Positions 1 through 59,902 of a DNA stretch of 59,902 nucleotides are shown here, piece by piece. Source of the stretch: a virus. The DNA lies in IMG/VR virus record IMGVR_UViG_3300025323_000513, positions 1 through 59,902 of that record. The stretch is one strand, 5' to 3'. The notes under the pieces are model-generated. The model was not told the DNA's origin. It did no database searches and was given only the letters and a program-made list of their open reading frames with translations. Position 1 is the first letter of the stretch. Every line of letters begins with the position of its first letter. The translations under genes were made by a program, and so were the position numbers.

Positions 1-180
1 TTATTTCCCTGCAAAAGGCTGGCTGTTATCGCCCTTATTCGCAAAGTAGAACGAGAAAGCCATTGAAGCAAGGATCATGAAGTCCTTAGCTTCTACCCTT
101 CCGTAGAACATACCAACAATGACGGCGACCGCCATGAGGATGAAGACAATTTTTGATGCTGATGAATATATACTTTTCAT
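1..180 (-). CDS. Small holin-like membrane protein, 59 aa
   Basis: A complete 59-codon gene running from ATG at 180 to TAA at 1-3. The product has two hydrophobic stretches (about residues 10-23 and 33-44) split by a short charged turn, and a hydrophilic tail ending FAGK. It is the last gene of the element-1 lysis block. A clear homologue lies at 35088-35267 beside the other endolysin, with the same length, the same VFILMAVAVI membrane core and the same FAGK end. Size, two membrane segments and linkage to an amidase suggest a holin or a holin-associated protein of the cell membrane. No family was recognised, so the role is inferred. Confidence 0.72.
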   Translation of the reverse strand: MKSIYSSASKIVFILMAVAVIVGMFYGRVEAKDFMILASMAFSFYFANKGDNSQPFAGK

Positions 181-209
181 AATTTTCTGTAATTACTGTA
201 ATTAATTTA

Positions 210-290
210 TTAATGTGCCTGCTCGATGTACCCGAGGTAGACGAGCAGAGCTACTGCTATCGCAATCAATATGTGATATCGACATTTCAT
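210..290 (-). CDS. 26-aa membrane peptide overlapping the endolysin stop
   Basis: The start codon overlaps the endolysin stop (ATGA), so it is probably translated by coupling. It encodes 26 residues: a short basic N-terminus, one hydrophobic helix (ILIAIAVALLVYLGY) and an acidic end finishing in AH. The same arrangement, length and ATGA overlap occur in the second phage at 35302-35382, with a different sequence but the same ILIAIA core and AH end. Conservation in two phages argues that it is a real gene, perhaps a holin modulator or spanin-like peptide. Confidence 0.62.
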   Translation of the reverse strand: MKCRYHILIAIAVALLVYLGYIEQAH

Positions 291-898
291 AATTGATTGA
301 GAAGGCTGATAATTTGTGACTTGATCGCATCCTTCCCTGCCAACGTTTGCGATCCAAGAAGTCGAGCAAGAAGATTTGTGCGCACGATCTCTGGCTTCTC
401 TTTGTAGTCGGCAATATCTCCGTGAATGATGATATTCTTTTCATCGAGAACGAATGAGATATCAAGATTTCCGGCAAACGACTTTACAAGATCAGTAAGG
501 GCTTGGTACTGCCACTCCGTAATATTGTTTTCATTAGGTTCGACCATGCCGTCTTGATCCACGTCGTATCCTGCTGCAAGTTCAATACCGATTGTGTACT
601 GATTTGGGTTTACCCAAGACCCATCAAGATTTTTGAGCATAATTCTTTTTGCTCGAGCATTCGGGTTACTGATTATCCCCGCATGCCATGCAATGTCACC
701 AACCTTCACTAGCTGCACGATTTCACCCTGCTCCCGACCAATAACGAAGTGAGCTGATGTTCTATTTGGTCTGTTTGCGTTACAGAGCCACTCTACCGCT
801 CCCCTGTATGCACCTAGAGTAAGATGCAGGACAACTGCAATCTTTCTCTGAGTGCCTGGCGGTGTGTAATTCAATGTCTGCTGAAATGGTATGTTCAT
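287..898 (-). CDS. Endolysin: N-acetylmuramoyl-L-alanine amidase
   Basis: A 203-aa amidase_2/PGRP-type enzyme that should cut the MurNAc-L-alanine bond of peptidoglycan at the end of the lytic cycle. Visible features are H25 in VVLHLTLG, the AHFVIG segment (49-54), WHAG (71-74), GIE (104-106) and IIIHGD with H159. The usual K-T-D-P segment after the second histidine reads K-E-K-P, so the third zinc ligand is not obvious. Residues 112-123 match an EF-hand loop (D112, D114, D116, G117, E123), suggesting calcium binding. No signal peptide is seen, so export would depend on a holin. It is close to the second phage's amidase at 35379-35984. Confidence 0.9.
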   Translation of the reverse strand: MNIPFQQTLNYTPPGTQRKIAVVLHLTLGAYRGAVEWLCNANRPNRTSAHFVIGREQGEIVQLVKVGDIAWHAGIISNPNARAKRIMLKNLDGSWVNPNQYTIGIELAAGYDVDQDGMVEPNENNITEWQYQALTDLVKSFAGNLDISFVLDEKNIIIHGDIADYKEKPEIVRTNLLARLLGSQTLAGKDAIKSQIISLLNQL

Positions 899-905
899 AT
901 ATTTT

Positions 906-1094
906 TTATTTAATCATTAAGTTAATAATTCCGGTGATTAATCCGGCAACCGATGCCGTAGCCACAATCCAGAAAAACTTCATGAGCCATTGCTGGTTTG
1001 TTTTTACGACTGCCATATCCTCTTGAATATGGCTCAAGTGGTTTTCCTTGATTTCCCTGATATCTGCTTCAATTTTTCCTATTCTTCTTTCCAT
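906..1094 (-). CDS. XhlA-like small coiled-coil/membrane protein
   Basis: A 62-aa protein. The first 35 residues are charged and heptad-like (coiled coil). The last 22 form one membrane helix (WIVATASVAGLITGIINLMI). This layout is typical of haemolysin XhlA-type proteins that sit upstream of phage endolysins. It lies 7 bp upstream of the amidase start in the same transcription direction. The likely role is anchoring or helping the lysis apparatus. The second phage has a protein of inverted layout (helix first, coil second) in the same slot at 35988-36269. Confidence 0.68.
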   Translation of the reverse strand: MERRIGKIEADIREIKENHLSHIQEDMAVVKTNQQWLMKFFWIVATASVAGLITGIINLMIK

Positions 1095-1103
1095 ATATTT
1101 TGT

Positions 1104-1940
1104 TTAAATTCTCACCAAGAAATTCACCACTAAATATGGAGGTATGTTGTTGTGGGCTGTATCACTTCCAGCTGATGAGGTATTGCGACTGTTAGTTGGA
1201 GTATTACTTGCTCCTGGTGAGTTCGACCAGACAGGAGTACCGCCATCTGTGGCAGTTGGATTATATGTATGCGTATGTGCTGCCAATTCTGCTGTAGTAA
1301 GTACGTGAGTTTTTTCTCCCACATAGGTATTTGGCGTGTTGAGCGTATCGAAGTTTGCATCAGTTACGTCAAAGCCGAACACCGACTTCCCTTTAAAGTT
1401 TGGAAGATTGAAAGTTGTCGACCCGTCACCCACACCAGAGTTGAATACTCGCCATGTGTGAGTGCCAGATTGAGATCCTGAGGTGTTGACTGCACTGCCA
1501 CCTCGAGTTGTTGAAACTCTAAAGTCATTTGCACTTAAGCCCGCCGAGATAACATAATAATCCGTTCCTATAGCAAGACCTGTTGGAAGTGATCCTGTTG
1601 TCGTTAGTCGTATTTTATCGCCCGCAACCAAACTATGAGCTGTTGATGTAAAGACCGCAGGTGATGCAATAGTTACCGTGAAGGTAGCGGAGGGACAGAG
1701 TGCGTCAAAGAGTGTTGCATATGTAGTCCTTGATACGGCTTGTCCATCACAGAGAAGCCAACCCGCAGGAATACTTCGTCTCATGGTGGGGACGATTATT
1801 CCTGTAAGTGTGAGACCGAGAAAACTATTATGAAGAAGTCCATTTGCATCGAGCTTCGGTACTTTCCCCACATCTCCACTTCCAGCTGATGAAGCTACGA
1901 AGTCTGATGCTAACGCTGTTTGTCCTTGTGTAATTGCCAT
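1104..1940 (-). CDS. Tail fibre with phage tail collar domain
   Basis: A 278-aa receptor-binding or tail-tip protein. The central segment after residue about 48 (TMRRSIPAGWLLCDGQAVSR) is the hallmark of the phage tail-collar domain, and the C-terminus ends NIPPYLVVNFLVRI as in many collar proteins. A Gly/Ser/Thr-rich region (about 85-165) is inserted between them and gives a variable beta-rich section. It is the last structural gene before the lysis cassette, as expected for a distal tail protein. Receptor unknown. Confidence 0.82.
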   Translation of the reverse strand: MAITQGQTALASDFVASSAGSGDVGKVPKLDANGLLHNSFLGLTLTGIIVPTMRRSIPAGWLLCDGQAVSRTTYATLFDALCPSATFTVTIASPAVFTSTAHSLVAGDKIRLTTTGSLPTGLAIGTDYYVISAGLSANDFRVSTTRGGSAVNTSGSQSGTHTWRVFNSGVGDGSTTFNLPNFKGKSVFGFDVTDANFDTLNTPNTYVGEKTHVLTTAELAAHTHTYNPTATDGGTPVWSNSPGASNTPTNSRNTSSAGSDTAHNNIPPYLVVNFLVRI

Positions 1941-1943
1941 AAA

Positions 1944-2429
1944 TTAATTTAAAGTTATTTGTAACTCAATCGTCGTGTCCTCTCCTGTGCCTTTGGTATA
2001 TGCCACTCCGAACAGGGCGCGATTGAAAATCTTCCCTGTACTCACCGAGGCAGTACCATCGACAAAAGATCCAAATTCGTTATACGTTCCGTTCGTAAGC
2101 ACCGCATCGGAGAAGAAAAATTGAAGAGTTGCTACTGCACCCGACACGGATCCGATAGCAACAGCCGCTCGAGCAATTGGAGTTTGAAGTGTAGTGTCGC
2201 TCGTTGCAGGTGAATTAGTGCCAGTGCCCATGTCCGCATGAGTGAGGTTTAAACTGTACGTATTAATGCTTGCAAGCCTCTGAAGGACAAGTGTTCGTCC
2301 AGTGTTCGTGCCAAGCATGACTAGATTCGAATACCAGTCGCTAACCCTAAGAACCTCTCCAGTTCCCGCCTTAGTGGTGATGATTCGTATTTTGCCTTGA
2401 GGCTTTATATTTTCATTGAATGTATTCAT
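1944..2429 (-). CDS. Tail-associated protein, unknown family
   Basis: An internal ATG at 2429 is preferred to one at 2480, because the longer form would run into the upstream gene that ends at 2440. The product is about 161 aa and begins MNTFNENIKPQG. It is rich in Thr, Ser, Gly and beta-branched residues with no membrane segment, which fits a beta-sheet virion protein. Its place between the tail hub gene and the collar fibre gene suggests a baseplate or fibre-attachment protein. No family was recognised. Confidence 0.6.
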   Translation of the reverse strand: MNTFNENIKPQGKIRIITTKAGTGEVLRVSDWYSNLVMLGTNTGRTLVLQRLASINTYSLNLTHADMGTGTNSPATSDTTLQTPIARAAVAIGSVSGAVATLQFFFSDAVLTNGTYNEFGSFVDGTASVSTGKIFNRALFGVAYTKGTGEDTTIELQITLN

Positions 2430-2439
2430 ATATTTGTTA

Positions 2440-3852
2440 TTAACCCCATGTACCAAGGTCCCATTTAAGAGCATTGGCATCCTCGCCCCACTTGTAGGGA
2501 CCTAATGTTTTGGTAGCTGTTATGGCATCACTCGAGGTCATCGATTCAGCAAAAACTTCCAAGCGCTGCAAGACTTCATTTATTGCAATAGAGATATTCT
2601 TTTTATCTTTACTTAGGAGTTCCACCATGATGTCAGTAAAAGAAACCTGACCAGATGCAATGAGATACACGCTGTATTCCATTGAGTTTCCGTCTCTCAC
2701 TTTTCCAGTGATCTTGTTTATTTTGAATGTCTTATCGACACTTCGGAGTGCGCTCGAGACTCGAATTTGTTGACCTACTTTGAGTCCAATTTGTACTGTT
2801 TTAAATGAAGCCTCATAGACACTCTCGGAATATTTCTTAAGCTCAGTCTGTGCGCGAGTCTGAGCTTCATTGATAGAGGTGATACTTTTATCAATAACGG
2901 CCGCCTGATATTCGCCGTAGGTTGCGATGGATATCTGATCACGGACTTGTGCGATGATTGGAATATATGCATCACCAAAGATTTTAATGGTGTGTCCATT
3001 AATAGGTGCGGTGGTATATTTGATAAATTTTTCATTGAAGTTATAGAGCACATCAACAGATAGAGGATCAGATTGCTGGTCAGTACCGACAGTGTTTACC
3101 GTGGAATTATCTTTGACCGTGATGTTGTCGTATTTATATGAAAGAGGAAAAACTTTCTGCGTGCCATCGGCAACGAAAATGTCCTGCGCACTCCCTTCAG
3201 CAATTGTCTTTTTATACTCACCTCCCCGCACAAACACAGAGTTTTTGATCTGTGTAATCGTCTTATTAATTTCTAATGAATCCCACTTATACTTGTCATT
3301 GGTATCAGTAATCTCAAATGGAGCTGAAAGATTTTCACTATCGAAAAAATGAATGTCTTTGTCGGGGTCAACATACCAATCCCAGCCGACCTGATCGGCA
3401 AGCTGAGTGAGGCATCGTGTTACCTGCTCGTAATTAAATTTTATTGACCCTACAGTTGGAGTAGAAGTAGAAACATTTGAGGTAGTGAAGCCGGAAGTGT
3501 AAGTTGAAATGAGATCGAGGACAATAGAACGGGCTGTGACGGAAGTATAGCTTCGGACTACTACCTTTCTGTCTAGATATTGAGAATAGTCTTTACATCG
3601 GATCTCGTAGGCAATGAGAAGTCCACCCTTTACGATTTCATTTCGTTCGGTAATCACTCCACCGAAAATCTTTACCCCACCTTCCTCGAGTGTGACATCA
3701 TCATTTACGCTTGGAATGGTTTTTGCCGGAGTTTTAATGATCTGAAACTCGAGACGGTCAACTTCCTTTGAAAGCACTTCAGTAATGACAAGAGTGTCCC
3801 ACTTAACGTAGCTTGTGCGATCAACGGTATTTATTTTAAGTACGAGTGACAT
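2440..3852 (-). CDS. Tail hub / baseplate protein
   Basis: A 470-aa protein following the tape measure gene. The N-terminal 100 residues contain alternating beta-strands with FGGVITE and KDYSQYLDRKVV segments typical of siphovirus and myovirus hub proteins (gp27/gpD-like). The middle (about 130-180) holds the FNYEQVTRCLTQLADQVGWDWYV segment common in these proteins. It should cap the tail tube tip and contact the tape measure. Gene order (tape measure, hub, fibre) supports this, although no peptidase motif is seen. Confidence 0.7.
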   Translation of the reverse strand: MSLVLKINTVDRTSYVKWDTLVITEVLSKEVDRLEFQIIKTPAKTIPSVNDDVTLEEGGVKIFGGVITERNEIVKGGLLIAYEIRCKDYSQYLDRKVVVRSYTSVTARSIVLDLISTYTSGFTTSNVSTSTPTVGSIKFNYEQVTRCLTQLADQVGWDWYVDPDKDIHFFDSENLSAPFEITDTNDKYKWDSLEINKTITQIKNSVFVRGGEYKKTIAEGSAQDIFVADGTQKVFPLSYKYDNITVKDNSTVNTVGTDQQSDPLSVDVLYNFNEKFIKYTTAPINGHTIKIFGDAYIPIIAQVRDQISIATYGEYQAAVIDKSITSINEAQTRAQTELKKYSESVYEASFKTVQIGLKVGQQIRVSSALRSVDKTFKINKITGKVRDGNSMEYSVYLIASGQVSFTDIMVELLSKDKKNISIAINEVLQRLEVFAESMTSSDAITATKTLGPYKWGEDANALKWDLGTWG

Positions 3853-3857
3853 ATTTT

Positions 3858-5213
3858 TTATGCTCTTATGCCTCCCAGGTTGATCTGGTTTTTAATAATG
3901 CGGGCTAGCTCATTGCCGAATTCCTCAGCTACTTCCGTTGTTGTGTAAAAATGACCGTTGAGGTTCACGGTTAAGCCTCCACCTTGACCGAGCTTGCTTA
4001 AAGGAATGATGGCTTCGGGACCAGCTTCACCAACGAGGCCAAGAGTGGGACCGGTAACAATGCCTCCATCAGCAAACTTCGATACAACACTTTTTACGGC
4101 ATTCACCGCCCCCTTTATGGGAGCACTTACGGCTGAGACCACAGAGTTGTAGGCGCTCTGAATAGAAGCTATGGCCCCTTTGATCTTCTCTATGCCTGCA
4201 TTGAAGAGGTCGACGATACCACCCCAGATTGTGGTAAAGAGATCTTTTATGCCATTCCATGCGTCGATGAATACTGCCTTGATGTTTTCCCATTGTGTTT
4301 TCCAGAGGGTGTAGAAGAAGATGATGACCGCGCCTATGGCTGCGATTGCCGCGATGATGAGACCCAAGGGACCCAAGAATGCTAAAGCAGCGGCGGCAGT
4401 TACAATAAATCCAGCCAGAAGGAGTCCTGTAAGGAGACTTCCCACAACGATTAAGAGAGTTTGACTATTCTCAAGAAACTTATTGATCCCGCCTTGGGCA
4501 TGGATCCAGTTCTGAATTCCTTTGGTAACCATTTCGATTGCAGGTGCAAAGAGACTTCCCAATGACTCAGCTCCCTCAGTCCCTAGTTGCTTTGTAATAT
4601 CAAGCTGACCTTTGAGTGTTTCAGAATACGCCGCAGCCTGACCATGAACAGTCTTCATGATGGCTGCAAGAATCGTCTCCTTTGAGGCGTGATCATCCAC
4701 TTCAATACCGAATTGCTTCAAAAGACGAGCATTTCCCTGAAAGGCAAGAATCAGAGCCTGGGTTGATTCCTCAAGTCCGATACCTTTGTAACGTGCCAGA
4801 TCCATAGCTGCCGTGAATGCCTGAAATGCAAAGGGACCGTCATTCGTTGCCTGAAGAAGTCGTGCAATTGAGAGGGCAGCTTCTTCATTATCAAAACCAA
4901 ACTTACTTAAGGCTTCATCCGCAACAGCAAGTATCTGTTCTCGAAGAGCTTGAAGATTTGGAGGTAGAGTTTTAAGAATTGCATCAAAACGAGTCATCTG
5001 CACTTCAGCTTCAGCAAAGGCACCAATGGCACTTTTCAAGATTGCACCTGCACCGATGGTTTGAAGCACACCAGCCAAAGCACCAACTTTGTCACCGGCA
5101 AAGCCAGACTGCCCGCCAAGGTCTGACAGGCTGTTACTCATACTTCGGATTGCAGTACTTGCTTCATCCCGAAGTTGAACCAATATTTGTAGTTTGCTTA
5201 TTGACTCTGCCAT
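3858..5213 (-). CDS. Tail tape measure protein
   Basis: A 451-aa protein with a helical Ala/Gln-rich N-terminal half, a strongly hydrophobic central block (about residues 255-310), repeated amphipathic WxxIxxxF segments, and the common tape-measure C-terminal signature FADGGIVTGPTLGLVGEAGPE. It sets tail length and is thought to be ejected during DNA entry. 451 aa is short for this family, so the tail should be short for a siphovirus. The start overlaps the end of the frameshifted tail chaperone extension by 16 nt, the classic arrangement. Confidence 0.88.
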   Translation of the reverse strand: MAESISKLQILVQLRDEASTAIRSMSNSLSDLGGQSGFAGDKVGALAGVLQTIGAGAILKSAIGAFAEAEVQMTRFDAILKTLPPNLQALREQILAVADEALSKFGFDNEEAALSIARLLQATNDGPFAFQAFTAAMDLARYKGIGLEESTQALILAFQGNARLLKQFGIEVDDHASKETILAAIMKTVHGQAAAYSETLKGQLDITKQLGTEGAESLGSLFAPAIEMVTKGIQNWIHAQGGINKFLENSQTLLIVVGSLLTGLLLAGFIVTAAAALAFLGPLGLIIAAIAAIGAVIIFFYTLWKTQWENIKAVFIDAWNGIKDLFTTIWGGIVDLFNAGIEKIKGAIASIQSAYNSVVSAVSAPIKGAVNAVKSVVSKFADGGIVTGPTLGLVGEAGPEAIIPLSKLGQGGGLTVNLNGHFYTTTEVAEEFGNELARIIKNQINLGGIRA

Positions 5214-5748
5214 GATGATTTATTCTTTTTCTTTATCTCTGCACTTTCCGCCTTCAACATTTCGATTATCGTGTCTATGAAGGTCGTGGGCTGACTTTGG
5301 TATTCCTCAAACGTCCACTTCATCTCCCTGCAAATCATTGCCGCTACCATTTCATCTGTGAGAGAGGCTTTGAGCCCTGCGAAGTACCTCTCCCACGAAT
5401 ACCCTACTTCGCCGACTGAAAATTTCCCTTTGTGACTTTGTTCAATTCCACAACCACGAAGTCGTACTCGGAAGGCGATGCTTGCTCGAGCCTGTCAGAA
5501 ATATTCTCCGGATTGCCGTCATATGACACGATGAGCTGTTCAAAGGTTCGCTTCTCAGCCTTGAGCATGATCGAAGCGTCGACATCTTTCATGATGCTTT
5601 CACCCTCACTGGCGATGTCATTGGGATCAATCTTGATCCCTTCAAGAAAGGCACTCTTGATGGCATTCCTTTCCTTGGCATTCATGAAGGACTTGATAAC
5701 GAGGTCTTTTCCGAGTGGTGTTATGAGTTTTATTGTTTCTCTTTCCAT
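5198..5748 (-). CDS. Tail assembly chaperone, -1 frameshift (GT-type) product
   Basis: Two frames make this product. The zero frame (5404-5748, 114 aa) is the G-like protein ending GNFQSAK. At AAAGGGA (minus strand of 5425-5431) a -1 slip continues into an open frame (KGKFSVGEVGYSWERY...) that runs without stops to TAA at 5198-5200, giving about 183 aa. The extension lacks its own start and ends inside the tape measure start region. This is the conserved G/GT organisation of long-tailed phages, in which both forms chaperone the tape measure during tail assembly. No other gene accounts for 5214-5403. Confidence 0.85.
5404..5748 (-). CDS. Tail assembly chaperone, short (G-type) form
   Basis: A 114-aa product of normal termination at 5404. 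It begins MERETIKLITPLGKD, is acidic to neutral and helical, and lies directly between the major tail protein and the tape measure. The position, the size and the downstream open -1 frame identify it as the zero-frame tail assembly chaperone. Sequence similarity to named families is weak by eye, so the call rests mainly on organisation. Confidence 0.82.
   Translation of the reverse strand: MERETIKLITPLGKDLVIKSFMNAKERNAIKSAFLEGIKIDPNDIASEGESIMKDVDASIMLKAEKRTFEQLIVSYDGNPENISDRLEQASPSEYDFVVVELNKVTKGNFQSAK
5419..5431 (-). promoter_or_regulatory. Programmed -1 frameshift slippery site
   Basis: The minus strand reads AAAGGGAAATTTT. In the zero frame of the chaperone gene this gives A-AAG-GGA followed by A-AAT-TTT, two overlapping perfect X-XXY-YYZ heptamers. 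Slipping by -1 on either enters the long open extension frame. Lambda G/GT uses the related GGGAAAG. Confidence 0.85.
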
Positions 5749-5766
5749 AATGGTTAATTATTTTGA

Positions 5767-6756
5767 TTAATATGATGCCACTGCATTTGTTGCTAAGACT
5801 GAAATCATCAAGGTGTCACTTATACTGTAGTGAGCCTTGAATGAAAGTGTCTGACGGACTAGGTCATTGACCTTCACTGGCCGAGTGATTTCCTTGAAGA
5901 TCACTTTTGCAAGATCAATGCGGATCTGGGGATTCGCAGCACTTCCGATTGTGACATCGGTGTTCTTAAGATCGAGTCTCATTGCCTTTGCAGTTGTGGC
6001 AAGAGCTGCGGTCTTGTAGTCCGACTCGTTTTGCCAGAGAGCTTCGAGAGTTCCTTCAATTGAAAACTGCTTGTTGAGGAAATCCGATGGAGTTGAGCTT
6101 CCGAGAACGTCATCATCCTCAATATTCTGATCAATCTTTAGTGTGAGTGACTTGATGTTCATGGCTGAAGTGGCACCAAGACCGGCATATGTAGATGCGA
6201 GCTTGAAGGTGAGATGCTGTGGTAGGAATCTGTTCTCGGTTGTAGCTGAAGGAGTGAGTGTTGCGGTCGCTCCCTTCTTTGCTTTAAGTCCGAGAGTGTA
6301 ATCAAGAAACTTATTAAGTTCATAACTAATCTCAAGCGATGATACTGCTCCGTTTCCATGCTTGTAATCCTGTGCTCCGAGTGGATCATCAATGAAAAGC
6401 GAAAGTGCCTGGTGCTGAGAGCTTTGAGCTACCGTTATGGTGTGATCTTTAATCGTTGCATCGGAATCTGCATTATCTCCAGTTGAAAGCGAGCCAAGAA
6501 TAGAGTAGAGAATGAGAGGAAAATGCTTGTCAGCAATCGGGGCTTTGACCGTTCCTTCAGCCCATTCCTTTGCTTTGCTCTGCCCAACCGCATCCTCAAT
6601 TACTCCTCTCGACTGATCGTCGGTAACGAGTGAAAACTTTTCATTGATATCAAGTTCTGAAAATGGAATCCAGTAAGTAGCCGCAGACTCGGGCGTACCA
6701 CGTACCGTTTCCTTTGCAATTCCGAACTGTATTAATCTTCCTATTCCTTTTGACAT
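5767..6756 (-). CDS. Major tail tube protein
   Basis: A 329-aa protein placed just before the tail assembly chaperone in transcription order, as expected for a siphovirus major tail protein. The N-terminus (IQFGIAKETVRGTPESAATYWIPFSEL) resembles the start of phage tail tube proteins. The rest alternates beta-strands with SL-D-I-Q-type segments, including LTLKIDQNIEDDDVLGS. It would polymerise around the tape measure. It is longer than minimal tube proteins, so a decorative domain may be present. Confidence 0.8.
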   Translation of the reverse strand: MSKGIGRLIQFGIAKETVRGTPESAATYWIPFSELDINEKFSLVTDDQSRGVIEDAVGQSKAKEWAEGTVKAPIADKHFPLILYSILGSLSTGDNADSDATIKDHTITVAQSSQHQALSLFIDDPLGAQDYKHGNGAVSSLEISYELNKFLDYTLGLKAKKGATATLTPSATTENRFLPQHLTFKLASTYAGLGATSAMNIKSLTLKIDQNIEDDDVLGSSTPSDFLNKQFSIEGTLEALWQNESDYKTAALATTAKAMRLDLKNTDVTIGSAANPQIRIDLAKVIFKEITRPVKVNDLVRQTLSFKAHYSISDTLMISVLATNAVASY

Positions 6757-6766
6757 ATATTTTTAA

Positions 6767-6952
6767 TTAATTATTTTCTTTTAATGGCTCACCGACTTTT
6801 TTCCTCGACTGCTCCCACTGCCTCTCCGCTTCCTCCTGACTATCGGCTTGTATGGTCTGGGGAAGATATTCCTGACCTCCGGAGAAGAAGTATTCCTGCT
6901 TGTTTTTTACGTCTTCCTTCCCTATCATTTTGTTTTTATTATTTGTTTGCAT
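6767..6952 (-). CDS. Small hypothetical protein in tail block
   Basis: A 61-aa hydrophilic protein; M9 is an alternative start. It contains EYFFSGGQEYLPQTIQADSQEEAERQW, a short beta segment followed by a charged helix, resembling small modules seen next to tail genes. It lies between the tail terminator candidate and the major tail gene with short spacers. No function assigned. Confidence 0.5.
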   Translation of the reverse strand: MQTNNKNKMIGKEDVKNKQEYFFSGGQEYLPQTIQADSQEEAERQWEQSRKKVGEPLKENN

Positions 6953-6956
6953 ACAT

Positions 6957-7400
6957 TTAGAATGATAAATTTTTAATGGCCTTGGCTTTCACTGTGACTG
7001 TAAAGACCACAAAACTTCCATCCCCAGATGTGATGCTCTCCGGAGTGGAGGAAGATGGCTCAACACCGCCGTTTGCTGCGCCGCCGAGTGTCGGATCTTC
7101 ATCGAAGGCATTGATAATGGTTTCCATAAGCTCCTCGATGCCATTGGCGGAGGCTATATTTTCTCCCTTTTGGATGATTCCAATCGTGAAATTGTGAGTA
7201 CGAAGATTGTCACGGTTCGTCTCTGCTACGCCCTCAAGCGAAGGAGAGGCTAGTACAGCGGCAGGAAATGTTCCAATGTCCTTGTATGCAAATCCATCCT
7301 GCTTGAAGTCATCAACAATGACCTGACCGAGGGTTGCCGGTACGAGAGAATCAAGTTTTGCCTTCACTGCATTTTTAATTGTGGTTACTATTGCTGTCAT
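6957..7400 (-). CDS. Tail terminator / completion protein candidate
   Basis: A 147-aa protein with an N-terminal helix (TTIKNAVKAKLDSLV), a central beta region (FPAAVLASPSLEGV, FTIGIIQKGEN) and a C-terminal strand (SFVVFTVTVKAKAI). This layout and its place between the HK97 gp10-like gene and the tail tube gene fit the tail-completion (gpU-like) family. Its ATG overlaps the upstream gene's TGA (ATGA), so translation is likely coupled. Confidence 0.65.
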   Translation of the reverse strand: MTAIVTTIKNAVKAKLDSLVPATLGQVIVDDFKQDGFAYKDIGTFPAAVLASPSLEGVAETNRDNLRTHNFTIGIIQKGENIASANGIEELMETIINAFDEDPTLGGAANGGVEPSSSTPESITSGDGSFVVFTVTVKAKAIKNLSF

Positions 7401-7783
7401 AGTCGTGTTTGATTAGCTATCTGCCTGTTCACCATGTCCTGGGCTTCTCTAAATATTTTATTCACTTCTGGCTCCGCTTTTTTAATAATCTTGAGCATGA
7501 AGGGATTTGCTTTTATATATTTCGTACCGTCATGCACAAAGATTGCGTAGTGAGCGGTGGGATACCATGCTGCTTGAAGCCTCGCTGTTTTGTATCTGAA
7601 CGACTGCAAGAGATTTCCTGTTCTCCACGGGACCGGATTATCTTTCAAAGTATTTTTTGCAAAGATGGCACCGGTCGCCATGACCGCCTTCTGGAATATC
7701 GGCTCCGAAATCTTCGGATAATTCCTAAAAGCGAAGTTCAGCTCCTTAAGTCCTCGTATTTCAATTCTGAAATCTCCAGCCAT
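7397..7783 (-). CDS. HK97 gp10-like head-tail connector
   Basis: A 128-aa protein that begins with FRIEIRGLKELN and contains the PWRTGNLLQSFRYKT segment and YAIFVHDGTKYIKANPFM, all typical of HK97 gp10-family proteins. These act as head-tail joining or neck proteins. It lies directly after the gp6-like connector and overlaps the next gene by 4 nt. Confidence 0.85.
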   Translation of the reverse strand: MAGDFRIEIRGLKELNFAFRNYPKISEPIFQKAVMATGAIFAKNTLKDNPVPWRTGNLLQSFRYKTARLQAAWYPTAHYAIFVHDGTKYIKANPFMLKIIKKAEPEVNKIFREAQDMVNRQIANQTRL

Positions 7784-7787
7784 ATGT

Positions 7788-8411
7788 TTAGAAAAAATTA
7801 ACCCTCCTATATTTATTAATCGTCTCCGTATCTTCGGGATTCAGAAGATCTTTCCAGGTGATCGACCCACCGTTAAAGTCTTCTCTGGCTTTCCCTTCCG
7901 CTTCCCGTCTTTTAAAGAACTTTATGGCAAGCCTTTCTGCAAGATCGGTAAGGTCGGCAGGCAGGGTGTGAGTGGTCATGTCGCCGTAATTAGTGAAATT
8001 AATTTTGTATCCAGCGACATAGCTTGCACGGATACCATTTCCACCCTGCGTAAATGACCCATGAAGTTCGATGACTCCCGAGACTCCATCCTCCAGAAGT
8101 TCCCAATCGTCAACGACAAACTCCGTCCAGTTAGGATTGCTTTTTAGCCCCGCTCTGTATTGAAGTGAGGTGACCGAAGATACCGGAGACTGCTTAAGAT
8201 TGAGAAAATTATTTCCCTTCCCCTGAATCGAATACACTTCGTTGGTGTATGTAGTTTCCTCGAAGTGGCGATTGCATTTACCTTCGATAAAATCAGTCAC
8301 GCTGTTTATCAAATACAAAAGTATCGTGTCATGAGTGGACACGGTGATGGTGAGCCGAGTCTTTACTCGAGCTACGGTTGTAAGTGCATATGAAAGAAGT
8401 GATTCTGCCAT
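7788..8411 (-). CDS. Head-tail connector (gp6-like)
   Basis: A 207-aa protein with an N-terminal helical LTTVARVKTRLTI segment, LINSVTDFIEGKCNRHFEE, and then a beta region (SPVSSVTSLQYRAG). This is the layout of phage gp6-like head-tail connectors that dock on the portal ring after packaging. The position between capsid-related genes and gp10 fits. Confidence 0.78.
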   Translation of the reverse strand: MAESLLSYALTTVARVKTRLTITVSTHDTILLYLINSVTDFIEGKCNRHFEETTYTNEVYSIQGKGNNFLNLKQSPVSSVTSLQYRAGLKSNPNWTEFVVDDWELLEDGVSGVIELHGSFTQGGNGIRASYVAGYKINFTNYGDMTTHTLPADLTDLAERLAIKFFKRREAEGKAREDFNGGSITWKDLLNPEDTETINKYRRVNFF

Positions 8412-8419
8412 AAATATTC

Positions 8420-8462
8420 GGGTTTTAAATTCCCGCTTCTCTCCCTTGAATTCAAGGGAGAG
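8420..8462. repeat. Intergenic hairpins with a 24-bp perfect palindrome
   Basis: 8439-8462 is a perfect 24-bp palindrome built on CTCTCCCTTGAA and its complement. It is preceded at 8419-8435 by a shorter inverted repeat with CGGG/CCCG ends. No T-run follows on the minus strand, so it is more likely an mRNA-stability or processing hairpin or a protein site between head genes than an intrinsic terminator. Confidence 0.6.
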
Positions 8463-8479
8463 TGGCTGAGATTCAATGC

Positions 8480-8869
8480 CTACTGCACAGGCTCCTTGAA
8501 AGCTTTACCCAAGATAATGTCTACCTTAATGGTAAAGTTTGGGTTCGTGCCGGCTAGTGTCGCTACTGCTCGAAGGTAACGCCTGCGTGTTGCGGTGTTA
8601 AGTCCCTCGATTCTGATACCCTGGGAATTATTTGCCGCCGTTACTTGCACAAAGGTAAGGCCAGATACATCCGCAAAGGAACTGTTATTTGCCGAATCCT
8701 GAATTTTTACATCAAGAGTCGGAAACGCTCCCGACACAGCACCAACCTCAAGAGCAACTTCAGCAGAATTGAACCCTGCGGTATCAACTCCAATTCCGTT
8801 CACTGAGGATGTCGCCACTTGCGGTCTTAGCGTGGCTTTTGAAATTACGCTGTCATATACTGAAGACAT
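8480..8869 (-). CDS. Putative head decoration / minor head protein
   Basis: A 129-aa beta-rich protein with no Cys and no membrane segment. It has a VKIQDSANNSSFADVSG segment and ends FKEPVQ. It sits in the head-gene cluster between the capsid region and the connector, which suggests a capsid decoration or head-completion protein. No named family was recognised. Confidence 0.55.
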   Translation of the reverse strand: MSSVYDSVISKATLRPQVATSSVNGIGVDTAGFNSAEVALEVGAVSGAFPTLDVKIQDSANNSSFADVSGLTFVQVTAANNSQGIRIEGLNTATRRRYLRAVATLAGTNPNFTIKVDIILGKAFKEPVQ

Positions 8870-8942
8870 AATTTTTGTTTTTAGTCTTATCGAATTGCTC
8901 AGATCGACTAGTGAGCAAAAGAGAATTTCTCTTAAAGATTGG

Positions 8943-9233
8943 TTATTTCACCTCCTTACTCCCGTCTTCTCCACTGGCAGGAGTTTCTGACTCTTTCGAA
9001 TCATTTTCAAAGGAACCTTCACCGTTTCCATCCGTAGATGGTGCGGATTTTACTTCACTCGCCCCTTCCTCTTTTGGAGGTTCAATTTGCTCGGTTTGAG
9101 CGTGGGCGAGCTCCACATCGGAACCAATGTTCTGCGCCTCCTCGTCCGTCAGTTCAACGATTGCGCCTTTTTCAAGACGGTCACCGTTGAAACCGATGGG
9201 ACGAAGCACAGTGTACTTTTTTGTATCGCTCAT
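8943..9233 (-). CDS. Small acidic protein downstream of capsid gene
   Basis: A 96-aa protein. Residues 1-45 form a small beta module (YTVLRPIGFNGDRLEKGAIVELTDEEA) like those encoded beside many capsid genes. The rest is low-complexity Glu/Ser/Pro/Asp. It may be a head accessory protein. It lies 65 bp downstream of the capsid gene and has no obvious catalytic residues. Confidence 0.58.
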   Translation of the reverse strand: MSDTKKYTVLRPIGFNGDRLEKGAIVELTDEEAQNIGSDVELAHAQTEQIEPPKEEGASEVKSAPSTDGNGEGSFENDSKESETPASGEDGSKEVK

Positions 9234-9298
9234 ACTTGTTATTGCTTAATTGATAAAAACAACTCTATCCGTCGCCTTAAGGATTAGTGCGAACGGGA

Positions 9299-10480
9299 TT
9301 AAGCTGCTGTTTTAACGACTACGAATGCGGCAGGTAGTGCAACGACAAGAGCCACACGTTTCTTGTAAACGAGTGCTCTCTGGTCGGCAAGCGCAATTTC
9401 CTTTCCGCCGAAGGTACCTGACTCGTGTTGTGACACGGTCATCTCACCCTTTTCACCGAAAGCCAAAGCTTTCAAGTTACCGAAAATGACGAAGTTTGTA
9501 GAAACTGCTGATGCACTGTTTGCTGGCAAATGTCGAGTCGTAAAGACTGGGAAACCTGCAAGTTCTCCCATAGGCTTGATACCTCCACCTGTCGGGTTGT
9601 TTGAGAGTACCCCAGCAGAAACTGCTCCTGCTTGAGGTAAGATAAACGCACCTACCGTATCCTTCTGTGTACGAAGTTTTGCCCAGACAGTGCGATGCAT
9701 ATACCACGCCGCACCATCAAGAACCGACTCCTCGATCTGTGCGATTGTGTCAGCTGCATCTACGACCACATCAAACTCAGCAAAGGTGTCTTTACCGGTT
9801 GCGAGTGTAAATACGGTGACGTCTGGATGATTCAATACTCCAACAAACGGAGCACCGGAACCAACGAGACCTTGCTTGTCTGTCATGTTGGCGAGTGATT
9901 CACCTCCAAGAGCAAGCAACCAATCCGCAAGCTGAACGTCGGCATCGACCAAGAGATCGTTTCCGACCACAAAGGCGAGTTGCCACTTCTTGGCGATGAG
10001 GTTGGCTGCACCGAATGTGATTCCGGTTACCGAGCCAGCAGCATCAACGCCGAGGAATTCTCCCTCAAGAAATGCACCGGTGTAACTTGGGATAGCCTTC
10101 TCATCAGTGCCCATAGGCCACTTCTGAGCTTGGCTCATCACAAGACCGACTGATGCGGCAATCCGAAGGATCGCTGATTCAACTTCTTTAGCTACGAGAT
10201 AACCACCACGGTTATCCTGTTCACCAATGAGAGCTTCATTTGCCTTGACTTTGAGACCCGCAGCAGCTCGGACAACGTCGACAAACTGAGACTTCTGTTC
10301 TCCTGAGAGACCAGTCATATCCTTGCCGAAAATTGCACGCTCCATCTGCATCTTCTCTACGATTGCTCGAGTTTCCTTGGCAACGAGAGGCGACACAGCT
10401 TCGCCGAGACGCTTCTCCATGACCTCCTCAACGGCGGTCTGGAGCTGGCTCCTGATCAATTCCAATTGTTTTTGATCCAT
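9299..10480 (-). CDS. Major capsid protein, HK97 fold
   Basis: The start is taken at ATG 10480, since the longer frame to 10504 overlaps the protease end. The product is about 393 aa. It has a helical N-terminal delta-like region (about 1-90, many Glu/Gln/Lys), then LIGEQDNRGGYLVAKEVE, a typical opening of the HK97-fold core, then MGTDEKAIPSYTG, EIALADQRALVYKKR and a hydrophobic end. It follows portal and protease as in HK97-like phages. The N-terminal helices probably act as an internal scaffold removed by the upstream protease. Confidence 0.9.
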   Translation of the reverse strand: MDQKQLELIRSQLQTAVEEVMEKRLGEAVSPLVAKETRAIVEKMQMERAIFGKDMTGLSGEQKSQFVDVVRAAAGLKVKANEALIGEQDNRGGYLVAKEVESAILRIAASVGLVMSQAQKWPMGTDEKAIPSYTGAFLEGEFLGVDAAGSVTGITFGAANLIAKKWQLAFVVGNDLLVDADVQLADWLLALGGESLANMTDKQGLVGSGAPFVGVLNHPDVTVFTLATGKDTFAEFDVVVDAADTIAQIEESVLDGAAWYMHRTVWAKLRTQKDTVGAFILPQAGAVSAGVLSNNPTGGGIKPMGELAGFPVFTTRHLPANSASAVSTNFVIFGNLKALAFGEKGEMTVSQHESGTFGGKEIALADQRALVYKKRVALVVALPAAFVVVKTAA

Positions 10481-10481
10481 A

Positions 10482-11600
10482 TTATTTCCTACGAGCCTTC
10501 TCATTGATCTTAGTCAATGATTCGCTCGTAAGACTATTTATCATCCGCAACACCTGCTGATTATCGTTGAACTTTTTTAAGGATTCAACGAGATCAGCCA
10601 ACTCTGCGGTATTCGACCTTTTTTTCAGGGCATCTCCATCGAGATGTTCCTTCCCTTCGCTACCGTCGAGGATTTCCTCGAGGGCGACGATTGTGGCTTT
10701 CATGCCATTGATGGCTATTTTGATTTTTGTGCGACTCATCAGTTGTCGCACTCGTGCGGTCTTTTCAGCCTTGGCTTCATCGCTCTCGTCTCCGGTTTCC
10801 GCAGTGATCAAACTTATGATCTCTTTGGAATGAGCGATGATGCTTGCATCCGTTTCTGATTGAATTGCGGAAAGCTCTGCACCGATTTTCTGCACAAGCA
10901 GAGGCTTCTCTGCTTTCACTTCAACAGGAGCATCAACTTTCGCTTCCTCTTTTATCGTGCAAACCAATGCACCGGAACCGTCAGGAAGTATCGTGCCTTC
11001 TTTGCCGTCATCCGTTGTGCACGGATCCCCTTCCTGAGGTTCAGCTTTTATAAAGAGTCCTTTTGTCATGAGCTCGGATGCATTGAGGTTCAATTCCTTA
11101 GCCAAAGAGAGAGCCATTGGGTTTGCAGGGACCGGAACGAATGAGAACTCAAGTAATTCTGCTTTTGTAATCACGTTCCCTTCCATTTCTCGAGCAATGA
11201 ATCCTACGGATGTGGTCTTTACAATCTTTGCATCGTAGAGTCGGCGTACTTGCTGAGCAAAAGGATTGGCTTCTTCTGGTGCAAATCGTCCTTTTGCAAT
11301 CGTCTGACCTTTGTCGTTTGTAAAAATCTCATCAGTCACACCGATTGGAAGCTCACAATAGTTATGGCCCCAGAGAACGACGGGATTGTTCTTGTAGTTC
11401 GTAAAATCCCACCCGCTCTGGTCAATGACTTCGCCTTGGCGGTCTTGATCTGCGGTCGAGATGATGACCTCGAAAGTTCCCGAGTCGGTTGCAGCCTTGG
11501 TTTTCTCGATCGCATCCTTAAATTCCTTTGTGGCGAACGCCAAGGAGACCTTCTCTAAGATCTCGTTATTTATTTTTTGAAATGTTGCTTCTTTTTTCAT
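10482..11600 (-). CDS. Prohead protease with scaffold-like C-terminus
   Basis: ATG at 11600 is preferred over an in-frame ATG at 11669, because the latter lies inside the portal gene. The product is about 372 aa. The N-terminal 170 residues show the HK97 U35-type protease pattern: DRQGEVIDQSGWDFTNYKNNP, WGH (probable catalytic His), VKTTSVGFIARE and LLEFSFVPVPANP. The C-terminal half is charged and helical, like a fused scaffold. The stop lies one base from the capsid start, so the two genes are tightly coupled. Confidence 0.88.
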   Translation of the reverse strand: MKKEATFQKINNEILEKVSLAFATKEFKDAIEKTKAATDSGTFEVIISTADQDRQGEVIDQSGWDFTNYKNNPVVLWGHNYCELPIGVTDEIFTNDKGQTIAKGRFAPEEANPFAQQVRRLYDAKIVKTTSVGFIAREMEGNVITKAELLEFSFVPVPANPMALSLAKELNLNASELMTKGLFIKAEPQEGDPCTTDDGKEGTILPDGSGALVCTIKEEAKVDAPVEVKAEKPLLVQKIGAELSAIQSETDASIIAHSKEIISLITAETGDESDEAKAEKTARVRQLMSRTKIKIAINGMKATIVALEEILDGSEGKEHLDGDALKKRSNTAELADLVESLKKFNDNQQVLRMINSLTSESLTKINEKARRK

Positions 11601-11623
11601 AATTTTATTTATTTTTTTATTAA

Positions 11624-13819
11624 TTACCCCTCGATACTTATCTCCTCCGGTCTTGTGTAGCACCTGCAACTCACATGTAAGGGCGGTGATCCCACGTCGC
11701 TGTATGAAATATCGAGCTTCGAGCCATCTGAGCCGATGTGGGTATCTCCTTTATCATAAAAATTGTCATCAATGCCGATCACTTTTCCGTTCATGTTGTC
11801 GCACCATGGGCAGACCATCTCATCGGCCGCGGTATACCACTTGATCGTCTTCACTACTCCCGTTTGCTTCCAGGCTTCCTTGGTAGAGTCATTGGCAATT
11901 CGGAATGTTTCTGTTCGAGCAACTTGAGCAGCACGGACTTCGTCGCTAAAGGCATAAATATTTGAGATTTTGCTTGTAAGTTCTGGTAGTGAAGCACCTT
12001 CAGCAAGGCCCTCCTCGATTCCATCCTTCAAAAGTCCGAGTGTCGTATCGTTGTAACTTTCTGCAAGAAGTTTCATTGCACGTTCAAGGGCAAGGCGTAC
12101 TTCGGAGGTGAGTCTGAATCCGCTTGAGCCAAGGAGTTGCATTGCTTCAGCTCCTTCGGTTGTGTAGAGGTCGGTCAGTATTGGATTTGAGAGATCAATC
12201 ATCGCTCCGACCCATGCTTCACGATTAAAAATATCCTCTACTGCAATCTTCCAGCCCTTCTTGTCAAAGAATCGGTCAAGGTTTGCAAGAACTACAGCTT
12301 TCTGGTCATTGTTGAATTTCTTTATTCCTTCGACCATGAGGTTTTCATATCGAGTAACTCGAAGGACAAAGCCTTTGTACAAGACTTCGTATTCACTATG
12401 GGAAAGGCTTAATAAACTAAATTGTGCTTTTACCTTCACATCCTCAAACTGCTTTTTGCTTGCATCAATAGAGTCGGCCACTCGCTTTGCGATTTCCTCT
12501 GACATCACTTTTCTAGCTTTTGTATTCTTCGCACCTCGTGTTGAAGGTTTCTTGTCAGCCGTGCTTGTCTTTCTGCCAGAGCGATTGACTGACTTTGGTT
12601 TAGGCTTGCCTAGAGCAATCTTCGAGAAGTCAGTCATGACATTTTCCCCGTTATCAATCCCATCGAGTCCGAAGTATTCTTCACGCGCTTCGTTAACACT
12701 CATTACCGGCTGTCCGGCAAGAGCTGCTTTCATTTCTTCAGTCTTTTGGAGCCTGTCTTCTGGGACCGGATCTACGAAATCGAGATACAAATTGTCGCCA
12801 TATCGTGGTACAAGAAATTCATTCAATTGCTGGACGATCATTTCCATCTTTGGCTTTATCGTTCGAGCTGCGAAGACATAGTTTGAGGTTTCTGCGGTAG
12901 CACGATTGGTTTCTGATTCTGATCCTCCGAGAACAGTTTTTGGCACACGGAACCCTGCAAGGATTTTATCTCGCATGACCTGTTGAAGATTGGCGAAGTC
13001 CATATCCTTAGGATTGCTGGATGCTTCGTCATACTTCACGCCCTTAGGAAGTACTGCGACTCGATATGCATTGCCTGCACCTTTGTAGAGATTCTCAAAT
13101 GATGCGCGGAGTACTTTCATCTGCGCGTCAGTGATTGCATTGTCAGAGCTCAAAAGTCCACCGAGTCTTGCACCATTTTTGAAGTAGTTGAGGTTAACTT
13201 CGGAAGCAAAATTGTCAGAATCTATCCAATCAAGTATCGCCTGGACTGTGCCAATGCCTTGATATGGGTCATTTGGATCCGGATATTTTAGGTGAAGAAT
13301 TTGTGCCGGTTTGTATGTAACTGTTTTTCCATCAATGGAATAGCTGTAGCCCTTAATGAATTCAGGGAGAGGTGCAGGAACCGGATTCGTGTACTTAGGA
13401 TTCAAAAGAAATATTGCCTTTGGCTTATCGGTATCTTTTTCAACACCATCAAGAAGCCAGTATGAATTTCCGGCAAGTTCAAGATGCGAGCCTGTGAGAT
13501 ATCGAAGTTCATATCCGGTTTGAAAAGGATTCACTCCGTCTAAAAGATCGAGAAGCTCATGGTCAAATATTTCCTCATGCACTCCGTCTTTATTTACCTG
13601 AAACAAACGGAATGATATCTTTGCTAATTCCTCTGATATCGCACGGATGGCGGCATACGTCCATGCATTATATGTACCCATCGCTTTATCGATGGACACT
13701 TTTCTTGAACGGCTCCATAGGGTAAACGGATCATCATTTGATAGACCCGAAGCAAGCGGGAGATTTAATCCTTTGCGCGTGAGACCTATGAGATTTAATG
13801 TTTTGTCTAAAATATTCAC
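11624..13819 (-). CDS. Portal protein fused to MuF-like minor head protein
   Basis: At 731 aa this is much longer than an HK97 portal (about 400-500). Residues 1 to about 410 are portal-like (TYNAWTYAAIRAISEELAKI, LTGSHLELAGNSYWLLDG, FRVPKTVLGG). A basic linker (about 420-455) follows. The C-terminal part has the SPP1 gp7/MuF signature: QVARTETFRIAND, a CPWCDNMNGKVIG zinc-like motif and HVSCRC near the end. The portal ring should nucleate the prohead and thread DNA, and the MuF domain is usually a separate minor head protein ejected with DNA. No frameshift separates the two here, so this is a genuine fusion. Confidence 0.9.
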   Translation of the reverse strand: MNILDKTLNLIGLTRKGLNLPLASGLSNDDPFTLWSRSRKVSIDKAMGTYNAWTYAAIRAISEELAKISFRLFQVNKDGVHEEIFDHELLDLLDGVNPFQTGYELRYLTGSHLELAGNSYWLLDGVEKDTDKPKAIFLLNPKYTNPVPAPLPEFIKGYSYSIDGKTVTYKPAQILHLKYPDPNDPYQGIGTVQAILDWIDSDNFASEVNLNYFKNGARLGGLLSSDNAITDAQMKVLRASFENLYKGAGNAYRVAVLPKGVKYDEASSNPKDMDFANLQQVMRDKILAGFRVPKTVLGGSESETNRATAETSNYVFAARTIKPKMEMIVQQLNEFLVPRYGDNLYLDFVDPVPEDRLQKTEEMKAALAGQPVMSVNEAREEYFGLDGIDNGENVMTDFSKIALGKPKPKSVNRSGRKTSTADKKPSTRGAKNTKARKVMSEEIAKRVADSIDASKKQFEDVKVKAQFSLLSLSHSEYEVLYKGFVLRVTRYENLMVEGIKKFNNDQKAVVLANLDRFFDKKGWKIAVEDIFNREAWVGAMIDLSNPILTDLYTTEGAEAMQLLGSSGFRLTSEVRLALERAMKLLAESYNDTTLGLLKDGIEEGLAEGASLPELTSKISNIYAFSDEVRAAQVARTETFRIANDSTKEAWKQTGVVKTIKWYTAADEMVCPWCDNMNGKVIGIDDNFYDKGDTHIGSDGSKLDISYSDVGSPPLHVSCRCYTRPEEISIEG

Positions 13820-13829
13820 GAAGGTTTTT

Positions 13830-13899
13830 ACAAATAAAAAAAGAGGGCTTGCAACGCAAACCTTCTTCGTGAGAAAAAGACTTACATCACAAGCCCTCT
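13830..13899 (-). terminator. Large terminator-like hairpin between TerL and portal genes
   Basis: On the minus strand an outer stem (arms at 13890-13899 and 13842-13852, 10 bp) encloses a structured 37-nt loop and is followed by a run of seven T at 13836-13842. It sits between the terminase block and the portal gene. It could act as an attenuator, and the long loop leaves room for a regulatory fold. Confidence 0.68.
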
Positions 13900-13996
13900 G
13901 GGGTATCCAGTCAGACTATATAAACACAAATTTTGAAAAGTACTCTTGTAGTATATCGGTCCCACAATATCTGCACCAGACAGGGTGTGGATAAAC

Positions 13997-14179
13997 TTAT
14001 AACCCCTTTACTTCGAAATCATTCGGATCTCCCGGCTTCTTCTGGACCGTATATTCTACGAGCGTGACTTTCTTTTCATTGACCCTTAGGACGATCTGAC
14101 CATGCGGAATTTTATCAGCAAGCTCCATAATGTCCTGCCACTCTTTCGTTATCTCTTTCATGATTCTGGTCGGTATCAT
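13997..14179 (-). CDS. Small hypothetical protein after terminase
   Basis: A 60-aa hydrophilic protein (MIPTRIMKEITKEWQDIMEL...). Its ATG overlaps the TerL stop by 4 nt (ATGA), implying coupled translation. It has one amphipathic helix followed by beta strands (GQIVLRVNEKKVTLVEYTVQ). No family was recognised; it may be a packaging accessory. Confidence 0.55.
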   Translation of the reverse strand: MIPTRIMKEITKEWQDIMELADKIPHGQIVLRVNEKKVTLVEYTVQKKPGDPNDFEVKGL

Positions 14180-15627
14180 ATGAGTCCAATTACCTCAGGG
14201 TTCTGCATTCCCTGCTGCACCAAGCCGAGAATGAGATATACGAGTGCATCGACGAGATCGTCGTGTTCTTCTACTCCGAATCCAAGAAGTTGAATAATGA
14301 GGTCTTCACAGCCAGAGTGAGGAAATACAACGGTCCCATTTTGAATGTACACAGCGACAGCTCGGAGTCTGGCTCTTTTATCACCACCTGCTGCCATTGC
14401 AATCACCGGCAAGAGTGCGCGTTCCATTTCTTCTATCGCTGCTTTCTGGTATGCAACATTTTCTACAAAGAAAAGTGAGAATGGATTTGCTACCGCCATT
14501 GCTTTTGTTGTCTCTATAGTTTCGTGGAATGAGAGACGAACGTTGATGGCATTTGGCTTCACATATATTTTTGGTATACCGTCCTTAACAAAAGAAGTAC
14601 CTGATACCATAGCAGTATAGTCAGCCGTTTCTTTTTTACTGATTGCAAGATCAACACCGGTCCCAGATAGTCCAGTCTGTAGTTCAGGAGGTTCGGTATC
14701 GTAATACTGGATCCATTCTTCTTTAATATCAGCGCCCTCCTCAGGAACAATTTTAAGCAGGTACTCTCTTTGCCACGCTGTAGTCCCGACCTTATCACGC
14801 TGATCATCGAGTGCTTTTTGAGTTGGGTATTTTGCTGGCCACGTATTTTTCCCATTCTGTATAAGTGAATACTCGAGATGTTTAAATGATTTGTATCGGC
14901 TCAAGCGTGCCATGAGTGCATCAGTATGAAGTTGATTTCCAATGACTACTAATCGCCCTTGGGCCTCATCAATCGCAGGAATAACTTCACCTCGAAGCCA
15001 TCTTTCAGTCTTATCTCTATTTTCTTTAGTACGGACCCACTCCAAATCTTCAGGATCATCTATTACAACCAGACTTGGTCTACTTTGTTTATGTCTGAAT
15101 CCTCTGATTTTTTGACCTCTTGATCGTGCAAGGATACGTACACCGTTTGAAAGGAGCATATTTCTTGCCTGCCATTCTTCCTCACTTTCCAAGGTGAAAT
15201 CTTGTCCAAATTTCCCAGTCACATTTCCATAGTCTTGTTTAATCAGAGAATTATTCTCAAGTTCCTCTTTTATATTCCTGATGTTCATGTTGGCTTGTGA
15301 ACTCGTGTCAGCTATGGGAATTATGAATGGGTAGAGTTTGGAATGTTCAAGTGCCGCCCACAACGGCAAGGCTAGAGATCCGAATGTTGATTTGGCACTT
15401 CCTCGAAAGCCAAGAACCTCAATCATTTTTTGTTTATGATCACTCAGTGTGTCCAATAATTCATCATGAAAATCTGCAAGAGCGATGGTTAGATAGTGTG
15501 GAAGGTAGACCATACAAAATCCTTTAAGAGTCTTCGCCATATTTCTTCGAGTCTCATGATCATCGTACAAATCATGATCCTCGAACCATGAGTGCAGTTG
15601 TGGTTGTAGGTTGTTCTTTTTTGTCAT
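14176..15627 (-). CDS. terL: Terminase large subunit
   Basis: A 483-aa packaging motor. The ATPase half has a Walker A-like GFRGSAKST at 73-81 and a Walker B LVVIDDPED at roughly 170-180. The nuclease half begins near GTGVDLAISKKETADYT (about 317) and ends with HDDLVDAL, the conserved acidic motif. It docks on the portal and cuts and pumps phage DNA into the prohead. It overlaps the upstream small-subunit candidate by 56 nt in another frame. Confidence 0.93.
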   Translation of the reverse strand: MTKKNNLQPQLHSWFEDHDLYDDHETRRNMAKTLKGFCMVYLPHYLTIALADFHDELLDTLSDHKQKMIEVLGFRGSAKSTFGSLALPLWAALEHSKLYPFIIPIADTSSQANMNIRNIKEELENNSLIKQDYGNVTGKFGQDFTLESEEEWQARNMLLSNGVRILARSRGQKIRGFRHKQSRPSLVVIDDPEDLEWVRTKENRDKTERWLRGEVIPAIDEAQGRLVVIGNQLHTDALMARLSRYKSFKHLEYSLIQNGKNTWPAKYPTQKALDDQRDKVGTTAWQREYLLKIVPEEGADIKEEWIQYYDTEPPELQTGLSGTGVDLAISKKETADYTAMVSGTSFVKDGIPKIYVKPNAINVRLSFHETIETTKAMAVANPFSLFFVENVAYQKAAIEEMERALLPVIAMAAGGDKRARLRAVAVYIQNGTVVFPHSGCEDLIIQLLGFGVEEHDDLVDALVYLILGLVQQGMQNPEVIGLI

Positions 15628-16150
15628 CTTTTATTTGTTCCTTTGGAAAAAATCCGCAGTTGATGAATGCTTGTCGCATCTGCTCTCTCATTTCTTTTGA
15701 TATGGGTGTATTTCTTCTCTCGATTTCAAGGGTACCTAGATGGCGTTCAAAAATACCCATATCCATCTCAGCGTTGAGTATTGCTAGATCAAGTTTCATG
15801 ATTGAATTTAAGGCGGCAATCTGATCCTTGTAACTTGGAGGTGGCAAGCCTTCTTTTTTCAAATCATCTGTATAGAAGGCTATACGGACCAGACGGTCCA
15901 CAACAACACGCTCTCGTTCTTTGAGTTGAGCTACCCTGTGTGAAAGCTTCTGTCTATCAACGTCTTCATCAAGCGCTCTATTCACCTTCCATACCAACCT
16001 TGAAAGGTATTCTCGACTGGCAATTTTCATGCCTTTTCTTTCCAGGACATCTTGGAGCGAGCGCACAGAAACCAACGGATCAAAAACGATTGTATCCCTT
16101 ATAACCCTCATGATTTTCTCTTGTGCTGGTGGAAGAATCTTCATGGACAT
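15572..16150 (-). CDS. terS: Terminase small subunit candidate
   Basis: A 192-aa, highly charged, mostly helical protein directly upstream of terL. The N-terminal 60 residues (QEKIMRVIRDTIVFDPLVSVRSLQDVLERKGM...) look like a helix-turn-helix module. A long coiled region (about 70-150) with KLSHRVAQLKERERVVVDRLVRIA could form the oligomeric ring. The call rests on position and architecture; the DNA site recognised is unknown. Confidence 0.65.
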   Translation of the reverse strand: MSMKILPPAQEKIMRVIRDTIVFDPLVSVRSLQDVLERKGMKIASREYLSRLVWKVNRALDEDVDRQKLSHRVAQLKERERVVVDRLVRIAFYTDDLKKEGLPPPSYKDQIAALNSIMKLDLAILNAEMDMGIFERHLGTLEIERRNTPISKEMREQMRQAFINCGFFPKEQIKDDKKEQPTTTTALMVRGS

Positions 16151-16160
16151 CTATGGCCAT

Positions 16161-17288
16161 CTATTTTGGCAAAACCCTTGTGAATACTAGCTTTTTTACG
16201 ATCGCCTGAACCACGTTTACGGTCACTGCATTCCCCAAACACTTGTATCTTTGGGTATCACTGGCACCTAGAGTCCAATCATCAGGAAATCCCTGTAATC
16301 GTTCACATTCTTTTGGTGTAAGGCGCCGAATCTTCTGTAGTCCTTTGACGGCATACAGTCCTGTCTTAGCTCCCAGACCTCCTGCTTGGCTTGCGAGAGT
16401 GGTGGCTATGCCCTTAGCATCATAGATTCGGCTCCCTTGGGGAAAGTTCCGACTAAGCTGTTTTCCATCATCAAGCCATTTCTTGTTTTTCTCGCTCATG
16501 ACTGCTCCTATGTACTTTAGGTCTTTATGTGACGGTCTTTTACTAACATAAGTTCCGTTCGAGTCTGCGGTAACACGTGTCGTGATGGTTGGTAGGATAA
16601 TATCCTCGCTTGCGTTTTGGGCGAGAGGAAATACTTCCGGTCTGGGTGTGCATCTAAGATGTCCGACAATGAAGACTCGCTCTCGGTTCTGAGGTACTCC
16701 GAAATTCTTGCTGTTAAGCACCTGCCATTGGAGGTCATACCCAAGACCATCCAGTGTGCGGAGGATAATACCGAAGGTGCGCCCTTTTTCGTGAGAGAGA
16801 AGCCCCTTAACATTCTCAAGGAGTAGAAGCCGTGGTCTTTTGGCAGCGATAATGCGAGCAATCTCAAAGAACAATGTCCCTCGAGTGTCTTCAAAGCCCT
16901 TTCTCTTGCCGGCAATAGAGAAAGATTGGCAAGGAAAACCTCCAATGAGTAAGTCGAAATCGGGCAGATTTCTTGATTTGATTTTTCTGATGTCTCCATA
17001 ATTTGTGTGCTTGAAATATTTTTCATAGATTTGTATTGCGTGCTTGTCGATCTCAGAGTAACCCACGCAAGTAAGCGATTCTTGTCGTAAGCCGTCGCAG
17101 TGATGGTGTTTGCAAGGTTGTCCCCTCTCGGGGTGAGCTTTTTCAGGCTTCTTGTATCCTTTACCACTCCGAGTCTTCGTAATCGCTTTGCCTCCTCCGT
17201 TCTTCTTTCTGTTAGCTGTTTCCACATATGCGTTGTGTATGCCGAGTTCGAAGCCTCCAATTCCTGAGAAGAGACTGAGATACCTCAT
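16161..17288 (-). CDS. C5-cytosine DNA methyltransferase, phage orphan type
   Basis: A 375-aa protein with the ordered C5-MTase motifs: I (LSLFSGIGGFELG, residues 4-16), IV with catalytic Cys (GGFPCQSFSIAGKRKGFEDTRG), VI (ENVKGLL), VIII (QNRERVFIVG), target recognition region, IX (RRLTPKECERLQGFPDDW) and X (LGNAVTVNVV). It methylates cytosine C5 using SAM. No nuclease is encoded beside it, so self-protection of phage DNA against host restriction is likely. The paralogue in the other phage (55436-56659) carries an extra 30 or so residues in the recognition region, so the two may target different sites. Confidence 0.93.
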   Translation of the reverse strand: MRYLSLFSGIGGFELGIHNAYVETANRKKNGGGKAITKTRSGKGYKKPEKAHPERGQPCKHHHCDGLRQESLTCVGYSEIDKHAIQIYEKYFKHTNYGDIRKIKSRNLPDFDLLIGGFPCQSFSIAGKRKGFEDTRGTLFFEIARIIAAKRPRLLLLENVKGLLSHEKGRTFGIILRTLDGLGYDLQWQVLNSKNFGVPQNRERVFIVGHLRCTPRPEVFPLAQNASEDIILPTITTRVTADSNGTYVSKRPSHKDLKYIGAVMSEKNKKWLDDGKQLSRNFPQGSRIYDAKGIATTLASQAGGLGAKTGLYAVKGLQKIRRLTPKECERLQGFPDDWTLGASDTQRYKCLGNAVTVNVVQAIVKKLVFTRVLPK

Positions 17289-18595
17289 TGTTTTATTTTA
17301 TTAATCCTCTCCCAACGATTGCGAATGACATCACAGAACTTGGGATCAAGCTCAATCATGTACGCCCTTCGGCCGACCTTTTCCGCCGCAGCCATGGTGC
17401 TGCCGGACCCTCCGAAGGGATCAAGAACAATGTCATTTCTTTTTGTAGAATTGCGAAGTGCTCTCATTGCAAGCCAATCAGGTTTTTCAGTCGGATGGAG
17501 ATAGTGTGCAACTGCTTTCCTCGGCATCTCCCAGACATCAAACTCATTGTCACCATAGAATTTGTGAGTACCATTTTTCCAACCATATATGATTCCTTTT
17601 GCAGTTTTTGGATCAGGCTTCTTTGCACGTGCTATCCACTCGTGTTTGTAGCGGTAGTCATTCCAACCCATGCTCGGAACATTCTTAACCCAGATAATTA
17701 CCCCCGAATGCTGGAAGCCATGCTTGAGCATGCTTTCAAGGAATTGCGCGTATGAGCTCCAACCAGAGCAAGTGTAAAATGATGCGCCTTCTTTTGTGTT
17801 AATGAATAATGCATAGAAAGCTGAATCAATGAATGCTCGGAATTGATTGTCATCCATGTTGTCATTCTTGATGGATTCATTCCCTTCTTCTTTGAGTTTA
17901 TTTCCTCGGCTCTTATAGTTCACATTGTATGGGGGATCTGTGAAGACCATGTCGGCTTTCTCATCTCCTAGAAGTTTTTTGTAAGTCTCGGGATCAGTGG
18001 AGTCACCACAGATGAGTCTATGGGACCCGAGCTCATAGATTTCTCCAAGCTTCGATCGAGGTTCTTTGTCTACTTCATCTCCCTCTCCTTCATCTTCTTC
18101 CTCATCGTCGAGCGTCTGATCAAGAATCCGGCTGATTTCATCATCCCTGAAACCTGAAGCGGGAATGGATGGCGATTCCTTAAGCTCAAGAATAATTTCA
18201 AAGAGTTTTTTCTCATCCCATTTTCCCTTGATCTTGTTGAGGGCAAGGTTGAGGAGCTTCTCTTCGGGAAAGTGCAAATCCACTAGATTGGCTGGAATGA
18301 GGGCTACTCCGTCCTTGGTTTCAATGCCTTTTATGGCTTCACCTTGGGCTACAAGCTCCTCTACGGCGGTAGTTCGCTGATGACCCCCTACCAGTACCCA
18401 TTTTCGGTCACCGCATTGGTCACAGGTGTGAGTATTCACAACTACCGATTCCACAAAGCCGAAAGTCTTGATACTTGTTTTAAGCGCGGACATTTCATTC
18501 TCCAGCATAATACGGGGATTGTACTCAGCCCGCCTTAACTCAGTGATTTTAATTTTTGTCGACTCCATATTTTTCAGCGAAGTTAATTCTTGCAT
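17285..18595 (-). CDS. ParB-like domain fused to N4/N6 DNA methyltransferase
   Basis: A 436-aa protein; M10 (18568) is an alternative start. The first 150 residues form a ParB/sulfiredoxin-like module (YNPR, VESVVVN, WVLVGGHQRTTAVEEL). An acidic linker follows (DDEEEDEGEGDEVDKE, about 168-183). The methyltransferase part has TDPPYNV (motif IV) before LDPFGGSGST (motif I), the beta-class order. The stop overlaps the start of the C5-MTase (4 nt). A homologue occupies the same module in the second phage at 53313-54641. Such fusions are common in phages, and probably act in DNA modification. Confidence 0.92.
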   Translation of the reverse strand: MQELTSLKNMESTKIKITELRRAEYNPRIMLENEMSALKTSIKTFGFVESVVVNTHTCDQCGDRKWVLVGGHQRTTAVEELVAQGEAIKGIETKDGVALIPANLVDLHFPEEKLLNLALNKIKGKWDEKKLFEIILELKESPSIPASGFRDDEISRILDQTLDDEEEDEGEGDEVDKEPRSKLGEIYELGSHRLICGDSTDPETYKKLLGDEKADMVFTDPPYNVNYKSRGNKLKEEGNESIKNDNMDDNQFRAFIDSAFYALFINTKEGASFYTCSGWSSYAQFLESMLKHGFQHSGVIIWVKNVPSMGWNDYRYKHEWIARAKKPDPKTAKGIIYGWKNGTHKFYGDNEFDVWEMPRKAVAHYLHPTEKPDWLAMRALRNSTKRNDIVLDPFGGSGSTMAAAEKVGRRAYMIELDPKFCDVIRNRWERINKIKQ

Positions 18596-18926
18596 TTAAT
18601 TGGTCGACCTTTTCTTTTTCCTTACCTGTATTCACTTTAATTACAGTGATAGTCTCATCGCAGGAAAGGGTGAATTCTTCAGCGGTTGCAATCTTCTTCT
18701 CGAAGTCTTTTCTTTTGACCCGAGTGACCTTGGTGGTATCAGTAGGATCGATTTTCTTAAATTCGATATTCAACTCATCGAGTTCCTTAAATTTTCCGTC
18801 TCTAAGTTTTTCTATATCTGGAATCTTGGAGAGGTCAAAAGCAATATTCATTTCTTTTCGCCATACCTGTTCCTGCAATTCGAGAATAAATTTATCTCTT
18901 ATTATTTTTGTTTGTTCTGATGTCAT
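18549..18926 (-). CDS. Coiled-coil hypothetical protein
   Basis: A 125-aa Lys/Glu-rich protein with almost continuous helix and no Cys. It lies between RusA and the ParB-methyltransferase and overlaps the latter's start. A hint of DNA-related function comes only from context. The second phage has no equivalent here; it carries two other small genes around its ParB-methyltransferase. Confidence 0.55.
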   Translation of the reverse strand: MTSEQTKIIRDKFILELQEQVWRKEMNIAFDLSKIPDIEKLRDGKFKELDELNIEFKKIDPTDTTKVTRVKRKDFEKKIATAEEFTLSCDETITVIKVNTGKEKEKVDQLNARINFAEKYGVDKN

Positions 18927-18935
18927 AAATATTTT

Positions 18936-19358
18936 TTAATTGTGAATAGTAATAAATACTTCTACCTTCCCTTTCTTATCCTCTGCAATTTCGCTTTTGA
19001 ACGAGCCGTCCAAATTCTTATCGTTGAAGAAGAGAGCGTCTGCAATCGAACCAAAGATATTTTCGGGATCGCCGTGAGTGTTGTCTTTCCAGAAGATGCG
19101 GATATCCATGACTGCTTTTCCGGGAACATTGAGCTTTATCGGTTTTCGGAAGAGTCTCATGATTCGGATGTGGACCGGATAGTCGATACCTTCTCCAGCC
19201 AATGAATCAAAAAAAGCGTGCTGAATGTGTCCTTTCCATGCTGTATACCTTTGTGCTTCTGGACTCCATTGCTGGGCTCTCGTCTTTTTCAGTTTGGGTA
19301 TGGCATTTTCATGAATATCTTCGTGATTGCCTTTTATGGTGAATGAGAATGTTTTCAT
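18936..19358 (-). CDS. rusA: RusA-like Holliday junction resolvase
   Basis: A 140-aa protein with the RusA layout: N-terminal strand FSFTIKGNHEDIH, central MDIRIFWKDN, and the acidic signature GDPENIFGSIADALFFNDKNLDG that supplies the metal-binding aspartates (usual form DPDN-K--DAL-G--). It would resolve recombination or replication junctions before packaging. It overlaps the O-like replication gene by 4 nt. The homologue in the other phage is at 56656-57060. Confidence 0.88.
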   Translation of the reverse strand: MKTFSFTIKGNHEDIHENAIPKLKKTRAQQWSPEAQRYTAWKGHIQHAFFDSLAGEGIDYPVHIRIMRLFRKPIKLNVPGKAVMDIRIFWKDNTHGDPENIFGSIADALFFNDKNLDGSFKSEIAEDKKGKVEVFITIHN

Positions 19359-19921
19359 GGTTTTTGGTTAGTGGTTTTTAAAGAGAACTTATCCGTGAGC
19401 GCCGCCCTGAGCATTAAAAACTCAGGGCGGTTATCCACAGGTGGACCTAAATTTTTGCTAATACTAGGTTTCTCTTTGTTTCCTTGGTTTTGTGTGTCTA
19501 CTAGGTAGACCGATTTCGGTCTATTCTTTAGACCACTTTTGGTCAATCTTCTAGACTGGTCTACTAGGTTGACTACTTTATCCACAGGCATTTCAAGGTT
19601 AATTTTGTAGAAATTTCCCCTGCTATTTTTTGTTGAAATAACCACCCCTGCACGGACCAGATTTTTGAGTCCTTGAGAGACCGATTGGCGGGATAATCCG
19701 GTGCCATAATCGAGAACGACTCCTCTCCTATCCTTAATCCCCTCCATGAATTGCGAGAAGCTGATACGGTCGGATTCTTTTTGAAAACCGAAGGTGCGGC
19801 GACAGATATAAATTAAGCATCGTGCTTCGGCTTCAGGAATAAGAGGAATAATCTTATCGAGAAGAATATTTGGTAACTGTGTACTATTTGGTATTAAATT
19901 GTATTTTTTATGTTCTTCCAT
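19355..19921 (-). CDS. Phage replication initiator, lambda O-like, containing the origin
   Basis: A 188-aa protein. Residues 8-110 match the phage replication protein O winged-helix domain: LIPNSTQLPNILLDKI, ARCLIYICRRTFGFQKESDRISFSQF, then GLSRQSVSQGLKNLVRAGVV as the recognition helix region. The C-terminal third is hydrophilic and is encoded by an iteron array, as in lambda, where the origin lies inside O. It should bind those iterons and recruit the replicative helicase or host DnaA machinery. The product at 57069-57605 has the same layout with different iterons. Confidence 0.88.
   Translation of the reverse strand: MEEHKKYNLIPNSTQLPNILLDKIIPLIPEAEARCLIYICRRTFGFQKESDRISFSQFMEGIKDRRGVVLDYGTGLSRQSVSQGLKNLVRAGVVISTKNSRGNFYKINLEMPVDKVVNLVDQSRRLTKSGLKNRPKSVYLVDTQNQGNKEKPSISKNLGPPVDNRPEFLMLRAALTDKFSLKTTNQKP
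19431..19586. repeat. Phage 1 replication origin: iterons flanked by two DnaA boxes
   Basis: Perfect DnaA boxes TTATCCACA lie at 19431-19439 and 19578-19586. Between them, 18-bp inverted repeats of type TAGACC-N6-GGTCTA start at 19506 and 19529, and a contracted 12-bp palindrome TAGACTGGTCTA starts at 19552, a 23-bp period. Half-sites flank both sides (19496 GTCTAC, 19568 GTTGAC). All lie inside the C-terminal codons of the O-like gene. Confidence 0.87.
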
Positions 19922-19974
19922 GTTGATGAAGAAAGAAAGCGCCCGTGGGCGATCCTTGATGCTTAGCTCCTGAT

Positions 19975-20015
19975 CTCAATCCTCACGCCACTGCGATGAG
20001 GACTGAGTCAGTGGC
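19975..20015 (-). promoter_or_regulatory. Conserved H-type RNA pseudoknot after the ATPase gene (phage 1)
   Basis: In the minus-strand RNA, CCACUG (complement of 20009-20015) pairs with CAGUGG (19987-19993). The segment between them, CUCAGUCCUCA (19997-20007), pairs with UGAGGAUUGAG (19975-19985). The order a-b-a'-b' makes an H-type pseudoknot. It starts about 20 nt after the ATPase stop codon and about 55 nt before the O-like start. The other phage has the same fold with compensatory changes. Confidence 0.75.
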
Positions 20016-20034
20016 CAAGCGCCGAGTACTTTCC

Positions 20035-21180
20035 TTATTTTGCTTTTGCTTTGACCTCTGCTTTCTTGGTTGGCTTTTCGACCTTTACTGGCTCACCACT
20101 CATCTCTGCGCTTTGGAGTGCGGTGTGTTTTCTTACAAACTCCTGAACCCTTGCAAATCCTGCTTCCAATGCTTCAGGTCGCAATGATTCGACAACTGTC
20201 CAGCTCATCGTGTTGAAGGCGAACTGAATGGCATCAATCTTTAGTTTCTTCTGGTCTGCGGACTGTCCCGGCCATACAGAGACAAGATAATTCTCGATCT
20301 CCTCAAGCCATCGTTTCTTCATTTGTTTCCATTCATACTTTTCCTCCTCGGTTCGGAAGAGCGTTCCTGCATCTCGTTCAGCCGTAGTCTCAAGTTTTTC
20401 AGGAGCTTCTAGCATCACTTCGATTGCAGGTGCAAAATCCTTGAAATCAGGATTTTCGAAGACCTTGCCATCGATTACAGTTGAACGATCCTTGATGACA
20501 ATTCCTTGTCTCGTCACCTTCTTGATTGATCCACCTTCCATCTCCTGCATGCGTTCCATGAGGACAAGGAGATCGGGCTCGTATGCTGTTTCTCCTTCAA
20601 CCTTCATCTTTATTCCCGACTTATATATTTCTCTTTTTCCTGTTTCTTTATTGATCTCGTTCTCATATTCATATCCGGCACGGCCAGTCATGATGATGTG
20701 GTAGGGATCGCGTACGAAGACATCGGAAAACTCTGTCTTCCATGTCGGCTTGATTACGCCCCAGTCTTGGAATTCGAGACGTGTTCTGCGAACCTTCTCA
20801 GCGTATGACTTGAGGAAGTTCTCCCAGACATGGCTGATTGAATCGATGATGAGAACGTCACTCGCGCCTTCTCTCATGCGGGTCATTGTCTCTTTGAGGT
20901 CGGCAAGGGATTTTGATTCGCGGACCAGTACCTCAATCCCTTCTGCTACAAACATGGATTTGAGGAACTTGGCCGCTTTTTCAGTATCGAAGATGATGAC
21001 TGGTTTCTTCGACCCAACTCTCTTATGTAGACCTATGGCAACTTTGGCTGCCGTGTACGTCTTACCCGTTCCAGCGAAGCCTTCAAAGGCTGCCTTGAAA
21101 TAGGGTTTGGTGTTGCCGATCAGCGCGAAGAAGTTATCTTGCGCCTTTGGCTTACTTGTTGTTATATTTTGTGTGTTCAT
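20035..21180 (-). CDS. RecA/Sak4-like P-loop ATPase
   Basis: A 381-aa protein with Walker A GFAGTGKTYT at 34-43 and a Walker B strand VLIIDSISHVWENF ending at D113, followed by a RecA-like core and a charged C-terminus ending in a Lys/Ala-rich tail. The fold is that of the phage AAA_24/Sak4 group, single-strand annealing or RecA-like proteins. In this early operon it probably promotes recombination or loads replication proteins. The homologue at 57735-58925 has the same length and layout. Confidence 0.8.
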   Translation of the reverse strand: MNTQNITTSKPKAQDNFFALIGNTKPYFKAAFEGFAGTGKTYTAAKVAIGLHKRVGSKKPVIIFDTEKAAKFLKSMFVAEGIEVLVRESKSLADLKETMTRMREGASDVLIIDSISHVWENFLKSYAEKVRRTRLEFQDWGVIKPTWKTEFSDVFVRDPYHIIMTGRAGYEYENEINKETGKREIYKSGIKMKVEGETAYEPDLLVLMERMQEMEGGSIKKVTRQGIVIKDRSTVIDGKVFENPDFKDFAPAIEVMLEAPEKLETTAERDAGTLFRTEEEKYEWKQMKKRWLEEIENYLVSVWPGQSADQKKLKIDAIQFAFNTMSWTVVESLRPEALEAGFARVQEFVRKHTALQSAEMSGEPVKVEKPTKKAEVKAKAK

Positions 21181-21258
21181 TATGGTTATTGACTTCCCAT
21201 AGGTTTTTTGAGAGAATGAATCTATCTGACGGATCCAATCTCTCCCTGCGGGGAGATT

Positions 21259-21561
21259 TTATTTTCTGAATAATTTAGTAATTCTCTTGTCGGCTTCTGC
21301 CAGCATCGTTTCATTGATCTGACTCATGATTTCGCTGAACAATCTGTCCCGGATAATGCCGTGTGCCATTGTTATGGCTTTGTCATTTTCCGCATCAAGA
21401 TTGGTGAGCTTTCCCATGATGTCGCCGGTGAATTCCGCTACTTCGTCGAGCATGTGAGGCAGGATCTGTTCGTCGACAATTGTCGGTGCTTTATCCTTCA
21501 CGAGTTTCAATGCTTCTCTGGCTAGCGTTTTCATCTTGGTTTGTAATGGCGTCATGTGCAT
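21259..21561 (-). CDS. Conserved early protein, unknown
   Basis: A 100-aa, mostly helical, charged protein. The segment MKTLAREALKLVKDKAPTIVDEQILPHMLDEVAEFTGDIMGKLTN and the end ADKRITKLFRK are strongly conserved in the other phage (59004-59297). It overlaps the SymE-like gene by about 70 nt out of frame, and the same overlap exists in the second phage. An internal ATG at 21534 is an alternative start. No family recognised. Confidence 0.65.
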   Translation of the reverse strand: MHMTPLQTKMKTLAREALKLVKDKAPTIVDEQILPHMLDEVAEFTGDIMGKLTNLDAENDKAITMAHGIIRDRLFSEIMSQINETMLAEADKRITKLFRK

Positions 21562-21805
21562 ATCCTTGAATTCTTCGTCTGCGGATTTCCGCCTTCTCTT
21601 TGAGCATGGTTTGTCGCTCTTTACTGAGAGATTGGTTCTTCCGTAACCGAATTTCTTTAGGTTGATAATCTATATCGATGACATCACCTATGTTCAACCG
21701 ATATTTTCCTGTGAGCCATTTTCCTTCGAGGATGAGGGCAGGAATGCCATATCTCCGATAGGTAACTGCTCGGGTACTTTTAGGTTTGTTTTTCATTGGT
21801 AGCAT
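21491..21805 (-). CDS. SymE-like (AbrB-fold) small protein
   Basis: A 104-aa protein. Residues 11-55 (VTYRRYGIPALILEGKWL, YRLNIGDVIDIDYQPKEIRLRKN) match the SymE/SpoVT-AbrB-like beta-barrel pattern, with the GKWL and IGD-V-V signatures. The C-terminal half is basic and helical. SymE proteins are known as SOS-linked toxins or nucleoid-associated factors. Here it is the second gene of the early operon and its start codon is embedded in a structured RNA shared with two other loci. A regulatory role is inferred. Confidence 0.72.
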   Translation of the reverse strand: MLPMKNKPKSTRAVTYRRYGIPALILEGKWLTGKYRLNIGDVIDIDYQPKEIRLRKNQSLSKERQTMLKEKAEIRRRRIQGYAHDAITNQDENASQRSIETREG

Positions 21806-21843
21806 CTGCCGTTGTACATCGGCTGATCCTTTTCAGGACAATG
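21794..21843 (-). promoter_or_regulatory. Structured 5' RNA element, copy A (SymE-like gene, phage 1)
   Basis: On the minus strand, CAUUG pairs with the CAAUG holding an in-frame AUG. Inside lie UCCU-GAAA-AGGA and GCCG-loop-CGGC hairpins, then a conserved unpaired AGAUGCUA. Copies B (24178-24223) and C (59536-59582) share the fold and the AGAUGCUA segment, with U-A to C-G changes in the first hairpin. Confidence 0.72.
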
Positions 21844-21850
21844 ATTTTGA

Positions 21851-22210
21851 TTAGATTCCCTTATCCACTATCACCTCATTAGCAAAGTGGTTTTTAAGGA
21901 ATTGATCTACAAGCTCGCGCTTTCCTTTGCTACCTATATGCCAGGTTGTAATCTCACGAATCGGCTGATCACTTTTGTATTCGTAGATTGTCACAATGGT
22001 TGGTTTTCTCGCACTTCCATCTTTGAAAGCCCATTCAACACGCACTTTGCTGTCACCGGATCTCCAGTCACCTTCTTGCGTGCAGTCATGTGGCTCTCCA
22101 AACTTTTCGACAAGCTGTTCGTATGTGGCTTTTATATACCGGTAGAAACCAGACCCCCACACATCCTTAAATTTGGCTTTTGTGAATTTAGAGTTAGATT
22201 TCATAATCAT
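21851..22210 (-). CDS. Early hypothetical protein, first gene of element 1
   Basis: A 119-aa mixed alpha/beta protein (KFKDVWGSGFYRYIKATYEQLVEKFGEPHD...KVRVEWAFKDG...TIVTIYEY). It is the first gene after the GAPDH tail and terminator in the transcription direction. M3 may be the true start. It has no counterpart at this position in element 2. The pattern of a short helix then strands resembles small phage early proteins. No family assigned. Confidence 0.6.
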   Translation of the reverse strand: MIMKSNSKFTKAKFKDVWGSGFYRYIKATYEQLVEKFGEPHDCTQEGDWRSGDSKVRVEWAFKDGSARKPTIVTIYEYKSDQPIREITTWHIGSKGKRELVDQFLKNHFANEVIVDKGI

Positions 22211-22221
22211 TTGTTGGTTAA

Positions 22222-22235
22222 TAATTTCGACCTTT
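22222..22235 (-). promoter_or_regulatory. Conserved 14-bp box upstream of early operon (phage 1)
   Basis: The box TAATTTCGACCTTT (AAAGGTCGAAATTA on the minus strand) is identical to 59596-59609, which lies in the same place relative to the other phage's gap tail and first early gene. It could be an operator, promoter part or leader element. Confidence 0.5.
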
Positions 22236-22254
22236 ATAGACGATTCCCGGATAT

Positions 22255-22284
22255 GAAAAAGACCCGGTATTACCAGGTCTTTAA
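22255..22284 (-). terminator. Terminator after the GAPDH tail of phage 1
   Basis: AAAGACC (22258-22264) and GGTCTTT (22276-22282) with an inner GGT/ACC pair form a hairpin with A/T runs on both sides, so it can work on both strands. It lies 31 bp past the tail's stop codon, mirroring the gap terminator at 59632-59661. Confidence 0.75.
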
Positions 22285-22314
22285 ATCAATTTATTAAGTT
22301 GTGAATCTTGGTCG

Positions 22315-22410
22315 CTAGACTAATCTACCGGCAGCAATGACATGATTTACGAGGGTGTATGTGTACCCTAGTTCATTGCTGTACCATGTCAGCTGTTTAG
22401 ACCTTTTCAT
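22315..22410 (-). pseudogene. GAPDH C-terminal tail at the prophage junction (31 codons)
   Basis: Minus-strand ATG at 22410 to TAG at 22315. The product ends TWYSNELGYTYTLVNHVIAAGRLV and matches the WYDNEIGYTHTLVRHVIAA core of the intact gap end at 59684-59902, including the NAD-contacting Asn and the GY motif. It lacks the rest of the enzyme. The DNA is clearly diverged from the intact gap end, so it is not a recent duplication but a phage-carried replacement tail. It marks the element-1/element-2 junction (att site). A TACAAT hexamer 8 nt upstream of the ATG could give a leaderless transcript. Confidence 0.85.
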
Positions 22411-22417
22411 GGAGCTT

Positions 22418-22423
22418 ATTGTA
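22418..22423 (-). promoter_or_regulatory. Candidate -10 element before the GAPDH tail
   Basis: The minus strand reads GATACAATAAGCTCC directly before the tail's ATG. This resembles GATACAATAAGCGC before the plus-strand gene at 36375. No convincing -35 hexamer is seen. Confidence 0.35.
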
Positions 22424-22439
22424 TCACTTTTTCGAGAAA

Positions 22440-22620
22440 AAACCTCGCCCGCTCACCTGCTAAAATTCCGAGGACATCTCAGAAACTCAGCAGGCGAGCG
22501 AAGTGTGTAGTTGTCAAAGGACTTACAACTACGATTTTACCCGAACTCCTGACACATAGCAAGCAACAAAACGGACATTGTTAACAACTCATCAGGCCAG
22601 GATATTTGCTTTTGACAACC
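22440..22620. other. Attachment-site region with inverted repeats (attP arm candidate)
   Basis: Between the GAPDH tail and the Xis-like gene lie several repeats: 12-bp arms at 22450-22461 and 22489-22500 (one mismatch), GTAGTTGT/ACAACTAC at 22507-22514 and 22525-22532, GTTGTCAAA at 22510-22518 with its inverse TTTGACAAC at 22611-22619, and a TTGTTAACAA palindrome near 22579. This is the expected look of integrase/Xis arm sites. The recombination core is not resolved. Confidence 0.62.
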
Positions 22621-22820
22621 CCTGAAGATTGGGCTTTTTTGTCTCCCCTTTTAGCCTTTTCCCGTATGTATATTTCATGCACGGTTGATCGGGACAGGAA
22701 TTTCCCGGTCTTTTTATTCTTGTAGCGTTTCGCAAGACTCGCAAACGTATGAAGGACCGGATCGAGGTCATGCAACCTTACGATCTCGTCGTTCCTTTTC
22801 TGATGTGGCTGATTTGCCAT
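22581..22820 (-). CDS. Small HTH protein, excisionase candidate
   Basis: A 79-aa basic protein. Residues 25-55 (TFASLAKRYKNKKTGKFLSRSTVHEIYIREKAKR) read as a helix-turn-helix with a beta wing. It lies between the integrase gene and the attachment-site repeats, the usual place of a recombination directionality factor, and is preceded by a TAATTCCTAC element. It could instead be a small transcription regulator. Confidence 0.55.
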   Translation of the reverse strand: MANQPHQKRNDEIVRLHDLDPVLHTFASLAKRYKNKKTGKFLSRSTVHEIYIREKAKRGDKKAQSSGVVKSKYPGLMSC

Positions 22821-22857
22821 ATACGACTAATCATATTCGATTTTCACAAATCGAAAA

Positions 22858-22867
22858 GTAGGAATTA
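22858..22867 (-). promoter_or_regulatory. TAATTCCTAC element, variant copy
   Basis: The minus strand reads GTATAATTCCTAC, 37 nt before the Xis-like start and over the integrase stop codon. It shares TAATTCCTAC with four 13-bp copies in front of virion and lysis genes of element 2. A TATAAT hexamer is embedded. Confidence 0.5.
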
Positions 22868-24004
22868 TACTTTTGACCACTTTCCGCCTCCTGGCGTGCG
22901 TACGACAGTCGCTCTTTTGGGAGCATTTATAAACTGATGATGCGATGGGACGTTTCCTTTTTGCATGTACTCGATAAAGTTTTCGAGGACTTCTTGTGCG
23001 TTGTCCAGACCATCCATGCTAGCAAGGCTTTTAAGATTTTTATTGAGTCTAGCCTTATCTTGTTTCGGATTACCTGGGTTATTCTTTTGGAATACCTGCC
23101 ATCTCTCCTTCAGGTCATTCCCCCACATCATGGTGTAGAACTGTGAGCTCTCAAGGTTTGAGTGTCCGAGGATGTTAGTAACGTCTGCACTTGCTCCACC
23201 CTCTTTGATAATCTTGCGACCTCCATAATGTCGAGCGGAGTGTGCATTGAAGATGGTCGGCAAACCAGCACGATTTGAGGTCATACGGAATACTTCACAA
23301 ACTCCACGTCCGGTCATTCGTTTACCGCGCACATCGTATGCCGCACATTTTCTAATTGAGGTAAATACTGCACCCTGATCTTCGAATGTCATCTTGTCTT
23401 GAATCTGGGATTTTTTCTTCAACCATGCTTTTAGATATTTTCCTGTTTGTGCTGTCCAGAATATTTCTCGGATAGGTCGGCGACCTCTCGACTTCTCTGT
23501 TTTAATAATTGCAGAGCCCGAGCAGTCCTTATTGAACACAAGGTCTTCTTCATTGAGCGAGACAATTTCGCCGGCGCGTGCCCACGAATCCCATACTATG
23601 TGTATCAGAGCAAGGTTTCGAATATTGTTTGGATTCGTATCGCGCGGGACCGCTTTCACCATCTTCTTAAAGTCTGCCTCATTTGCCACTCGAGGAATAT
23701 TGAATTCCTTTTTAGGTAACGGGATGAGTGATTCGTTGACGCATCGATATCCCTTTAGATTGTAGTATTCAAAAAACTTTCTCAATGCAAGAGCAACAAT
23801 CGTTATGCCATTTCTTTTCCACCCTAAACGCTCCATTTCTTTCATGTAATGGAGGATGTGATGTATTTGTACTTGCTCAATATCGGGGTCACCGAATGTT
23901 AAGCAAAAAATACGGAGGACCGCATCGTAGCGGATCACCGTTTGGCCAGAGACTTTAAAGCCTCTCCAATTTTTAAATTCTTCTATTGCTTCGCTAAATT
24001 TCAT
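22865..24004 (-). CDS. int: Tyrosine recombinase (phage integrase)
   Basis: ATG at 24004 is preferred to a TTG at 24043, which lies in a hairpin loop. The product is 379 aa. Residues 1-90 form a SAM-like core-binding domain. The catalytic set is complete: R143 in ARAGE, K168 or K171, H255 and R258 in AHSARHYGG, H281 in LGHSNLESS, and nucleophile Y290 in QFY. It is the only integrase in the window and sits next to the GAPDH tail, so it is the likely enzyme for insertion at gap. Element 1 must rely on this one or on one beyond the left edge. Confidence 0.95.
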   Translation of the reverse strand: MKFSEAIEEFKNWRGFKVSGQTVIRYDAVLRIFCLTFGDPDIEQVQIHHILHYMKEMERLGWKRNGITIVALALRKFFEYYNLKGYRCVNESLIPLPKKEFNIPRVANEADFKKMVKAVPRDTNPNNIRNLALIHIVWDSWARAGEIVSLNEEDLVFNKDCSGSAIIKTEKSRGRRPIREIFWTAQTGKYLKAWLKKKSQIQDKMTFEDQGAVFTSIRKCAAYDVRGKRMTGRGVCEVFRMTSNRAGLPTIFNAHSARHYGGRKIIKEGGASADVTNILGHSNLESSQFYTMMWGNDLKERWQVFQKNNPGNPKQDKARLNKNLKSLASMDGLDNAQEVLENFIEYMQKGNVPSHHQFINAPKRATVVRTPGGGKWSKV

Positions 24005-24018
24005 ATTATGGCCAACCA

Positions 24019-24054
24019 AAAAGTCCACCCAGATGCTAATCAAAGTGGACTTTT
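24019..24054 (-). repeat. Inverted repeat at the integrase start
   Basis: Arms AAAAGTCCAC (24019-24028) and GTGGACTTTT (24045-24054) are perfectly complementary, 14 nt upstream of the ATG. The loop holds AGATGCTAA on the plus strand, the same 9-mer as in the structured RNA copies but in opposite orientation. It is a possible operator or translation-control hairpin. Confidence 0.6.
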
Positions 24055-24355
24055 GGCGGCCTAATACTAATTAGTTTTTGGCCATTCCCAAGCTTGGGAT
24101 CATACCCTCTCGGGTATGCTCTCTCATCTTACTCTATTCCTTGTGGACATAGCAAGATGATGCTCGGGTCAAAGTCTCATTGTTAGCATCTGCCGTTTCC
24201 GGCTGATCCCTTTCGGGACAATGGAATCTTATTCGGTTGTGCACTCTATCCTAGTAGAGTGTGTACCTATTGTCAAGAAGGACAATGTATGGTTTAAAGT
24301 TTAACAACTAGAAAGTCTATAAAGTCAATTAAAATAAGGGTTTTTTGAAGGTACA
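24055..24355 (-). other. Integrase leader region, hairpin-rich, no gene
   Basis: No convincing gene is present. On the minus strand it holds hairpins at 24250-24270 (ACTCTA/TAGAGT), 24275-24295 (ATTGTC/GACAAT), the structured RNA copy B, a CATACCC/GGGTATG hairpin near 24101-24118 and CCCAAGCTTGGG near 24087-24098. Such a leader suggests post-transcriptional control of the integrase. Confidence 0.55.
24178..24223 (-). promoter_or_regulatory. Structured 5' RNA element, copy B (integrase leader)
   Basis: The minus strand reads CAUUGUCCC-GAAA-GGGA, AUCA, GCCG-GAAA-CGGC, AGAUGCUAACAAUG. Both inner hairpins have GAAA tetraloops, and CAUUGU pairs with ACAAUG. Here the two AUGs start a six-codon peptide (MLTMRL, then stop) about 175 nt upstream of the integrase ATG, with no SymE-like gene following. 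Confidence 0.72.
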
Positions 24356-24391
24356 AGAAAAATGTCGCATCACCTTTTGGGTGATGCGACA
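24356..24391 (-). terminator. Strong intrinsic terminator of the cargo transcript
   Basis: A near-perfect 12-bp stem TGTCGCATCACC/GGTGATGCGACA (24363-24374, 24380-24391) is followed on the minus strand by TTTTTCTT. It ends the phosphoribosyltransferase transcript 24 bp past its stop. Confidence 0.9.
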
Positions 24392-24414
24392 GGTGTTTAA
24401 CAGATGAGGACGAA

Positions 24415-25416
24415 TTATTTGAGCATTTTTAACCTATTTTCCAAAAAGCCGACGATTTCCATGCCTAACGATGGCGGGCTTTGGTGAGAGCCGATTTCGA
24501 TAGGTAAAGAAACCCTTGGATTCTGCCCCAGGAGCTCTCCTATCGTCATTTTCTGCCCCACACGGCCGAATAACTCGATACTTGTCTCTAGGCAAAGCCT
24601 CGACAAATCTCGAGCCCCCTCAATCGGTAGGCTTGCCCACTCCTCGATCTTGCCGAATGGCAGGATATAAGGATAAGCACAGCTTGAGCCGTCCGCAGTT
24701 CGGACTGGCATAAAGCCGTGCGAGACAGGCTCTCCAAGGACACGTCCGCAGTTCGGGATGAATGGGATGAGGTCGTGGTCAGGAATCCAGTCGAGAAGGT
24801 TCTCGATCGGATGCACTATCACAAGCTCACCCTTGAAGACATGGCCGAGAACAAACTTTGCTCTTGTGCAACAGAATCCGATTACAATTGCCGTGACTGT
24901 GATACCTCGACTATTGAGCTCATGAAGTACGAATCGAAGAGTGCCACCACTGAATGCACCATCTTCGATGAGAACAACAGAACGACCGGCGATTTTCTTT
25001 GCCAGGTCGTCGAATTTCTTATCGAGAGGCCTGAAACCAGGACGAGGACCATGCCCGATCAACTGTCCGTCTGTGTTGAACAGCCGGTTGATGTTGAGGA
25101 GTAGACCTTCGCTTTTCGGATTTGAGTTGGCGATTTCTGGGCATGTGCTGAGGACCGCCTGCTGACCAAGGTCAGTGATACGGGCATCAACTTGCTCCCA
25201 GATTTTGCGCCGGAGTTCACTCATCTCGATCGTGTCGATCGTAATGCCTGGTAGAGCCTGCTGTATCTTTTGAAACAGGCCCATGTGAAAACGTTCGAAC
25301 AATTGATCGTCCGGACGCGGGATTGTGAGCGTCTTCGGGCGGAATGCCTGAAGACGACTTGCCACGTCATAGGTAACCACGTAGGTCCCATGACGAGTCG
25401 GTTGGACTATTTGCAT
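24415..25416 (-). CDS. Phosphoribosyltransferase-like protein
   Basis: A 333-aa protein. The segment SVVLIEDGAFSGGTLRFVLHEL (about 145-166) is the PRPP-binding motif of type I phosphoribosyltransferases (hydrophobic strand, E/D pair, SGGT). The first 140 residues are not recognised. Unlike the phage genes it has a canonical Shine-Dalgarno (GGAGGG, 5 nt before ATG) and looks more GC-rich, so it may have been acquired from elsewhere. It lies between the YerC-like gene and the integrase and has its own terminator. Substrate unknown; a nucleotide-salvage role or a nucleotide-binding regulator is possible. Confidence 0.75.
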   Translation of the reverse strand: MQIVQPTRHGTYVVTYDVASRLQAFRPKTLTIPRPDDQLFERFHMGLFQKIQQALPGITIDTIEMSELRRKIWEQVDARITDLGQQAVLSTCPEIANSNPKSEGLLLNINRLFNTDGQLIGHGPRPGFRPLDKKFDDLAKKIAGRSVVLIEDGAFSGGTLRFVLHELNSRGITVTAIVIGFCCTRAKFVLGHVFKGELVIVHPIENLLDWIPDHDLIPFIPNCGRVLGEPVSHGFMPVRTADGSSCAYPYILPFGKIEEWASLPIEGARDLSRLCLETSIELFGRVGQKMTIGELLGQNPRVSLPIEIGSHQSPPSLGMEIVGFLENRLKMLK

Positions 25417-25449
25417 GGGACCCTCCTTTTGGTTTTTGGTTTGTGAATG

Positions 25450-25473
25450 AAAAAGAACTGATATTGTCAGTCC
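25450..25473 (-). terminator. Terminator after the YerC-like gene
   Basis: GGACTGA/TCAGTTC stem (25455-25473, one wobble) followed on the minus strand by CTTTTTC. It separates the YerC-like gene from the phosphoribosyltransferase, which therefore has its own promoter. Confidence 0.65.
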
Positions 25474-25505
25474 TTAGTTTAACTTTTTCTGAGTGTTAGA
25501 GCGAA

Positions 25506-25826
25506 TTATTTTTGCTCATCCTTCATTCGCTCAATCATCATCTTGTATCCACCTGTTCCTTCCTTAAGCCAACGACTGATTTTTGCGATTGTAGCCATCG
25601 CCTCACCAGAGCTTTCCTGAATCTTTTCATAAGTTTCGCCGGCATCCAGTTTCTTTGCAACTTCCCATCGCATTGCGAATTCTCGCAAGTCTCTCTCACT
25701 CATGAGATCCCTGAAAAACATCTTTAATTCTTCTTCATTTTTCAACGACAAAAAGACCTTTAGTAAATCAGGGGATTTTTCCTTGATCTCTGCCCATATT
25801 CCATTTTTTTCTTCTTCTGGGATCAT
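25506..25826 (-). CDS. YerC/TrpR-family DNA-binding regulator
   Basis: A 106-aa helical protein. Residues 45-96 (SERDLREFAMRWEVAKKLDAGETYEKIQESSGEAMATIAKISRWLKEGTGGY) match the TrpR/YerC/YecD superfamily, with the helix-turn-helix around TYEKIQESSG--MATIAKISRWL. YerC proteins are trp-repressor-like regulators of unknown ligand. AAGGAA precedes the ATG. It is short of phage-specific features and could be host-derived cargo that acts on a neighbouring promoter. Confidence 0.9.
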   Translation of the reverse strand: MIPEEEKNGIWAEIKEKSPDLLKVFLSLKNEEELKMFFRDLMSERDLREFAMRWEVAKKLDAGETYEKIQESSGEAMATIAKISRWLKEGTGGYKMMIERMKDEQK

Positions 25827-25905
25827 ACGTTCCTTAAGTATACCAATTTTCAGGCGCGAAGTGGAGAGTTGAGGATTTCTTTACCTTTTCTTTATTAAAA
25901 ATTGA

Positions 25906-26289
25906 CTATTCCACGAGCTTGAAATCCCTCATTTCTTCCTGTGCCCTATCTAAATCCTCGCATACCCTTGCTGCTACATCCTTTGTTTTCTGGCTGTCTC
26001 TGTTCTCAAAAACAAACTCCACATCATCGTCATCTATAAAAGTTGCCAGAGATATATAGGCGGCGGCGAGTAATTTCATTCTCTCTCTCAGAGCCTGTTT
26101 CATTTTAGCTTTGGGCTGGGAAAGTTGAGAAAGCCGATTGAATATCTCGTGCCGGTTGAAAGGTATTCGAATGTGTTCGGCAACTTTGCGGACTGCCTCC
26201 ATGTCATCTTCTTCCACAGTACGAACATACCGAGAAGAGATTTTGAAGTCTAGGAGGACTTTACCAACAGACCTCTGGTTTCTCTCCAA
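25906..26289 (-). CDS. Hypothetical helical protein after SppA
   Basis: A 127-aa charged, helical protein (KVAEHIRIPFNRHEIFNRLSQLSQPKAKMKQALRERMKLLAAAYISLATFIDDDD...). It overlaps the 3' end of the sppA-like gene by 29 nt, so the pair is probably co-transcribed. No family was recognised and there are no Cys or membrane segments. Confidence 0.55.
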   Translation of the reverse strand: MERNQRSVGKVLLDFKISSRYVRTVEEDDMEAVRKVAEHIRIPFNRHEIFNRLSQLSQPKAKMKQALRERMKLLAAAYISLATFIDDDDVEFVFENRDSQKTKDVAARVCEDLDRAQEEMRDFKLVE

Positions 26290-27130
26290 TTTTTTCCTCG
26301 ATATAGTTTTTCACTTCAGTATATCCACCAATGCTATCGATTAAGCCGAGCTCCTTTGCGCGCTCTCCAAGAATCGAAGAACCGTCAGCTATTGCTTGAA
26401 CTTTCTCAATCGGAATATTTCTATTGGTTGAGACATCTTGGATAAAGTTTTCATGGATAATTTTCAAGTCTCGAATAATGAGAGTTTTTTCTTCGTCAGT
26501 GAGCGTCTTGTCTGGACTACCGGCATCTTTGTATTTACCCGCGCTCAGCTGGATGTATTTGAGCCCTTCTTTTTCATTCTTCGAAACGTTATCGAGATAG
26601 GATGTTGTGACCCCAATGCTACCCACATCGGAATTCTTTGATGCGAATATCTGATCAGCTGTGGTGATTGCCCAATATGCTGCCGAAGTTCCGCTCTGGC
26701 GAATAAAGGCCACTACAGGCTTACTTGATGCCTTTATTGCATTGGCTACTTCTTCGCCTGCGACAGGATAACCTCCGAGAGAATCCACTTCCACAATAAC
26801 AGCTTTGATATTTTCATCATCTTCAGCAGATTCTAGCAAGCCCATTATTTCTTCACTCCCTACCACATCTTTATTGCTCATTAATTCATCGTCGTTGCTT
26901 TCAGGTACGTATGTATAGAGGTCGCCATGAAGATTGATGCCTAAGACGTTGCATGAGGAAGTGTCTTCATCTTCTGAATATTCGGATGCCACTGTGTCCA
27001 GCTTGAACGAGTCGTATACAGCCTCACTAGCAATGCTCATTGCAAAAAAGAGTATCAAAACACCGACGACATAGAATTTTCGTCGGTGTTTGTGTACAAA
27101 TTCGAGGGCTTTTTTCTCTGACTGCTGCAT
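26261..27130 (-). CDS. sppA: Signal peptide peptidase A-like serine protease (S49)
   Basis: A 289-aa protein with one N-terminal membrane helix (about 19-37), so the catalytic domain faces outside. The S49 core is visible: AVIVEVDSLGGYPVAGEEV (110-128), catalytic Ser149 in SGTSAAYW, and the SVGSIGVTTSYLD strand. The general-base Lys is K201 (or K199) in AGKYKDAGSP. The family degrades signal peptides and membrane stubs. Its presence in a prophage is unusual; it may be host cargo or an envelope-modifying conversion gene. Confidence 0.93.
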   Translation of the reverse strand: MQQSEKKALEFVHKHRRKFYVVGVLILFFAMSIASEAVYDSFKLDTVASEYSEDEDTSSCNVLGINLHGDLYTYVPESNDDELMSNKDVVGSEEIMGLLESAEDDENIKAVIVEVDSLGGYPVAGEEVANAIKASSKPVVAFIRQSGTSAAYWAITTADQIFASKNSDVGSIGVTTSYLDNVSKNEKEGLKYIQLSAGKYKDAGSPDKTLTDEEKTLIIRDLKIIHENFIQDVSTNRNIPIEKVQAIADGSSILGERAKELGLIDSIGGYTEVKNYIEEKIGEKPEVCW

Positions 27131-27166
27131 ATATGGAGTAAGTTTATCAGCTTTTGAGCTCGTCCG

Positions 27167-28201
27167 CTAATCAGACGTTTTTCCAGTTACAGAAACAACA
27201 GGAGCACCCTTGCTTGCAACCACAATTTCTTCTTTTATGAGTAGGTTTACCCAGTCTTCAGTATAAATATAATCCTTATGGACCATATCGTACTGACAAT
27301 ACTTTGATGTGGTTTTTGTCTTATTCTGGTCGTTTGTGGCAGGTCTTACCGCATATTTTCTCCACATGTCGGTATGCCAGTTTGAGCTTTTCTCGATACC
27401 AGTCCTTTCAAGTATTGTCTTCAGAATATCTTTTGGTTTGTATTTGCCTTGATTGGCTACTGGGACCTGCTTTTCTTTGATCAGTGCCTGAATCTTTTCA
27501 AAGTTTTCTTTTTGATTCTTGTCTGCAAGGTCAAAGTTTACAAATTCAACAGCTAGGTCTGATGAGTTTCTGTGATTTCCAATTTTAGGTATAAGGAATA
27601 CCTTGAATGAAAACTCTTGCGAGTCTCGAACCACGCGCGATATAGAACTTCTGTGATTCTTAATGAAATCAATCACATCCTGTCCATCCTGCGTAACCGG
27701 AATCTTTCTTTTAAAGTTACTGATCTGTAGAGGGATATTCAAATGGTCAACAATAGAATGCTTATTGGAAAATTCCTTGATCAAAAGGCTCTCATAGTTA
27801 ATCAAAAAGGCTTGGCACTCTCCGAGGACATGACTATCTATTTCCGGAATAAATCTATGCTCGATTTTATTTCTGAGTTTCGCCATAAACTCAATGTTTC
27901 GGAAGATAGGATTTGTCTGATGCTGAAAATATTGCTCGGCACACTTCACCAGTTCCCAAGCCTTATAGTCTCCATCGACTGTTTCGTAACGAATCGAATT
28001 TTTTCTTTTGTAGTAATACTTGACCCCCCTTCTTTCAAAAACTGCATGAAAAAAAGCCGTGTACGCTATACACATTAAGGTTATGTATGCGAAGGATTTA
28101 AAGGCTGTTCTCGGCTTGTTGTAAACTTCGACGGCAAGTAGCGAGGAGTCTTTAGATTTTTCTAGTAGTAGAGCTACTTTTTTGGGTAATCGGCCAGCCA
28201 T
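27167..28201 (-). CDS. DUF3644 protein with HEPN-type RN-x3-H motif
   Basis: A 344-aa protein. The N-terminal 140 residues match DUF3644 (LLLEKSKDSSLLAVEVYNKPRTAFKSFAYI..., DGDYKAWEL, NIEFMAKLRNKIEHRF). R110, N111 and H115 in LRNKIEHRF fit the HEPN RNase motif. The C-terminal part (WRKYAVRP, DWVNLLIKEE) resembles a wHTH-like end. It is the last gene of the restriction operon, 12 bp after the nuclease. HEPN proteins in such operons often act as RNA-cleaving suicide effectors; that role is inferred here. Confidence 0.82.
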   Translation of the reverse strand: MAGRLPKKVALLLEKSKDSSLLAVEVYNKPRTAFKSFAYITLMCIAYTAFFHAVFERRGVKYYYKRKNSIRYETVDGDYKAWELVKCAEQYFQHQTNPIFRNIEFMAKLRNKIEHRFIPEIDSHVLGECQAFLINYESLLIKEFSNKHSIVDHLNIPLQISNFKRKIPVTQDGQDVIDFIKNHRSSISRVVRDSQEFSFKVFLIPKIGNHRNSSDLAVEFVNFDLADKNQKENFEKIQALIKEKQVPVANQGKYKPKDILKTILERTGIEKSSNWHTDMWRKYAVRPATNDQNKTKTTSKYCQYDMVHKDYIYTEDWVNLLIKEEIVVASKGAPVVSVTGKTSD

Positions 28202-28213
28202 AGATTTTCATGA

Positions 28214-29572
28214 TTATTTCTTTATCTTTACAGTCACAAGGTATTTGATTGGCATGATGGTAACCCCTAGAATCTCATTTGCGAATGGATTCGGCATTCG
28301 ATAGATGAGTGGAGTTGGTGAAGTGTAATCAAAAACGATGTAGAGATGATAATTTGGATTCTTCTGGGCAATGAGGACTTCGTTCTCAGAGATATAGAAT
28401 CTGAAAGTGAGTCCTGGCTTGCTCTTTACTGCCTTCACTTCGATATGCTTTTCTGATCCGTCAGCATTGTAAGAAAGCACGTCGTAGCCGAGCATGTCGC
28501 TCTCCAAAGAAACCTGCTTTATTTGAGACACTAAATCAGGGCGAACCTTTGCTAGCTCCTCTGTCTCGTGTTTAATTACGATCTTTTCTGCAAAGTCGCC
28601 GGCTACCCTATTCGCACCATCTCGCAATTCGAAGTCGATTTTGTGGGCAACAACATGTGCCCTCTTTCTTGGGACCGTACTGGTATCGACATCTTCATCA
28701 ATTTCGATATTTACAGTCTGAGGATGTACGCTGTCGATATCAGGCAAAAGAGAAGGCTCTCCAACTAGCTTATTGATTATTTCCTCCTGTTCTTCGGTGG
28801 ATCTCTTTTCAAGATTTTCTATCACACGCAAGTAGTTTGGGTTGAGAGTGTAGATTTGCCATCCATTGTTTGAAGTAAGGTATGGGAAGTATCCCTCATC
28901 GCTGAAGTCTCGGACCGAGAAACTCTCGAGGACTACCTCGATGTCTTTCTTTGAAAGGTTGGAAACAATTTTGTTGTCCGCATCCTTTTGGATATATGAG
29001 GAAATAAGAAGCATATCGAAGAATCGTTTTACGTTGTCAGCAAAATCTCCTATTCCGAGCTCCTGGCTCTTTTCCTCGAGTGCTTTGAGGTAAACATCTT
29101 TATTTGGAGATACTCTAAATTCTTCTATCAGCTTTATTGCCGTGGGTATTTCATCTTTGCTATTGATCCAACAAACGAAGAGTCGGTACTCGTCAAAGGA
29201 AATGTGGTCAAGCGTGTATAAGATATGCAACAATACCTCCATTGGAGCAATCTTGATTGAAAGATTGTCATTGAGTTTTGCACAATCGAGATAAACTTTC
29301 ATGACCTGCTCGTCGAGTATCTTTTGCTTGTATGGAGAATGCAGAAAAGTCTCGCCGGCATTCGAGATTTGCAAATTGTCGCCTCCGAGGTTAATCACGA
29401 GACCGAGATATCTCAAGGTAATACTGTTTCGTGTAGTGAGCTGATTAAAATCAGTCGTCAAATCAGCGTGAATTTTATTCACAGCATCACTGGTATATTC
29501 CTTTTGCTTTGCTTTCTTCCAAAAGTTTCCAGTGCCTTTGTTTTCTAAAAAATGTTTGTATTCGTTCTCCAT
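28214..29572 (-). CDS. Restriction endonuclease with DUF3883-like C-terminal nuclease domain
   Basis: A 452-aa protein. The first 280 residues are helical and could bind DNA. The C-terminal 130 residues contain MLGYDVLSYNADGSEKHIEVKAVKSK, with the D-(x)n-E-V-K pattern of a PD-(D/E)XK fold, in the DUF3883/NO VEIN-type arrangement, then YLYIVFDY-like strands. It starts 2 bp after the C5 methyltransferase ends, so the two form a linked pair. Likely the cutting subunit of this restriction system. Confidence 0.8.
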   Translation of the reverse strand: MENEYKHFLENKGTGNFWKKAKQKEYTSDAVNKIHADLTTDFNQLTTRNSITLRYLGLVINLGGDNLQISNAGETFLHSPYKQKILDEQVMKVYLDCAKLNDNLSIKIAPMEVLLHILYTLDHISFDEYRLFVCWINSKDEIPTAIKLIEEFRVSPNKDVYLKALEEKSQELGIGDFADNVKRFFDMLLISSYIQKDADNKIVSNLSKKDIEVVLESFSVRDFSDEGYFPYLTSNNGWQIYTLNPNYLRVIENLEKRSTEEQEEIINKLVGEPSLLPDIDSVHPQTVNIEIDEDVDTSTVPRKRAHVVAHKIDFELRDGANRVAGDFAEKIVIKHETEELAKVRPDLVSQIKQVSLESDMLGYDVLSYNADGSEKHIEVKAVKSKPGLTFRFYISENEVLIAQKNPNYHLYIVFDYTSPTPLIYRMPNPFANEILGVTIMPIKYLVTVKIKK

Positions 29573-29574
29573 AA

Positions 29575-30687
29575 CTATTTATTCAAAATTTGCGCAATTC
29601 TCGAAGCAATTGCTTTAGCTAATAATGGTGGGACCGCATTCCCGATCTGGATGCCTACCGAGCTCTTGTTGCCATAGAATACGAAGTCATCGTCAAATGA
29701 CTGGATTCTGGCTGCCTCACGGGGAGTGAGGGCTCTGTGGGAGACTGGATGGGTGATTCTACCTACTGAAGGTGTATCAAATCTGGTCGTAATTGTATAG
29801 GCCGGCTTATCTTTCTCCAGTCGGCCGAAAGCTCCACTATGCACGGATTTGGTCTGTAGCTCCTTTGGAATGTGGATTCTGCCTTGGCCAGGCTTTATCG
29901 TCTTCAAGAGGTCTATAATTCGCTTATCGTGCTTTGTGGCTTGGTGATTGTAGAGTTTCTTCGCCTTGCCCTTTCTATCCTTGGCATACGGCGCAATAGG
30001 GGCATTTCCTGCGTATTCTGATTCAAATTCCCCCGCCCCCGCATCGATTTTAGGCAAATCGAGAATCGTTTCGCCGATTGTCACATAAGGCTTTGATGCC
30101 TCTGGACCATGAGTTTTCTTTGGAAAGAACTCTTTAGGGTCGATACCGAGTCGATTACCGATGAATACAGCTCTTTTTCTAAGCTGTGGCACACCATATT
30201 CCGCTGCAAGCAATACTCTGACTTCTGTCTCGTATCCGATCTGCTTGAATAGGCGGATTATTTCATCCTTTACTGCGCCATCATGCATGTTGAGCATAGC
30301 GGCGACATTTTCCATCACGAATACTTTCGGCTTTATGTCTTTGACGATTCGATGGAACTCTTTGAAAAGTTCGTTTCTAGGATCGTTCATAAAAGCGCCA
30401 TCATTTCTGATTCTTCGCCCTGCCATACTAAAGCCTTGGCATGGTGGACCTCCCACAATCACGTCTATTTCTTCGCCATTATATAAATCCTTAGACTTTA
30501 TTTTTGTGATGTCTTCGACAATCATCTTAGTACCAGGATGGTTTTTGGCGTAAGTGTTCGCAATGTCAGGTTTGTATTCGTTTGCAGCAACTACCTCAAA
30601 GCCGGCTTTTTTGAAACCGGTTGAGATACCTCCGACACCTGCGAACAGGTCTATGATTTTTAGTTTTTTATTTTTGTTGCCAGCCAT
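29575..30687 (-). CDS. C5-cytosine DNA methyltransferase of the restriction operon
   Basis: Start taken at ATG 30687, because the longer frame overlaps the upstream gene much further. The product is about 370 aa. Motifs in order: I (IIDLFAGVGGISTGF), IV with catalytic Cys (GGPPCQGFSMAGRR), VI (ENVAAM), VIII (PQLRKRAVFIG), IX (LTPREAARIQSFDDDF) and X (IQIGNAVPPLLAKA). It is Dcm-like and clearly distinct from the two phage orphan enzymes. It sits directly before the nuclease gene, so it probably protects the host from it. Confidence 0.94.
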   Translation of the reverse strand: MAGNKNKKLKIIDLFAGVGGISTGFKKAGFEVVAANEYKPDIANTYAKNHPGTKMIVEDITKIKSKDLYNGEEIDVIVGGPPCQGFSMAGRRIRNDGAFMNDPRNELFKEFHRIVKDIKPKVFVMENVAAMLNMHDGAVKDEIIRLFKQIGYETEVRVLLAAEYGVPQLRKRAVFIGNRLGIDPKEFFPKKTHGPEASKPYVTIGETILDLPKIDAGAGEFESEYAGNAPIAPYAKDRKGKAKKLYNHQATKHDKRIIDLLKTIKPGQGRIHIPKELQTKSVHSGAFGRLEKDKPAYTITTRFDTPSVGRITHPVSHRALTPREAARIQSFDDDFVFYGNKSSVGIQIGNAVPPLLAKAIASRIAQILNK

Positions 30688-32263
30688 GTTCGTTTTTTTC
30701 TTTAACGAAGTTGTAGGCAAGGTGTTTTTTGAGTACATCTTCAATATTCATAACTTGCCCATCCTTATCCGCATACAAATGTTTTTCAACAATGAAAGGG
30801 ATCAGTCTTTCGTATAATGCGTCCGAGCTAATTGAGCCCTTAGCTTGGTTAATCCAAGTTCCGACCTTTTTGATAATTTCTTTTTCGTTATCCACTATGC
30901 TGCGGACGACAGGCTTTTCAGCCTTGATACTTGTGTCTTTTAGGAAGTTGTAGACGAAGTCACCTCTAAGGGTATTGTTTCTGTTAATTCCCTGCGTTCC
31001 GGATGCTACCGCTTGCTCCTGATAAACAACGTTTACGAGGTGGAATCCTGCATCTGTAACCGCATCCATGACTGCTTTCCAAATATTCAGATTTCTATTG
31101 TGGAAAGTGAATGATAGATAGCTCTTATTTTTCAATACTCGGAAAAGTTCTGCGTACACTTTCTTCATTCGAGAAGAGTAATCTTCGTATTTCTTGTTTC
31201 GATACGGGTCATAGATAATCTCGTTCTCGTAGTTCACTACGTTCTTGAGCCATGCATTCCAGAACATACTTAGACCGAAGTATGCAATGCTATCGCCATA
31301 CGGCGGATCGGTGAAAATATAATTTACTGAAGAGCTCTCGACTGCTTTTAAATTTGTTGCATCAATGTTTAATATTTTTGCATCCTTTGGGTTAAAGATA
31401 CTCACTAGCTCACTCTTACCTTTATGTATTTTTTTGAACCGTTCTCTGAAACTGTTGAGTGGATTCCTCTCGGTGTGAATCTTAGGAGCCCAGAGTTTAC
31501 TAATAACCCATCCTGATTTTCCATTCACTGTCTCTGGATCGCCTGGAATCATTTTTGAAACGTTCGGCAACATCGACGTAAAGCAAAGAAGAATTAATTT
31601 CTTTGTATTCTGATTCTTGACCTCATCAATATCTTTTATGATTGATCCGAGCACGGCAAGAGAACGCTCAGTAAAAAATTGATTCAAGTGGCTCTTACCA
31701 TTTCTCTTAACGAATTTTAATATCTCATCCTTCGGGTAAAATAATTTATGCGCCTTATCTAGTTTCAAAAAAGTCTCTGTTGCACTCTTAAGTACCTTTT
31801 GGTCATAGGCATCTGTATTCTTTGTAAATTTACCGCAAGACGGGCATGTACCTTTTACTTTTGAAAAAACTTCATGATCCCAGATTGAATTTTCAAATGG
31901 AACTTCTGTTTTGCAGTGCGGACACTTTGTGAGATACAGCTCAATAAACTTTTTATAGTTCTTATCGTAGATATCTTCGAACTCAACCTGGAAATCATTC
32001 AAATCAACATCGCTGATAGTGTTTTGCGCTATAAAACACGCCATCGGATTTAAATCGATACCGATTGCCTTTCTATTATTTTTGAGCGATTCAATCACAA
32101 CCACTCCACTACCCATAAATGGATCAAGAACAACGTCGCCCGGCTTTGAAAAATTGAGGATGTAATCTCGCACAACGTTATGAGGTTTTCTTCCCCAATA
32201 CTTGTGCATCATGTAGTGTGATGGATGTGTCTCTGCTACTATATTTTTGTTGATTTTCTTCAT
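30668..32263 (-). CDS. N4/N6 DNA methyltransferase with zinc-binding insert
   Basis: Start at ATG 32263, 69 bp after the helicase; the longer frame runs into a hairpin. The product is about 531 aa. Near the N-terminus HPSHYMMHKYWGRKPHNVV and LDPFMGSGVVVIESL form the SAM motif I. TDPPYGDSIAYF (motif IV) follows some 280 residues later, an alpha-like order. A CPHC...CPSC zinc insert lies between. It would methylate adenine N6 or cytosine N4. Two methyltransferases of different chemistry in one operon is notable. Confidence 0.9.
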   Translation of the reverse strand: MKKINKNIVAETHPSHYMMHKYWGRKPHNVVRDYILNFSKPGDVVLDPFMGSGVVVIESLKNNRKAIGIDLNPMACFIAQNTISDVDLNDFQVEFEDIYDKNYKKFIELYLTKCPHCKTEVPFENSIWDHEVFSKVKGTCPSCGKFTKNTDAYDQKVLKSATETFLKLDKAHKLFYPKDEILKFVKRNGKSHLNQFFTERSLAVLGSIIKDIDEVKNQNTKKLILLCFTSMLPNVSKMIPGDPETVNGKSGWVISKLWAPKIHTERNPLNSFRERFKKIHKGKSELVSIFNPKDAKILNIDATNLKAVESSSVNYIFTDPPYGDSIAYFGLSMFWNAWLKNVVNYENEIIYDPYRNKKYEDYSSRMKKVYAELFRVLKNKSYLSFTFHNRNLNIWKAVMDAVTDAGFHLVNVVYQEQAVASGTQGINRNNTLRGDFVYNFLKDTSIKAEKPVVRSIVDNEKEIIKKVGTWINQAKGSISSDALYERLIPFIVEKHLYADKDGQVMNIEDVLKKHLAYNFVKEKNEHGWQQK

Positions 32264-32277
32264 AGTTATTAAAACGG

Positions 32278-32306
32278 GGTATGTACCGTCACACACGACA
32301 CATACC
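32278..32306 (-). repeat. Inverted repeat upstream of the N4/N6 methyltransferase
   Basis: GGTATGT (32278-32284) and ACATACC (32300-32306) lie 14 bp before the methyltransferase start. A possible operator or mRNA hairpin setting expression of the methyltransferase relative to the helicase. Confidence 0.4.
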
Positions 32307-32331
32307 AAGAAACCCATCGAATAGCAATGAC

Positions 32332-34791
32332 CTATTTCCCTTTATGAAAATGAAGGACATCGCCTCTAAAGTATAGCATGTTCTCGTACGTTTCCGGAGT
32401 ATTTTCGTCATACATCACGAGCTTTCCGGACTCGTACAAGGACCGAAACTCATGAACTCTTGACCGAACCTCATCAATGTACTCTGGTTTGATGCGAATA
32501 CCCTTTGAATCCTTCTCCAGATACTTGCAGTAGTGAACAATTCCGTAAAATCGAGGGTCAATATTATTTTTTGAATCTAGAAGTTTTTTTATCTGATGTT
32601 TTTCATCATCATCACGATATCGGAGGATTCTTTCGGTGACTTCCTTCCCTTCCGAGTGCTCTTTCGTAATCGCTAGAAATGTGTTGAACTCAAATTTGCT
32701 AATGAATGCCTCTGAGCCGTAGTCATCAACGAGTCTGATCATTACATCGTAGATAAAGAAGAAAGGATAAATCTTGAAGTCTTTGAATGACACTCTTTTT
32801 GTTGGATCAACATACTTGTTGTAAGCACCGTATATTGAATTCCAATAAAATATTTTTTCGAGCTGGTTTGTCAGTATGTCTTCATAACTTTTAAGGTCTG
32901 AGAAGTCGGTTACCTTTTCGTAAATTTCATCGAAAGGTGGCATTGGCTTGAGCGGAGATTCTGCGGAAACAAATCCGCTTATCTTGCTGAGTATGAGAGC
33001 GCGGAATCCGGCCGTCATATTCTTCTTCGGATACTTTTCCTCTACGATCTTCTGTATCTTTTCTATAAATTCCTTCTCGGTGATTTCAGGGTTCTCTTTG
33101 ATTATTTTTATTGCCTCAAAGTTCACCTCGAAATACTGATTTTGCTGCCCTCGTTTCCAGTAGAGGTTATCCTTCGTCCATTTCTCAATGTAGTCGGAGT
33201 ATTCTCTCCATTCCGCATCGATAACATCACCTTTTACCTCTTTTGAATGGACCGCCTCATTGCTCTTGAAGATGTCGACAACCTCTGCCTCAAAGACGAC
33301 CTCACAGCCGTTGATATCGTAGACGAACATGTCCTTTCCATCACGATGCACTTTCTTCAGTCCGCGCACTCCATTTTTTATATTCAAAGCCTCAAGGATC
33401 AGGTTGGCTGTTTTGTAGTTACCGATAAAATCCAAAATCAGCACATTTTCTTTTGTAGCCGCAACTCGTAAGCCACGACCCATGTGTTGTATAAAAATCG
33501 TTCGTGATTCTGTTGGTCGTAGGAAAAGAAGGCAGGAAACATCTGGTATGTCGACACCTTCATTGAACATGTCCACAACGAAGGCAACTTGGCATTTACC
33601 CTGTCTAAAATGCTTTATAAGCATCTCCTTGCTCTTATCCTCGTATTCCTCGAGACCCTCGCTCCGTGAGTGCACGGCGATGGCATTTATCCCTGCTGCC
33701 TTGAAGGTCTTGGCGCAACGCTCTGCATGCTCAATTGAGGCACAGAATCCGATGGTCTTTCGATCCCCTGCCTGCTCTTTAAATTTCTTTATGATTGCCT
33801 CGTCACGAGCGTCGATAAGAAGGTGTTTGTTTAGGTCTTTGGTATCGTACCGGAATCCATTGAAGAAAATATCGGAGTAATCAATATCGTCTTTGAAACC
33901 GAGGTACTTGAACGGAGTAAGATATCCTTGCTCGATAGCCGCCTCCTGCCCCATTTCAAACACAACATTGCCATTGTAAAAACCGAGGATGTCTTTCTTA
34001 TCCATTCGGTCAGGTGTAGCGGTCAAGCCTAGGAAAAACTTGGGCTTGAAGTAATCGAATATTTTGGTGTAAGTCGGAGCTGCTGTGTGGTGGGTTTCGT
34101 CAATGATGATGTAGTCGAAATAGTCCGGAGGGAAACTCTGGATATGCTTTTGCCTTCCCATGGTCTGGATTGATGCAAAGAGAATCTTTTTGTCTTTATC
34201 TTTTTGTTTGCCGGTATAAAAGCCAAGGTCGTCCTTTCTTTCTGGTGCTACTTTTTCGAACGAATCCTTGGTCTGTTTTAAAATTTCGTTGATGTGCACG
34301 ATAAACAAAATCTTGTCAGCTTTTGCAGCTTTGGTATCGAGTGCAGAGAGTATTGTTTTACCTAGACCTGTAGCAAGAATTGCGAGCGCTCGGCCAGCAC
34401 CATTCTTTCTCGACTCATCTAAATTGATGAGCGCTTTTTCTTGAGCCTCATGTGGACGAACTTCTTTCCCTCGGCGAAGATACAGATTGAAAAGTTCTTC
34501 ATTGGCAATAAATTGTCTTCGAATGAAGTATTTTATTTTCAAAGGGTCGCTGTCAATGTTTTCACGTCCGATTGTAATTTGCTTGTTGGCTGATTCTAAT
34601 TTTTCGCCATCAACAACGTAGACTTCATATTCTGCGTACTGAGTCTTGATCTTGAATGAAGGATTTTTACCGTCATTTATGTCGCTTAGGTGGTTCTCAA
34701 ATTCAGGACCGAAGTCATTAAAAATAATCCCTAGGAGTTTACCCAGGTGACCATCTTTACTTTTACTGACTATGTGGTGGACCGCACTCAT
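32332..34791 (-). CDS. SF2 DEAD/DEAH-type helicase, first gene of the restriction operon
   Basis: An 819-aa protein. Walker A TGLGKT at 141-146, Walker B DETHH at 231-235, motif III LTATPDR at about 256-262, motif VI-like QHMGRGLR at about 435-445. The first 110 residues are unassigned. The C-terminal 330 residues (DIINAEWREYSDYIEKWT...) resemble the extension seen in restriction/DUF3427-type helicases. It probably tracks along or remodels DNA for the nuclease. The gene follows a terminator, and TAGAAT lies 8 nt before its ATG. Confidence 0.9.
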   Translation of the reverse strand: MSAVHHIVSKSKDGHLGKLLGIIFNDFGPEFENHLSDINDGKNPSFKIKTQYAEYEVYVVDGEKLESANKQITIGRENIDSDPLKIKYFIRRQFIANEELFNLYLRRGKEVRPHEAQEKALINLDESRKNGAGRALAILATGLGKTILSALDTKAAKADKILFIVHINEILKQTKDSFEKVAPERKDDLGFYTGKQKDKDKKILFASIQTMGRQKHIQSFPPDYFDYIIIDETHHTAAPTYTKIFDYFKPKFFLGLTATPDRMDKKDILGFYNGNVVFEMGQEAAIEQGYLTPFKYLGFKDDIDYSDIFFNGFRYDTKDLNKHLLIDARDEAIIKKFKEQAGDRKTIGFCASIEHAERCAKTFKAAGINAIAVHSRSEGLEEYEDKSKEMLIKHFRQGKCQVAFVVDMFNEGVDIPDVSCLLFLRPTESRTIFIQHMGRGLRVAATKENVLILDFIGNYKTANLILEALNIKNGVRGLKKVHRDGKDMFVYDINGCEVVFEAEVVDIFKSNEAVHSKEVKGDVIDAEWREYSDYIEKWTKDNLYWKRGQQNQYFEVNFEAIKIIKENPEITEKEFIEKIQKIVEEKYPKKNMTAGFRALILSKISGFVSAESPLKPMPPFDEIYEKVTDFSDLKSYEDILTNQLEKIFYWNSIYGAYNKYVDPTKRVSFKDFKIYPFFFIYDVMIRLVDDYGSEAFISKFEFNTFLAITKEHSEGKEVTERILRYRDDDEKHQIKKLLDSKNNIDPRFYGIVHYCKYLEKDSKGIRIKPEYIDEVRSRVHEFRSLYESGKLVMYDENTPETYENMLYFRGDVLHFHKGK

Positions 34792-34808
34792 TATCCACTA
34801 TTCTACTT

Positions 34809-34836
34809 CAAAAACGGCCGAGAATAAAGTGGCCGT
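34809..34836 (-). terminator. Terminator before the helicase operon
   Basis: ACGGCC/GGCCGT stem (34814-34819, 34831-34836) followed on the minus strand by TTTTTG, between the zinc-ribbon gene and the helicase. It separates the phage lysis-end transcript from the cargo operon. Confidence 0.6.
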
Positions 34837-34845
34837 GGTTAAGGA

Positions 34846-35055
34846 CTATTTTCCTTTGTCGAATTTAGGATCGATGTTCTTTCCGTATGATTGCTGCATG
34901 ACCCCGCGCATGCCCTTTCTGACGCATTCTTGTGAGCAAAAACGGCTTAGGGATGCCATGCTTTTTTTGCGTGGATGATATTCCTGTTTGCAGTGATCAC
35001 AGACCTTCACGATTGAAAGGTCTCTATTTTTAGGATCGTCTGAGTATTTAACCAT
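34846..35055 (-). CDS. Small zinc-ribbon protein
   Basis: A 69-aa basic protein with CDHCKQEYHP at 19-28 and FCSQEC at 39-44, a CxxC...CxxxC zinc-binding pair. It lies between the lysis genes and the cargo operon and ends before the terminator. It may bind DNA or RNA; no family assigned. Confidence 0.6.
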   Translation of the reverse strand: MVKYSDDPKNRDLSIVKVCDHCKQEYHPRKKSMASLSRFCSQECVRKGMRGVMQQSYGKNIDPKFDKGK

Positions 35056-35087
35056 GACCCCATCGTATCAGAGGCTGGTTACATTGC

Positions 35088-35267
35088 CTACTTGCCTGCA
35101 AAAGGCTCATTGCTCTCTCCTTTGTTTGCGAAGTAGAAAGAGAATGCCATCGATGCAAGAATCATGAAATCCTTGGCATCTACTTTTCCGTAAAACATCC
35201 CTGCAATCACGGCGACTGCCATAAGGATGAAGACTAGTTTGCTTGCTGAAGTGTAAATTTTGCTCAT
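35088..35267 (-). CDS. Small holin-like membrane protein, 59 aa (phage 2)
   Basis: ATG at 35267 to TAG at 35088-35090. The product has two hydrophobic helices with the same length, spacing, VFILMAVAVIAGMFYGK core and FAGK end as the protein at 1-180. About 80% of positions agree by eye. It is the last lysis gene of element 2, and probably a holin or an associated membrane protein. Confidence 0.72.
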   Translation of the reverse strand: MSKIYTSASKLVFILMAVAVIAGMFYGKVDAKDFMILASMAFSFYFANKGESNEPFAGK

Positions 35268-35301
35268 AAATATTTTATTAATTCTTTATAATTTCTTTAT
35301 C

Positions 35302-35382
35302 TCAATGTGCATGCTCGAGCCATATCGCATAAGCGAACAGGAACATTGCGATTGCTATGAGGATTTGTGATGCATACCTCAT
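35302..35382 (-). CDS. 26-aa membrane peptide overlapping the endolysin stop (phage 2)
   Basis: The start overlaps the amidase stop as ATGA. The 26-aa product (MRYASQILIAIAMFLFAYAIW...EHAH) has one membrane helix. It matches the peptide at 210-290 in position, length, ILIAIA core and C-terminal AH, but differs elsewhere, which supports selection on the protein. Confidence 0.62.
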   Translation of the reverse strand: MRYASQILIAIAMFLFAYAIWLEHAH

Positions 35383-35984
35383 AACTGATTTAAGAGGGCA
35401 ACGATTTGAGACTTTATCGCCTCTTTGTTTGTTGGTTGAGATGGAAACAACCGCTTGAGCAGTTCAGTGCGGACGATCTCCGGCTTTTCTTTGTAGTCCG
35501 TAATGTCGCCGTGAATGATAATGTTCTTTGCATCGAGAACAAAAGCGGTTTCAGGATTATTTGAGAATGATTTAACGAGCTCGGTGAGTTGCTGATATTG
35601 CCATTCGGTAATATCGTTCTCGTTCGGTTCGACCACGCCGTCCTGATCAACGTCATAGCCTGCCGCGAGTTCGATGCCGATTGTGTATTGGTTCGGATTT
35701 ACATAAGTGCCATCGAGGTTCTTTGGCATAACTTTCTTTGCTCGATCATTCGGATTGCTGATTGCACCTGCATGCCATGCGATGTCTGCTATTTTTACGA
35801 GTTGCACGATTTCTCCCGAATTTCGACCGATAACAAAATGTGCCGATGACCTGTTAGGTCTGTTGGCATTTGAAAGCCACTCTACCGCCCCTATGTAAGA
35901 ACCGAGGGTAAAGTGAAGGACAACAGCGGTCTTCTTTTTGGGACCCGCTGAGTAGTTTGGAGTTTGTTTAAATGGGATATTCAT
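35379..35984 (-). CDS. Endolysin: N-acetylmuramoyl-L-alanine amidase (phage 2)
   Basis: A 201-aa amidase_2-type enzyme. VVLHFTLG (first His), AHFVIG, WHAG, GIE, IIIHGD (second His) and K-E-K-P are all kept, as in the other phage's enzyme. The EF-hand-like loop (DVDQDGVVEPNEN) is also kept. The two amidases are the best-conserved pair across the lysis modules. Confidence 0.9.
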   Translation of the reverse strand: MNIPFKQTPNYSAGPKKKTAVVLHFTLGSYIGAVEWLSNANRPNRSSAHFVIGRNSGEIVQLVKIADIAWHAGAISNPNDRAKKVMPKNLDGTYVNPNQYTIGIELAAGYDVDQDGVVEPNENDITEWQYQQLTELVKSFSNNPETAFVLDAKNIIIHGDITDYKEKPEIVRTELLKRLFPSQPTNKEAIKSQIVALLNQL

Positions 35985-35987
35985 AAA

Positions 35988-36269
35988 TTATTTTTTAGCG
36001 GGTAATCGTTCCTCGAGGATTGTTTCAATTTTTATCAATCGTTCGCTTGTATCTCGATAGCGTTCGGTATTCGCTTGATCGAGTCGTTTTACGTTTTCCT
36101 CGATTGTGTGAATATGGTTGTCACGAATGTTGTTGAGTGCCTCGATGACTTGAATGTCGCTCTTTGGCGCTTGGAGCATATTGAAGATTCCAAATGATAC
36201 GCCGACGATACCGATTACCAGTGAGACCTGGTTGTATAAAAACTTTTTGAATGACTCTTGCTTATCCAT
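35988..36269 (-). CDS. Membrane-anchored coiled-coil lysis accessory protein
   Basis: A 93-aa protein. Residues 14-32 (QVSLVIGIVGVSFGIFNML) form a membrane helix. The rest is a charged coiled coil (IRDNHIHTIEENVKRLDQANTERYRD...). It is inverted relative to the 906-1094 protein (coil then helix) but fills the same slot before the amidase. A TAATTCCTACAG element lies 31 nt before its ATG. Confidence 0.62.
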   Translation of the reverse strand: MDKQESFKKFLYNQVSLVIGIVGVSFGIFNMLQAPKSDIQVIEALNNIRDNHIHTIEENVKRLDQANTERYRDTSERLIKIETILEERLPAKK

Positions 36270-36300
36270 GCTTTCATCATAGAGGCGGGTTCTTGCCTAA

Positions 36301-36313
36301 CTGTAGGAATTAC
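36301..36313 (-). promoter_or_regulatory. GTAATTCCTACAG element, copy 4
   Basis: The minus strand reads GTAATTCCTACAG, 31 nt before the lysis accessory ATG at 36269 and after a run of T. Identical to the copies at 43031, 47892 and 51141. Confidence 0.6.
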
Positions 36314-36338
36314 AAAAAAGGACTCTGATTCAGGACAT

Positions 36339-36374
36339 TTGCACAACAAATGCGCTTATGGATACAATAAGCGC
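36339..36374 (+). promoter_or_regulatory. Plus-strand promoter with overlapping operator palindrome
   Basis: TTGCAC (36339-36344), 18-bp spacer, TACAAT (36363-36368). GCGCTTAT/ATAAGCGC arms (36352-36359, 36367-36374) straddle the -10. The ATG at 36375 sits where transcription should begin, so the mRNA would be leaderless. Confidence 0.72.
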
Positions 36375-36512
36375 ATGCCTTATGCAGTATTTTTTATAGC
36401 CCTAGCGATTCTCGTTTTTATTGGAGGAGCACTCTTTGGATGGGTTGGGGTTTTGATTGGAGCGGTACTCGCTTTTATTGTGGCACTTGGTTCAGCTTTT
36501 CTTTTTCACTAG
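36375..36512 (+). CDS. 45-aa two-helix membrane protein on the opposite strand
   Basis: The product MPYAVFFIALAILVFIGGAL...GSAFLFH is almost wholly hydrophobic, with two membrane helices around a Gly-Trp turn. It is the only well-supported plus-strand gene in the window, has its own promoter and operator-like palindrome, and overlaps the end of the opposing virion gene by 38 nt. Expression in the lysogen as an exclusion or conversion protein is plausible. A leaderless start is inferred from the promoter position. Confidence 0.65.
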   Translation: MPYAVFFIALAILVFIGGALFGWVGVLIGAVLAFIVALGSAFLFH

Positions 36513-38517
36513 AAAGGATTTCATTCACCGCTTTAACACCCTGCGAGTTAAGAAGTTGTACCCAGTATTTTGCCGCATTGAGAGTTCCGATTTCCATTAT
36601 CTTTTCAGCAAGCTGATTCTTTTGTACTGCACGAAGTGTGTTGAACCATGTGCTGTTGAGAGCTGTGGTAAGTCCTACCGCCAAACTACCACCGGCAACA
36701 GTACCGACAGCTGAACCGGCTGGACCAGCTGCTGATCCCGCAGTGCCTCCAATTGTCGCCCCTGTACTTCCCATGATCGCGTTGAACCACGAAATAAGTG
36801 GGCGCGCCTCTCTTCGTTTTGCTGTCTCATCAAGAATATCAAAGAGTCGTGAGTTGAGTGTATAAACTTTATTTATTTTTTCGTAGTCAGGATTGTTTGT
36901 GTTGAGAAGTTCACGAATAGCGCCATCGATTTTTCGCACCTGCGAAAGAGTGCCGTTGTCTTCAACAGTCTTCAAACTCTTTCTTGTCTCGTAGACCACG
37001 TTTCCATAATCCTGGGCAAGCTCACGAAGGTCTTGCTGGTATGCCTCGAGTGGTTTTAGTGATAGATGATATGCCTCTATATCTGCACGAAGTTTTTTGA
37101 GTTGATTTACTTTCGACACATTCACAGAGATTGGTCGATTTGGCATAGCCTCAGATACTGCATGTTTCAATGCACGAGAATATTCGTCGATACTATCCAT
37201 TTTGCCCAGATCAAGATTGTCGATAAGGTCACCGATGTCATCCATACCATTGTGTCGGAGCTGATCTACGATGTTTCGTTTAGAGTCGGCAATAATGGCA
37301 GGTACGCCACCAGCTTTCTTTACTTGCTTTACCATGTCAGGGTCAGCAAGAATCTGCTTTGCAGTAGTGAGGTGATTATCGATTGCACTCTGGACCGCAG
37401 TTGTTTTTTCAGTGAATGCACGACCTCCTTGCGAATAATTAGAAATCTCGTCATCGATTTTATTGAGAAGTCCTTCTGTATTGACTGTACCTTCCAACTC
37501 ACCAAGCTTTGCGTATTCGTCATTTGATAGCCTGATTCCCTTCTCTGCCTTTTTGATAAGCTGCTTACGAGTTCCCCACGCTTTTTCATCAAGAAGGTCA
37601 GGGATAATTTTGTCAGCCTGCTCTTTGTACTTTTCTTTGGTCGCACTAAGACCTTTCTTGTAGCTTTCAATCGCCTCTTGCTTGAGTGTTTCCGGGCTCA
37701 CATTTTTCATGTTTGCAAAGCCTGACAGAGTACCTCCAATTACACCGGAGATTACGCTACTTCCAAATGACTTCTTGAGAATTGTCGGCAAGTCATCATC
37801 AACCTGCATAGAAGATGCCGCGCCGTAGCTTGCACCAAGCGGAACAGCCTCTTTCGCACCCTCGACGAATCCTTTGCCGAATGCCGCAAGTTTCGAAGTT
37901 GCTGTTGGAATTGTCTTTTGGAATGCGGTTGATGCCCCTTCAGGAAGAGCCTTTGCAAGAACACCACTCATCTTTCCTTTCACAAGCAACTTTCCTGTTT
38001 GAGCCCCTTTTGCAGCATTTCCATAAGTTCCAAAAGATGCAATGTCAGTTGCTACTCCTAGTCCTTCTCCAAATATCTGCTTTGCACTTTTATTGACGCT
38101 GGCATTTGTTTCGTTTATATCGATCGGCGGCTTGCTTGTGTCTTTGATGTGCTGTTGGAGTGCAGCCTCTAGCCGAGTAACGTCTTCGCCTCGAGCTTTC
38201 TTTTCTTTGATAGTCTTCAGGAGATTGTTGGCGATGTCCTCATGCTGTTTCATTAATTCTTCGTTTTGCTTGTTTGTCCAAGCAGCACTTCCTGGCACAA
38301 AAGAAGGTAGAGCATCAGCTATGCTTTTTCCAAATTTCAGCTCACTAGAAATGAGAGCCTTCCCGACAGTTTTTAAGATGCTATCTTTCTTTGGTGGCTC
38401 AGGTTGCTGTGCAGATTGCGACGGCAAAGAATCGAGCCATTCTTGGATCTCGTTCTGGCTTGCACCTTGGCTTTCCAGTGACTCAATATTCTGTTTGATT
38501 TTTTCTCTAGTAAGCAT
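36475..38517 (-). CDS. Large internal virion (ejection) protein candidate
   Basis: A 680-aa protein. The first 150 residues are charged and helical. Mid regions are coiled. A Gly/Ala-rich hydrophobic segment near the C-terminus (about 600-635, GATIGGTAGSAAGPAGS) looks like a membrane-inserting stretch. It lies after the LysM virion gene among late podovirus genes, the usual place for ejection proteins that form a trans-envelope conduit. No named family was recognised. Confidence 0.6.
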   Translation of the reverse strand: MLTREKIKQNIESLESQGASQNEIQEWLDSLPSQSAQQPEPPKKDSILKTVGKALISSELKFGKSIADALPSFVPGSAAWTNKQNEELMKQHEDIANNLLKTIKEKKARGEDVTRLEAALQQHIKDTSKPPIDINETNASVNKSAKQIFGEGLGVATDIASFGTYGNAAKGAQTGKLLVKGKMSGVLAKALPEGASTAFQKTIPTATSKLAAFGKGFVEGAKEAVPLGASYGAASSMQVDDDLPTILKKSFGSSVISGVIGGTLSGFANMKNVSPETLKQEAIESYKKGLSATKEKYKEQADKIIPDLLDEKAWGTRKQLIKKAEKGIRLSNDEYAKLGELEGTVNTEGLLNKIDDEISNYSQGGRAFTEKTTAVQSAIDNHLTTAKQILADPDMVKQVKKAGGVPAIIADSKRNIVDQLRHNGMDDIGDLIDNLDLGKMDSIDEYSRALKHAVSEAMPNRPISVNVSKVNQLKKLRADIEAYHLSLKPLEAYQQDLRELAQDYGNVVYETRKSLKTVEDNGTLSQVRKIDGAIRELLNTNNPDYEKINKVYTLNSRLFDILDETAKRREARPLISWFNAIMGSTGATIGGTAGSAAGPAGSAVGTVAGGSLAVGLTTALNSTWFNTLRAVQKNQLAEKIMEIGTLNAAKYWVQLLNSQGVKAVNEILSSEKEKLNQVPQ

Positions 38518-38519
38518 GA

Positions 38520-40127
38520 TTAATTTGGGAGGTTATATGTTTTCCCGCTCTTACTTGTGAATGCGGATGTTTCAGCAACTGGACTTGAACCATATCCAAG
38601 CTCCGACTTGAGCGATTCGGCTTTGGAATTCAGTCCGGTGTAGATAGATTCAAAACGAGAAACGTCACGTTGACCGGCAGCCATTGAGTTGAGCTGGCTT
38701 GCGAGTGACCGAGTAGCAATATCAAGAGTCATGGCCATAACTGCTTTGTTCACATCACCAGTGCTTCGAAGGTTTGCGATTGTGCGAGAGTAATTCTCAA
38801 TGTCAGCATCCGTAAGCACGCCCACTTCTCCATATACTCCACGGGCAAGTTTTGGCACGATGGCAGTAATCGCCGCTTTCATTTGCTGCGCCTTAGTGTC
38901 GTATGGGTTATTACTCTTAATGATTCCGACAATAGGACCAGTATCGACACTATTGATAAGGCTTGTGATTGTGTCGGCCTGACTTACGATCGTTTGAATA
39001 TCAGTAATAGGCTTTAGCTCTCCCTGAGTCATCACTCTGCCACCTTTTGATTTTCGAATCGCATCGAGTGTGTAATTTGCATCATCGTATGCGAGTGTCG
39101 TGCCCGGAGTTCCTGTTGAGCCTGGTGCATATGTCTTCGCTCGAGCAGCAACAAGTTTTGCCGTTCCCGTTTCAGGATCATAAACATAGCGAGCCTCACC
39201 CTCGCTTAGGTCAAACTGATTCATTTCAGTCTTTGTCTTTTCAATATCAATTTTCTTTTTGTCGAGATCGGCAGCGGACATTGCAGATTCTTGTTCCTGT
39301 GCCGCTTTCTGTGTTTTTATGTCACCAAATAGAGCAGTAATCTGATCTTTACTGAAACCGTACTGGTCTTCCAACTTCTCAAAATCTTTATCGTCGATAG
39401 TGTTTGGGTCAACACCGAGTGCGAGCATATTTCGAAGGAAAGATGTTACCTGATCTTTCTTTCGCTGACCTTGGGTTTCCAAGAATTCAAAATATTTATC
39501 TGCACCCTCTTTAATTGCTGCACGCTTTGCCTCGATTTCTGATGTCGCATCACGAGTTGCTGCGCCGAGAAGTGCAGAGATTTTTGCATTTGCCTCACTT
39601 TGGTATGTTTGTTCTTCTTGCCTGTTATAGTCTTCAGTGGTTTGGAATTCTGCCTCTCCTGTCGCACTTCCGATTCGACCACCTGCTGCTGCTAATGCAT
39701 AGCTTTGACCTTGGCGATTTTTCCCTGTTGTGTTTCTGAAATTAACTATCTGATCTTGGACCGCAGCATTGATGGCATCGATTTGCCCTTGTATGCGAGC
39801 TCGAGTGGCTGACCTAATCGCCTCCTCATTCACCCTGTCTGTCGCCTGATCTTTGAGACTCTGACCGATTTTCTTGCTCGTGGGGTCTTCCACATAAGTT
39901 GGCATCGTAACCTTTGCCACTTGTGCGATTGTTTGCTTTTGAGCAGGTGCGGGAGTGGGAGCAGGTGTGGGTGCAGCAGAAGTTCCTAACGACAAAGTAC
40001 GCCCAGCATATATTTTGTTGGGATCAGTGATAGACAGATTGAGTCGCATCAATTCTTGGATGCTCTTGCCTGTTTTTGATGCGATTCCGCTTAGGGTATC
40101 GCCGTATTGTATCGTGTAAGAATTCAT
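38520..40127 (-). CDS. LysM-containing internal virion protein
   Basis: A 535-aa protein. Residues 2-47 (YTIQYGDTLSGIASKTGKSIQELMRLN...IYAGRTLSL) form a LysM peptidoglycan-binding domain. A Pro/Ala-rich linker (51-64) follows, then a long helical region with many Ala, Glu and Gln (about 70-500). It likely contacts the cell wall during DNA ejection or tethers the tail. No catalytic motif is seen. Confidence 0.78.
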   Translation of the reverse strand: MNSYTIQYGDTLSGIASKTGKSIQELMRLNLSITDPNKIYAGRTLSLGTSAAPTPAPTPAPAQKQTIAQVAKVTMPTYVEDPTSKKIGQSLKDQATDRVNEEAIRSATRARIQGQIDAINAAVQDQIVNFRNTTGKNRQGQSYALAAAGGRIGSATGEAEFQTTEDYNRQEEQTYQSEANAKISALLGAATRDATSEIEAKRAAIKEGADKYFEFLETQGQRKKDQVTSFLRNMLALGVDPNTIDDKDFEKLEDQYGFSKDQITALFGDIKTQKAAQEQESAMSAADLDKKKIDIEKTKTEMNQFDLSEGEARYVYDPETGTAKLVAARAKTYAPGSTGTPGTTLAYDDANYTLDAIRKSKGGRVMTQGELKPITDIQTIVSQADTITSLINSVDTGPIVGIIKSNNPYDTKAQQMKAAITAIVPKLARGVYGEVGVLTDADIENYSRTIANLRSTGDVNKAVMAMTLDIATRSLASQLNSMAAGQRDVSRFESIYTGLNSKAESLKSELGYGSSPVAETSAFTSKSGKTYNLPN

Positions 40128-40132
40128 TAATT

Positions 40133-42211
40133 TTAATCTGTTACGAGGTACATGTGATCGATCTGTGCAAATCGCTGCACACTGTCATTGCTTTTTATCT
40201 TTAGTCCAAATTCTTCCTTTCCGATAGGAACATCAACTGTGATCTTTTGCATAAATCCCAGATCGGTCTTAGTGAATGTTCCGAAGTAGTCATCACCGTT
40301 GTAGAGATCGAAGCTAAATGGCTTATCACTAAACACGGCAAATTGACCGCTCATGTTGTTGTCAGTGGTGATGAAGAACATATTGCCGTTACAATTCACT
40401 GGATCACCGATCTGAGGAAAATTGTTGTACTGCTGATACCGATAGATTGCCTGAGCACCATCGTTTTCATTCCATCCAAATCCTTTATAGGACATTTGTG
40501 GAATCGTAAGAGTTGTGCCACTTAATGTTACTTTTCCGCCAGTAATGCGAGTGCTTTCGTATCGATAAAGATAGAAACTTGTAGCATCAATCGGCTTGAA
40601 AAATATCAGACCTCCCCACCAGCCCGATGGAACATAGGTACTGCTTGTGAGAGTTGTATTTGTGCCGGAAACAGTTATGAGGCCCATTCTTTGTCGATCA
40701 CGAGTCTGGTATTGCACCTGTCCCCAATGACTCCAAAAAACAAAAGAGTCTGTGGCAATCTGGCGTAGGAATATGTATCGATATGAGAAGTTGGCATCGT
40801 AGCTGATTTGCACGCCCGCTTGGACTGTGATTGTGCTTCCTGAAGTAGTTACTACTGATGAGTACCATCCACCTGATCCGATATATGCAATCTGACACTT
40901 ATCAGTTCCGTTTGGAGCAAGATGAGGCTTTGAAGTTGAGGCGATGCTTGCGAGCGATCCATATGAGGGGACAGTTCCAGATACCGAGATGCAGTAAAGG
41001 TTAATCGCTCCACCATTTTCAAAAGCGATAATGGCTTTATCAGTTCCCACTTTCACGAGCTGTTTATAACTTGGTGCGACAGCTACAATCTGGACTGGCG
41101 TATTGAGAGCAATACCCGTACCTGAAATAGTGACAACTGCGGTATGAATGTAGTTTGAGGCTCCATTTGGAAGTGCGATCAAAATCTTATCGGTATTAAT
41201 GAGTACCGCATCAAAGTTTTCGTTATACCAATCGACTGTATACATCAGAAGCGGTGCGCCCCATGTAACAGTCCCATCTGCATTTGTGCTGCCCACCACT
41301 GCATAAATACCGGTTGTTCCAGCCTGCTGACGATAAAAGGTGATGAATCGAGTGGAGTCAAGCTCGAGTGTCTTGAATACAATATTTCCTGTGCTTTTTG
41401 CGAATGGAGAGGAGAGCGTCTGTGTCTCAATATCACGAAGTTTTGTGTATAGAGTAAGGGTTTTGACGGTCTTGATTTTTCTCTCAATGAAATTCATCGC
41501 ATACATTTTTCGTGTAGCGCCCGCAGCAATTTGATACTCATGATATGGAAACTCTCGGATCAACTCGTTTTGAATGCCGAATACCCTATCCTCATCACCG
41601 TCCCACGATGACCTACCAACATAGAACATTTCTCGGTTGTTCCACATGTTGTTGATGTAGTTGTTGAAGCATCCTCGATATCCAGGGATGATCAGAGAAT
41701 CTGCATCACTGGCAGCAGCACCGGCTCGATATGTTCCAAGAGTTGTGTCATCAAAAACATTCGGAGCTACAAGAGTTGAAGTTGACACTATTGAGTTTCC
41801 GGAAGTCCCGCCTACTTTTGCCGTAAAGATAATATCGTTTCCTGAGATGAGTGCCACTTCTACATCAGCATTGAGAGATGTTGCTGATGCATATTGACTT
41901 CCAGGGAGACCTGAGAGGTTTACTGCCGCCATTACGTTTGCTCTAGTCGCCGCAGTATTTCCACCAATCACAATCTGTCCGTCTGTATTGGTGACAAGAC
42001 TTGCGACAAATGAATATGTTTTAGTTCCAAGAGTGATTGTCTCACCAGCAGAAGGCTGATTCTGGAGAGTGAGCTTTCCTTGTGCTTTGATTGCTGGCCA
42101 CTGTGCCATTCCTGGTCTATCCCACTCCACAAATTTTGGAAAAGGAGTTGTTTGCTGACCTTTCACTATTGTTGATCTATCTTGTCTTCGATCTACTTGT
42201 AAATTAATCAT
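40133..42211 (-). CDS. Large tail fibre/spike-like protein with a domain shared with the capsid protein
   Basis: A 692-aa beta-rich protein. Residues 45-165 (NQPSAGETITLGTKTYSFVA...NTAATRANVMAAVNLSG) are similar to residues 225-335 of the capsid protein at 45653-46855. Thereafter come repeats of Thr/Ser/Gly strand segments typical of fibres. It lies between the LysM gene and a smaller tail protein. Receptor binding is the likely job. Confidence 0.7.
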   Translation of the reverse strand: MINLQVDRRQDRSTIVKGQQTTPFPKFVEWDRPGMAQWPAIKAQGKLTLQNQPSAGETITLGTKTYSFVASLVTNTDGQIVIGGNTAATRANVMAAVNLSGLPGSQYASATSLNADVEVALISGNDIIFTAKVGGTSGNSIVSTSTLVAPNVFDDTTLGTYRAGAAASDADSLIIPGYRGCFNNYINNMWNNREMFYVGRSSWDGDEDRVFGIQNELIREFPYHEYQIAAGATRKMYAMNFIERKIKTVKTLTLYTKLRDIETQTLSSPFAKSTGNIVFKTLELDSTRFITFYRQQAGTTGIYAVVGSTNADGTVTWGAPLLMYTVDWYNENFDAVLINTDKILIALPNGASNYIHTAVVTISGTGIALNTPVQIVAVAPSYKQLVKVGTDKAIIAFENGGAINLYCISVSGTVPSYGSLASIASTSKPHLAPNGTDKCQIAYIGSGGWYSSVVTTSGSTITVQAGVQISYDANFSYRYIFLRQIATDSFVFWSHWGQVQYQTRDRQRMGLITVSGTNTTLTSSTYVPSGWWGGLIFFKPIDATSFYLYRYESTRITGGKVTLSGTTLTIPQMSYKGFGWNENDGAQAIYRYQQYNNFPQIGDPVNCNGNMFFITTDNNMSGQFAVFSDKPFSFDLYNGDDYFGTFTKTDLGFMQKITVDVPIGKEEFGLKIKSNDSVQRFAQIDHMYLVTD

Positions 42212-42225
42212 GATAAAAAATTAAA

Positions 42226-42999
42226 TTAATGAATAATGCTTACGATTCTCTCGTCGACAGCATGAATTGACCACTTCTTCACACCGTCATAGATGCTTCG
42301 AAGTAGTAGATTGTCGTCGTACTCAAACACGAATGTTTTTCCATTCACGTTGTCGTGAAGGGATCGAACACTGCCATCGGCATTTATTGCAACATCGACA
42401 TACTCAAGTCCTGCCTGAATACCTGTAAGCGCAGCGGCCATGAGCTGAGAAAGCGTTACGGGTTGCGATGCACTCACCGCATTTGGAACATTCGGTGAAT
42501 TGATGAAGTTGTTATTTCCGGAAAAAGTATTGTTGCCATTTGTTGAGGCTTTGCCGGCTAGATTGGTATCAACGTATCCTTTTGAGACCAGTTGTTTTGA
42601 GTCATTGAAAGTTGGGTCAGCATCGTATTTAATCGGCTTTATGGAATCGAGAGTATCATCACCGTTTAAGATATCAACAATGATTTTTAGATTTACGAAA
42701 TCAGTCAGATAACATTTTGAGCCAGCTCTATGTCCGTTTAAATTCTGAACGCCGACAGTCTGTACCCCCTGTCTCGAAACACTGAAAATACTAGTCACAG
42801 TTGTACCCGAGAGGTCAAACAAGAGATGTTCTTCATCACCAGTTCCTCGGTCGATGATCATGCAGTATTTGCCTACTGGCAGGTTTATGCCGTTCTTATC
42901 CGTGATGCTAGTTAGAGCACCTGAAGTAGCACCATTTGCGAGCTTTGCTGCAAGTGATGTTTCGAAGTTTGCGATTACTTTGGTGAGTTTGCTCGACAT
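42226..42999 (-). CDS. Tail fibre-associated protein
   Basis: A 257-aa protein. N-terminal half is beta-strand with RGTGDEEHLLFDLSGTTVTSIFSVSRQGVQTVG, the kind of strand-rich repeat seen in phage tail and baseplate proteins. The middle (PTFNDSKQLVSKGYVDTNLA) is a fibre-domain motif. It follows a TAATTCCTACAG element at 43031-43043. Confidence 0.65.
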   Translation of the reverse strand: MSSKLTKVIANFETSLAAKLANGATSGALTSITDKNGINLPVGKYCMIIDRGTGDEEHLLFDLSGTTVTSIFSVSRQGVQTVGVQNLNGHRAGSKCYLTDFVNLKIIVDILNGDDTLDSIKPIKYDADPTFNDSKQLVSKGYVDTNLAGKASTNGNNTFSGNNNFINSPNVPNAVSASQPVTLSQLMAAALTGIQAGLEYVDVAINADGSVRSLHDNVNGKTFVFEYDDNLLLRSIYDGVKKWSIHAVDERIVSIIH

Positions 43000-43030
43000 A
43001 GTTTGAGTATCTCTCCTAAAAAATGAATAT

Positions 43031-43043
43031 CTGTAGGAATTAC
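43031..43043 (-). promoter_or_regulatory. GTAATTCCTACAG element, copy 3
   Basis: It overlaps the stop codon of the tail hub gene (43040-42) and lies 31 nt before the ATG at 42999. The copy is identical to the other 13-bp elements, and the following ATACTCAAA is shared with the portal leader. Confidence 0.6.
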
Positions 43044-44941
43044 TGGTTGACTTGCTTGCCGTCTAGACTTACATGCTCTTTTTGCCTATAGACCTTTGGT
43101 AGTTTGTCTTCGTAGGTCAAAATATCCCAATCGACCGACTCCATCACGCTGACATAGCCGATACCCCTTGCTATAAAGCGAATGCTGCGTCTTCGGAATT
43201 TCGGAATCTTCATTGCTTTTATTTGAAGTTCGTATGGATATACTTGGGCTGCACCATCACCACCAACCGCAGAGTCTCCAATCATGGTTGTGCCCACGCT
43301 TGAGGGACTTGTGCGGTTTACATAGGTAGCATCTCCCCTGATTGTTCCGACGAGTGAATATCCTGCTCCGTCAAAATCGGCATAGACTTCCACGTATTGA
43401 GCAGGGTCTATTTCACCTCTGTATCGCAGGCGGCGATATTTCTTTAGTCTTCGCACTCCGTAGGTTTCGTATTTGCTATCCCAATTATTTTGAATAACAT
43501 AACCGTCATCATCGAATCCGTTCAGAATTTTATAAACAGTTTGAGTATGGGGACTTCCGCCATAAAGCACACCTGAGTCTTTGGCGAGCGCTTTCATTCC
43601 GTAGTTTGAGATGTCGACTGTGTTTTTTACGATATCAATCACTAGCGTTCGATCGTTTACAATACTGGATTGAGCACGGCATGAGAGAACAATAAATTGT
43701 CCGTATGTTTCCATGACCGCATCTGAATAGTCGAATTTCTCCCATGCAAAATGTGGGATGAGTTCCGTTGCAAGAATGTCATCGCCGAGTGGATTCTTTT
43801 CTAGAACCGTAAGTTGAGGGCGGTCTGGATTTGCAGTGTTGATGAAGACAACTCCTCGGCCGGTAGTAACCACACTCTTTCGAGTGAGCACACCGATATT
43901 TCTTCGTACCACTTGGTTATTGAAAGTCTTATCATCGTCTGTGTACTTGTGCTGATATGCGCTCTGCTTTTTGAGTGAGTAGTAATTTCCATCAATACCA
44001 ATCACTAGTTGTTGAATGGCATCGCCACCTTCGTCCTGTCGAATCACATCACCTTCGCCTGCAAGACGGGATGCGCTGTATGTAAAATCTGCGACACCTT
44101 TGCTCGTGCTATTTTCCCAGACATAATCTGCTTTTATATTGTTTGCCGATGCTGAAGGTACAGTTACGAAAGTGACACTCCATGCACCTGTAATGTAATT
44201 TATAGTTCCTACGCCTCCAGCAGTCCCCTTTAAGTTTCCATTTTTATCATCAGTAAATATCTCACCTCCTCCGTCAGTACACTTGATAGTTACGAGTCCG
44301 CAGTTTCGCTTTGGTTGACCTGATTTAAATAGAAGAGTGCCAGTGAATACTGTTTGTGATCCGTTTCCACTTCCGACATTCTCGTTTGATGTTTGTGTGA
44401 AGCTTGTGCCATCGCGCTGTACGTCAACATAACTTCGATAAAGACTTGTAGGGTCTTTTGCTATTCCCCAGAGATACATTCTGGCTTTATCAATGAGAGG
44501 AAATCCGCAGAAAAAGTCGGTTGTAGTATAAAGTTGGATGTAATCATTCGGATTTGCGTTTGCAAATTTGAAGAGTCCTCCTGGACCTCCGGCAAATGTC
44601 CATGCCCCTGTAAGTGAGCTATAGTTTGTAAAAATGTAGAGGTCATTTACTCCGAGTCCTGTGACCACGTCTATCCATGCGAGTCCGTTGAAATATTGGA
44701 TTTTAGTTGCGATTTTGCGCCAGAGAATTGCAATACCAGTGCTTTTGTATCCGATATGGATTGAGGGACATGTTCCTGCCGCGCCTTCTTGTCCGACAGT
44801 TACCTTTCCTCGAGCAAGTTCAATACGACCATCAATCGTCAGCCAATTGATGGCATCTTTTGCGCTGTCTTTTGGAGTATCCTCATTGTCTTCACGATTG
44901 TGTACTCCTGATGCAAATTTTTTAATTTCATGGTCTGCCAT
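43040..44941 (-). CDS. Podovirus tail hub / tubular protein B candidate
   Basis: A 633-aa beta-rich protein starting MADHEIKKFASGVHNRED. GQEGAAGTCPSIHIGYKS, YLWGIAKDPTSLY and multiple aromatic strands resemble the tail tubular B or stopper proteins of podoviruses. It follows the gatekeeper-like protein and precedes fibre genes, as gp12 follows gp11 in T7. Assignment rests on order and size. Confidence 0.65.
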   Translation of the reverse strand: MADHEIKKFASGVHNREDNEDTPKDSAKDAINWLTIDGRIELARGKVTVGQEGAAGTCPSIHIGYKSTGIAILWRKIATKIQYFNGLAWIDVVTGLGVNDLYIFTNYSSLTGAWTFAGGPGGLFKFANANPNDYIQLYTTTDFFCGFPLIDKARMYLWGIAKDPTSLYRSYVDVQRDGTSFTQTSNENVGSGNGSQTVFTGTLLFKSGQPKRNCGLVTIKCTDGGGEIFTDDKNGNLKGTAGGVGTINYITGAWSVTFVTVPSASANNIKADYVWENSTSKGVADFTYSASRLAGEGDVIRQDEGGDAIQQLVIGIDGNYYSLKKQSAYQHKYTDDDKTFNNQVVRRNIGVLTRKSVVTTGRGVVFINTANPDRPQLTVLEKNPLGDDILATELIPHFAWEKFDYSDAVMETYGQFIVLSCRAQSSIVNDRTLVIDIVKNTVDISNYGMKALAKDSGVLYGGSPHTQTVYKILNGFDDDGYVIQNNWDSKYETYGVRRLKKYRRLRYRGEIDPAQYVEVYADFDGAGYSLVGTIRGDATYVNRTSPSSVGTTMIGDSAVGGDGAAQVYPYELQIKAMKIPKFRRRSIRFIARGIGYVSVMESVDWDILTYEDKLPKVYRQKEHVSLDGKQVNQ

Positions 44942-44944
44942 AAT

Positions 44945-45568
44945 TTAGATGAGTTTGAATCTCGCATCTCTTAGCTTGAGATTCTTTAGGTATCTCTGGT
45001 ACTGCACAAAGTTATCCTGCATGCTACTTCTCGCCTTTTCAGACTTCTTGATAATTTCCTCATCGATAAGCATTGAGAATACAATCATTGGATGATATTC
45101 GGCAGGAAGTTTTGGCGACGTTCCAACAGTGATGTCATCTGGACTTGTTTTGTAATCGAATTCATATGCAGCACCCGTGCCAGGATTTTGTGCAAAGTTT
45201 ATTTTTCCGTCAGTTGGATCAATCCAACACACATTGCTGTAGTTGTTTGCATTTCTCTGACCCATTGGAACGACGAGGTATGGTGATCGTCCGACATAAA
45301 CAACTTTTGTTATAGGCTCACCGACAGTTGGGTCTTCGCTGTAATTCTCCATGAGCTCGTCAAAGTCGGAGGGTGGAGTAATCTTTCCGTCGCTCTCTAC
45401 ATTGCCTGCTTTCTTTCGACGAAGAAATTCCCATGGCTGTTCCATGTAAATGAGCCGCAACTTATCGTTTGCGAGTATCAGTTCTTCATCGCTCGACAGA
45501 TCAGTTGTGTCGTCCGTGTAGAGTTCGAATCGGTCTATGATTTGTTGTCCGGTTAATGGTGTAGCCAT
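44945..45568 (-). CDS. Head-tail adaptor / tubular protein A candidate
   Basis: A 207-aa protein. N-terminal helices (GQQIIDRFELYTDDTTDLSSDEELILANDKLRLIYMEQPWEFLRRKKAG) resemble tail tubular A/adaptor proteins that bind the portal. The stop lies 3 bp before the next gene's start, so the two are tightly coupled. Confidence 0.68.
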   Translation of the reverse strand: MATPLTGQQIIDRFELYTDDTTDLSSDEELILANDKLRLIYMEQPWEFLRRKKAGNVESDGKITPPSDFDELMENYSEDPTVGEPITKVVYVGRSPYLVVPMGQRNANNYSNVCWIDPTDGKINFAQNPGTGAAYEFDYKTSPDDITVGTSPKLPAEYHPMIVFSMLIDEEIIKKSEKARSSMQDNFVQYQRYLKNLKLRDARFKLI

Positions 45569-45617
45569 AATGATTTTTATTTCTCAATGCCAGAGGCAAA
45601 GCTAAGTTTGACCCTGG

Positions 45618-45646
45618 CACTGAGCCCGAGCGAACTCGGGTCAGTG
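45618..45646 (-). terminator. GC-rich hairpin after the capsid gene
   Basis: CACTGA-CCCGAG / CTCGGG-TCAGTG arms (45618-45630, 45635-45646) with a CGAA loop lie just past the capsid stop. A weaker GCCAG/CTGGC hairpin follows. No strong T-run, so partial termination or mRNA protection is more likely. Confidence 0.6.
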
Positions 45647-45652
45647 TGTCTG

Positions 45653-46855
45653 TTAAGACTGGAGAAGAACGTCGAGGAACTGTGGCTTTCCATCGGCGAA
45701 GGTGAAAATTCCGTAGATTGCATCTGCACGGATGATCTTTGCTCGCTGATATGGGTCGTCCACCATTTCCATTTCGGCGAGGTCTTGGATGACCACGTCG
45801 ATCGCACCCTTCTTACCGTAGTAAGCGTGTACGAGATTCTTGGTGACTGTGTACGTTGCGTTTCCACCGAACACAAGTCGACCTGAACCAGTACCAGTGA
45901 TGGTGATTGTGTCTGCGCCATCGTTATCGACTGCAGCAAGCTGCAAGTCGACCCAGTTGGACTGATCGTAACTAGGGTCAGTGTCAGTCCATGCGACATA
46001 CTTCACTCCGGCTGTGCCAGAAGTTTGGTGAATCGCATCGATAAGATTGTCTCGAGTTGCATCCACACCTGCCTCGAGAAGAACGTTACCTGGCGTAGCA
46101 CCGATTGCGGCCACGAACGTGTACACGAATCCATTAAGCGAGAACGTCTCGCCAGCCGTTGGATTGGCTGACATCGTGATCACTGCCTCTGCGAGAAGGT
46201 TCTCGGAAAGGTAGAGCTCAGCGCCACCGACTGGACCGGCATAGCCATTCTTGAAGGCAGCAGCAGCGAGGTCAATGTTTTTAGACATGACGTACTGCTC
46301 GATCACCGAACCACCATAACTGTCGAGGACGAGAGCAAGACTTGTGAGGTCTTGGTTTGCCTTTCGCAACTTCGCACGTCCCTGAGCCAAAAGCTGAGGG
46401 ATGTTTGTGGTTGAAAGAACGATAGCCGTTCCGTTCGAACTCATCGTGGTCAAGTCTCCGGTATCGAATGTCTGAAGAGCATTCTTTACCTGAGCGAATA
46501 CATCGGCATCGATGTAACGAGATAGTTTCTTGGCTACCTCTGCACCGATTGTCTCTGCCGGATTCAGTGGGCCAGCCTGAATCATTTCTTTCTTTGAGAC
46601 ACGGAAGTCTGCACCCTTGTTCTTGTTTACAAGAAGGGTTTCGCCCGAGTCATTGAGCTGGTCAATGGTTCGGTTCACACCGATCGTAATGTTTCGAATA
46701 CGAATCGGAGCGAGAGAATACTTCACACGTTTTACGGATGCTCCGTACTCGAGTTTCTTTTCGAGGCGTGTGTTGGCGATCTCCATAGCCACGAGCACTT
46801 TGTCGAATACCGCTTGATAGGCGTTATCGAACTGTTCTTTGAATTGAACTAACAT
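45653..46855 (-). CDS. Major capsid protein with inserted beta domain
   Basis: A 400-aa protein in the place expected for the podovirus capsid, after the scaffold. The N-terminal helix (FKEQFDNAYQAVFDKVLVAMEI) and the strand-rich core fit HK97-like podovirus capsids, though similarity to a named family is weak. Residues 225-335 (NPTAGETFSLNGFVYTFVA...ATRDNLIDAI) form an insert similar to a domain in the fibre at 40133-42211. A GC-rich hairpin follows the gene. Confidence 0.8.
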   Translation of the reverse strand: MLVQFKEQFDNAYQAVFDKVLVAMEIANTRLEKKLEYGASVKRVKYSLAPIRIRNITIGVNRTIDQLNDSGETLLVNKNKGADFRVSKKEMIQAGPLNPAETIGAEVAKKLSRYIDADVFAQVKNALQTFDTGDLTTMSSNGTAIVLSTTNIPQLLAQGRAKLRKANQDLTSLALVLDSYGGSVIEQYVMSKNIDLAAAAFKNGYAGPVGGAELYLSENLLAEAVITMSANPTAGETFSLNGFVYTFVAAIGATPGNVLLEAGVDATRDNLIDAIHQTSGTAGVKYVAWTDTDPSYDQSNWVDLQLAAVDNDGADTITITGTGSGRLVFGGNATYTVTKNLVHAYYGKKGAIDVVIQDLAEMEMVDDPYQRAKIIRADAIYGIFTFADGKPQFLDVLLQS

Positions 46856-46903
46856 GGTTGGATAAATTAATTAAGTGAATAAATTTACCCTTCCAGATAT
46901 CAA

Positions 46904-47758
46904 TTACTTAGAGCGATGACGTGAGCGGTGGGTCAGTCGGTCGATAAGACCTTCTTGGTACTTATCAAATTCCTGTCCGCCCTTTTCTCGGGACTCAGCG
47001 ATGCGCTTGTGATCTTCTTCGGATGGCTTGGTGTAGTCCGGTTCTTTCTGGTGATTACCGCCTTGTGAGCTGTATCCTTCCATTCCAGGTTCGGGCTTTA
47101 CTGTATCGCCATAAAGTTCCTCAAGGATATCTTCCATCGTGCGACCGAGGTTTTCCTCACTCGACATGATGTACTTCCTTACGGCCTCTCTTTTGGCGAC
47201 CTTTCCAAGCTCCGGATTGTCAGCAATCACTCGGTCAAACTCTTTCGAGATTGCACCAGTGATTTGAGCGTTACTGATTTCCTTTGATTGAGCCTCCGTC
47301 TTCTTCTTTATGTCTTTGATGTCTGAAAGGTACTCGTCTTCGAATTGTTTCTTAGACTTTGTGAGCAATGCGTTTGCCAGCTTTCGTGTGAACTCTGGGT
47401 CTGCACTTCCTTCGATGAGCGTTTCGATTTCGTCTTTAGCGTCCTCGCCACGCAAACCTCCCTTCTTGATCTGCTCTTGCAGTTCACGAATGGTTGGAAT
47501 GACCTCGTCACGAATCATTTTTTTCATCTCACGATTCTCTTTCTTGAGGTCGACGATGAGACTGTCTCGGTCGTCACCTTCTTTAGGCTTGCCGCCCTTA
47601 GAATCACTTTCGCCTCCTGCAACTTGTGCAATCGATTGACCATTTGAAGGGTTGTCTGAATCTTTCTTGCCACCCTTATCGGCTGGCTGAGATTCCCCTG
47701 CAGCTTTTCCTGACTTATCGTCAGCGGGCGCTGCATCCTGTGTGTGTGGTTTTGGCAT
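46904..47758 (-). CDS. Capsid scaffolding protein
   Basis: Start taken at ATG 47758. The product is about 284 aa. It opens with a Lys/Asp/Gly/Ser-rich disordered region and then a long Glu/Lys-rich coiled coil (KKENREMKKMIRDEVIPTIRELQEQI...). It lies directly before the capsid gene, as podovirus scaffolds do. It would guide prohead assembly and leave. Confidence 0.8.
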   Translation of the reverse strand: MPKPHTQDAAPADDKSGKAAGESQPADKGGKKDSDNPSNGQSIAQVAGGESDSKGGKPKEGDDRDSLIVDLKKENREMKKMIRDEVIPTIRELQEQIKKGGLRGEDAKDEIETLIEGSADPEFTRKLANALLTKSKKQFEDEYLSDIKDIKKKTEAQSKEISNAQITGAISKEFDRVIADNPELGKVAKREAVRKYIMSSEENLGRTMEDILEELYGDTVKPEPGMEGYSSQGGNHQKEPDYTKPSEEDHKRIAESREKGGQEFDKYQEGLIDRLTHRSRHRSK

Positions 47759-47891
47759 ACGTTTTATATTTCGATGGTTTCGCCCCATCGATGCTCCACT
47801 TGGAAACGCTGAGCACTAGCGCGATTAACCTTTTTATTAATAAGAGGTTGGCCCCTCTATGCTCTAAGTGTGTTCGAGAAAAAATGCAGAA

Positions 47892-47904
47892 CTGTAGGAA
47901 TTAC
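47892..47904 (-). promoter_or_regulatory. GTAATTCCTACAG element, copy 2
   Basis: Sits immediately after the intrinsic terminator at 47914-47944 and upstream of the scaffold gene, a place where a new promoter is needed. Identical to the other copies. Confidence 0.65.
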
Positions 47905-47913
47905 TTTTTATAG

Positions 47914-47944
47914 AAAAAGCCACCGATTTTGGCGGTGGTTTTTT
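47914..47944 (-). terminator. Bidirectional terminator before the scaffold gene
   Basis: CCACCG/CGGTGG stem with A5 and T6 runs on both sides (47914-47944). It ends the transcript of the three small genes and precedes a TAATTCCTACAG element. Confidence 0.85.
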
Positions 47945-47968
47945 CTTTATCTTTTCTTGAAAATTTCT

Positions 47969-48367
47969 TTACTTCGCAAGGTCTGCTGCTGCACTTGGGC
48001 GTTTGCGAGCAAGCTCATTTAGCAGAGTATCCATGTCTTCATCTGCTCCGACAAAGCGCCTAAGCATCTGCACTGATGCCTCAAATCGAGCAACGATTGA
48101 TACAAGCCGTCCGATTTCTGGATTCTCATGGAGTACCGCAAAGAGTTCATTCATCGCCTTGCGAGATTCATTCTGAAGGCGCTCGATTGTGTCTTTGCCG
48201 GCAGGAGTTTTGCTCCAAGAGACAAGGTCAGCGCTTACATCGATGGCTTTGTTGAGTTCCTCGACTTCGGCATCATCAGCTTGTTGATTTTCTTGTTCAA
48301 CTTCCTGTTGAGCATTGTGCGGACCAGTAAGGTCTGGCTCTGGTTGTGTTTCTTGTGGTTCACTCAT
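47969..48367 (-). CDS. Acidic hypothetical virion protein
   Basis: A 132-aa acidic protein (QPEPDLTGPHNAQQEVEQENQQADDAEVEEL...). ATGA overlap of 4 nt with the upstream gene. It sits among head genes; probably a small structural or assembly protein. No family assigned. Confidence 0.55.
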   Translation of the reverse strand: MSEPQETQPEPDLTGPHNAQQEVEQENQQADDAEVEELNKAIDVSADLVSWSKTPAGKDTIERLQNESRKAMNELFAVLHENPEIGRLVSIVARFEASVQMLRRFVGADEDMDTLLNELARKRPSAAADLAK

Positions 48368-48738
48368 ATTTTTAATTGATTACGGACCTCTTTGTCTTCA
48401 GCGATAAGAGTTCGGAGAATACTTTTCGACATTTTCTCCTGATCCTTGAACTGTTTCGCTTTGTTTTCCTGAATGGCGAGCATGGTCAGAGCAAATCGCT
48501 TTTTGGGCGATAGTTTTTTCATCAACGCTACAAGTTCAGGGTTGGCACGACGAATGTTATCAGCGAGAGACTCTTGCAACTTTGCATTCGCCTCCATTTC
48601 ACGCGCTTGCTTACGAACCTGCTCAATGTTTCGGTTCATTTCGCGCAAAGAAAACTCAGTGACCTGACCATGCTTTGTGATGCGATAGTCGCCTTTATCT
48701 TTTGCTTTCTTTTTTACTCTGTAAGCGAATTTAAGCAT
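48364..48738 (-). CDS. Basic helical hypothetical protein
   Basis: A 124-aa basic helical protein with KRFALTMLAIQENKAKQFKDQEKMSKS. It overlaps the downstream gene by 4 nt and shares one base with the upstream gene. Position suggests a head or internal protein. No family assigned. Confidence 0.55.
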   Translation of the reverse strand: MLKFAYRVKKKAKDKGDYRITKHGQVTEFSLREMNRNIEQVRKQAREMEANAKLQESLADNIRRANPELVALMKKLSPKKRFALTMLAIQENKAKQFKDQEKMSKSILRTLIAEDKEVRNQLKI

Positions 48739-49070
48739 TAGAGTGATGCCGAGCCGGCGCTGTTATCGTTGTTTGCTTGCTGATTTTCTTCTCCCTCCAC
48801 ATTTCCGACAGTCGACTCTACCTGACCTTCAGGAGCGATTTCTTGAGACTGTCCGGATTCGGTTGATGATGCTACCTCATCGACAGAGGAATCATCTGAT
48901 TGAATAGGTTCACCATTATTTTTAGAGCCATTCAACTCGTAATCCTCACGAGCCGCTCTCTCAGTTTCGAATAATGGACTACGGAAAATCACAGACCCGT
49001 TCACGTCATAGCGTTTCCAGAGCCACTTTCCTTCAGCCTCTACAAATTTCACATTGTTTGATTCAGACAT
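48738..49070 (-). CDS. Small acidic protein with N-terminal beta segment
   Basis: A 110-aa protein. Residues 5-40 (NVKFVEAEGKWLWKRYDVNGSVIFRSPLFETERAAREDY) resemble the YegP-like beta-hairpin fold. The C-terminus is low-complexity Glu/Ser/Gln. It follows the portal gene. Confidence 0.5.
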   Translation of the reverse strand: MSESNNVKFVEAEGKWLWKRYDVNGSVIFRSPLFETERAAREDYELNGSKNNGEPIQSDDSSVDEVASSTESGQSQEIAPEGQVESTVGNVEGEENQQANNDNSAGSASL

Positions 49071-49087
49071 AAATTTAATTTAATTAA

Positions 49088-51106
49088 TTATTTTGATAAT
49101 GCTGCGGTTACTGCAGCCTCCGCGCCTGGGTCACCAAGCGGGATCTCTCCTGTTGCTGCTAAATCAGTGTTCTCGAGACCGGTTCCATCGACCATTCTTC
49201 CCCCGCCTCCACTGATCAAGCCTGCCTTTGCGGATTCCGCTACCACTGAGCGTGCTGCATTCTTCTCTACAATCGGACTCATCTCATCGATGTAAGCAAA
49301 GACTGCCGCATGCTGTTCAGAAGTGAGCTCGTGATCGTATTTGTCCGAGAGGTCATGGAGTCTTTGCAGGAATGCAGTATTTGCATCCTTATAGGTTGGG
49401 GCTTTATCGCCTCCGATAATAAGTTGGAACGCCTCATCTGCCTGAGCGACTACTTCAATCGCATCATAATCACTGGTATCAAGAAGACGTTTGATTGTGT
49501 CGTCATCGACACCGGCAATTGCTGCCTGAGTTTCAAAGAGAACTTTCTGATTGATTGTCTGGTCACCTTTGTATGATCCGAGGAATGTTAGTTTGTTCTT
49601 GCTATCAGCGAGATTGCTTTGTGCCTCTGCAAGACTTGATTCAACGAGAATGTCGTAGTCGTCTGAGAAAGGTTTCAAATCTCTCGAACTCACCATTTCG
49701 ATTTCAAGACCCATTGGACCGAGAATTTGAACGGCTGTCTTCTTCTTCAAATCTTGCATCACACCTTCTTTGTGCAAGACGGCGAATCGGTAGTAACCTT
49801 CGGCATAGCTTTTGTTTAGGAGACCGAAACGATCTCCTGCTTGCATGAGATTTCCTTCGTAAATTCCGAGTGTGTCCTCATCCCCTGTGCCTTTCACATC
49901 TGCTGTAACTCCACTTTCTGTTTCAGTGATCTGTTCGAGCTTGTCGTACACCTTGAAGGGACCTTCAATCGGAGGAGTCTGGCGTGTTTGCAATACTCTG
50001 TTTACATCTACGTTGCCCTCAATTTCTATATACCCATCTTTTCGATATCTAACCTGTGCGAGATTTCGTACATAATCGACGTTAACCGCAGTCTGAGGTC
50101 TGTTAATCTGCTCTGAGTTATCGAGCGACTGATTGATACTCTTTTCTTGTGCCATGAAGATGCCACGGGCAAAATCACAATACGAAGGAGTCCAAAATTC
50201 ACGAGGGTCAGGGAAACAAGCCCATGTCCAAATCGGATATCTTCCGCTTTTTCTTATTTCAGTCCAAGGCTCACATCGGATGCAGTCACCGGATGGAGTG
50301 ATGACGAGATAGTAGCGATCATCATTCTCATCGGTAGTAATCCATGTATAAAAAATAAACTGATTCTCATTCTTGAAACGTTCTCGGGGTGCACCACTTG
50401 CCTTTCGATTATCTTTGTCGTTATCTTGTTGGGTTTTTGCTTTGGTGTTTGTGCCACCATCAAGCAAATCTTCGACCACTTTCTTGTAATAGATTCCGTC
50501 TTTGATTCCTTTTGAGAGTTGGGCACGAGTGAGTTTGGTATTCCACCATCCGAGGTATGCGGCTTTCTCGACACCGCTACCATCCTCTTCTTCAGTGCAG
50601 AGACCTCCAACGTCTGGGTCAATAAGAAAGTCTTTCGGATCAATGAGGTTGAGCAAACTTCGATACTGACCTTTATCGTTTCTTGTAAGATAGAGATAAA
50701 TTGCACGTCCGTAGATTGCTGCATCTCGCTTACCCATGAGGTCTTTGAAATTCCAACGCCCTATCTTTGCATCCTTATCCTTGATGGCGTTCATGAGTTT
50801 CGACTTCTTCAAGTCAGCCGATTCTCCTTTCACATATTTAAATGTCAGAGGGCTATCAATCTTTGAGAGAATTGTGTGAACGAATCCATGCATCTTGTAG
50901 AGAGGCACTTGTGCTCGAGTATCAGCCTGTTGTGTCGTGCCTCCAAATGGTGAGATGACTGCGGGACTACTTTTATCCGGATTCATCATGTCTTCGTTTT
51001 TATTCCACGCAGACATTCGCGCCTTTTTGTAGCGATATGAAAAATCTATCTCTTTGAGTGCCTGTTGAGCGAGGGCATCTCGTTTCTTGTAATGCGCTAA
51101 TGCCAT
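49088..51106 (-). CDS. Portal protein, podovirus type
   Basis: A 672-aa protein in the place of a podovirus portal, directly after terL in the transcription direction. Features include KDALAQQALKEIDFSYRYKKARMSAWNKNEDMM at the start, FVHTILSKIDSPL and a mid-domain with GTGDEDTLGIYEGNLMQAG. It is long for T7-type (536 aa). It would form the DNA-entry dodecamer. A TAATTCCTACAG element lies 34 nt before its ATG. Confidence 0.82.
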   Translation of the reverse strand: MALAHYKKRDALAQQALKEIDFSYRYKKARMSAWNKNEDMMNPDKSSPAVISPFGGTTQQADTRAQVPLYKMHGFVHTILSKIDSPLTFKYVKGESADLKKSKLMNAIKDKDAKIGRWNFKDLMGKRDAAIYGRAIYLYLTRNDKGQYRSLLNLIDPKDFLIDPDVGGLCTEEEDGSGVEKAAYLGWWNTKLTRAQLSKGIKDGIYYKKVVEDLLDGGTNTKAKTQQDNDKDNRKASGAPRERFKNENQFIFYTWITTDENDDRYYLVITPSGDCIRCEPWTEIRKSGRYPIWTWACFPDPREFWTPSYCDFARGIFMAQEKSINQSLDNSEQINRPQTAVNVDYVRNLAQVRYRKDGYIEIEGNVDVNRVLQTRQTPPIEGPFKVYDKLEQITETESGVTADVKGTGDEDTLGIYEGNLMQAGDRFGLLNKSYAEGYYRFAVLHKEGVMQDLKKKTAVQILGPMGLEIEMVSSRDLKPFSDDYDILVESSLAEAQSNLADSKNKLTFLGSYKGDQTINQKVLFETQAAIAGVDDDTIKRLLDTSDYDAIEVVAQADEAFQLIIGGDKAPTYKDANTAFLQRLHDLSDKYDHELTSEQHAAVFAYIDEMSPIVEKNAARSVVAESAKAGLISGGGGRMVDGTGLENTDLAATGEIPLGDPGAEAAVTAALSK

Positions 51107-51140
51107 GATGTTTTGAGTATGAGCGTGAAAATTGTTCTTT

Positions 51141-51153
51141 CTGTAGGAATTAC
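51141..51153 (-). promoter_or_regulatory. GTAATTCCTACAG element, copy 1
   Basis: Between the TerL stop and the portal ATG (34 nt before it). Identical to three other copies in element 2. Confidence 0.62.
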
Positions 51154-51159
51154 TTTCAT

Positions 51160-52839
51160 TTAGATACCGATATCAGGGTATTGAGGACCGATATCCGTGT
51201 ATTCGTCTTCATATGCCGGCTTTATCTTGCCGTATGCAGTATCTATTACCCTTTCTGGTTGGATATCTCGAGGGCGTTCTGTGCCTGCGGGACGTGCAAT
51301 GTCGCTTTGGTATGCTGTCGCATCGCTTGTGTCGTCGTATGGCGAGTCAGGAAAGCGGATTAATTCATTCTCGAGATCATTACATTCACCTTCTAGATGA
51401 AAAACGCTCCGAGTTTCGTATCGGTAAAGCAAACCTGTTCTTATTCGATCTTCCTTCGATCTACCTGCATGTTTGAGCCACATCAATGGTAGGAATATTT
51501 GTCGCATTCTCTGCTCATGACGGAACATCGGTTCAAGACCGCGCGTGAATGCTGTATCTTCCCATCCGAACTTCACAGGAGGAGTACCTGCTTGAATTAG
51601 AAACGCATAGAGTCCGAACATCTTCTCGATGATTGCTGTTGGACCGAGCTTTTCTCTCCATGCTTTCAGATGCCACTTGCCCTCTTTGTCTATCCAGTTG
51701 ATACAGATGCCGACATAGTCTCCCTCCTTACTTACTTCGCCCTCTTTTCTACTTGGAGTGTCGAGCGTTACATATGCGGCCAGTTTCTTTTGCATCAAGT
51801 TTTCCCATGTGACTGTCTGGAACCACTCGCGCTTGAAGATAGCTCGTGTTTCGTCTACCGGCTGACAAAGCATTTCAGCTTGGAAGTCGAGGTCACCTTC
51901 TTCAGGAGTCCACATTGATCTTTTCTTTGCCTCGATACTTAGCTTTCCTGTTTCTTGTGCATCAGCATCCGTTACAGTCCATCGTTCGGGCCATGTAGGA
52001 GTATGCAAACCTTCCATCAAAGTGCCCTGGCAGATTGGCACAACTCGGACCCTGAGTTCGGAATCGACTTTTGCTCTCTCGATAACACTCTGCACGTTTC
52101 CGTATTCGCTTAGAATGTTTCCGAGGTATAGAACTCTGCGCCTTCGAGAGTCGAGACTTCTTTTGAATTCTTGGATGTGTGTACGAATCTGATTTGTAGC
52201 GGCCTCACTCTTGAGAGTCTTCTTTGTTTCAAAGTCATCAAGCAATACGAAACCTGGACGCATTGAGCCGTGCACTCGACCTCGAACACTTTCTTGTGTG
52301 CTGTGTGCCTCGATACGAATACCTTCCTTTGTGATGTTTCCAAAATCATCTTTCATCGGATTCGTCACAAAGTCTTTCACTCTTTTCTGAGTTACCTCAT
52401 CGTGAGTTCTTTTTGTGTTGTACTTTTCCCCGAAGTCTTCAATGAATCGCTGGTTGGTCTGAAGTTCCCATACAATATCGAAAAGGATACGCTCCGAGTT
52501 TGTACTATCGAATGCATCGGTGTTGATGTAGGGCTCGGTGTCATAAGCAATCATGTAAAGAATAAGAGCCTTTGCAAAACTTGTCTTCGCACTTTCACCG
52601 AACATAAACCATGCAACCTCTCTGATGCGATGCTCCAAGAGGTCATGCACGTCAGCCATCATGTCGTAGTGAAAATCCCCGAATTCACTTCGGACATAAT
52701 GTTTCAAGTAGTAGGCTACGAAATATCCAAAATGGTCTTTGATATTATTCGTACGCACCTCCTTGCGTTGCTCCCTCAGTGCTCGGAGACCCTCCGTTGT
52801 CACTGGCTTGAGCGATGCTGTTGGTCTTGGGTTTATCAT
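51160..52839 (-). CDS. terL: Terminase large subunit (phage 2)
   Basis: A 559-aa motor. Walker A-like FGESAKTS at 80-87, Walker B-like VLLDDFETKKT near 200, nuclease region around AYVTLDTPSRKEGEVSKEGDYVG. Its N-terminal 30 residues overlap the small-subunit gene by 95 nt in another frame; a later start cannot be excluded. It is unrelated to the siphovirus TerL at 14176-15627. Confidence 0.9.
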   Translation of the reverse strand: MINPRPTASLKPVTTEGLRALREQRKEVRTNNIKDHFGYFVAYYLKHYVRSEFGDFHYDMMADVHDLLEHRIREVAWFMFGESAKTSFAKALILYMIAYDTEPYINTDAFDSTNSERILFDIVWELQTNQRFIEDFGEKYNTKRTHDEVTQKRVKDFVTNPMKDDFGNITKEGIRIEAHSTQESVRGRVHGSMRPGFVLLDDFETKKTLKSEAATNQIRTHIQEFKRSLDSRRRRVLYLGNILSEYGNVQSVIERAKVDSELRVRVVPICQGTLMEGLHTPTWPERWTVTDADAQETGKLSIEAKKRSMWTPEEGDLDFQAEMLCQPVDETRAIFKREWFQTVTWENLMQKKLAAYVTLDTPSRKEGEVSKEGDYVGICINWIDKEGKWHLKAWREKLGPTAIIEKMFGLYAFLIQAGTPPVKFGWEDTAFTRGLEPMFRHEQRMRQIFLPLMWLKHAGRSKEDRIRTGLLYRYETRSVFHLEGECNDLENELIRFPDSPYDDTSDATAYQSDIARPAGTERPRDIQPERVIDTAYGKIKPAYEDEYTDIGPQYPDIGI

Positions 52840-53329
52840 TTCGGCTAAACATTAATTCGTAATCTTCTATCTCTTTTTGCGTGTATACGACCACGCCGAT
52901 TCTTTCTGTCTTATTGACCTCGAACGTTTGAGGGACTTTTCCATCCACTCGGTCAATGACCATTCCCGCTGCTTTAAGGTTGCCGTCTGCTGCCATCGTT
53001 ATCAGTTTTTTTGCGATCACTTTGTCGTAGGTGACCTTCTGTCCATCCTTGGTTACCCCGCCGACCTCTCGGACCGCATCTCTGAATAAAGTCGAGAAAT
53101 GCCGAGCACCCAGAGGCTTGCCCGGATTACCTGGAAGGAACTGTCCTGTGGCTGGGTCTTTACCCGTATTTTGCCCGTATTTACGGGTGTCAGACGAGTC
53201 TGAAACAGGCTCGGAAACCCCCTTATTTGCCTCCACAGGTGCAGTAGGTTGATCAGCCGTCTGAACGGCTTTAGGAGCCTCCAAAAGGAGCACTTTTTCT
53301 TGTTTGTTTTCATTATTCTTCTGGGTCAT
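52745..53329 (-). CDS. Terminase small subunit candidate with DUF5681-like region
   Basis: A 194-aa protein. The segment RKYGQNTGKDPATGQFLPGNPGKPLGARHFSTLF (about 49-82) matches the DUF5681-type N-terminal patch often found beside terminase genes. The rest is helical (MAADGNLKAAGMVIDRVDG). Position before terL supports the small subunit. Confidence 0.7.
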   Translation of the reverse strand: MTQKNNENKQEKVLLLEAPKAVQTADQPTAPVEANKGVSEPVSDSSDTRKYGQNTGKDPATGQFLPGNPGKPLGARHFSTLFRDAVREVGGVTKDGQKVTYDKVIAKKLITMAADGNLKAAGMVIDRVDGKVPQTFEVNKTERIGVVVYTQKEIEDYELMFSRNDKPKTNSIAQASDNGGSPSTEGATQGGAYE

Positions 53330-54641
53330 GCTCGTATAAGGTCTTTGGCCACATTTCGGACTGGCCGTTCCGGACTACCTGTTCTATGCCGGTGAAATCT
53401 ACCCATCGCTGGACGATTACGTCGACGAACTTCGGGTCGAGTTCGATGCCCGCACAAACACGGCCGGTTTTCTCGCAAGCGATGAGCGTGCTACCGCTAC
53501 CGAGAAATGGATCAACAATTAAATCTTCTGCTTTGGAACTGTTGAAGATTGCATACGTTATTAGTTCGACTGGCTTTTGTGTTGGATGCAGGTACTCATT
53601 CACTTTGTCTCGCCGCATTGTCCAAATCGTGAGCTTTCCTTCAGTCTCAAGTTTCTTTTGTCGTTTTGCCCAATTGATTAGTTTCTGTTCACTATCCTGG
53701 AAGTCGATAATTGTTGAATGTGTGCGATCACCATAGAAGACTGTTTTAGTTCCATCCTTTGATGCGTAGAAGAACGGCTCATGTTTCCATCGGTAGTCGC
53801 CCCACCCCATCGATGCTGTTGGCTTATTCCAGATGAGCTGGTTTCGAATAGCCATTCCGTATTTTTTTAACGCCTTCTCGAATTGTGCTTGTGTTGATGT
53901 TGAGTGGAAGACATACCAACCCGCACCAGTCTTTGCCACCTCAGCGAGACATCCGAATGCTCTCTCGAGGAATGAATCAAATGCCTCTGCATCCATATCG
54001 TCATTCATGATTCCCTCGCTTGTTTTCTTTCCTCGCCCTGAGTAATTCACGTTGTATGGTGGATCGGTAAAGATGCAGTCTGCTTTCCTTTGCTGGACCG
54101 ACTTGTCATAGGCATCTTTGTCAGTTGAATCTCCACAGACAACAGTGTGCGGACCGAGTTGGTATACGTCACCTATTTTTGTTTTCGGCTCTATGGGCGT
54201 TTCGGGAACTATGTCATCTTTCTCATCGTCTTCGAGAATGATGTCTCTATCAAAGCCTGTGAGAGTGATATCGAATCCTGCGGCATCGAGGTCTTTGAGC
54301 TCATCAGTTATGAGTACCATGTCCTGACCAGTGAGTGCGTTGAGTTGATTGTCTGCTATTCGATACGCTTTGATTTCGTCTTCGTTCAGGTCATCGACCA
54401 TGACATAAGGGATTGCTGCCTCACCTTTCTTCGTGAATGCCTTTTGCTCCATGAGCGTGTAGCCGAGGAGTTCGGTCATTGCAATAAAGCGTCCGTGCCC
54501 TGCAACTATCACACCCGCAGCATCGAGGACGATCGGTTGCTTACATCCGAATGCTTTTATCGAACTTGCGATTTTCTCAAGCTGAAAGCCTGGGTGTTCT
54601 TTGGCATTCTTATCGTATTTTTTTACGTCAGTTATTTGCAT
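53313..54641 (-). CDS. ParB-like domain fused to N4/N6 DNA methyltransferase (phage 2)
   Basis: Start taken at ATG 54641. The product is about 442 aa. The ParB-like module (KEHPGFQLEKIASSIKAFGCKQPIVLD, GVIVAGHGRFIAM, YRIADNQLNALTG) is followed by TDPPYNVNYSGRG (motif IV) and VDPFLGSGSTLIACE (motif I). It is homologous to 17285-18595 in the same order of domains, with a shorter linker. It overlaps the TerS candidate by 17 nt. Likely modifies phage DNA. Confidence 0.92.
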   Translation of the reverse strand: MQITDVKKYDKNAKEHPGFQLEKIASSIKAFGCKQPIVLDAAGVIVAGHGRFIAMTELLGYTLMEQKAFTKKGEAAIPYVMVDDLNEDEIKAYRIADNQLNALTGQDMVLITDELKDLDAAGFDITLTGFDRDIILEDDEKDDIVPETPIEPKTKIGDVYQLGPHTVVCGDSTDKDAYDKSVQQRKADCIFTDPPYNVNYSGRGKKTSEGIMNDDMDAEAFDSFLERAFGCLAEVAKTGAGWYVFHSTSTQAQFEKALKKYGMAIRNQLIWNKPTASMGWGDYRWKHEPFFYASKDGTKTVFYGDRTHSTIIDFQDSEQKLINWAKRQKKLETEGKLTIWTMRRDKVNEYLHPTQKPVELITYAIFNSSKAEDLIVDPFLGSGSTLIACEKTGRVCAGIELDPKFVDVIVQRWVDFTGIEQVVRNGQSEMWPKTLYEHDPEE

Positions 54642-54642
54642 A

Positions 54643-55053
54643 TTAGTTTTTTTCCATCCAACCCACCATGCTCGACTCGTTGCATGCACCAACTTTGCCG
54701 TCATCGTCGATGTACTCATAGGTGGGTTTGCCTTTTTCTGTTGGCAGGATGCCGATTACAAGACGCTCTATTCCTTTTCTGTTGCGACAGATAGTACCGA
54801 AGGTGTAAGTCATCTTTTGATTTGGATTCTTCTTTTCCCAATGATGGCGGAGTGCTGCGAAGAATTCTCCTTGGACCGTTTCAAGGAAGGCGATAATTGC
54901 TCCCCTGCTGTCTGTTTTGAAAATTGGCAGGAGACTATGTGCGCCGATAATCCAAGCACCGACAAAGTCCGGACGTGCCGTAAGGAATCTTGCCGATAGG
55001 CTTATTGGATTCAGCACGGGTTTTGTTTCTTTTTTTGTGTTCTTTTTTGGCAT
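54643..55053 (-). CDS. Hypothetical protein beside ParB-methyltransferase
   Basis: A 136-aa protein, basic at the N-terminus, with WIIGAHSLLPIFKTDSRGAIIAFLETVQGEFFAALRHHW and a strand-rich end (KPTYEYIDDDG). It has no homologue at the matching place in phage 1. It starts one base from the next gene's ATG. Function unknown. Confidence 0.58.
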   Translation of the reverse strand: MPKKNTKKETKPVLNPISLSARFLTARPDFVGAWIIGAHSLLPIFKTDSRGAIIAFLETVQGEFFAALRHHWEKKNPNQKMTYTFGTICRNRKGIERLVIGILPTEKGKPTYEYIDDDGKVGACNESSMVGWMEKN

Positions 55054-55068
55054 ATGAATTAATTATTT

Positions 55069-55452
55069 TTAATGGTTATGACATGTCGCATCTGACTCGA
55101 GTATTTCATTGCAGACACTGCATCTCTTAATCCAGAGATGATGCGCGCACGCCTGTCTCTTTCTTTCTTGCCCGAGCATCTGAATATATTCGTAAGAGCC
55201 TTTTACTTTCTTCAGGTATTTTTCTTTCTGTCTCTCCCTGTAGACCTTTACTATTTCTTCAGGCATGTACTTTGGCATTGCAACCCTTCGAACCCATCCG
55301 TTGTTCCCTGCGTGGAATCTAATCGCGCGAGGATCAACTTTGAAGAAACGTGATATCCACAGAATCTTCCAGCCACAGTCTTCATACTGCTTTCTAGCCT
55401 CATCGATTTGTGAGGCATTTAATTTGTGCCGTGGGTTATTTGCGTTGAACAT
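55069..55452 (-). CDS. HTH/zinc-binding early protein
   Basis: A 127-aa basic protein. Residues 10-50 (HKLNASQIDEARKQYEDCGWKILWISRFFKVDPRAIRFHAGNNGWV) look like a helix-turn-helix. The C-terminus holds CAHH, CSVC and CHNH, a zinc-binding cluster. Likely a DNA-binding regulator or HNH-like relative. It overlaps the C5 methyltransferase end by 17 nt. Confidence 0.62.
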   Translation of the reverse strand: MFNANNPRHKLNASQIDEARKQYEDCGWKILWISRFFKVDPRAIRFHAGNNGWVRRVAMPKYMPEEIVKVYRERQKEKYLKKVKGSYEYIQMLGQERKRQACAHHLWIKRCSVCNEILESDATCHNH

Positions 55453-56659
55453 AGCTTTTTCTAGACCCAGTGAAGAGGAGTTTTCCGATGATTGCCTGGA
55501 CCGCGTTCACTGTTACCGCATTGCCTAGGGTTTTATATCTTTGCGAATCACTTACGCCTTTCGTCCATCCATCCGGGAAGCCTTGGAGTCGTTCGCATTC
55601 TGTGGGAGTGAGTCTTCGTATCTTCATATCTGGAGTTAACGTGTGCTGTTGCATTCCGGTATCCAGTGTCTGCGCTACGTCGCTCACTCTGCCTCGCCGA
55701 GTCTTGCTATTCGGGACTGCAAGATTTATTGATTGACCGACCTTCGCCTCCGCATATCCCTTCTTGGTCGCCTCTTTAATGCGGACGGCATACAATCCTG
55801 TCTTTGCTCCGAGACCACCGGCTTGACTTGCAAGCGTGACGGAGATTCCTCTCGGATCGTAGACTCTATTTCCTTGACTACCGCCTATGATTTGACGTGG
55901 CGATCTTTTACCAACATAAGTTCCGTTTGAGTCAGCGGTAACTCGTGTCGTGATGGTTGGTAGGACAATATCCTCGCTGTTGTTTTCGGTGAAAGGAAAT
56001 ACTTTTGGTCGGGCTGTTCCTCTAAGATGTCCAACAATGAACACGCGCTCCCGATTCTGTGGGACTCCGAAATTCTTTGAGTTAAGCACCTGCCACTGAA
56101 TGTCGTACCCCAATTTTGCAAGCGTGGAGATAATGGTTTTGAAAGTGTCGCCATTGTCATGAGATAGCAATCCTTTGACGTTCTCCAATAGGACAAGCCT
56201 TGGTTTTTTACTTCTGAGAATGCGTGCGATGTCAAAAAAGAGCGTACCGCGCGTATCTTCGAAACCTTTCCTTTTACCAGCAATCGAGAAAGCCTGGCAC
56301 GGAAATCCTCCGACCAGTAGGTCGAAATCGGGCAGTTTGTTTGGTTTGATTTTTGTGATGTCTCCATAGTTTTTGTGTTCAGGGAATCGCTTTTGGTATA
56401 TCTCGATCGCATGCTTGTCGATTTCCGAGTAACCCACGCAAGTAAGCGGTTTTTGTCGTGAGCCGTTGCGGTGATTGTGTTGGCTAGTCCGTCCTCTCGA
56501 GGGACCAGAACTTTTAAGCTGCGAGTATCCTTTACCACCCCGAGTCTTCTCAGTTGCTTTGCCTCCTCGGTTCGCCTTTCGGTCAGCTGTTTCCACATAT
56601 GCGTTGAGTATGCCTAGCTCGAACCCGCCGATGCCGGAAAATAGGCTGAGATACTTCAT
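55436..56659 (-). CDS. C5-cytosine DNA methyltransferase, phage orphan type (phage 2)
   Basis: A 407-aa enzyme with motifs I (LSLFSGIGGFELG), IV (GGFPCQAFSIAGKRKGFEDTRG), VI (ENVKGLL), VIII (QNRERVFIVG), IX (RRLTPTECERLQGFPDGW) and X (LGNAVTVNAV). Very similar to 16161-17288 over the catalytic half, but the recognition region has extra sequence (about 270-330). A stand-alone enzyme with no nuclease nearby. Probably protects phage DNA from host restriction. Confidence 0.93.
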   Translation of the reverse strand: MKYLSLFSGIGGFELGILNAYVETADRKANRGGKATEKTRGGKGYSQLKSSGPSRGRTSQHNHRNGSRQKPLTCVGYSEIDKHAIEIYQKRFPEHKNYGDITKIKPNKLPDFDLLVGGFPCQAFSIAGKRKGFEDTRGTLFFDIARILRSKKPRLVLLENVKGLLSHDNGDTFKTIISTLAKLGYDIQWQVLNSKNFGVPQNRERVFIVGHLRGTARPKVFPFTENNSEDIVLPTITTRVTADSNGTYVGKRSPRQIIGGSQGNRVYDPRGISVTLASQAGGLGAKTGLYAVRIKEATKKGYAEAKVGQSINLAVPNSKTRRGRVSDVAQTLDTGMQQHTLTPDMKIRRLTPTECERLQGFPDGWTKGVSDSQRYKTLGNAVTVNAVQAIIGKLLFTGSRKSYVQRK

Positions 56660-57060
56660 TGCTCATTTGAGTTGAGGACTATCTCCACTTCGACCCGTCC
56701 TTTTCCATCGGACGCATAGTGAGATTCGAATGCCCCATCAAGGAACTTATCGTTTTGGAAGAGCGCATCAGCAAGCCCTTTGAAGACATTGTCTGGGTCT
56801 GCATGCACTCCATTGACCCAATAGATAACGATGGACATCTTTGCCCTTGCTGATATTTTTGTGGTGAGAGGTTGTGTGGTTTCGAACTTGAACTCAGGAT
56901 ATTCACGATAGAAAATACTGCGGACGTATTCTTTCCATGCGTGGTATTTCTTTGCCTTTGGTAGCCAGAGTGCTCTGCCTACTACTCGGACATACGGGAC
57001 CGGATTACCTTCTATGTCTTCCGGGTTTCCTTTTATAGTGAATTTGATTGTTTTCTTCAT
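56656..57060 (-). CDS. rusA: RusA-like Holliday junction resolvase (phage 2)
   Basis: A 134-aa protein. FTIKGNPEDIEGNPVPY at the start, MSIVIYWVNGVHADPDNVFKGLADALFQNDKFLDG with the classic acidic signature (DPDN-K--DAL) intact, better kept than in the phage 1 version. It overlaps the C5 methyltransferase by 4 nt. Resolves junctions before packaging. Confidence 0.9.
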   Translation of the reverse strand: MKKTIKFTIKGNPEDIEGNPVPYVRVVGRALWLPKAKKYHAWKEYVRSIFYREYPEFKFETTQPLTTKISARAKMSIVIYWVNGVHADPDNVFKGLADALFQNDKFLDGAFESHYASDGKGRVEVEIVLNSNEQ

Positions 57061-57068
57061 GGAGTTTT

Positions 57069-57605
57069 TTAGTGTTTAAATCTGTTAATGGTCATCTTTT
57101 GAGTGAGTTCTCGTATTTGCTTTCCAAAGTTATCCACAGGGTCCCTAATACTAGGTTTCTCTTTTTTCCCTAGATTCTGTGTGTTAACTTGCTTTACTAC
57201 TTTTGGTAAAGAGGATTTACCACTTCTGGTTAACTCTCTTAACTGGTTAATTTCGTTTACTACTTTATCCACATCCATATGCAGGTTTAGCTTGTAGCGA
57301 TTTCCCATTGATCTCTGCTGTACTGAAATGACTCCAACTTTGATGAGATTTTGGAGTGCTGTGTTTACTGATGGACGAGACAATCCTGTGCCGTAATCCA
57401 AGCGTCTACCCTGGCTCGTCTTGATGCCGTTTTCGAATTGAGAAAAACTGATGTTGTCTTCGACCTTATGAAAACCGAAAGTGCGTCTACATATGTAAAG
57501 TAGGCATCGAGCCTCTGCCTCGGATATGCGAGGAAGAACAAGATCCAAAATTACATTTGGAATCTGGGAGCTATTTGGTATTAAGTTTTGGTGTTTTTCG
57601 TCCAT
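57069..57605 (-). CDS. Phage replication initiator, lambda O-like, containing the origin (phage 2)
   Basis: Start taken at ATG 57605. The product is about 178 aa. LIPNSSQIPNVILDLV, ARCLLYICRRTFGFHKVEDNISFSQF and GLSRPSVNTALQNLIKVGVI match the O-like winged helix. The C-terminal third is encoded across a set of iterons distinct from those of phage 1. Both proteins have the same helix order, so the recognition residues, rather than the fold, should account for different iteron preference. Confidence 0.88.
   Translation of the reverse strand: MDEKHQNLIPNSSQIPNVILDLVLPRISEAEARCLLYICRRTFGFHKVEDNISFSQFENGIKTSQGRRLDYGTGLSRPSVNTALQNLIKVGVISVQQRSMGNRYKLNLHMDVDKVVNEINQLRELTRSGKSSLPKVVKQVNTQNLGKKEKPSIRDPVDNFGKQIRELTQKMTINRFKH
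57130..57273. repeat. Phage 2 replication origin: iterons flanked by two DnaA boxes
   Basis: Perfect TTATCCACA boxes at 57130-57138 and 57265-57273. Between them 18-bp inverted repeats of type TTTACC-N6-GGTTAA start at 57193 and 57216, and a contracted 12-bp TTAACTGGTTAA starts at 57239, with half-sites at 57183 and 57255. Same spacing as phage 1 (23-bp period, contracted third unit) with a different half-site sequence. Confidence 0.87.
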
Positions 57606-57678
57606 AGTTTTTTGGAAGAGAGAAGACATCGATTGCTCGATGTTCTTCCCTGGTTAGTGCGGGGGCTTAGCCCCCGAT

Positions 57679-57719
57679 CTCAGCCCTCATGCCACTGCGA
57701 TCAGGGCTGAGTCAGTGGC
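57679..57719 (-). promoter_or_regulatory. Conserved H-type RNA pseudoknot after the ATPase gene (phage 2)
   Basis: CCACUG (complement of 57713-57719) pairs with CAGUGG (57691-57697). CUCAGCCCU (57703-57711) pairs with AGGGCUGAG (57679-57687). It has the same a-b-a'-b' order, the same loop and the same distance from the ATPase stop as phage 1, with stem pairs changed in both strands. A GGGGGC/GCCCCC hairpin follows at 57661-57675. Confidence 0.78.
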
Positions 57720-57734
57720 CAAGCTACTTAGTTG

Positions 57735-58925
57735 TTACTTGCCACTTTTCACTGCAGCCTTGGCTGGCTTTTTGGGCTTATCTTCTGTCTTTGAATCTCG
57801 AAGGTCTTTTTCGAACTTCTGTTCAGGTGTCGGCTCAGGCACTTGTTCGCCTTTCAATTCAGCGATCTTCTTCTGAGCAAATTCCTGTACTCGTGCGAAT
57901 CCGTCCTCGAGGACATCTGGTCGCATCGACTCTATTGCGGACCAGCTGCGGGTCTGGAAGGCGTACTCAAGCGCATCAGTTTTGTTTTTCTTTTCCTGTG
58001 CGCCTGTGCTTGGCCAGATTGATACGAGGTAACCCTCGATTTCCTCAAGCCATCGCTTTCTTTCAAGGACCCACTTACGCTTATCTTCTTCTGTGCGGAT
58101 CAACTCTCCGGCATCTCGCACTGCTGGGCTAAAACGTGCGGTTGCAGGGTCTTTGATGACTGCCTCGATTGCCGGTGCAAAGTCCTCGTAGGTAGGGTTT
58201 TTGAAGACCTTTCCGTCCAAGAGATTGCCTCGACCCTTGAGGACAGTTGCCTGTCGCCACACCTCTCGGTTTTTTCGAGTGATGAGCTCATGGCGTTCCA
58301 TCAATACCAAGACATCGAATTCGTATGCGGCGTTTTTCTCTGCCTGCATCTTTACTCCGGTCTTGGTAAATTCCTTGCGACCATCCTCATCTACTTCCTG
58401 TTCCATTCGATCCGACACACGCCCTGTGGCGATGATGTGGAGTGGCGACTGGACCATTGGTATTGAGAAGTTTCGGTTCCAGTCGGACTTGATTGCCATC
58501 CAGTCTTGGATTTGGAACGTCTGGCGATTAAGCTTTCGCTTGTACGCCTCTTGGAAGTCCATCCAGATGTGAGTGATACTGTCGATCACCACAATGTCTG
58601 AATATCCATCCGTACAGAGTTTCATTGCCGTTACCAAGTCAGCGAGCGAGTGTGTCTCGCGCACCACCGCCTCAATCCCATGCTCTTTGAAAAGCGGGAC
58701 CAAAAACTTTGATGCTTTCTCGGTGTCGATAAGGACAATTGGCTTTGTACTTGCGATCTTCTTGTGAAGACCGATTGCTACTAATGCGGCACTCCAGCTT
58801 TTGCCTGTGCCCGGCTCTCCCTCAAAGGCTGCTTTGAAGTAGGGCTTTGTGTTTCCGATTGCGGTGAAGAAACTTTCTTCGTCCACTATCGGGACCACCT
58901 TCCTTTCTAATGTTTGTGTTGTCAT
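57735..58925 (-). CDS. RecA/Sak4-like P-loop ATPase (phage 2)
   Basis: A 396-aa protein with Walker A GEPGTGKSWS at 36-45 and a Walker B strand DIVVIDSITHIWMDF near 108-122. The C-terminal 40 residues are Lys/Ala-rich. Same length and layout as 20035-21180. The pseudoknot follows its stop by about 15 nt. Likely a recombinase or annealing-type protein of the replication module. Confidence 0.8.
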   Translation of the reverse strand: MTTQTLERKVVPIVDEESFFTAIGNTKPYFKAAFEGEPGTGKSWSAALVAIGLHKKIASTKPIVLIDTEKASKFLVPLFKEHGIEAVVRETHSLADLVTAMKLCTDGYSDIVVIDSITHIWMDFQEAYKRKLNRQTFQIQDWMAIKSDWNRNFSIPMVQSPLHIIATGRVSDRMEQEVDEDGRKEFTKTGVKMQAEKNAAYEFDVLVLMERHELITRKNREVWRQATVLKGRGNLLDGKVFKNPTYEDFAPAIEAVIKDPATARFSPAVRDAGELIRTEEDKRKWVLERKRWLEEIEGYLVSIWPSTGAQEKKNKTDALEYAFQTRSWSAIESMRPDVLEDGFARVQEFAQKKIAELKGEQVPEPTPEQKFEKDLRDSKTEDKPKKPAKAAVKSGK

Positions 58926-59003
58926 AGTTTTTTAGCTATTGACTCCACGAAGGGGTCTTTGATACGATGTATCTACGGTAAGAGGCCTCCTTCGGGGGGT
59001 CTT

Positions 59004-59297
59004 TTATTTTTTGAATAATTTAGTAATTCGCTTATCTGCCTCAGTCAGCATCGTTTTGTTGATCTGACTCATGATTTCTTTGAGCAATGCATCTCTGATG
59101 ATTCCGTGTGCCATGGTGATAGCTAGGTCATCTTCAGGATCAACATTGGTCAGCTTTCCCATGAGTTCGCCTGTGTAATGGGCTACCTCATCGAGGGCTT
59201 CTGGAAGGATTCGCTCATCGACTATTGCCGGAGCTCTATCTTTGACCAGTTTCAACGCCTCCCTCGCTAGCGTTCTCATCTTTTCTTGATTCGGCAT
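59004..59297 (-). CDS. Conserved early protein, unknown (phage 2)
   Basis: A 97-aa helical protein. MRTLAREALKLVKDRAPAIVDERILP and ADKRITKLFKK are strongly shared with 21259-21561. It overlaps the SymE-like gene by 61 nt out of frame, as in the other phage. An internal ATG at 59279 is an alternative start. Confidence 0.65.
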   Translation of the reverse strand: MPNQEKMRTLAREALKLVKDRAPAIVDERILPEALDEVAHYTGELMGKLTNVDPEDDLAITMAHGIIRDALLKEIMSQINKTMLTEADKRITKLFKK

Positions 59298-59547
59298 TGT
59301 TTGATTCTTGAATTCGCTGCAATTGAAACTCTTTTTTCTCTTTGCGCTTTTTTTGGTTTTGAAGGCTTAGAGGAGTATTCTTCTGCAATCGAATTTCTTT
59401 AGGCTGATAATTGATATCGACTTGATCGCCTATGCTGAGTCGATATTTTGTCGTGAGCCATTTACCTTCAAGGATTAAGGCTGGTATGCCTGGTCGCCTG
59501 TAGGTAACAGCTCGTGTGGTGTTGAGTGTTTTCTTCATTGTTAGCAT
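59236..59547 (-). CDS. SymE-like (AbrB-fold) small protein (phage 2)
   Basis: Start taken at ATG 59547 (MLTMKK), which matches the phage 1 start; a TTG at 59580 would add 11 residues. VTYRRPGIPALILEGKWL and YRLSIGDQVDINYQPKEIRLQKN match the SymE-like barrel. The C-terminus is basic and helical. Two AUGs lie in the structured RNA copy C. Confidence 0.72.
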   Translation of the reverse strand: MLTMKKTLNTTRAVTYRRPGIPALILEGKWLTTKYRLSIGDQVDINYQPKEIRLQKNTPLSLQNQKKRKEKKEFQLQRIQESNNAESRKDENASEGGVETGQR

Positions 59548-59582
59548 CTGGACCCGTCGGACCGATCCCTTTCGGGACAATG
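59536..59582 (-). promoter_or_regulatory. Structured 5' RNA element, copy C (SymE-like gene, phage 2)
   Basis: CAUUGUCCC-GAAA-GGGA, AUCGGUCC-GACG-GGUCC, AGAUGCUAACAAUG. The first hairpin and outer stem are perfect; the second stem has one U-U mismatch. The AUG of the SymE-like gene is in the 3' side of the outer stem. Confidence 0.7.
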
Positions 59583-59595
59583 ATTAATTGGCTAG

Positions 59596-59609
59596 TAATT
59601 TCGACCTTT
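59596..59609 (-). promoter_or_regulatory. Conserved 14-bp box upstream of early operon (phage 2)
   Basis: Identical to 22222-22235: TAATTTCGACCTTT. It lies between the gap terminator and the first early gene, as in phage 1. Confidence 0.5.
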
Positions 59610-59631
59610 TTGGTGAACTGCGGAGCAATAC

Positions 59632-59661
59632 AAAAAGCCCCGCTTTTCAGCGAGGCTTTTT
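59632..59661 (-). terminator. gap terminator
   Basis: AAAAAGCC-CGCT / AGCG-GGCTTTTT stem with a TTTC loop and T-run on both strands, 23 bp after the gap stop. Confidence 0.88.
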
Positions 59662-59683
59662 CTTCGATATTGTGATTTAAGCT

Positions 59684-59902
59684 CTATTTCTGTCCGTCCC
59701 GGCCATTTGTCCAAATGCCTGCGTTTATCCTCATCTGTCTCCCTTCTTCTTCTGGGAGGAGGTAGGATGCCGCCGCAATGACATGGCGAACCAATGTATG
59801 GGTGTACCCTATTTCGTTGTCATACCAAGCTAAAACCTTCACCAAATCACCCCCGACTACTCTGGTAAACGTCAGATCAGCAATCGAGGCGTGCTTGTTC
59901 CC
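59684..59902 (-). CDS. gap: Glyceraldehyde-3-phosphate dehydrogenase, C-terminal 72 codons
   Basis: A partial gene; the 5' end lies beyond the right edge. The product reads in frame from the last base: ADLTFTRVVGGDLVKVLAWYDNE, then IGYTHTLVRHVIAA and a 30-residue extension ending RDGQK. The WYDNE-x-GY motif near the end is the NAD-binding C-terminal segment of GAPDH, the glycolytic enzyme that oxidises glyceraldehyde-3-phosphate. The gene is the insertion target, and its last codons are probably supplied by the phage. It is followed by its own terminator. The C-terminal extension is longer than usual. Confidence 0.95.
   Translation of the reverse strand, partial: GNKHASIADLTFTRVVGGDLVKVLAWYDNEIGYTHTLVRHVIAAASYLLPEEEGRQMRINAGIWTNGRDGQK

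Follow-up and report, generated by a model that had tools for sequence, protein, structure and literature searches.

A probable lambda-type G/GT frameshift with a covarying downstream stem in a phage lineage tied to Patescibacteria

The window, meaning the whole stretch of DNA analysed here (59,902 bases, from IMG/VR), very probably carries a lambda-type G/GT programmed −1 ribosomal frameshift. The shift would take place at A-AAU-UUU near the end of the gene for a putative tail assembly chaperone and would be stimulated by a downstream RNA stem, with two further slippery heptamers just upstream that are probably incidental neighbours. The original prediction was that a −1 frameshift yields a long and a short tail chaperone. 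Comparison with relatives strongly supports it: it shows, besides the gene order, the −1 relation between the two frames in all distinct loci, coding selection on the downstream frame, a slip position at a fixed place and a covarying stem. As judged from these comparisons, programmed frameshifting is probably essential to the way in which this phage lineage, tied to uncultured Patescibacteria, makes its tail chaperone.

Gene layout and heptamers in the window

The features of the locus are collected in Table 1. The heptamers, G, T and the tape-measure gene are all encoded on the minus strand, and G stands between the tail tube gene and the tape-measure gene, as identified with Pfam and PHROG, which is the order expected for a G/GT pair. 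The −1 frame had been described beforehand as open for about 75 codons and ending in the start region of the tape measure, and this agrees with the translation: 73 codons follow the slip, and the stop of T falls past the tape-measure ATG (5213-5211), overlapping the start of that gene. The tape-measure protein is merely 451 residues long, which would predict a short tail.

Table 1. Features of the predicted frameshift locus; positions are those of the window.
Feature	Position	Strand	Basis or remark
Analysed window, IMG/VR virus record	59,902 bases		Metagenome assembly
Tail tube protein, gene preceding G	5767..6756	-	Pfam Phage_tube_2 (PF18906), E 1.1e-20
G, short form of the putative tail assembly chaperone, 114 aa	5404..5748	-	ORF; profile detection in relatives
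Heptamer 1, A-AAG-GGA	5425..5431	-	12 nt ahead of first stem pair
Heptamer 2, G-GGA-AAT	5422..5428	-	9 nt ahead of first stem pair
Heptamer 3, A-AAT-TTT, conserved slip site	5419..5425	-	6 nt ahead of first base pair formed in the window
T region, −1 frame, 73 codons after the slip, TAA 5200-5198	5198..5419	-	Translation; 7-sequence alignment; dN/dS
Stem 5' arm, GCGAAGTA	5405..5412	-	Covers two bases of the G stop TAG (5406-5404)
Stem 3' arm, TACTTCGC	5379..5386	-	Pairs with GCGAAGTA
Tape measure protein, 451 aa	3858..5213	-	PHROG tape-measure matches, best E 1.4e-23

Near the end of G, the sequence AAAGGGAAATTTT (5431-5419, minus strand; codons ACA AAG GGA AAT TTT) consists of three overlapping X-XXY-YYZ heptamers, all in one phase, which is that of G. 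Two of them, A-AAG-GGA and A-AAT-TTT, had been reported as a tandem in-frame pair and are indeed present; the count was incomplete, as G-GGA-AAT between them had been overlooked. By codon reading, slippage at G-GGA-AAT or at A-AAT-TTT would give an identical protein (...TKGNF-SVGEV...), and slippage at A-AAG-GGA would give one of equal length that differs in one residue (...TKGKF-SVGEV...). The predicted junction peptides are ...GNFSVGEVGYSWER for heptamer 2 or 3 and ...GKFSVGEVGYSWER for heptamer 1.

The frequency of such heptamers was investigated in 60 window genes, which are ORFs of our own selection, with 200 synonymous codon shuffles as the expectation. In-phase heptamers numbered 77, against 114.9 (sd 11.9) expected. 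Runs of at least two were found 4 times (8.5 expected) and runs of at least three once (0.73 expected). Because about 0.73 such runs are expected by chance, the triple run is by itself unremarkable; what stands out is that it lies where G and T overlap and that its last heptamer is conserved.

The G and T frames and their proteins in relatives

An alignment search with the tail tube recovered 67 viral loci and four loci in bacterial genome records, namely those of Candidatus Taylorbacteria (95% identity), Candidatus Nomurabacteria, Candidatus Uhrbacteria and an uncultured bacterium. A search with T recovered 74 loci, many of them on contigs already found with the tail tube. Profile searches identified both G and T in 137 of the 145 loci; five were without a confident G or T, and three more were without a candidate. 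Counted as distinct were the 91 of these 137 loci that differ within 60 bases on either side of the G stop. Wherever both parts were present, T lay in the −1 frame of G (137 of 137 loci, and 91 of 91 distinct loci). An earlier pairing of G and T by ORF length had put 10 of 94 loci outside the −1 frame as a result of wrong G picks, and profile-based detection of G was used instead.

Selection on T was estimated from ten pairs of relatives. Substitutions at codon positions 1, 2 and 3 numbered 74, 40 and 224, respectively, and dN/dS ranged from 0.026 to 0.208 in the eight pairs for which dS could be computed. Since substitutions favour the third codon position and dN/dS is low, T is, by its pattern of change, a real coding region that evolves as coding sequence.

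At a limit of E 0.01, the Pfam and PHROG models gave no match to the window's G, the best being ThylakoidFormat at E 0.062, and a search of phage records with this G gave no match. The same records searched with the tail tube returned two entries of one Thermoanaerobacterium phage (22%). For the window's T, a weak chaperone match was the only one found (phrog_9001, E 0.068). Among 42 G sequences scanned against Pfam and PHROG, EryCIII-like_N matched one and two PHROGs without function matched one each. Among 31 T sequences, the tail assembly chaperone family phrog_9001 was found in one, with one relative at E 0.002, and phrog_7580, which has no function assigned, was found in three.

Structures were predicted with AlphaFold, using 42 of the 89 listed G sequences and 31 of the 70 listed T sequences as inputs. 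The G model, built from 42 sequences, reached a mean pLDDT of 79.6. Among the best ten structural alignments, the predicted fold of G aligned at rank 1 with YqbN (3klu), which we take to be a prophage protein of the tail assembly chaperone kind (Z 7.6, rmsd 3.0 over 85), and at rank 3 with the HK97 tail assembly chaperone (2ob9; Z 5.5, rmsd 3.3 over 77), but with 7% and 9% identity, respectively. Both Z scores are below 8, the safe level of the tool, under which a match perhaps reflects just a common arrangement. Foldseek against the PDB gave no match below E 0.001 for the G or the T model. In a viral structure library, G had two matches below 0.001, both to uncharacterised phage proteins, and annotated chaperones appeared from E 0.015. 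The model alignments support, without proving, the identification of G as a tail assembly chaperone.

Conserved slip position, downstream stem and proposed mechanism

Motifs of the T protein (Gly/Ala/Ser/Asp/Thr-Glu ... Trp-x-x-aromatic-Phe) were used to anchor the distinct loci, by which 72 of the 91 were placed and 19 lacked the motifs. At a fixed place 5 nt ahead of the first possible stem base, the 72 anchored loci carried AAATTTT (27), GGATTTT (15), CCCTACG (8), AAATTTA (5), GGGTTTT (4), AAATTTC (2) or one of 11 heptamers of a single kind each. In five of the eight CCCTACG loci, AAACCCT was present three bases upstream. Two of the 11 singletons (L038 and L127) were mis-anchored by the protein motif, with AAATTTT and GGATTTT a few bases upstream. 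The window's heptamer at this place is A-AAT-TTT, the sole one of the three at the conserved distance from the stem. A perfect in-phase heptamer occurred in 67 of the 91 distinct loci and an imperfect TTTT site in 20 of the 24 others, so that four of the 91 had neither near the start of T. In eight loci (L033, L034, L037, L039, L058, L069, L080 and L081), A-AAT-TTT is directly followed by the G stop TAG, and the stem core is still five bases downstream of the heptamer.

The window's stem comprises 8 bp and begins six bases past A-AAT-TTT; in the T frame, its arms translate to Gly-Glu-Val (5' arm) and Tyr-Phe-Ala (3' arm). In a first set, for which 43 of the 47 loci with a recognised slip site could be anchored, 41 distinct arm pairs showed standard pairs in 342 of 369 cells, compared with a maximum of 319 in 1000 whole-arm swaps and of 234 when the partner was slid by one to three bases. 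In the wider set of 47 distinct arm pairs, 370 of 423 cells paired, compared with maxima of 340 in swaps and 266 when slid. Covariation was measured in a set of 44 sequences (A6), obtained from the 45 of the 72 anchored loci that share the window's arm spacing; L110 was omitted, the window stands for L017 and other loop lengths were excluded. In A6, 38 cells were changed on both sides versus 11.9 in shuffles, and the covariation score was reached by none of 500 shuffles. Two of the five measures were not above shuffles, namely pairs with change on both sides (5 versus 4.3) and further pair types (14 versus 12.7). RNAalifold, given no hint of the stem, predicted six of its pairs, which form its core. 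When mapped on a tree, standard pair types changed 6 times at the second pair, 6 times at the third and 14 times at the seventh, G-U steps included, and because of these counts many of the changes are taken as repeated events.

Folding of individual sequences was also evaluated. The best stem reached p ≤ 0.05 against base shuffles in 37 of the 47 loci with a recognised slip site, a count that omits the nine of 56 distinct loci without one. A short segment of the window folded into the stem at −10.6 kcal/mol, and 5 of 200 shuffles were equally good. For a longer segment of the window, the best fold was a different helix downstream of the stem, one that could instead be part of a candidate pseudoknot, and the folding of longer segments was not clearly better than that of shuffles (z −1.11 and −1.60). 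Complementary arms of ten bases are present at 5396-5387 and 5367-5358, and a similar helix was predicted in the Taylorbacteria locus (L084); pairing of these arms across the stem loop could make up a candidate pseudoknot in the window's closest relatives. The spacer of 5–6 nt between slip site and stem is inside the 5–9 nt usual for −1 signals according to excerpts of two articles (PMC7618472; PMC5009743).

In the proposed mechanism, the majority of ribosomes would translate G and terminate at its TAG, and a minority would be delayed by the stem that starts six bases past A-AAU-UUU. These ribosomes would slip while AAU occupies the P site and UUU the A site, both tRNAs moving back by one base, tRNA-Asn onto AAA and tRNA-Phe onto UUU, and would then read the −1 frame for 73 codons to produce GT. 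G and GT would together aid the assembly of the tail tube around the tape measure protein. Here we infer the occurrence of the shift, its rate, the dominant heptamer with its exact slip codons, and the role in assembly.

Two other explanations of the overlapping frames were considered. T could be a gene of its own, translated from a start within the overlap or through re-initiation once G has been terminated, and an ATG at 5350 within T does open an ORF of 50 amino acids. The invariant residues of T (F, E, Y, W and R-Y-F), however, begin at the slip site and ahead of the first methionine in seven aligned sequences, ATG being the start considered, and the spacing between slip site and stem is fixed across the family; we regard a separate T gene as very improbable. 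A sequencing error or a pseudogene could likewise produce a change of frame, and the record is a metagenome assembly, but the same −1 relation is found in every distinct locus with both parts, on many contigs and in bacterial genome assemblies, and T is under purifying selection. This explanation is the hardest to credit of those considered, and the stem-stimulated frameshift at A-AAU-UUU is preferred to both.

Upstream heptamers, host tRNAs and known systems

The original prediction also held that several heptamers could raise or buffer the ratio of long to short chaperone, and this was not borne out by the relatives. Under such a reading, the overlapping heptamers would be a selected device that gives two or three successive chances to slip and raises or buffers the share of GT. 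The three in-phase heptamers of the window would fit it, as would at least two adjacent heptamers in 16 of the 91 distinct loci (a triple in 2 of 91), some with other sequence (L105, L112, L161). G-GGA-AAT was found in 10 of the 24 distinct first-set loci with the core GGA AAT TTN, where 5.6 would be expected from how often codons of these ORFs have G at the third position; this test ignores kinship, and parsimony gives 4 changes over 30 loci. Against a selected device, the nearest relatives L017, L018, L084 and L019 carry 3, 3, 2 and 1 heptamers, respectively, with the remainder conserved, L017 being a separate contig with G and T 100% identical to the window's. A-AAG-GGA occurred in two of the 24 first-set loci (L017 and L018), and in the wider set, where 30 anchored loci have the GGA-AAT core, A-AAG-GGA was found in two of these and G-GGA-AAT in 10, so that conservation of the extra sites was not observed. 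Upstream sites appear each time a codon with a final G stands in front of the Gly codon GGA, and loci with GAC, GAT, AGC or GGC in that place have neither of them. The window genes, moreover, hold no excess of in-phase heptamers, and only the last heptamer keeps its distance from the stem. A selected device is accordingly rated improbable. Since the two upstream heptamers occur in only 10 of 30 and 2 of 30 loci, and close relatives have three, two or one, they are probably by-products of the Lys-Gly-Asn-Phe codons and no conserved device for setting the ratio, as far as sequence can tell. A mild contribution of G-GGA-AAT is possible, given the excess over expectation in the first set and its presence in a third of the wider one (10 of 30).

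The bacterial genome records were used to identify a likely host. A portal 96% identical to the window's was found in the L084 genome (Candidatus Taylorbacteria) and one with 53% identity in the L085 genome; no portal relative was found in the L086 genome. Taylorbacteria, Nomurabacteria and Uhrbacteria are within the Patescibacteria group in the NCBI taxonomy, and because of the 96%-identical portal in a Candidatus Taylorbacteria genome, the host of the phage is probably in this group. Ten proteins at the ends of the L084 contig were scanned, and one end carried MraW, a penicillin-binding protein and a Mur ligase, which suggests an integrated prophage.

All 40 tRNA places found in the L084 genome were listed, and they include one tRNA-Asn (GTT), one tRNA-Phe (GAA) and two tRNA-Lys (TTT, CTT). 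The A-site codon was taken from the last perfect heptamer ahead of the G stop, a rough rule by which a wrong site may be chosen in some loci; in 67 loci with a perfect heptamer it was TTT (32), TTA (13), CCT (8), AAA (8), TTC (3), AAT (2) or AAG (1). The genes of the window use TTC slightly more than TTT (419 versus 341). Slippage may be favoured by the wobble G-U pair of tRNA-Phe with UUU; a host is known for a minority of the 91 loci. A broader reading is that Patescibacteria phages use a slip code based on tRNA-Phe or tRNA-Leu (UUU or UUA in the A site) and not on lysine codons, as in lambda and dnaX, because two host tRNA-Lys with UUU and CUU anticodons would make AAG in the A site poorly slippery, and that the extra heptamers are a small tunable addition; we consider this reading doubtful. 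According to a passage of PMC5009743, tight pairing on AAG is to be expected where this codon has its own tRNA, as in Thermus. Host loss of ribosomal protein bL9 was considered as a cause of shiftiness and rejected, as Ribosomal_L9_N was present in three of the four host genomes, Taylorbacteria included, and missing in Uhrbacteria.

In phage lambda, the genes follow the order tail tube, G, T, tape measure, and the slip codons are G-GGA-AAG. The window has the same gene order; unlike lambda, its predicted slip codons are A-AAU-UUU, a covarying stem overlaps the G stop codon, and G is unrecognised by Pfam or PHROG models. AAAUUUU, GGGUUUU and GGAUUUU are slip sites of RNA viruses. According to an excerpt of PMC5009743, lambda obtains a long and a short product (gpGT and gpG) from its chaperone gene by −1 frameshifting close to the end of that gene, and a −1 shift near the end of the window's G would likewise give a long and a short chaperone. 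Another excerpt of that article names G_GGU_UUU as a slip site and describes dnaX, which slips on A-AAA-AAG with a Shine-Dalgarno-like stimulator (PMC5009743), whereas the window would slip on A-AAU-UUU. The combination of heptamer, spacer and downstream structure is otherwise as in dnaX-type and RNA-virus −1 signals, for which the excerpts give a 5–9 nt spacer, and the general mechanism is well known from these sources (PMC5009743; PMC7618472). The imperfect sites found here are not new in kind, because PRFect already handles frameshifted phage genes whose slip motifs are imperfect. Our literature search, which was without most subscription journals, found no work on frameshifting in phages of Patescibacteria or the Candidate Phyla Radiation and nothing on overlapping slippery sites; for tandem slippery sites, it returned only unrelated plant-virus work. 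The loci form a large collection of naturally occurring slip sites that share an almost constant spacer and a covarying stem. With this collection, it becomes testable whether overlapping heptamers that lie side by side have additive effects and whether the host tRNA set decides which slip codons evolve.

Outside the frameshift locus, the window contains two portals, one at 11624-13819 and one of the SU10 type (PF23899, E 2.4e-14) at 49088-51106 in the right half, as well as a phage integrase (PF00589) at 22865-24043. From the second portal and the integrase, two phages may lie in tandem in this record. Between the two portals (27167-34791), a cluster that resembles restriction or defence genes comprises DUF3644, NOV_C, an N6/N4 methylase and a ResIII helicase that weakly matches AlwI. 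Each half contains an AAA_24 protein (20035-21180 and 57735-58925) and an N6/N4 methylase (17285-18595 and 53313-54719), as if these duplicates belonged to parallel gene sets of two phages.
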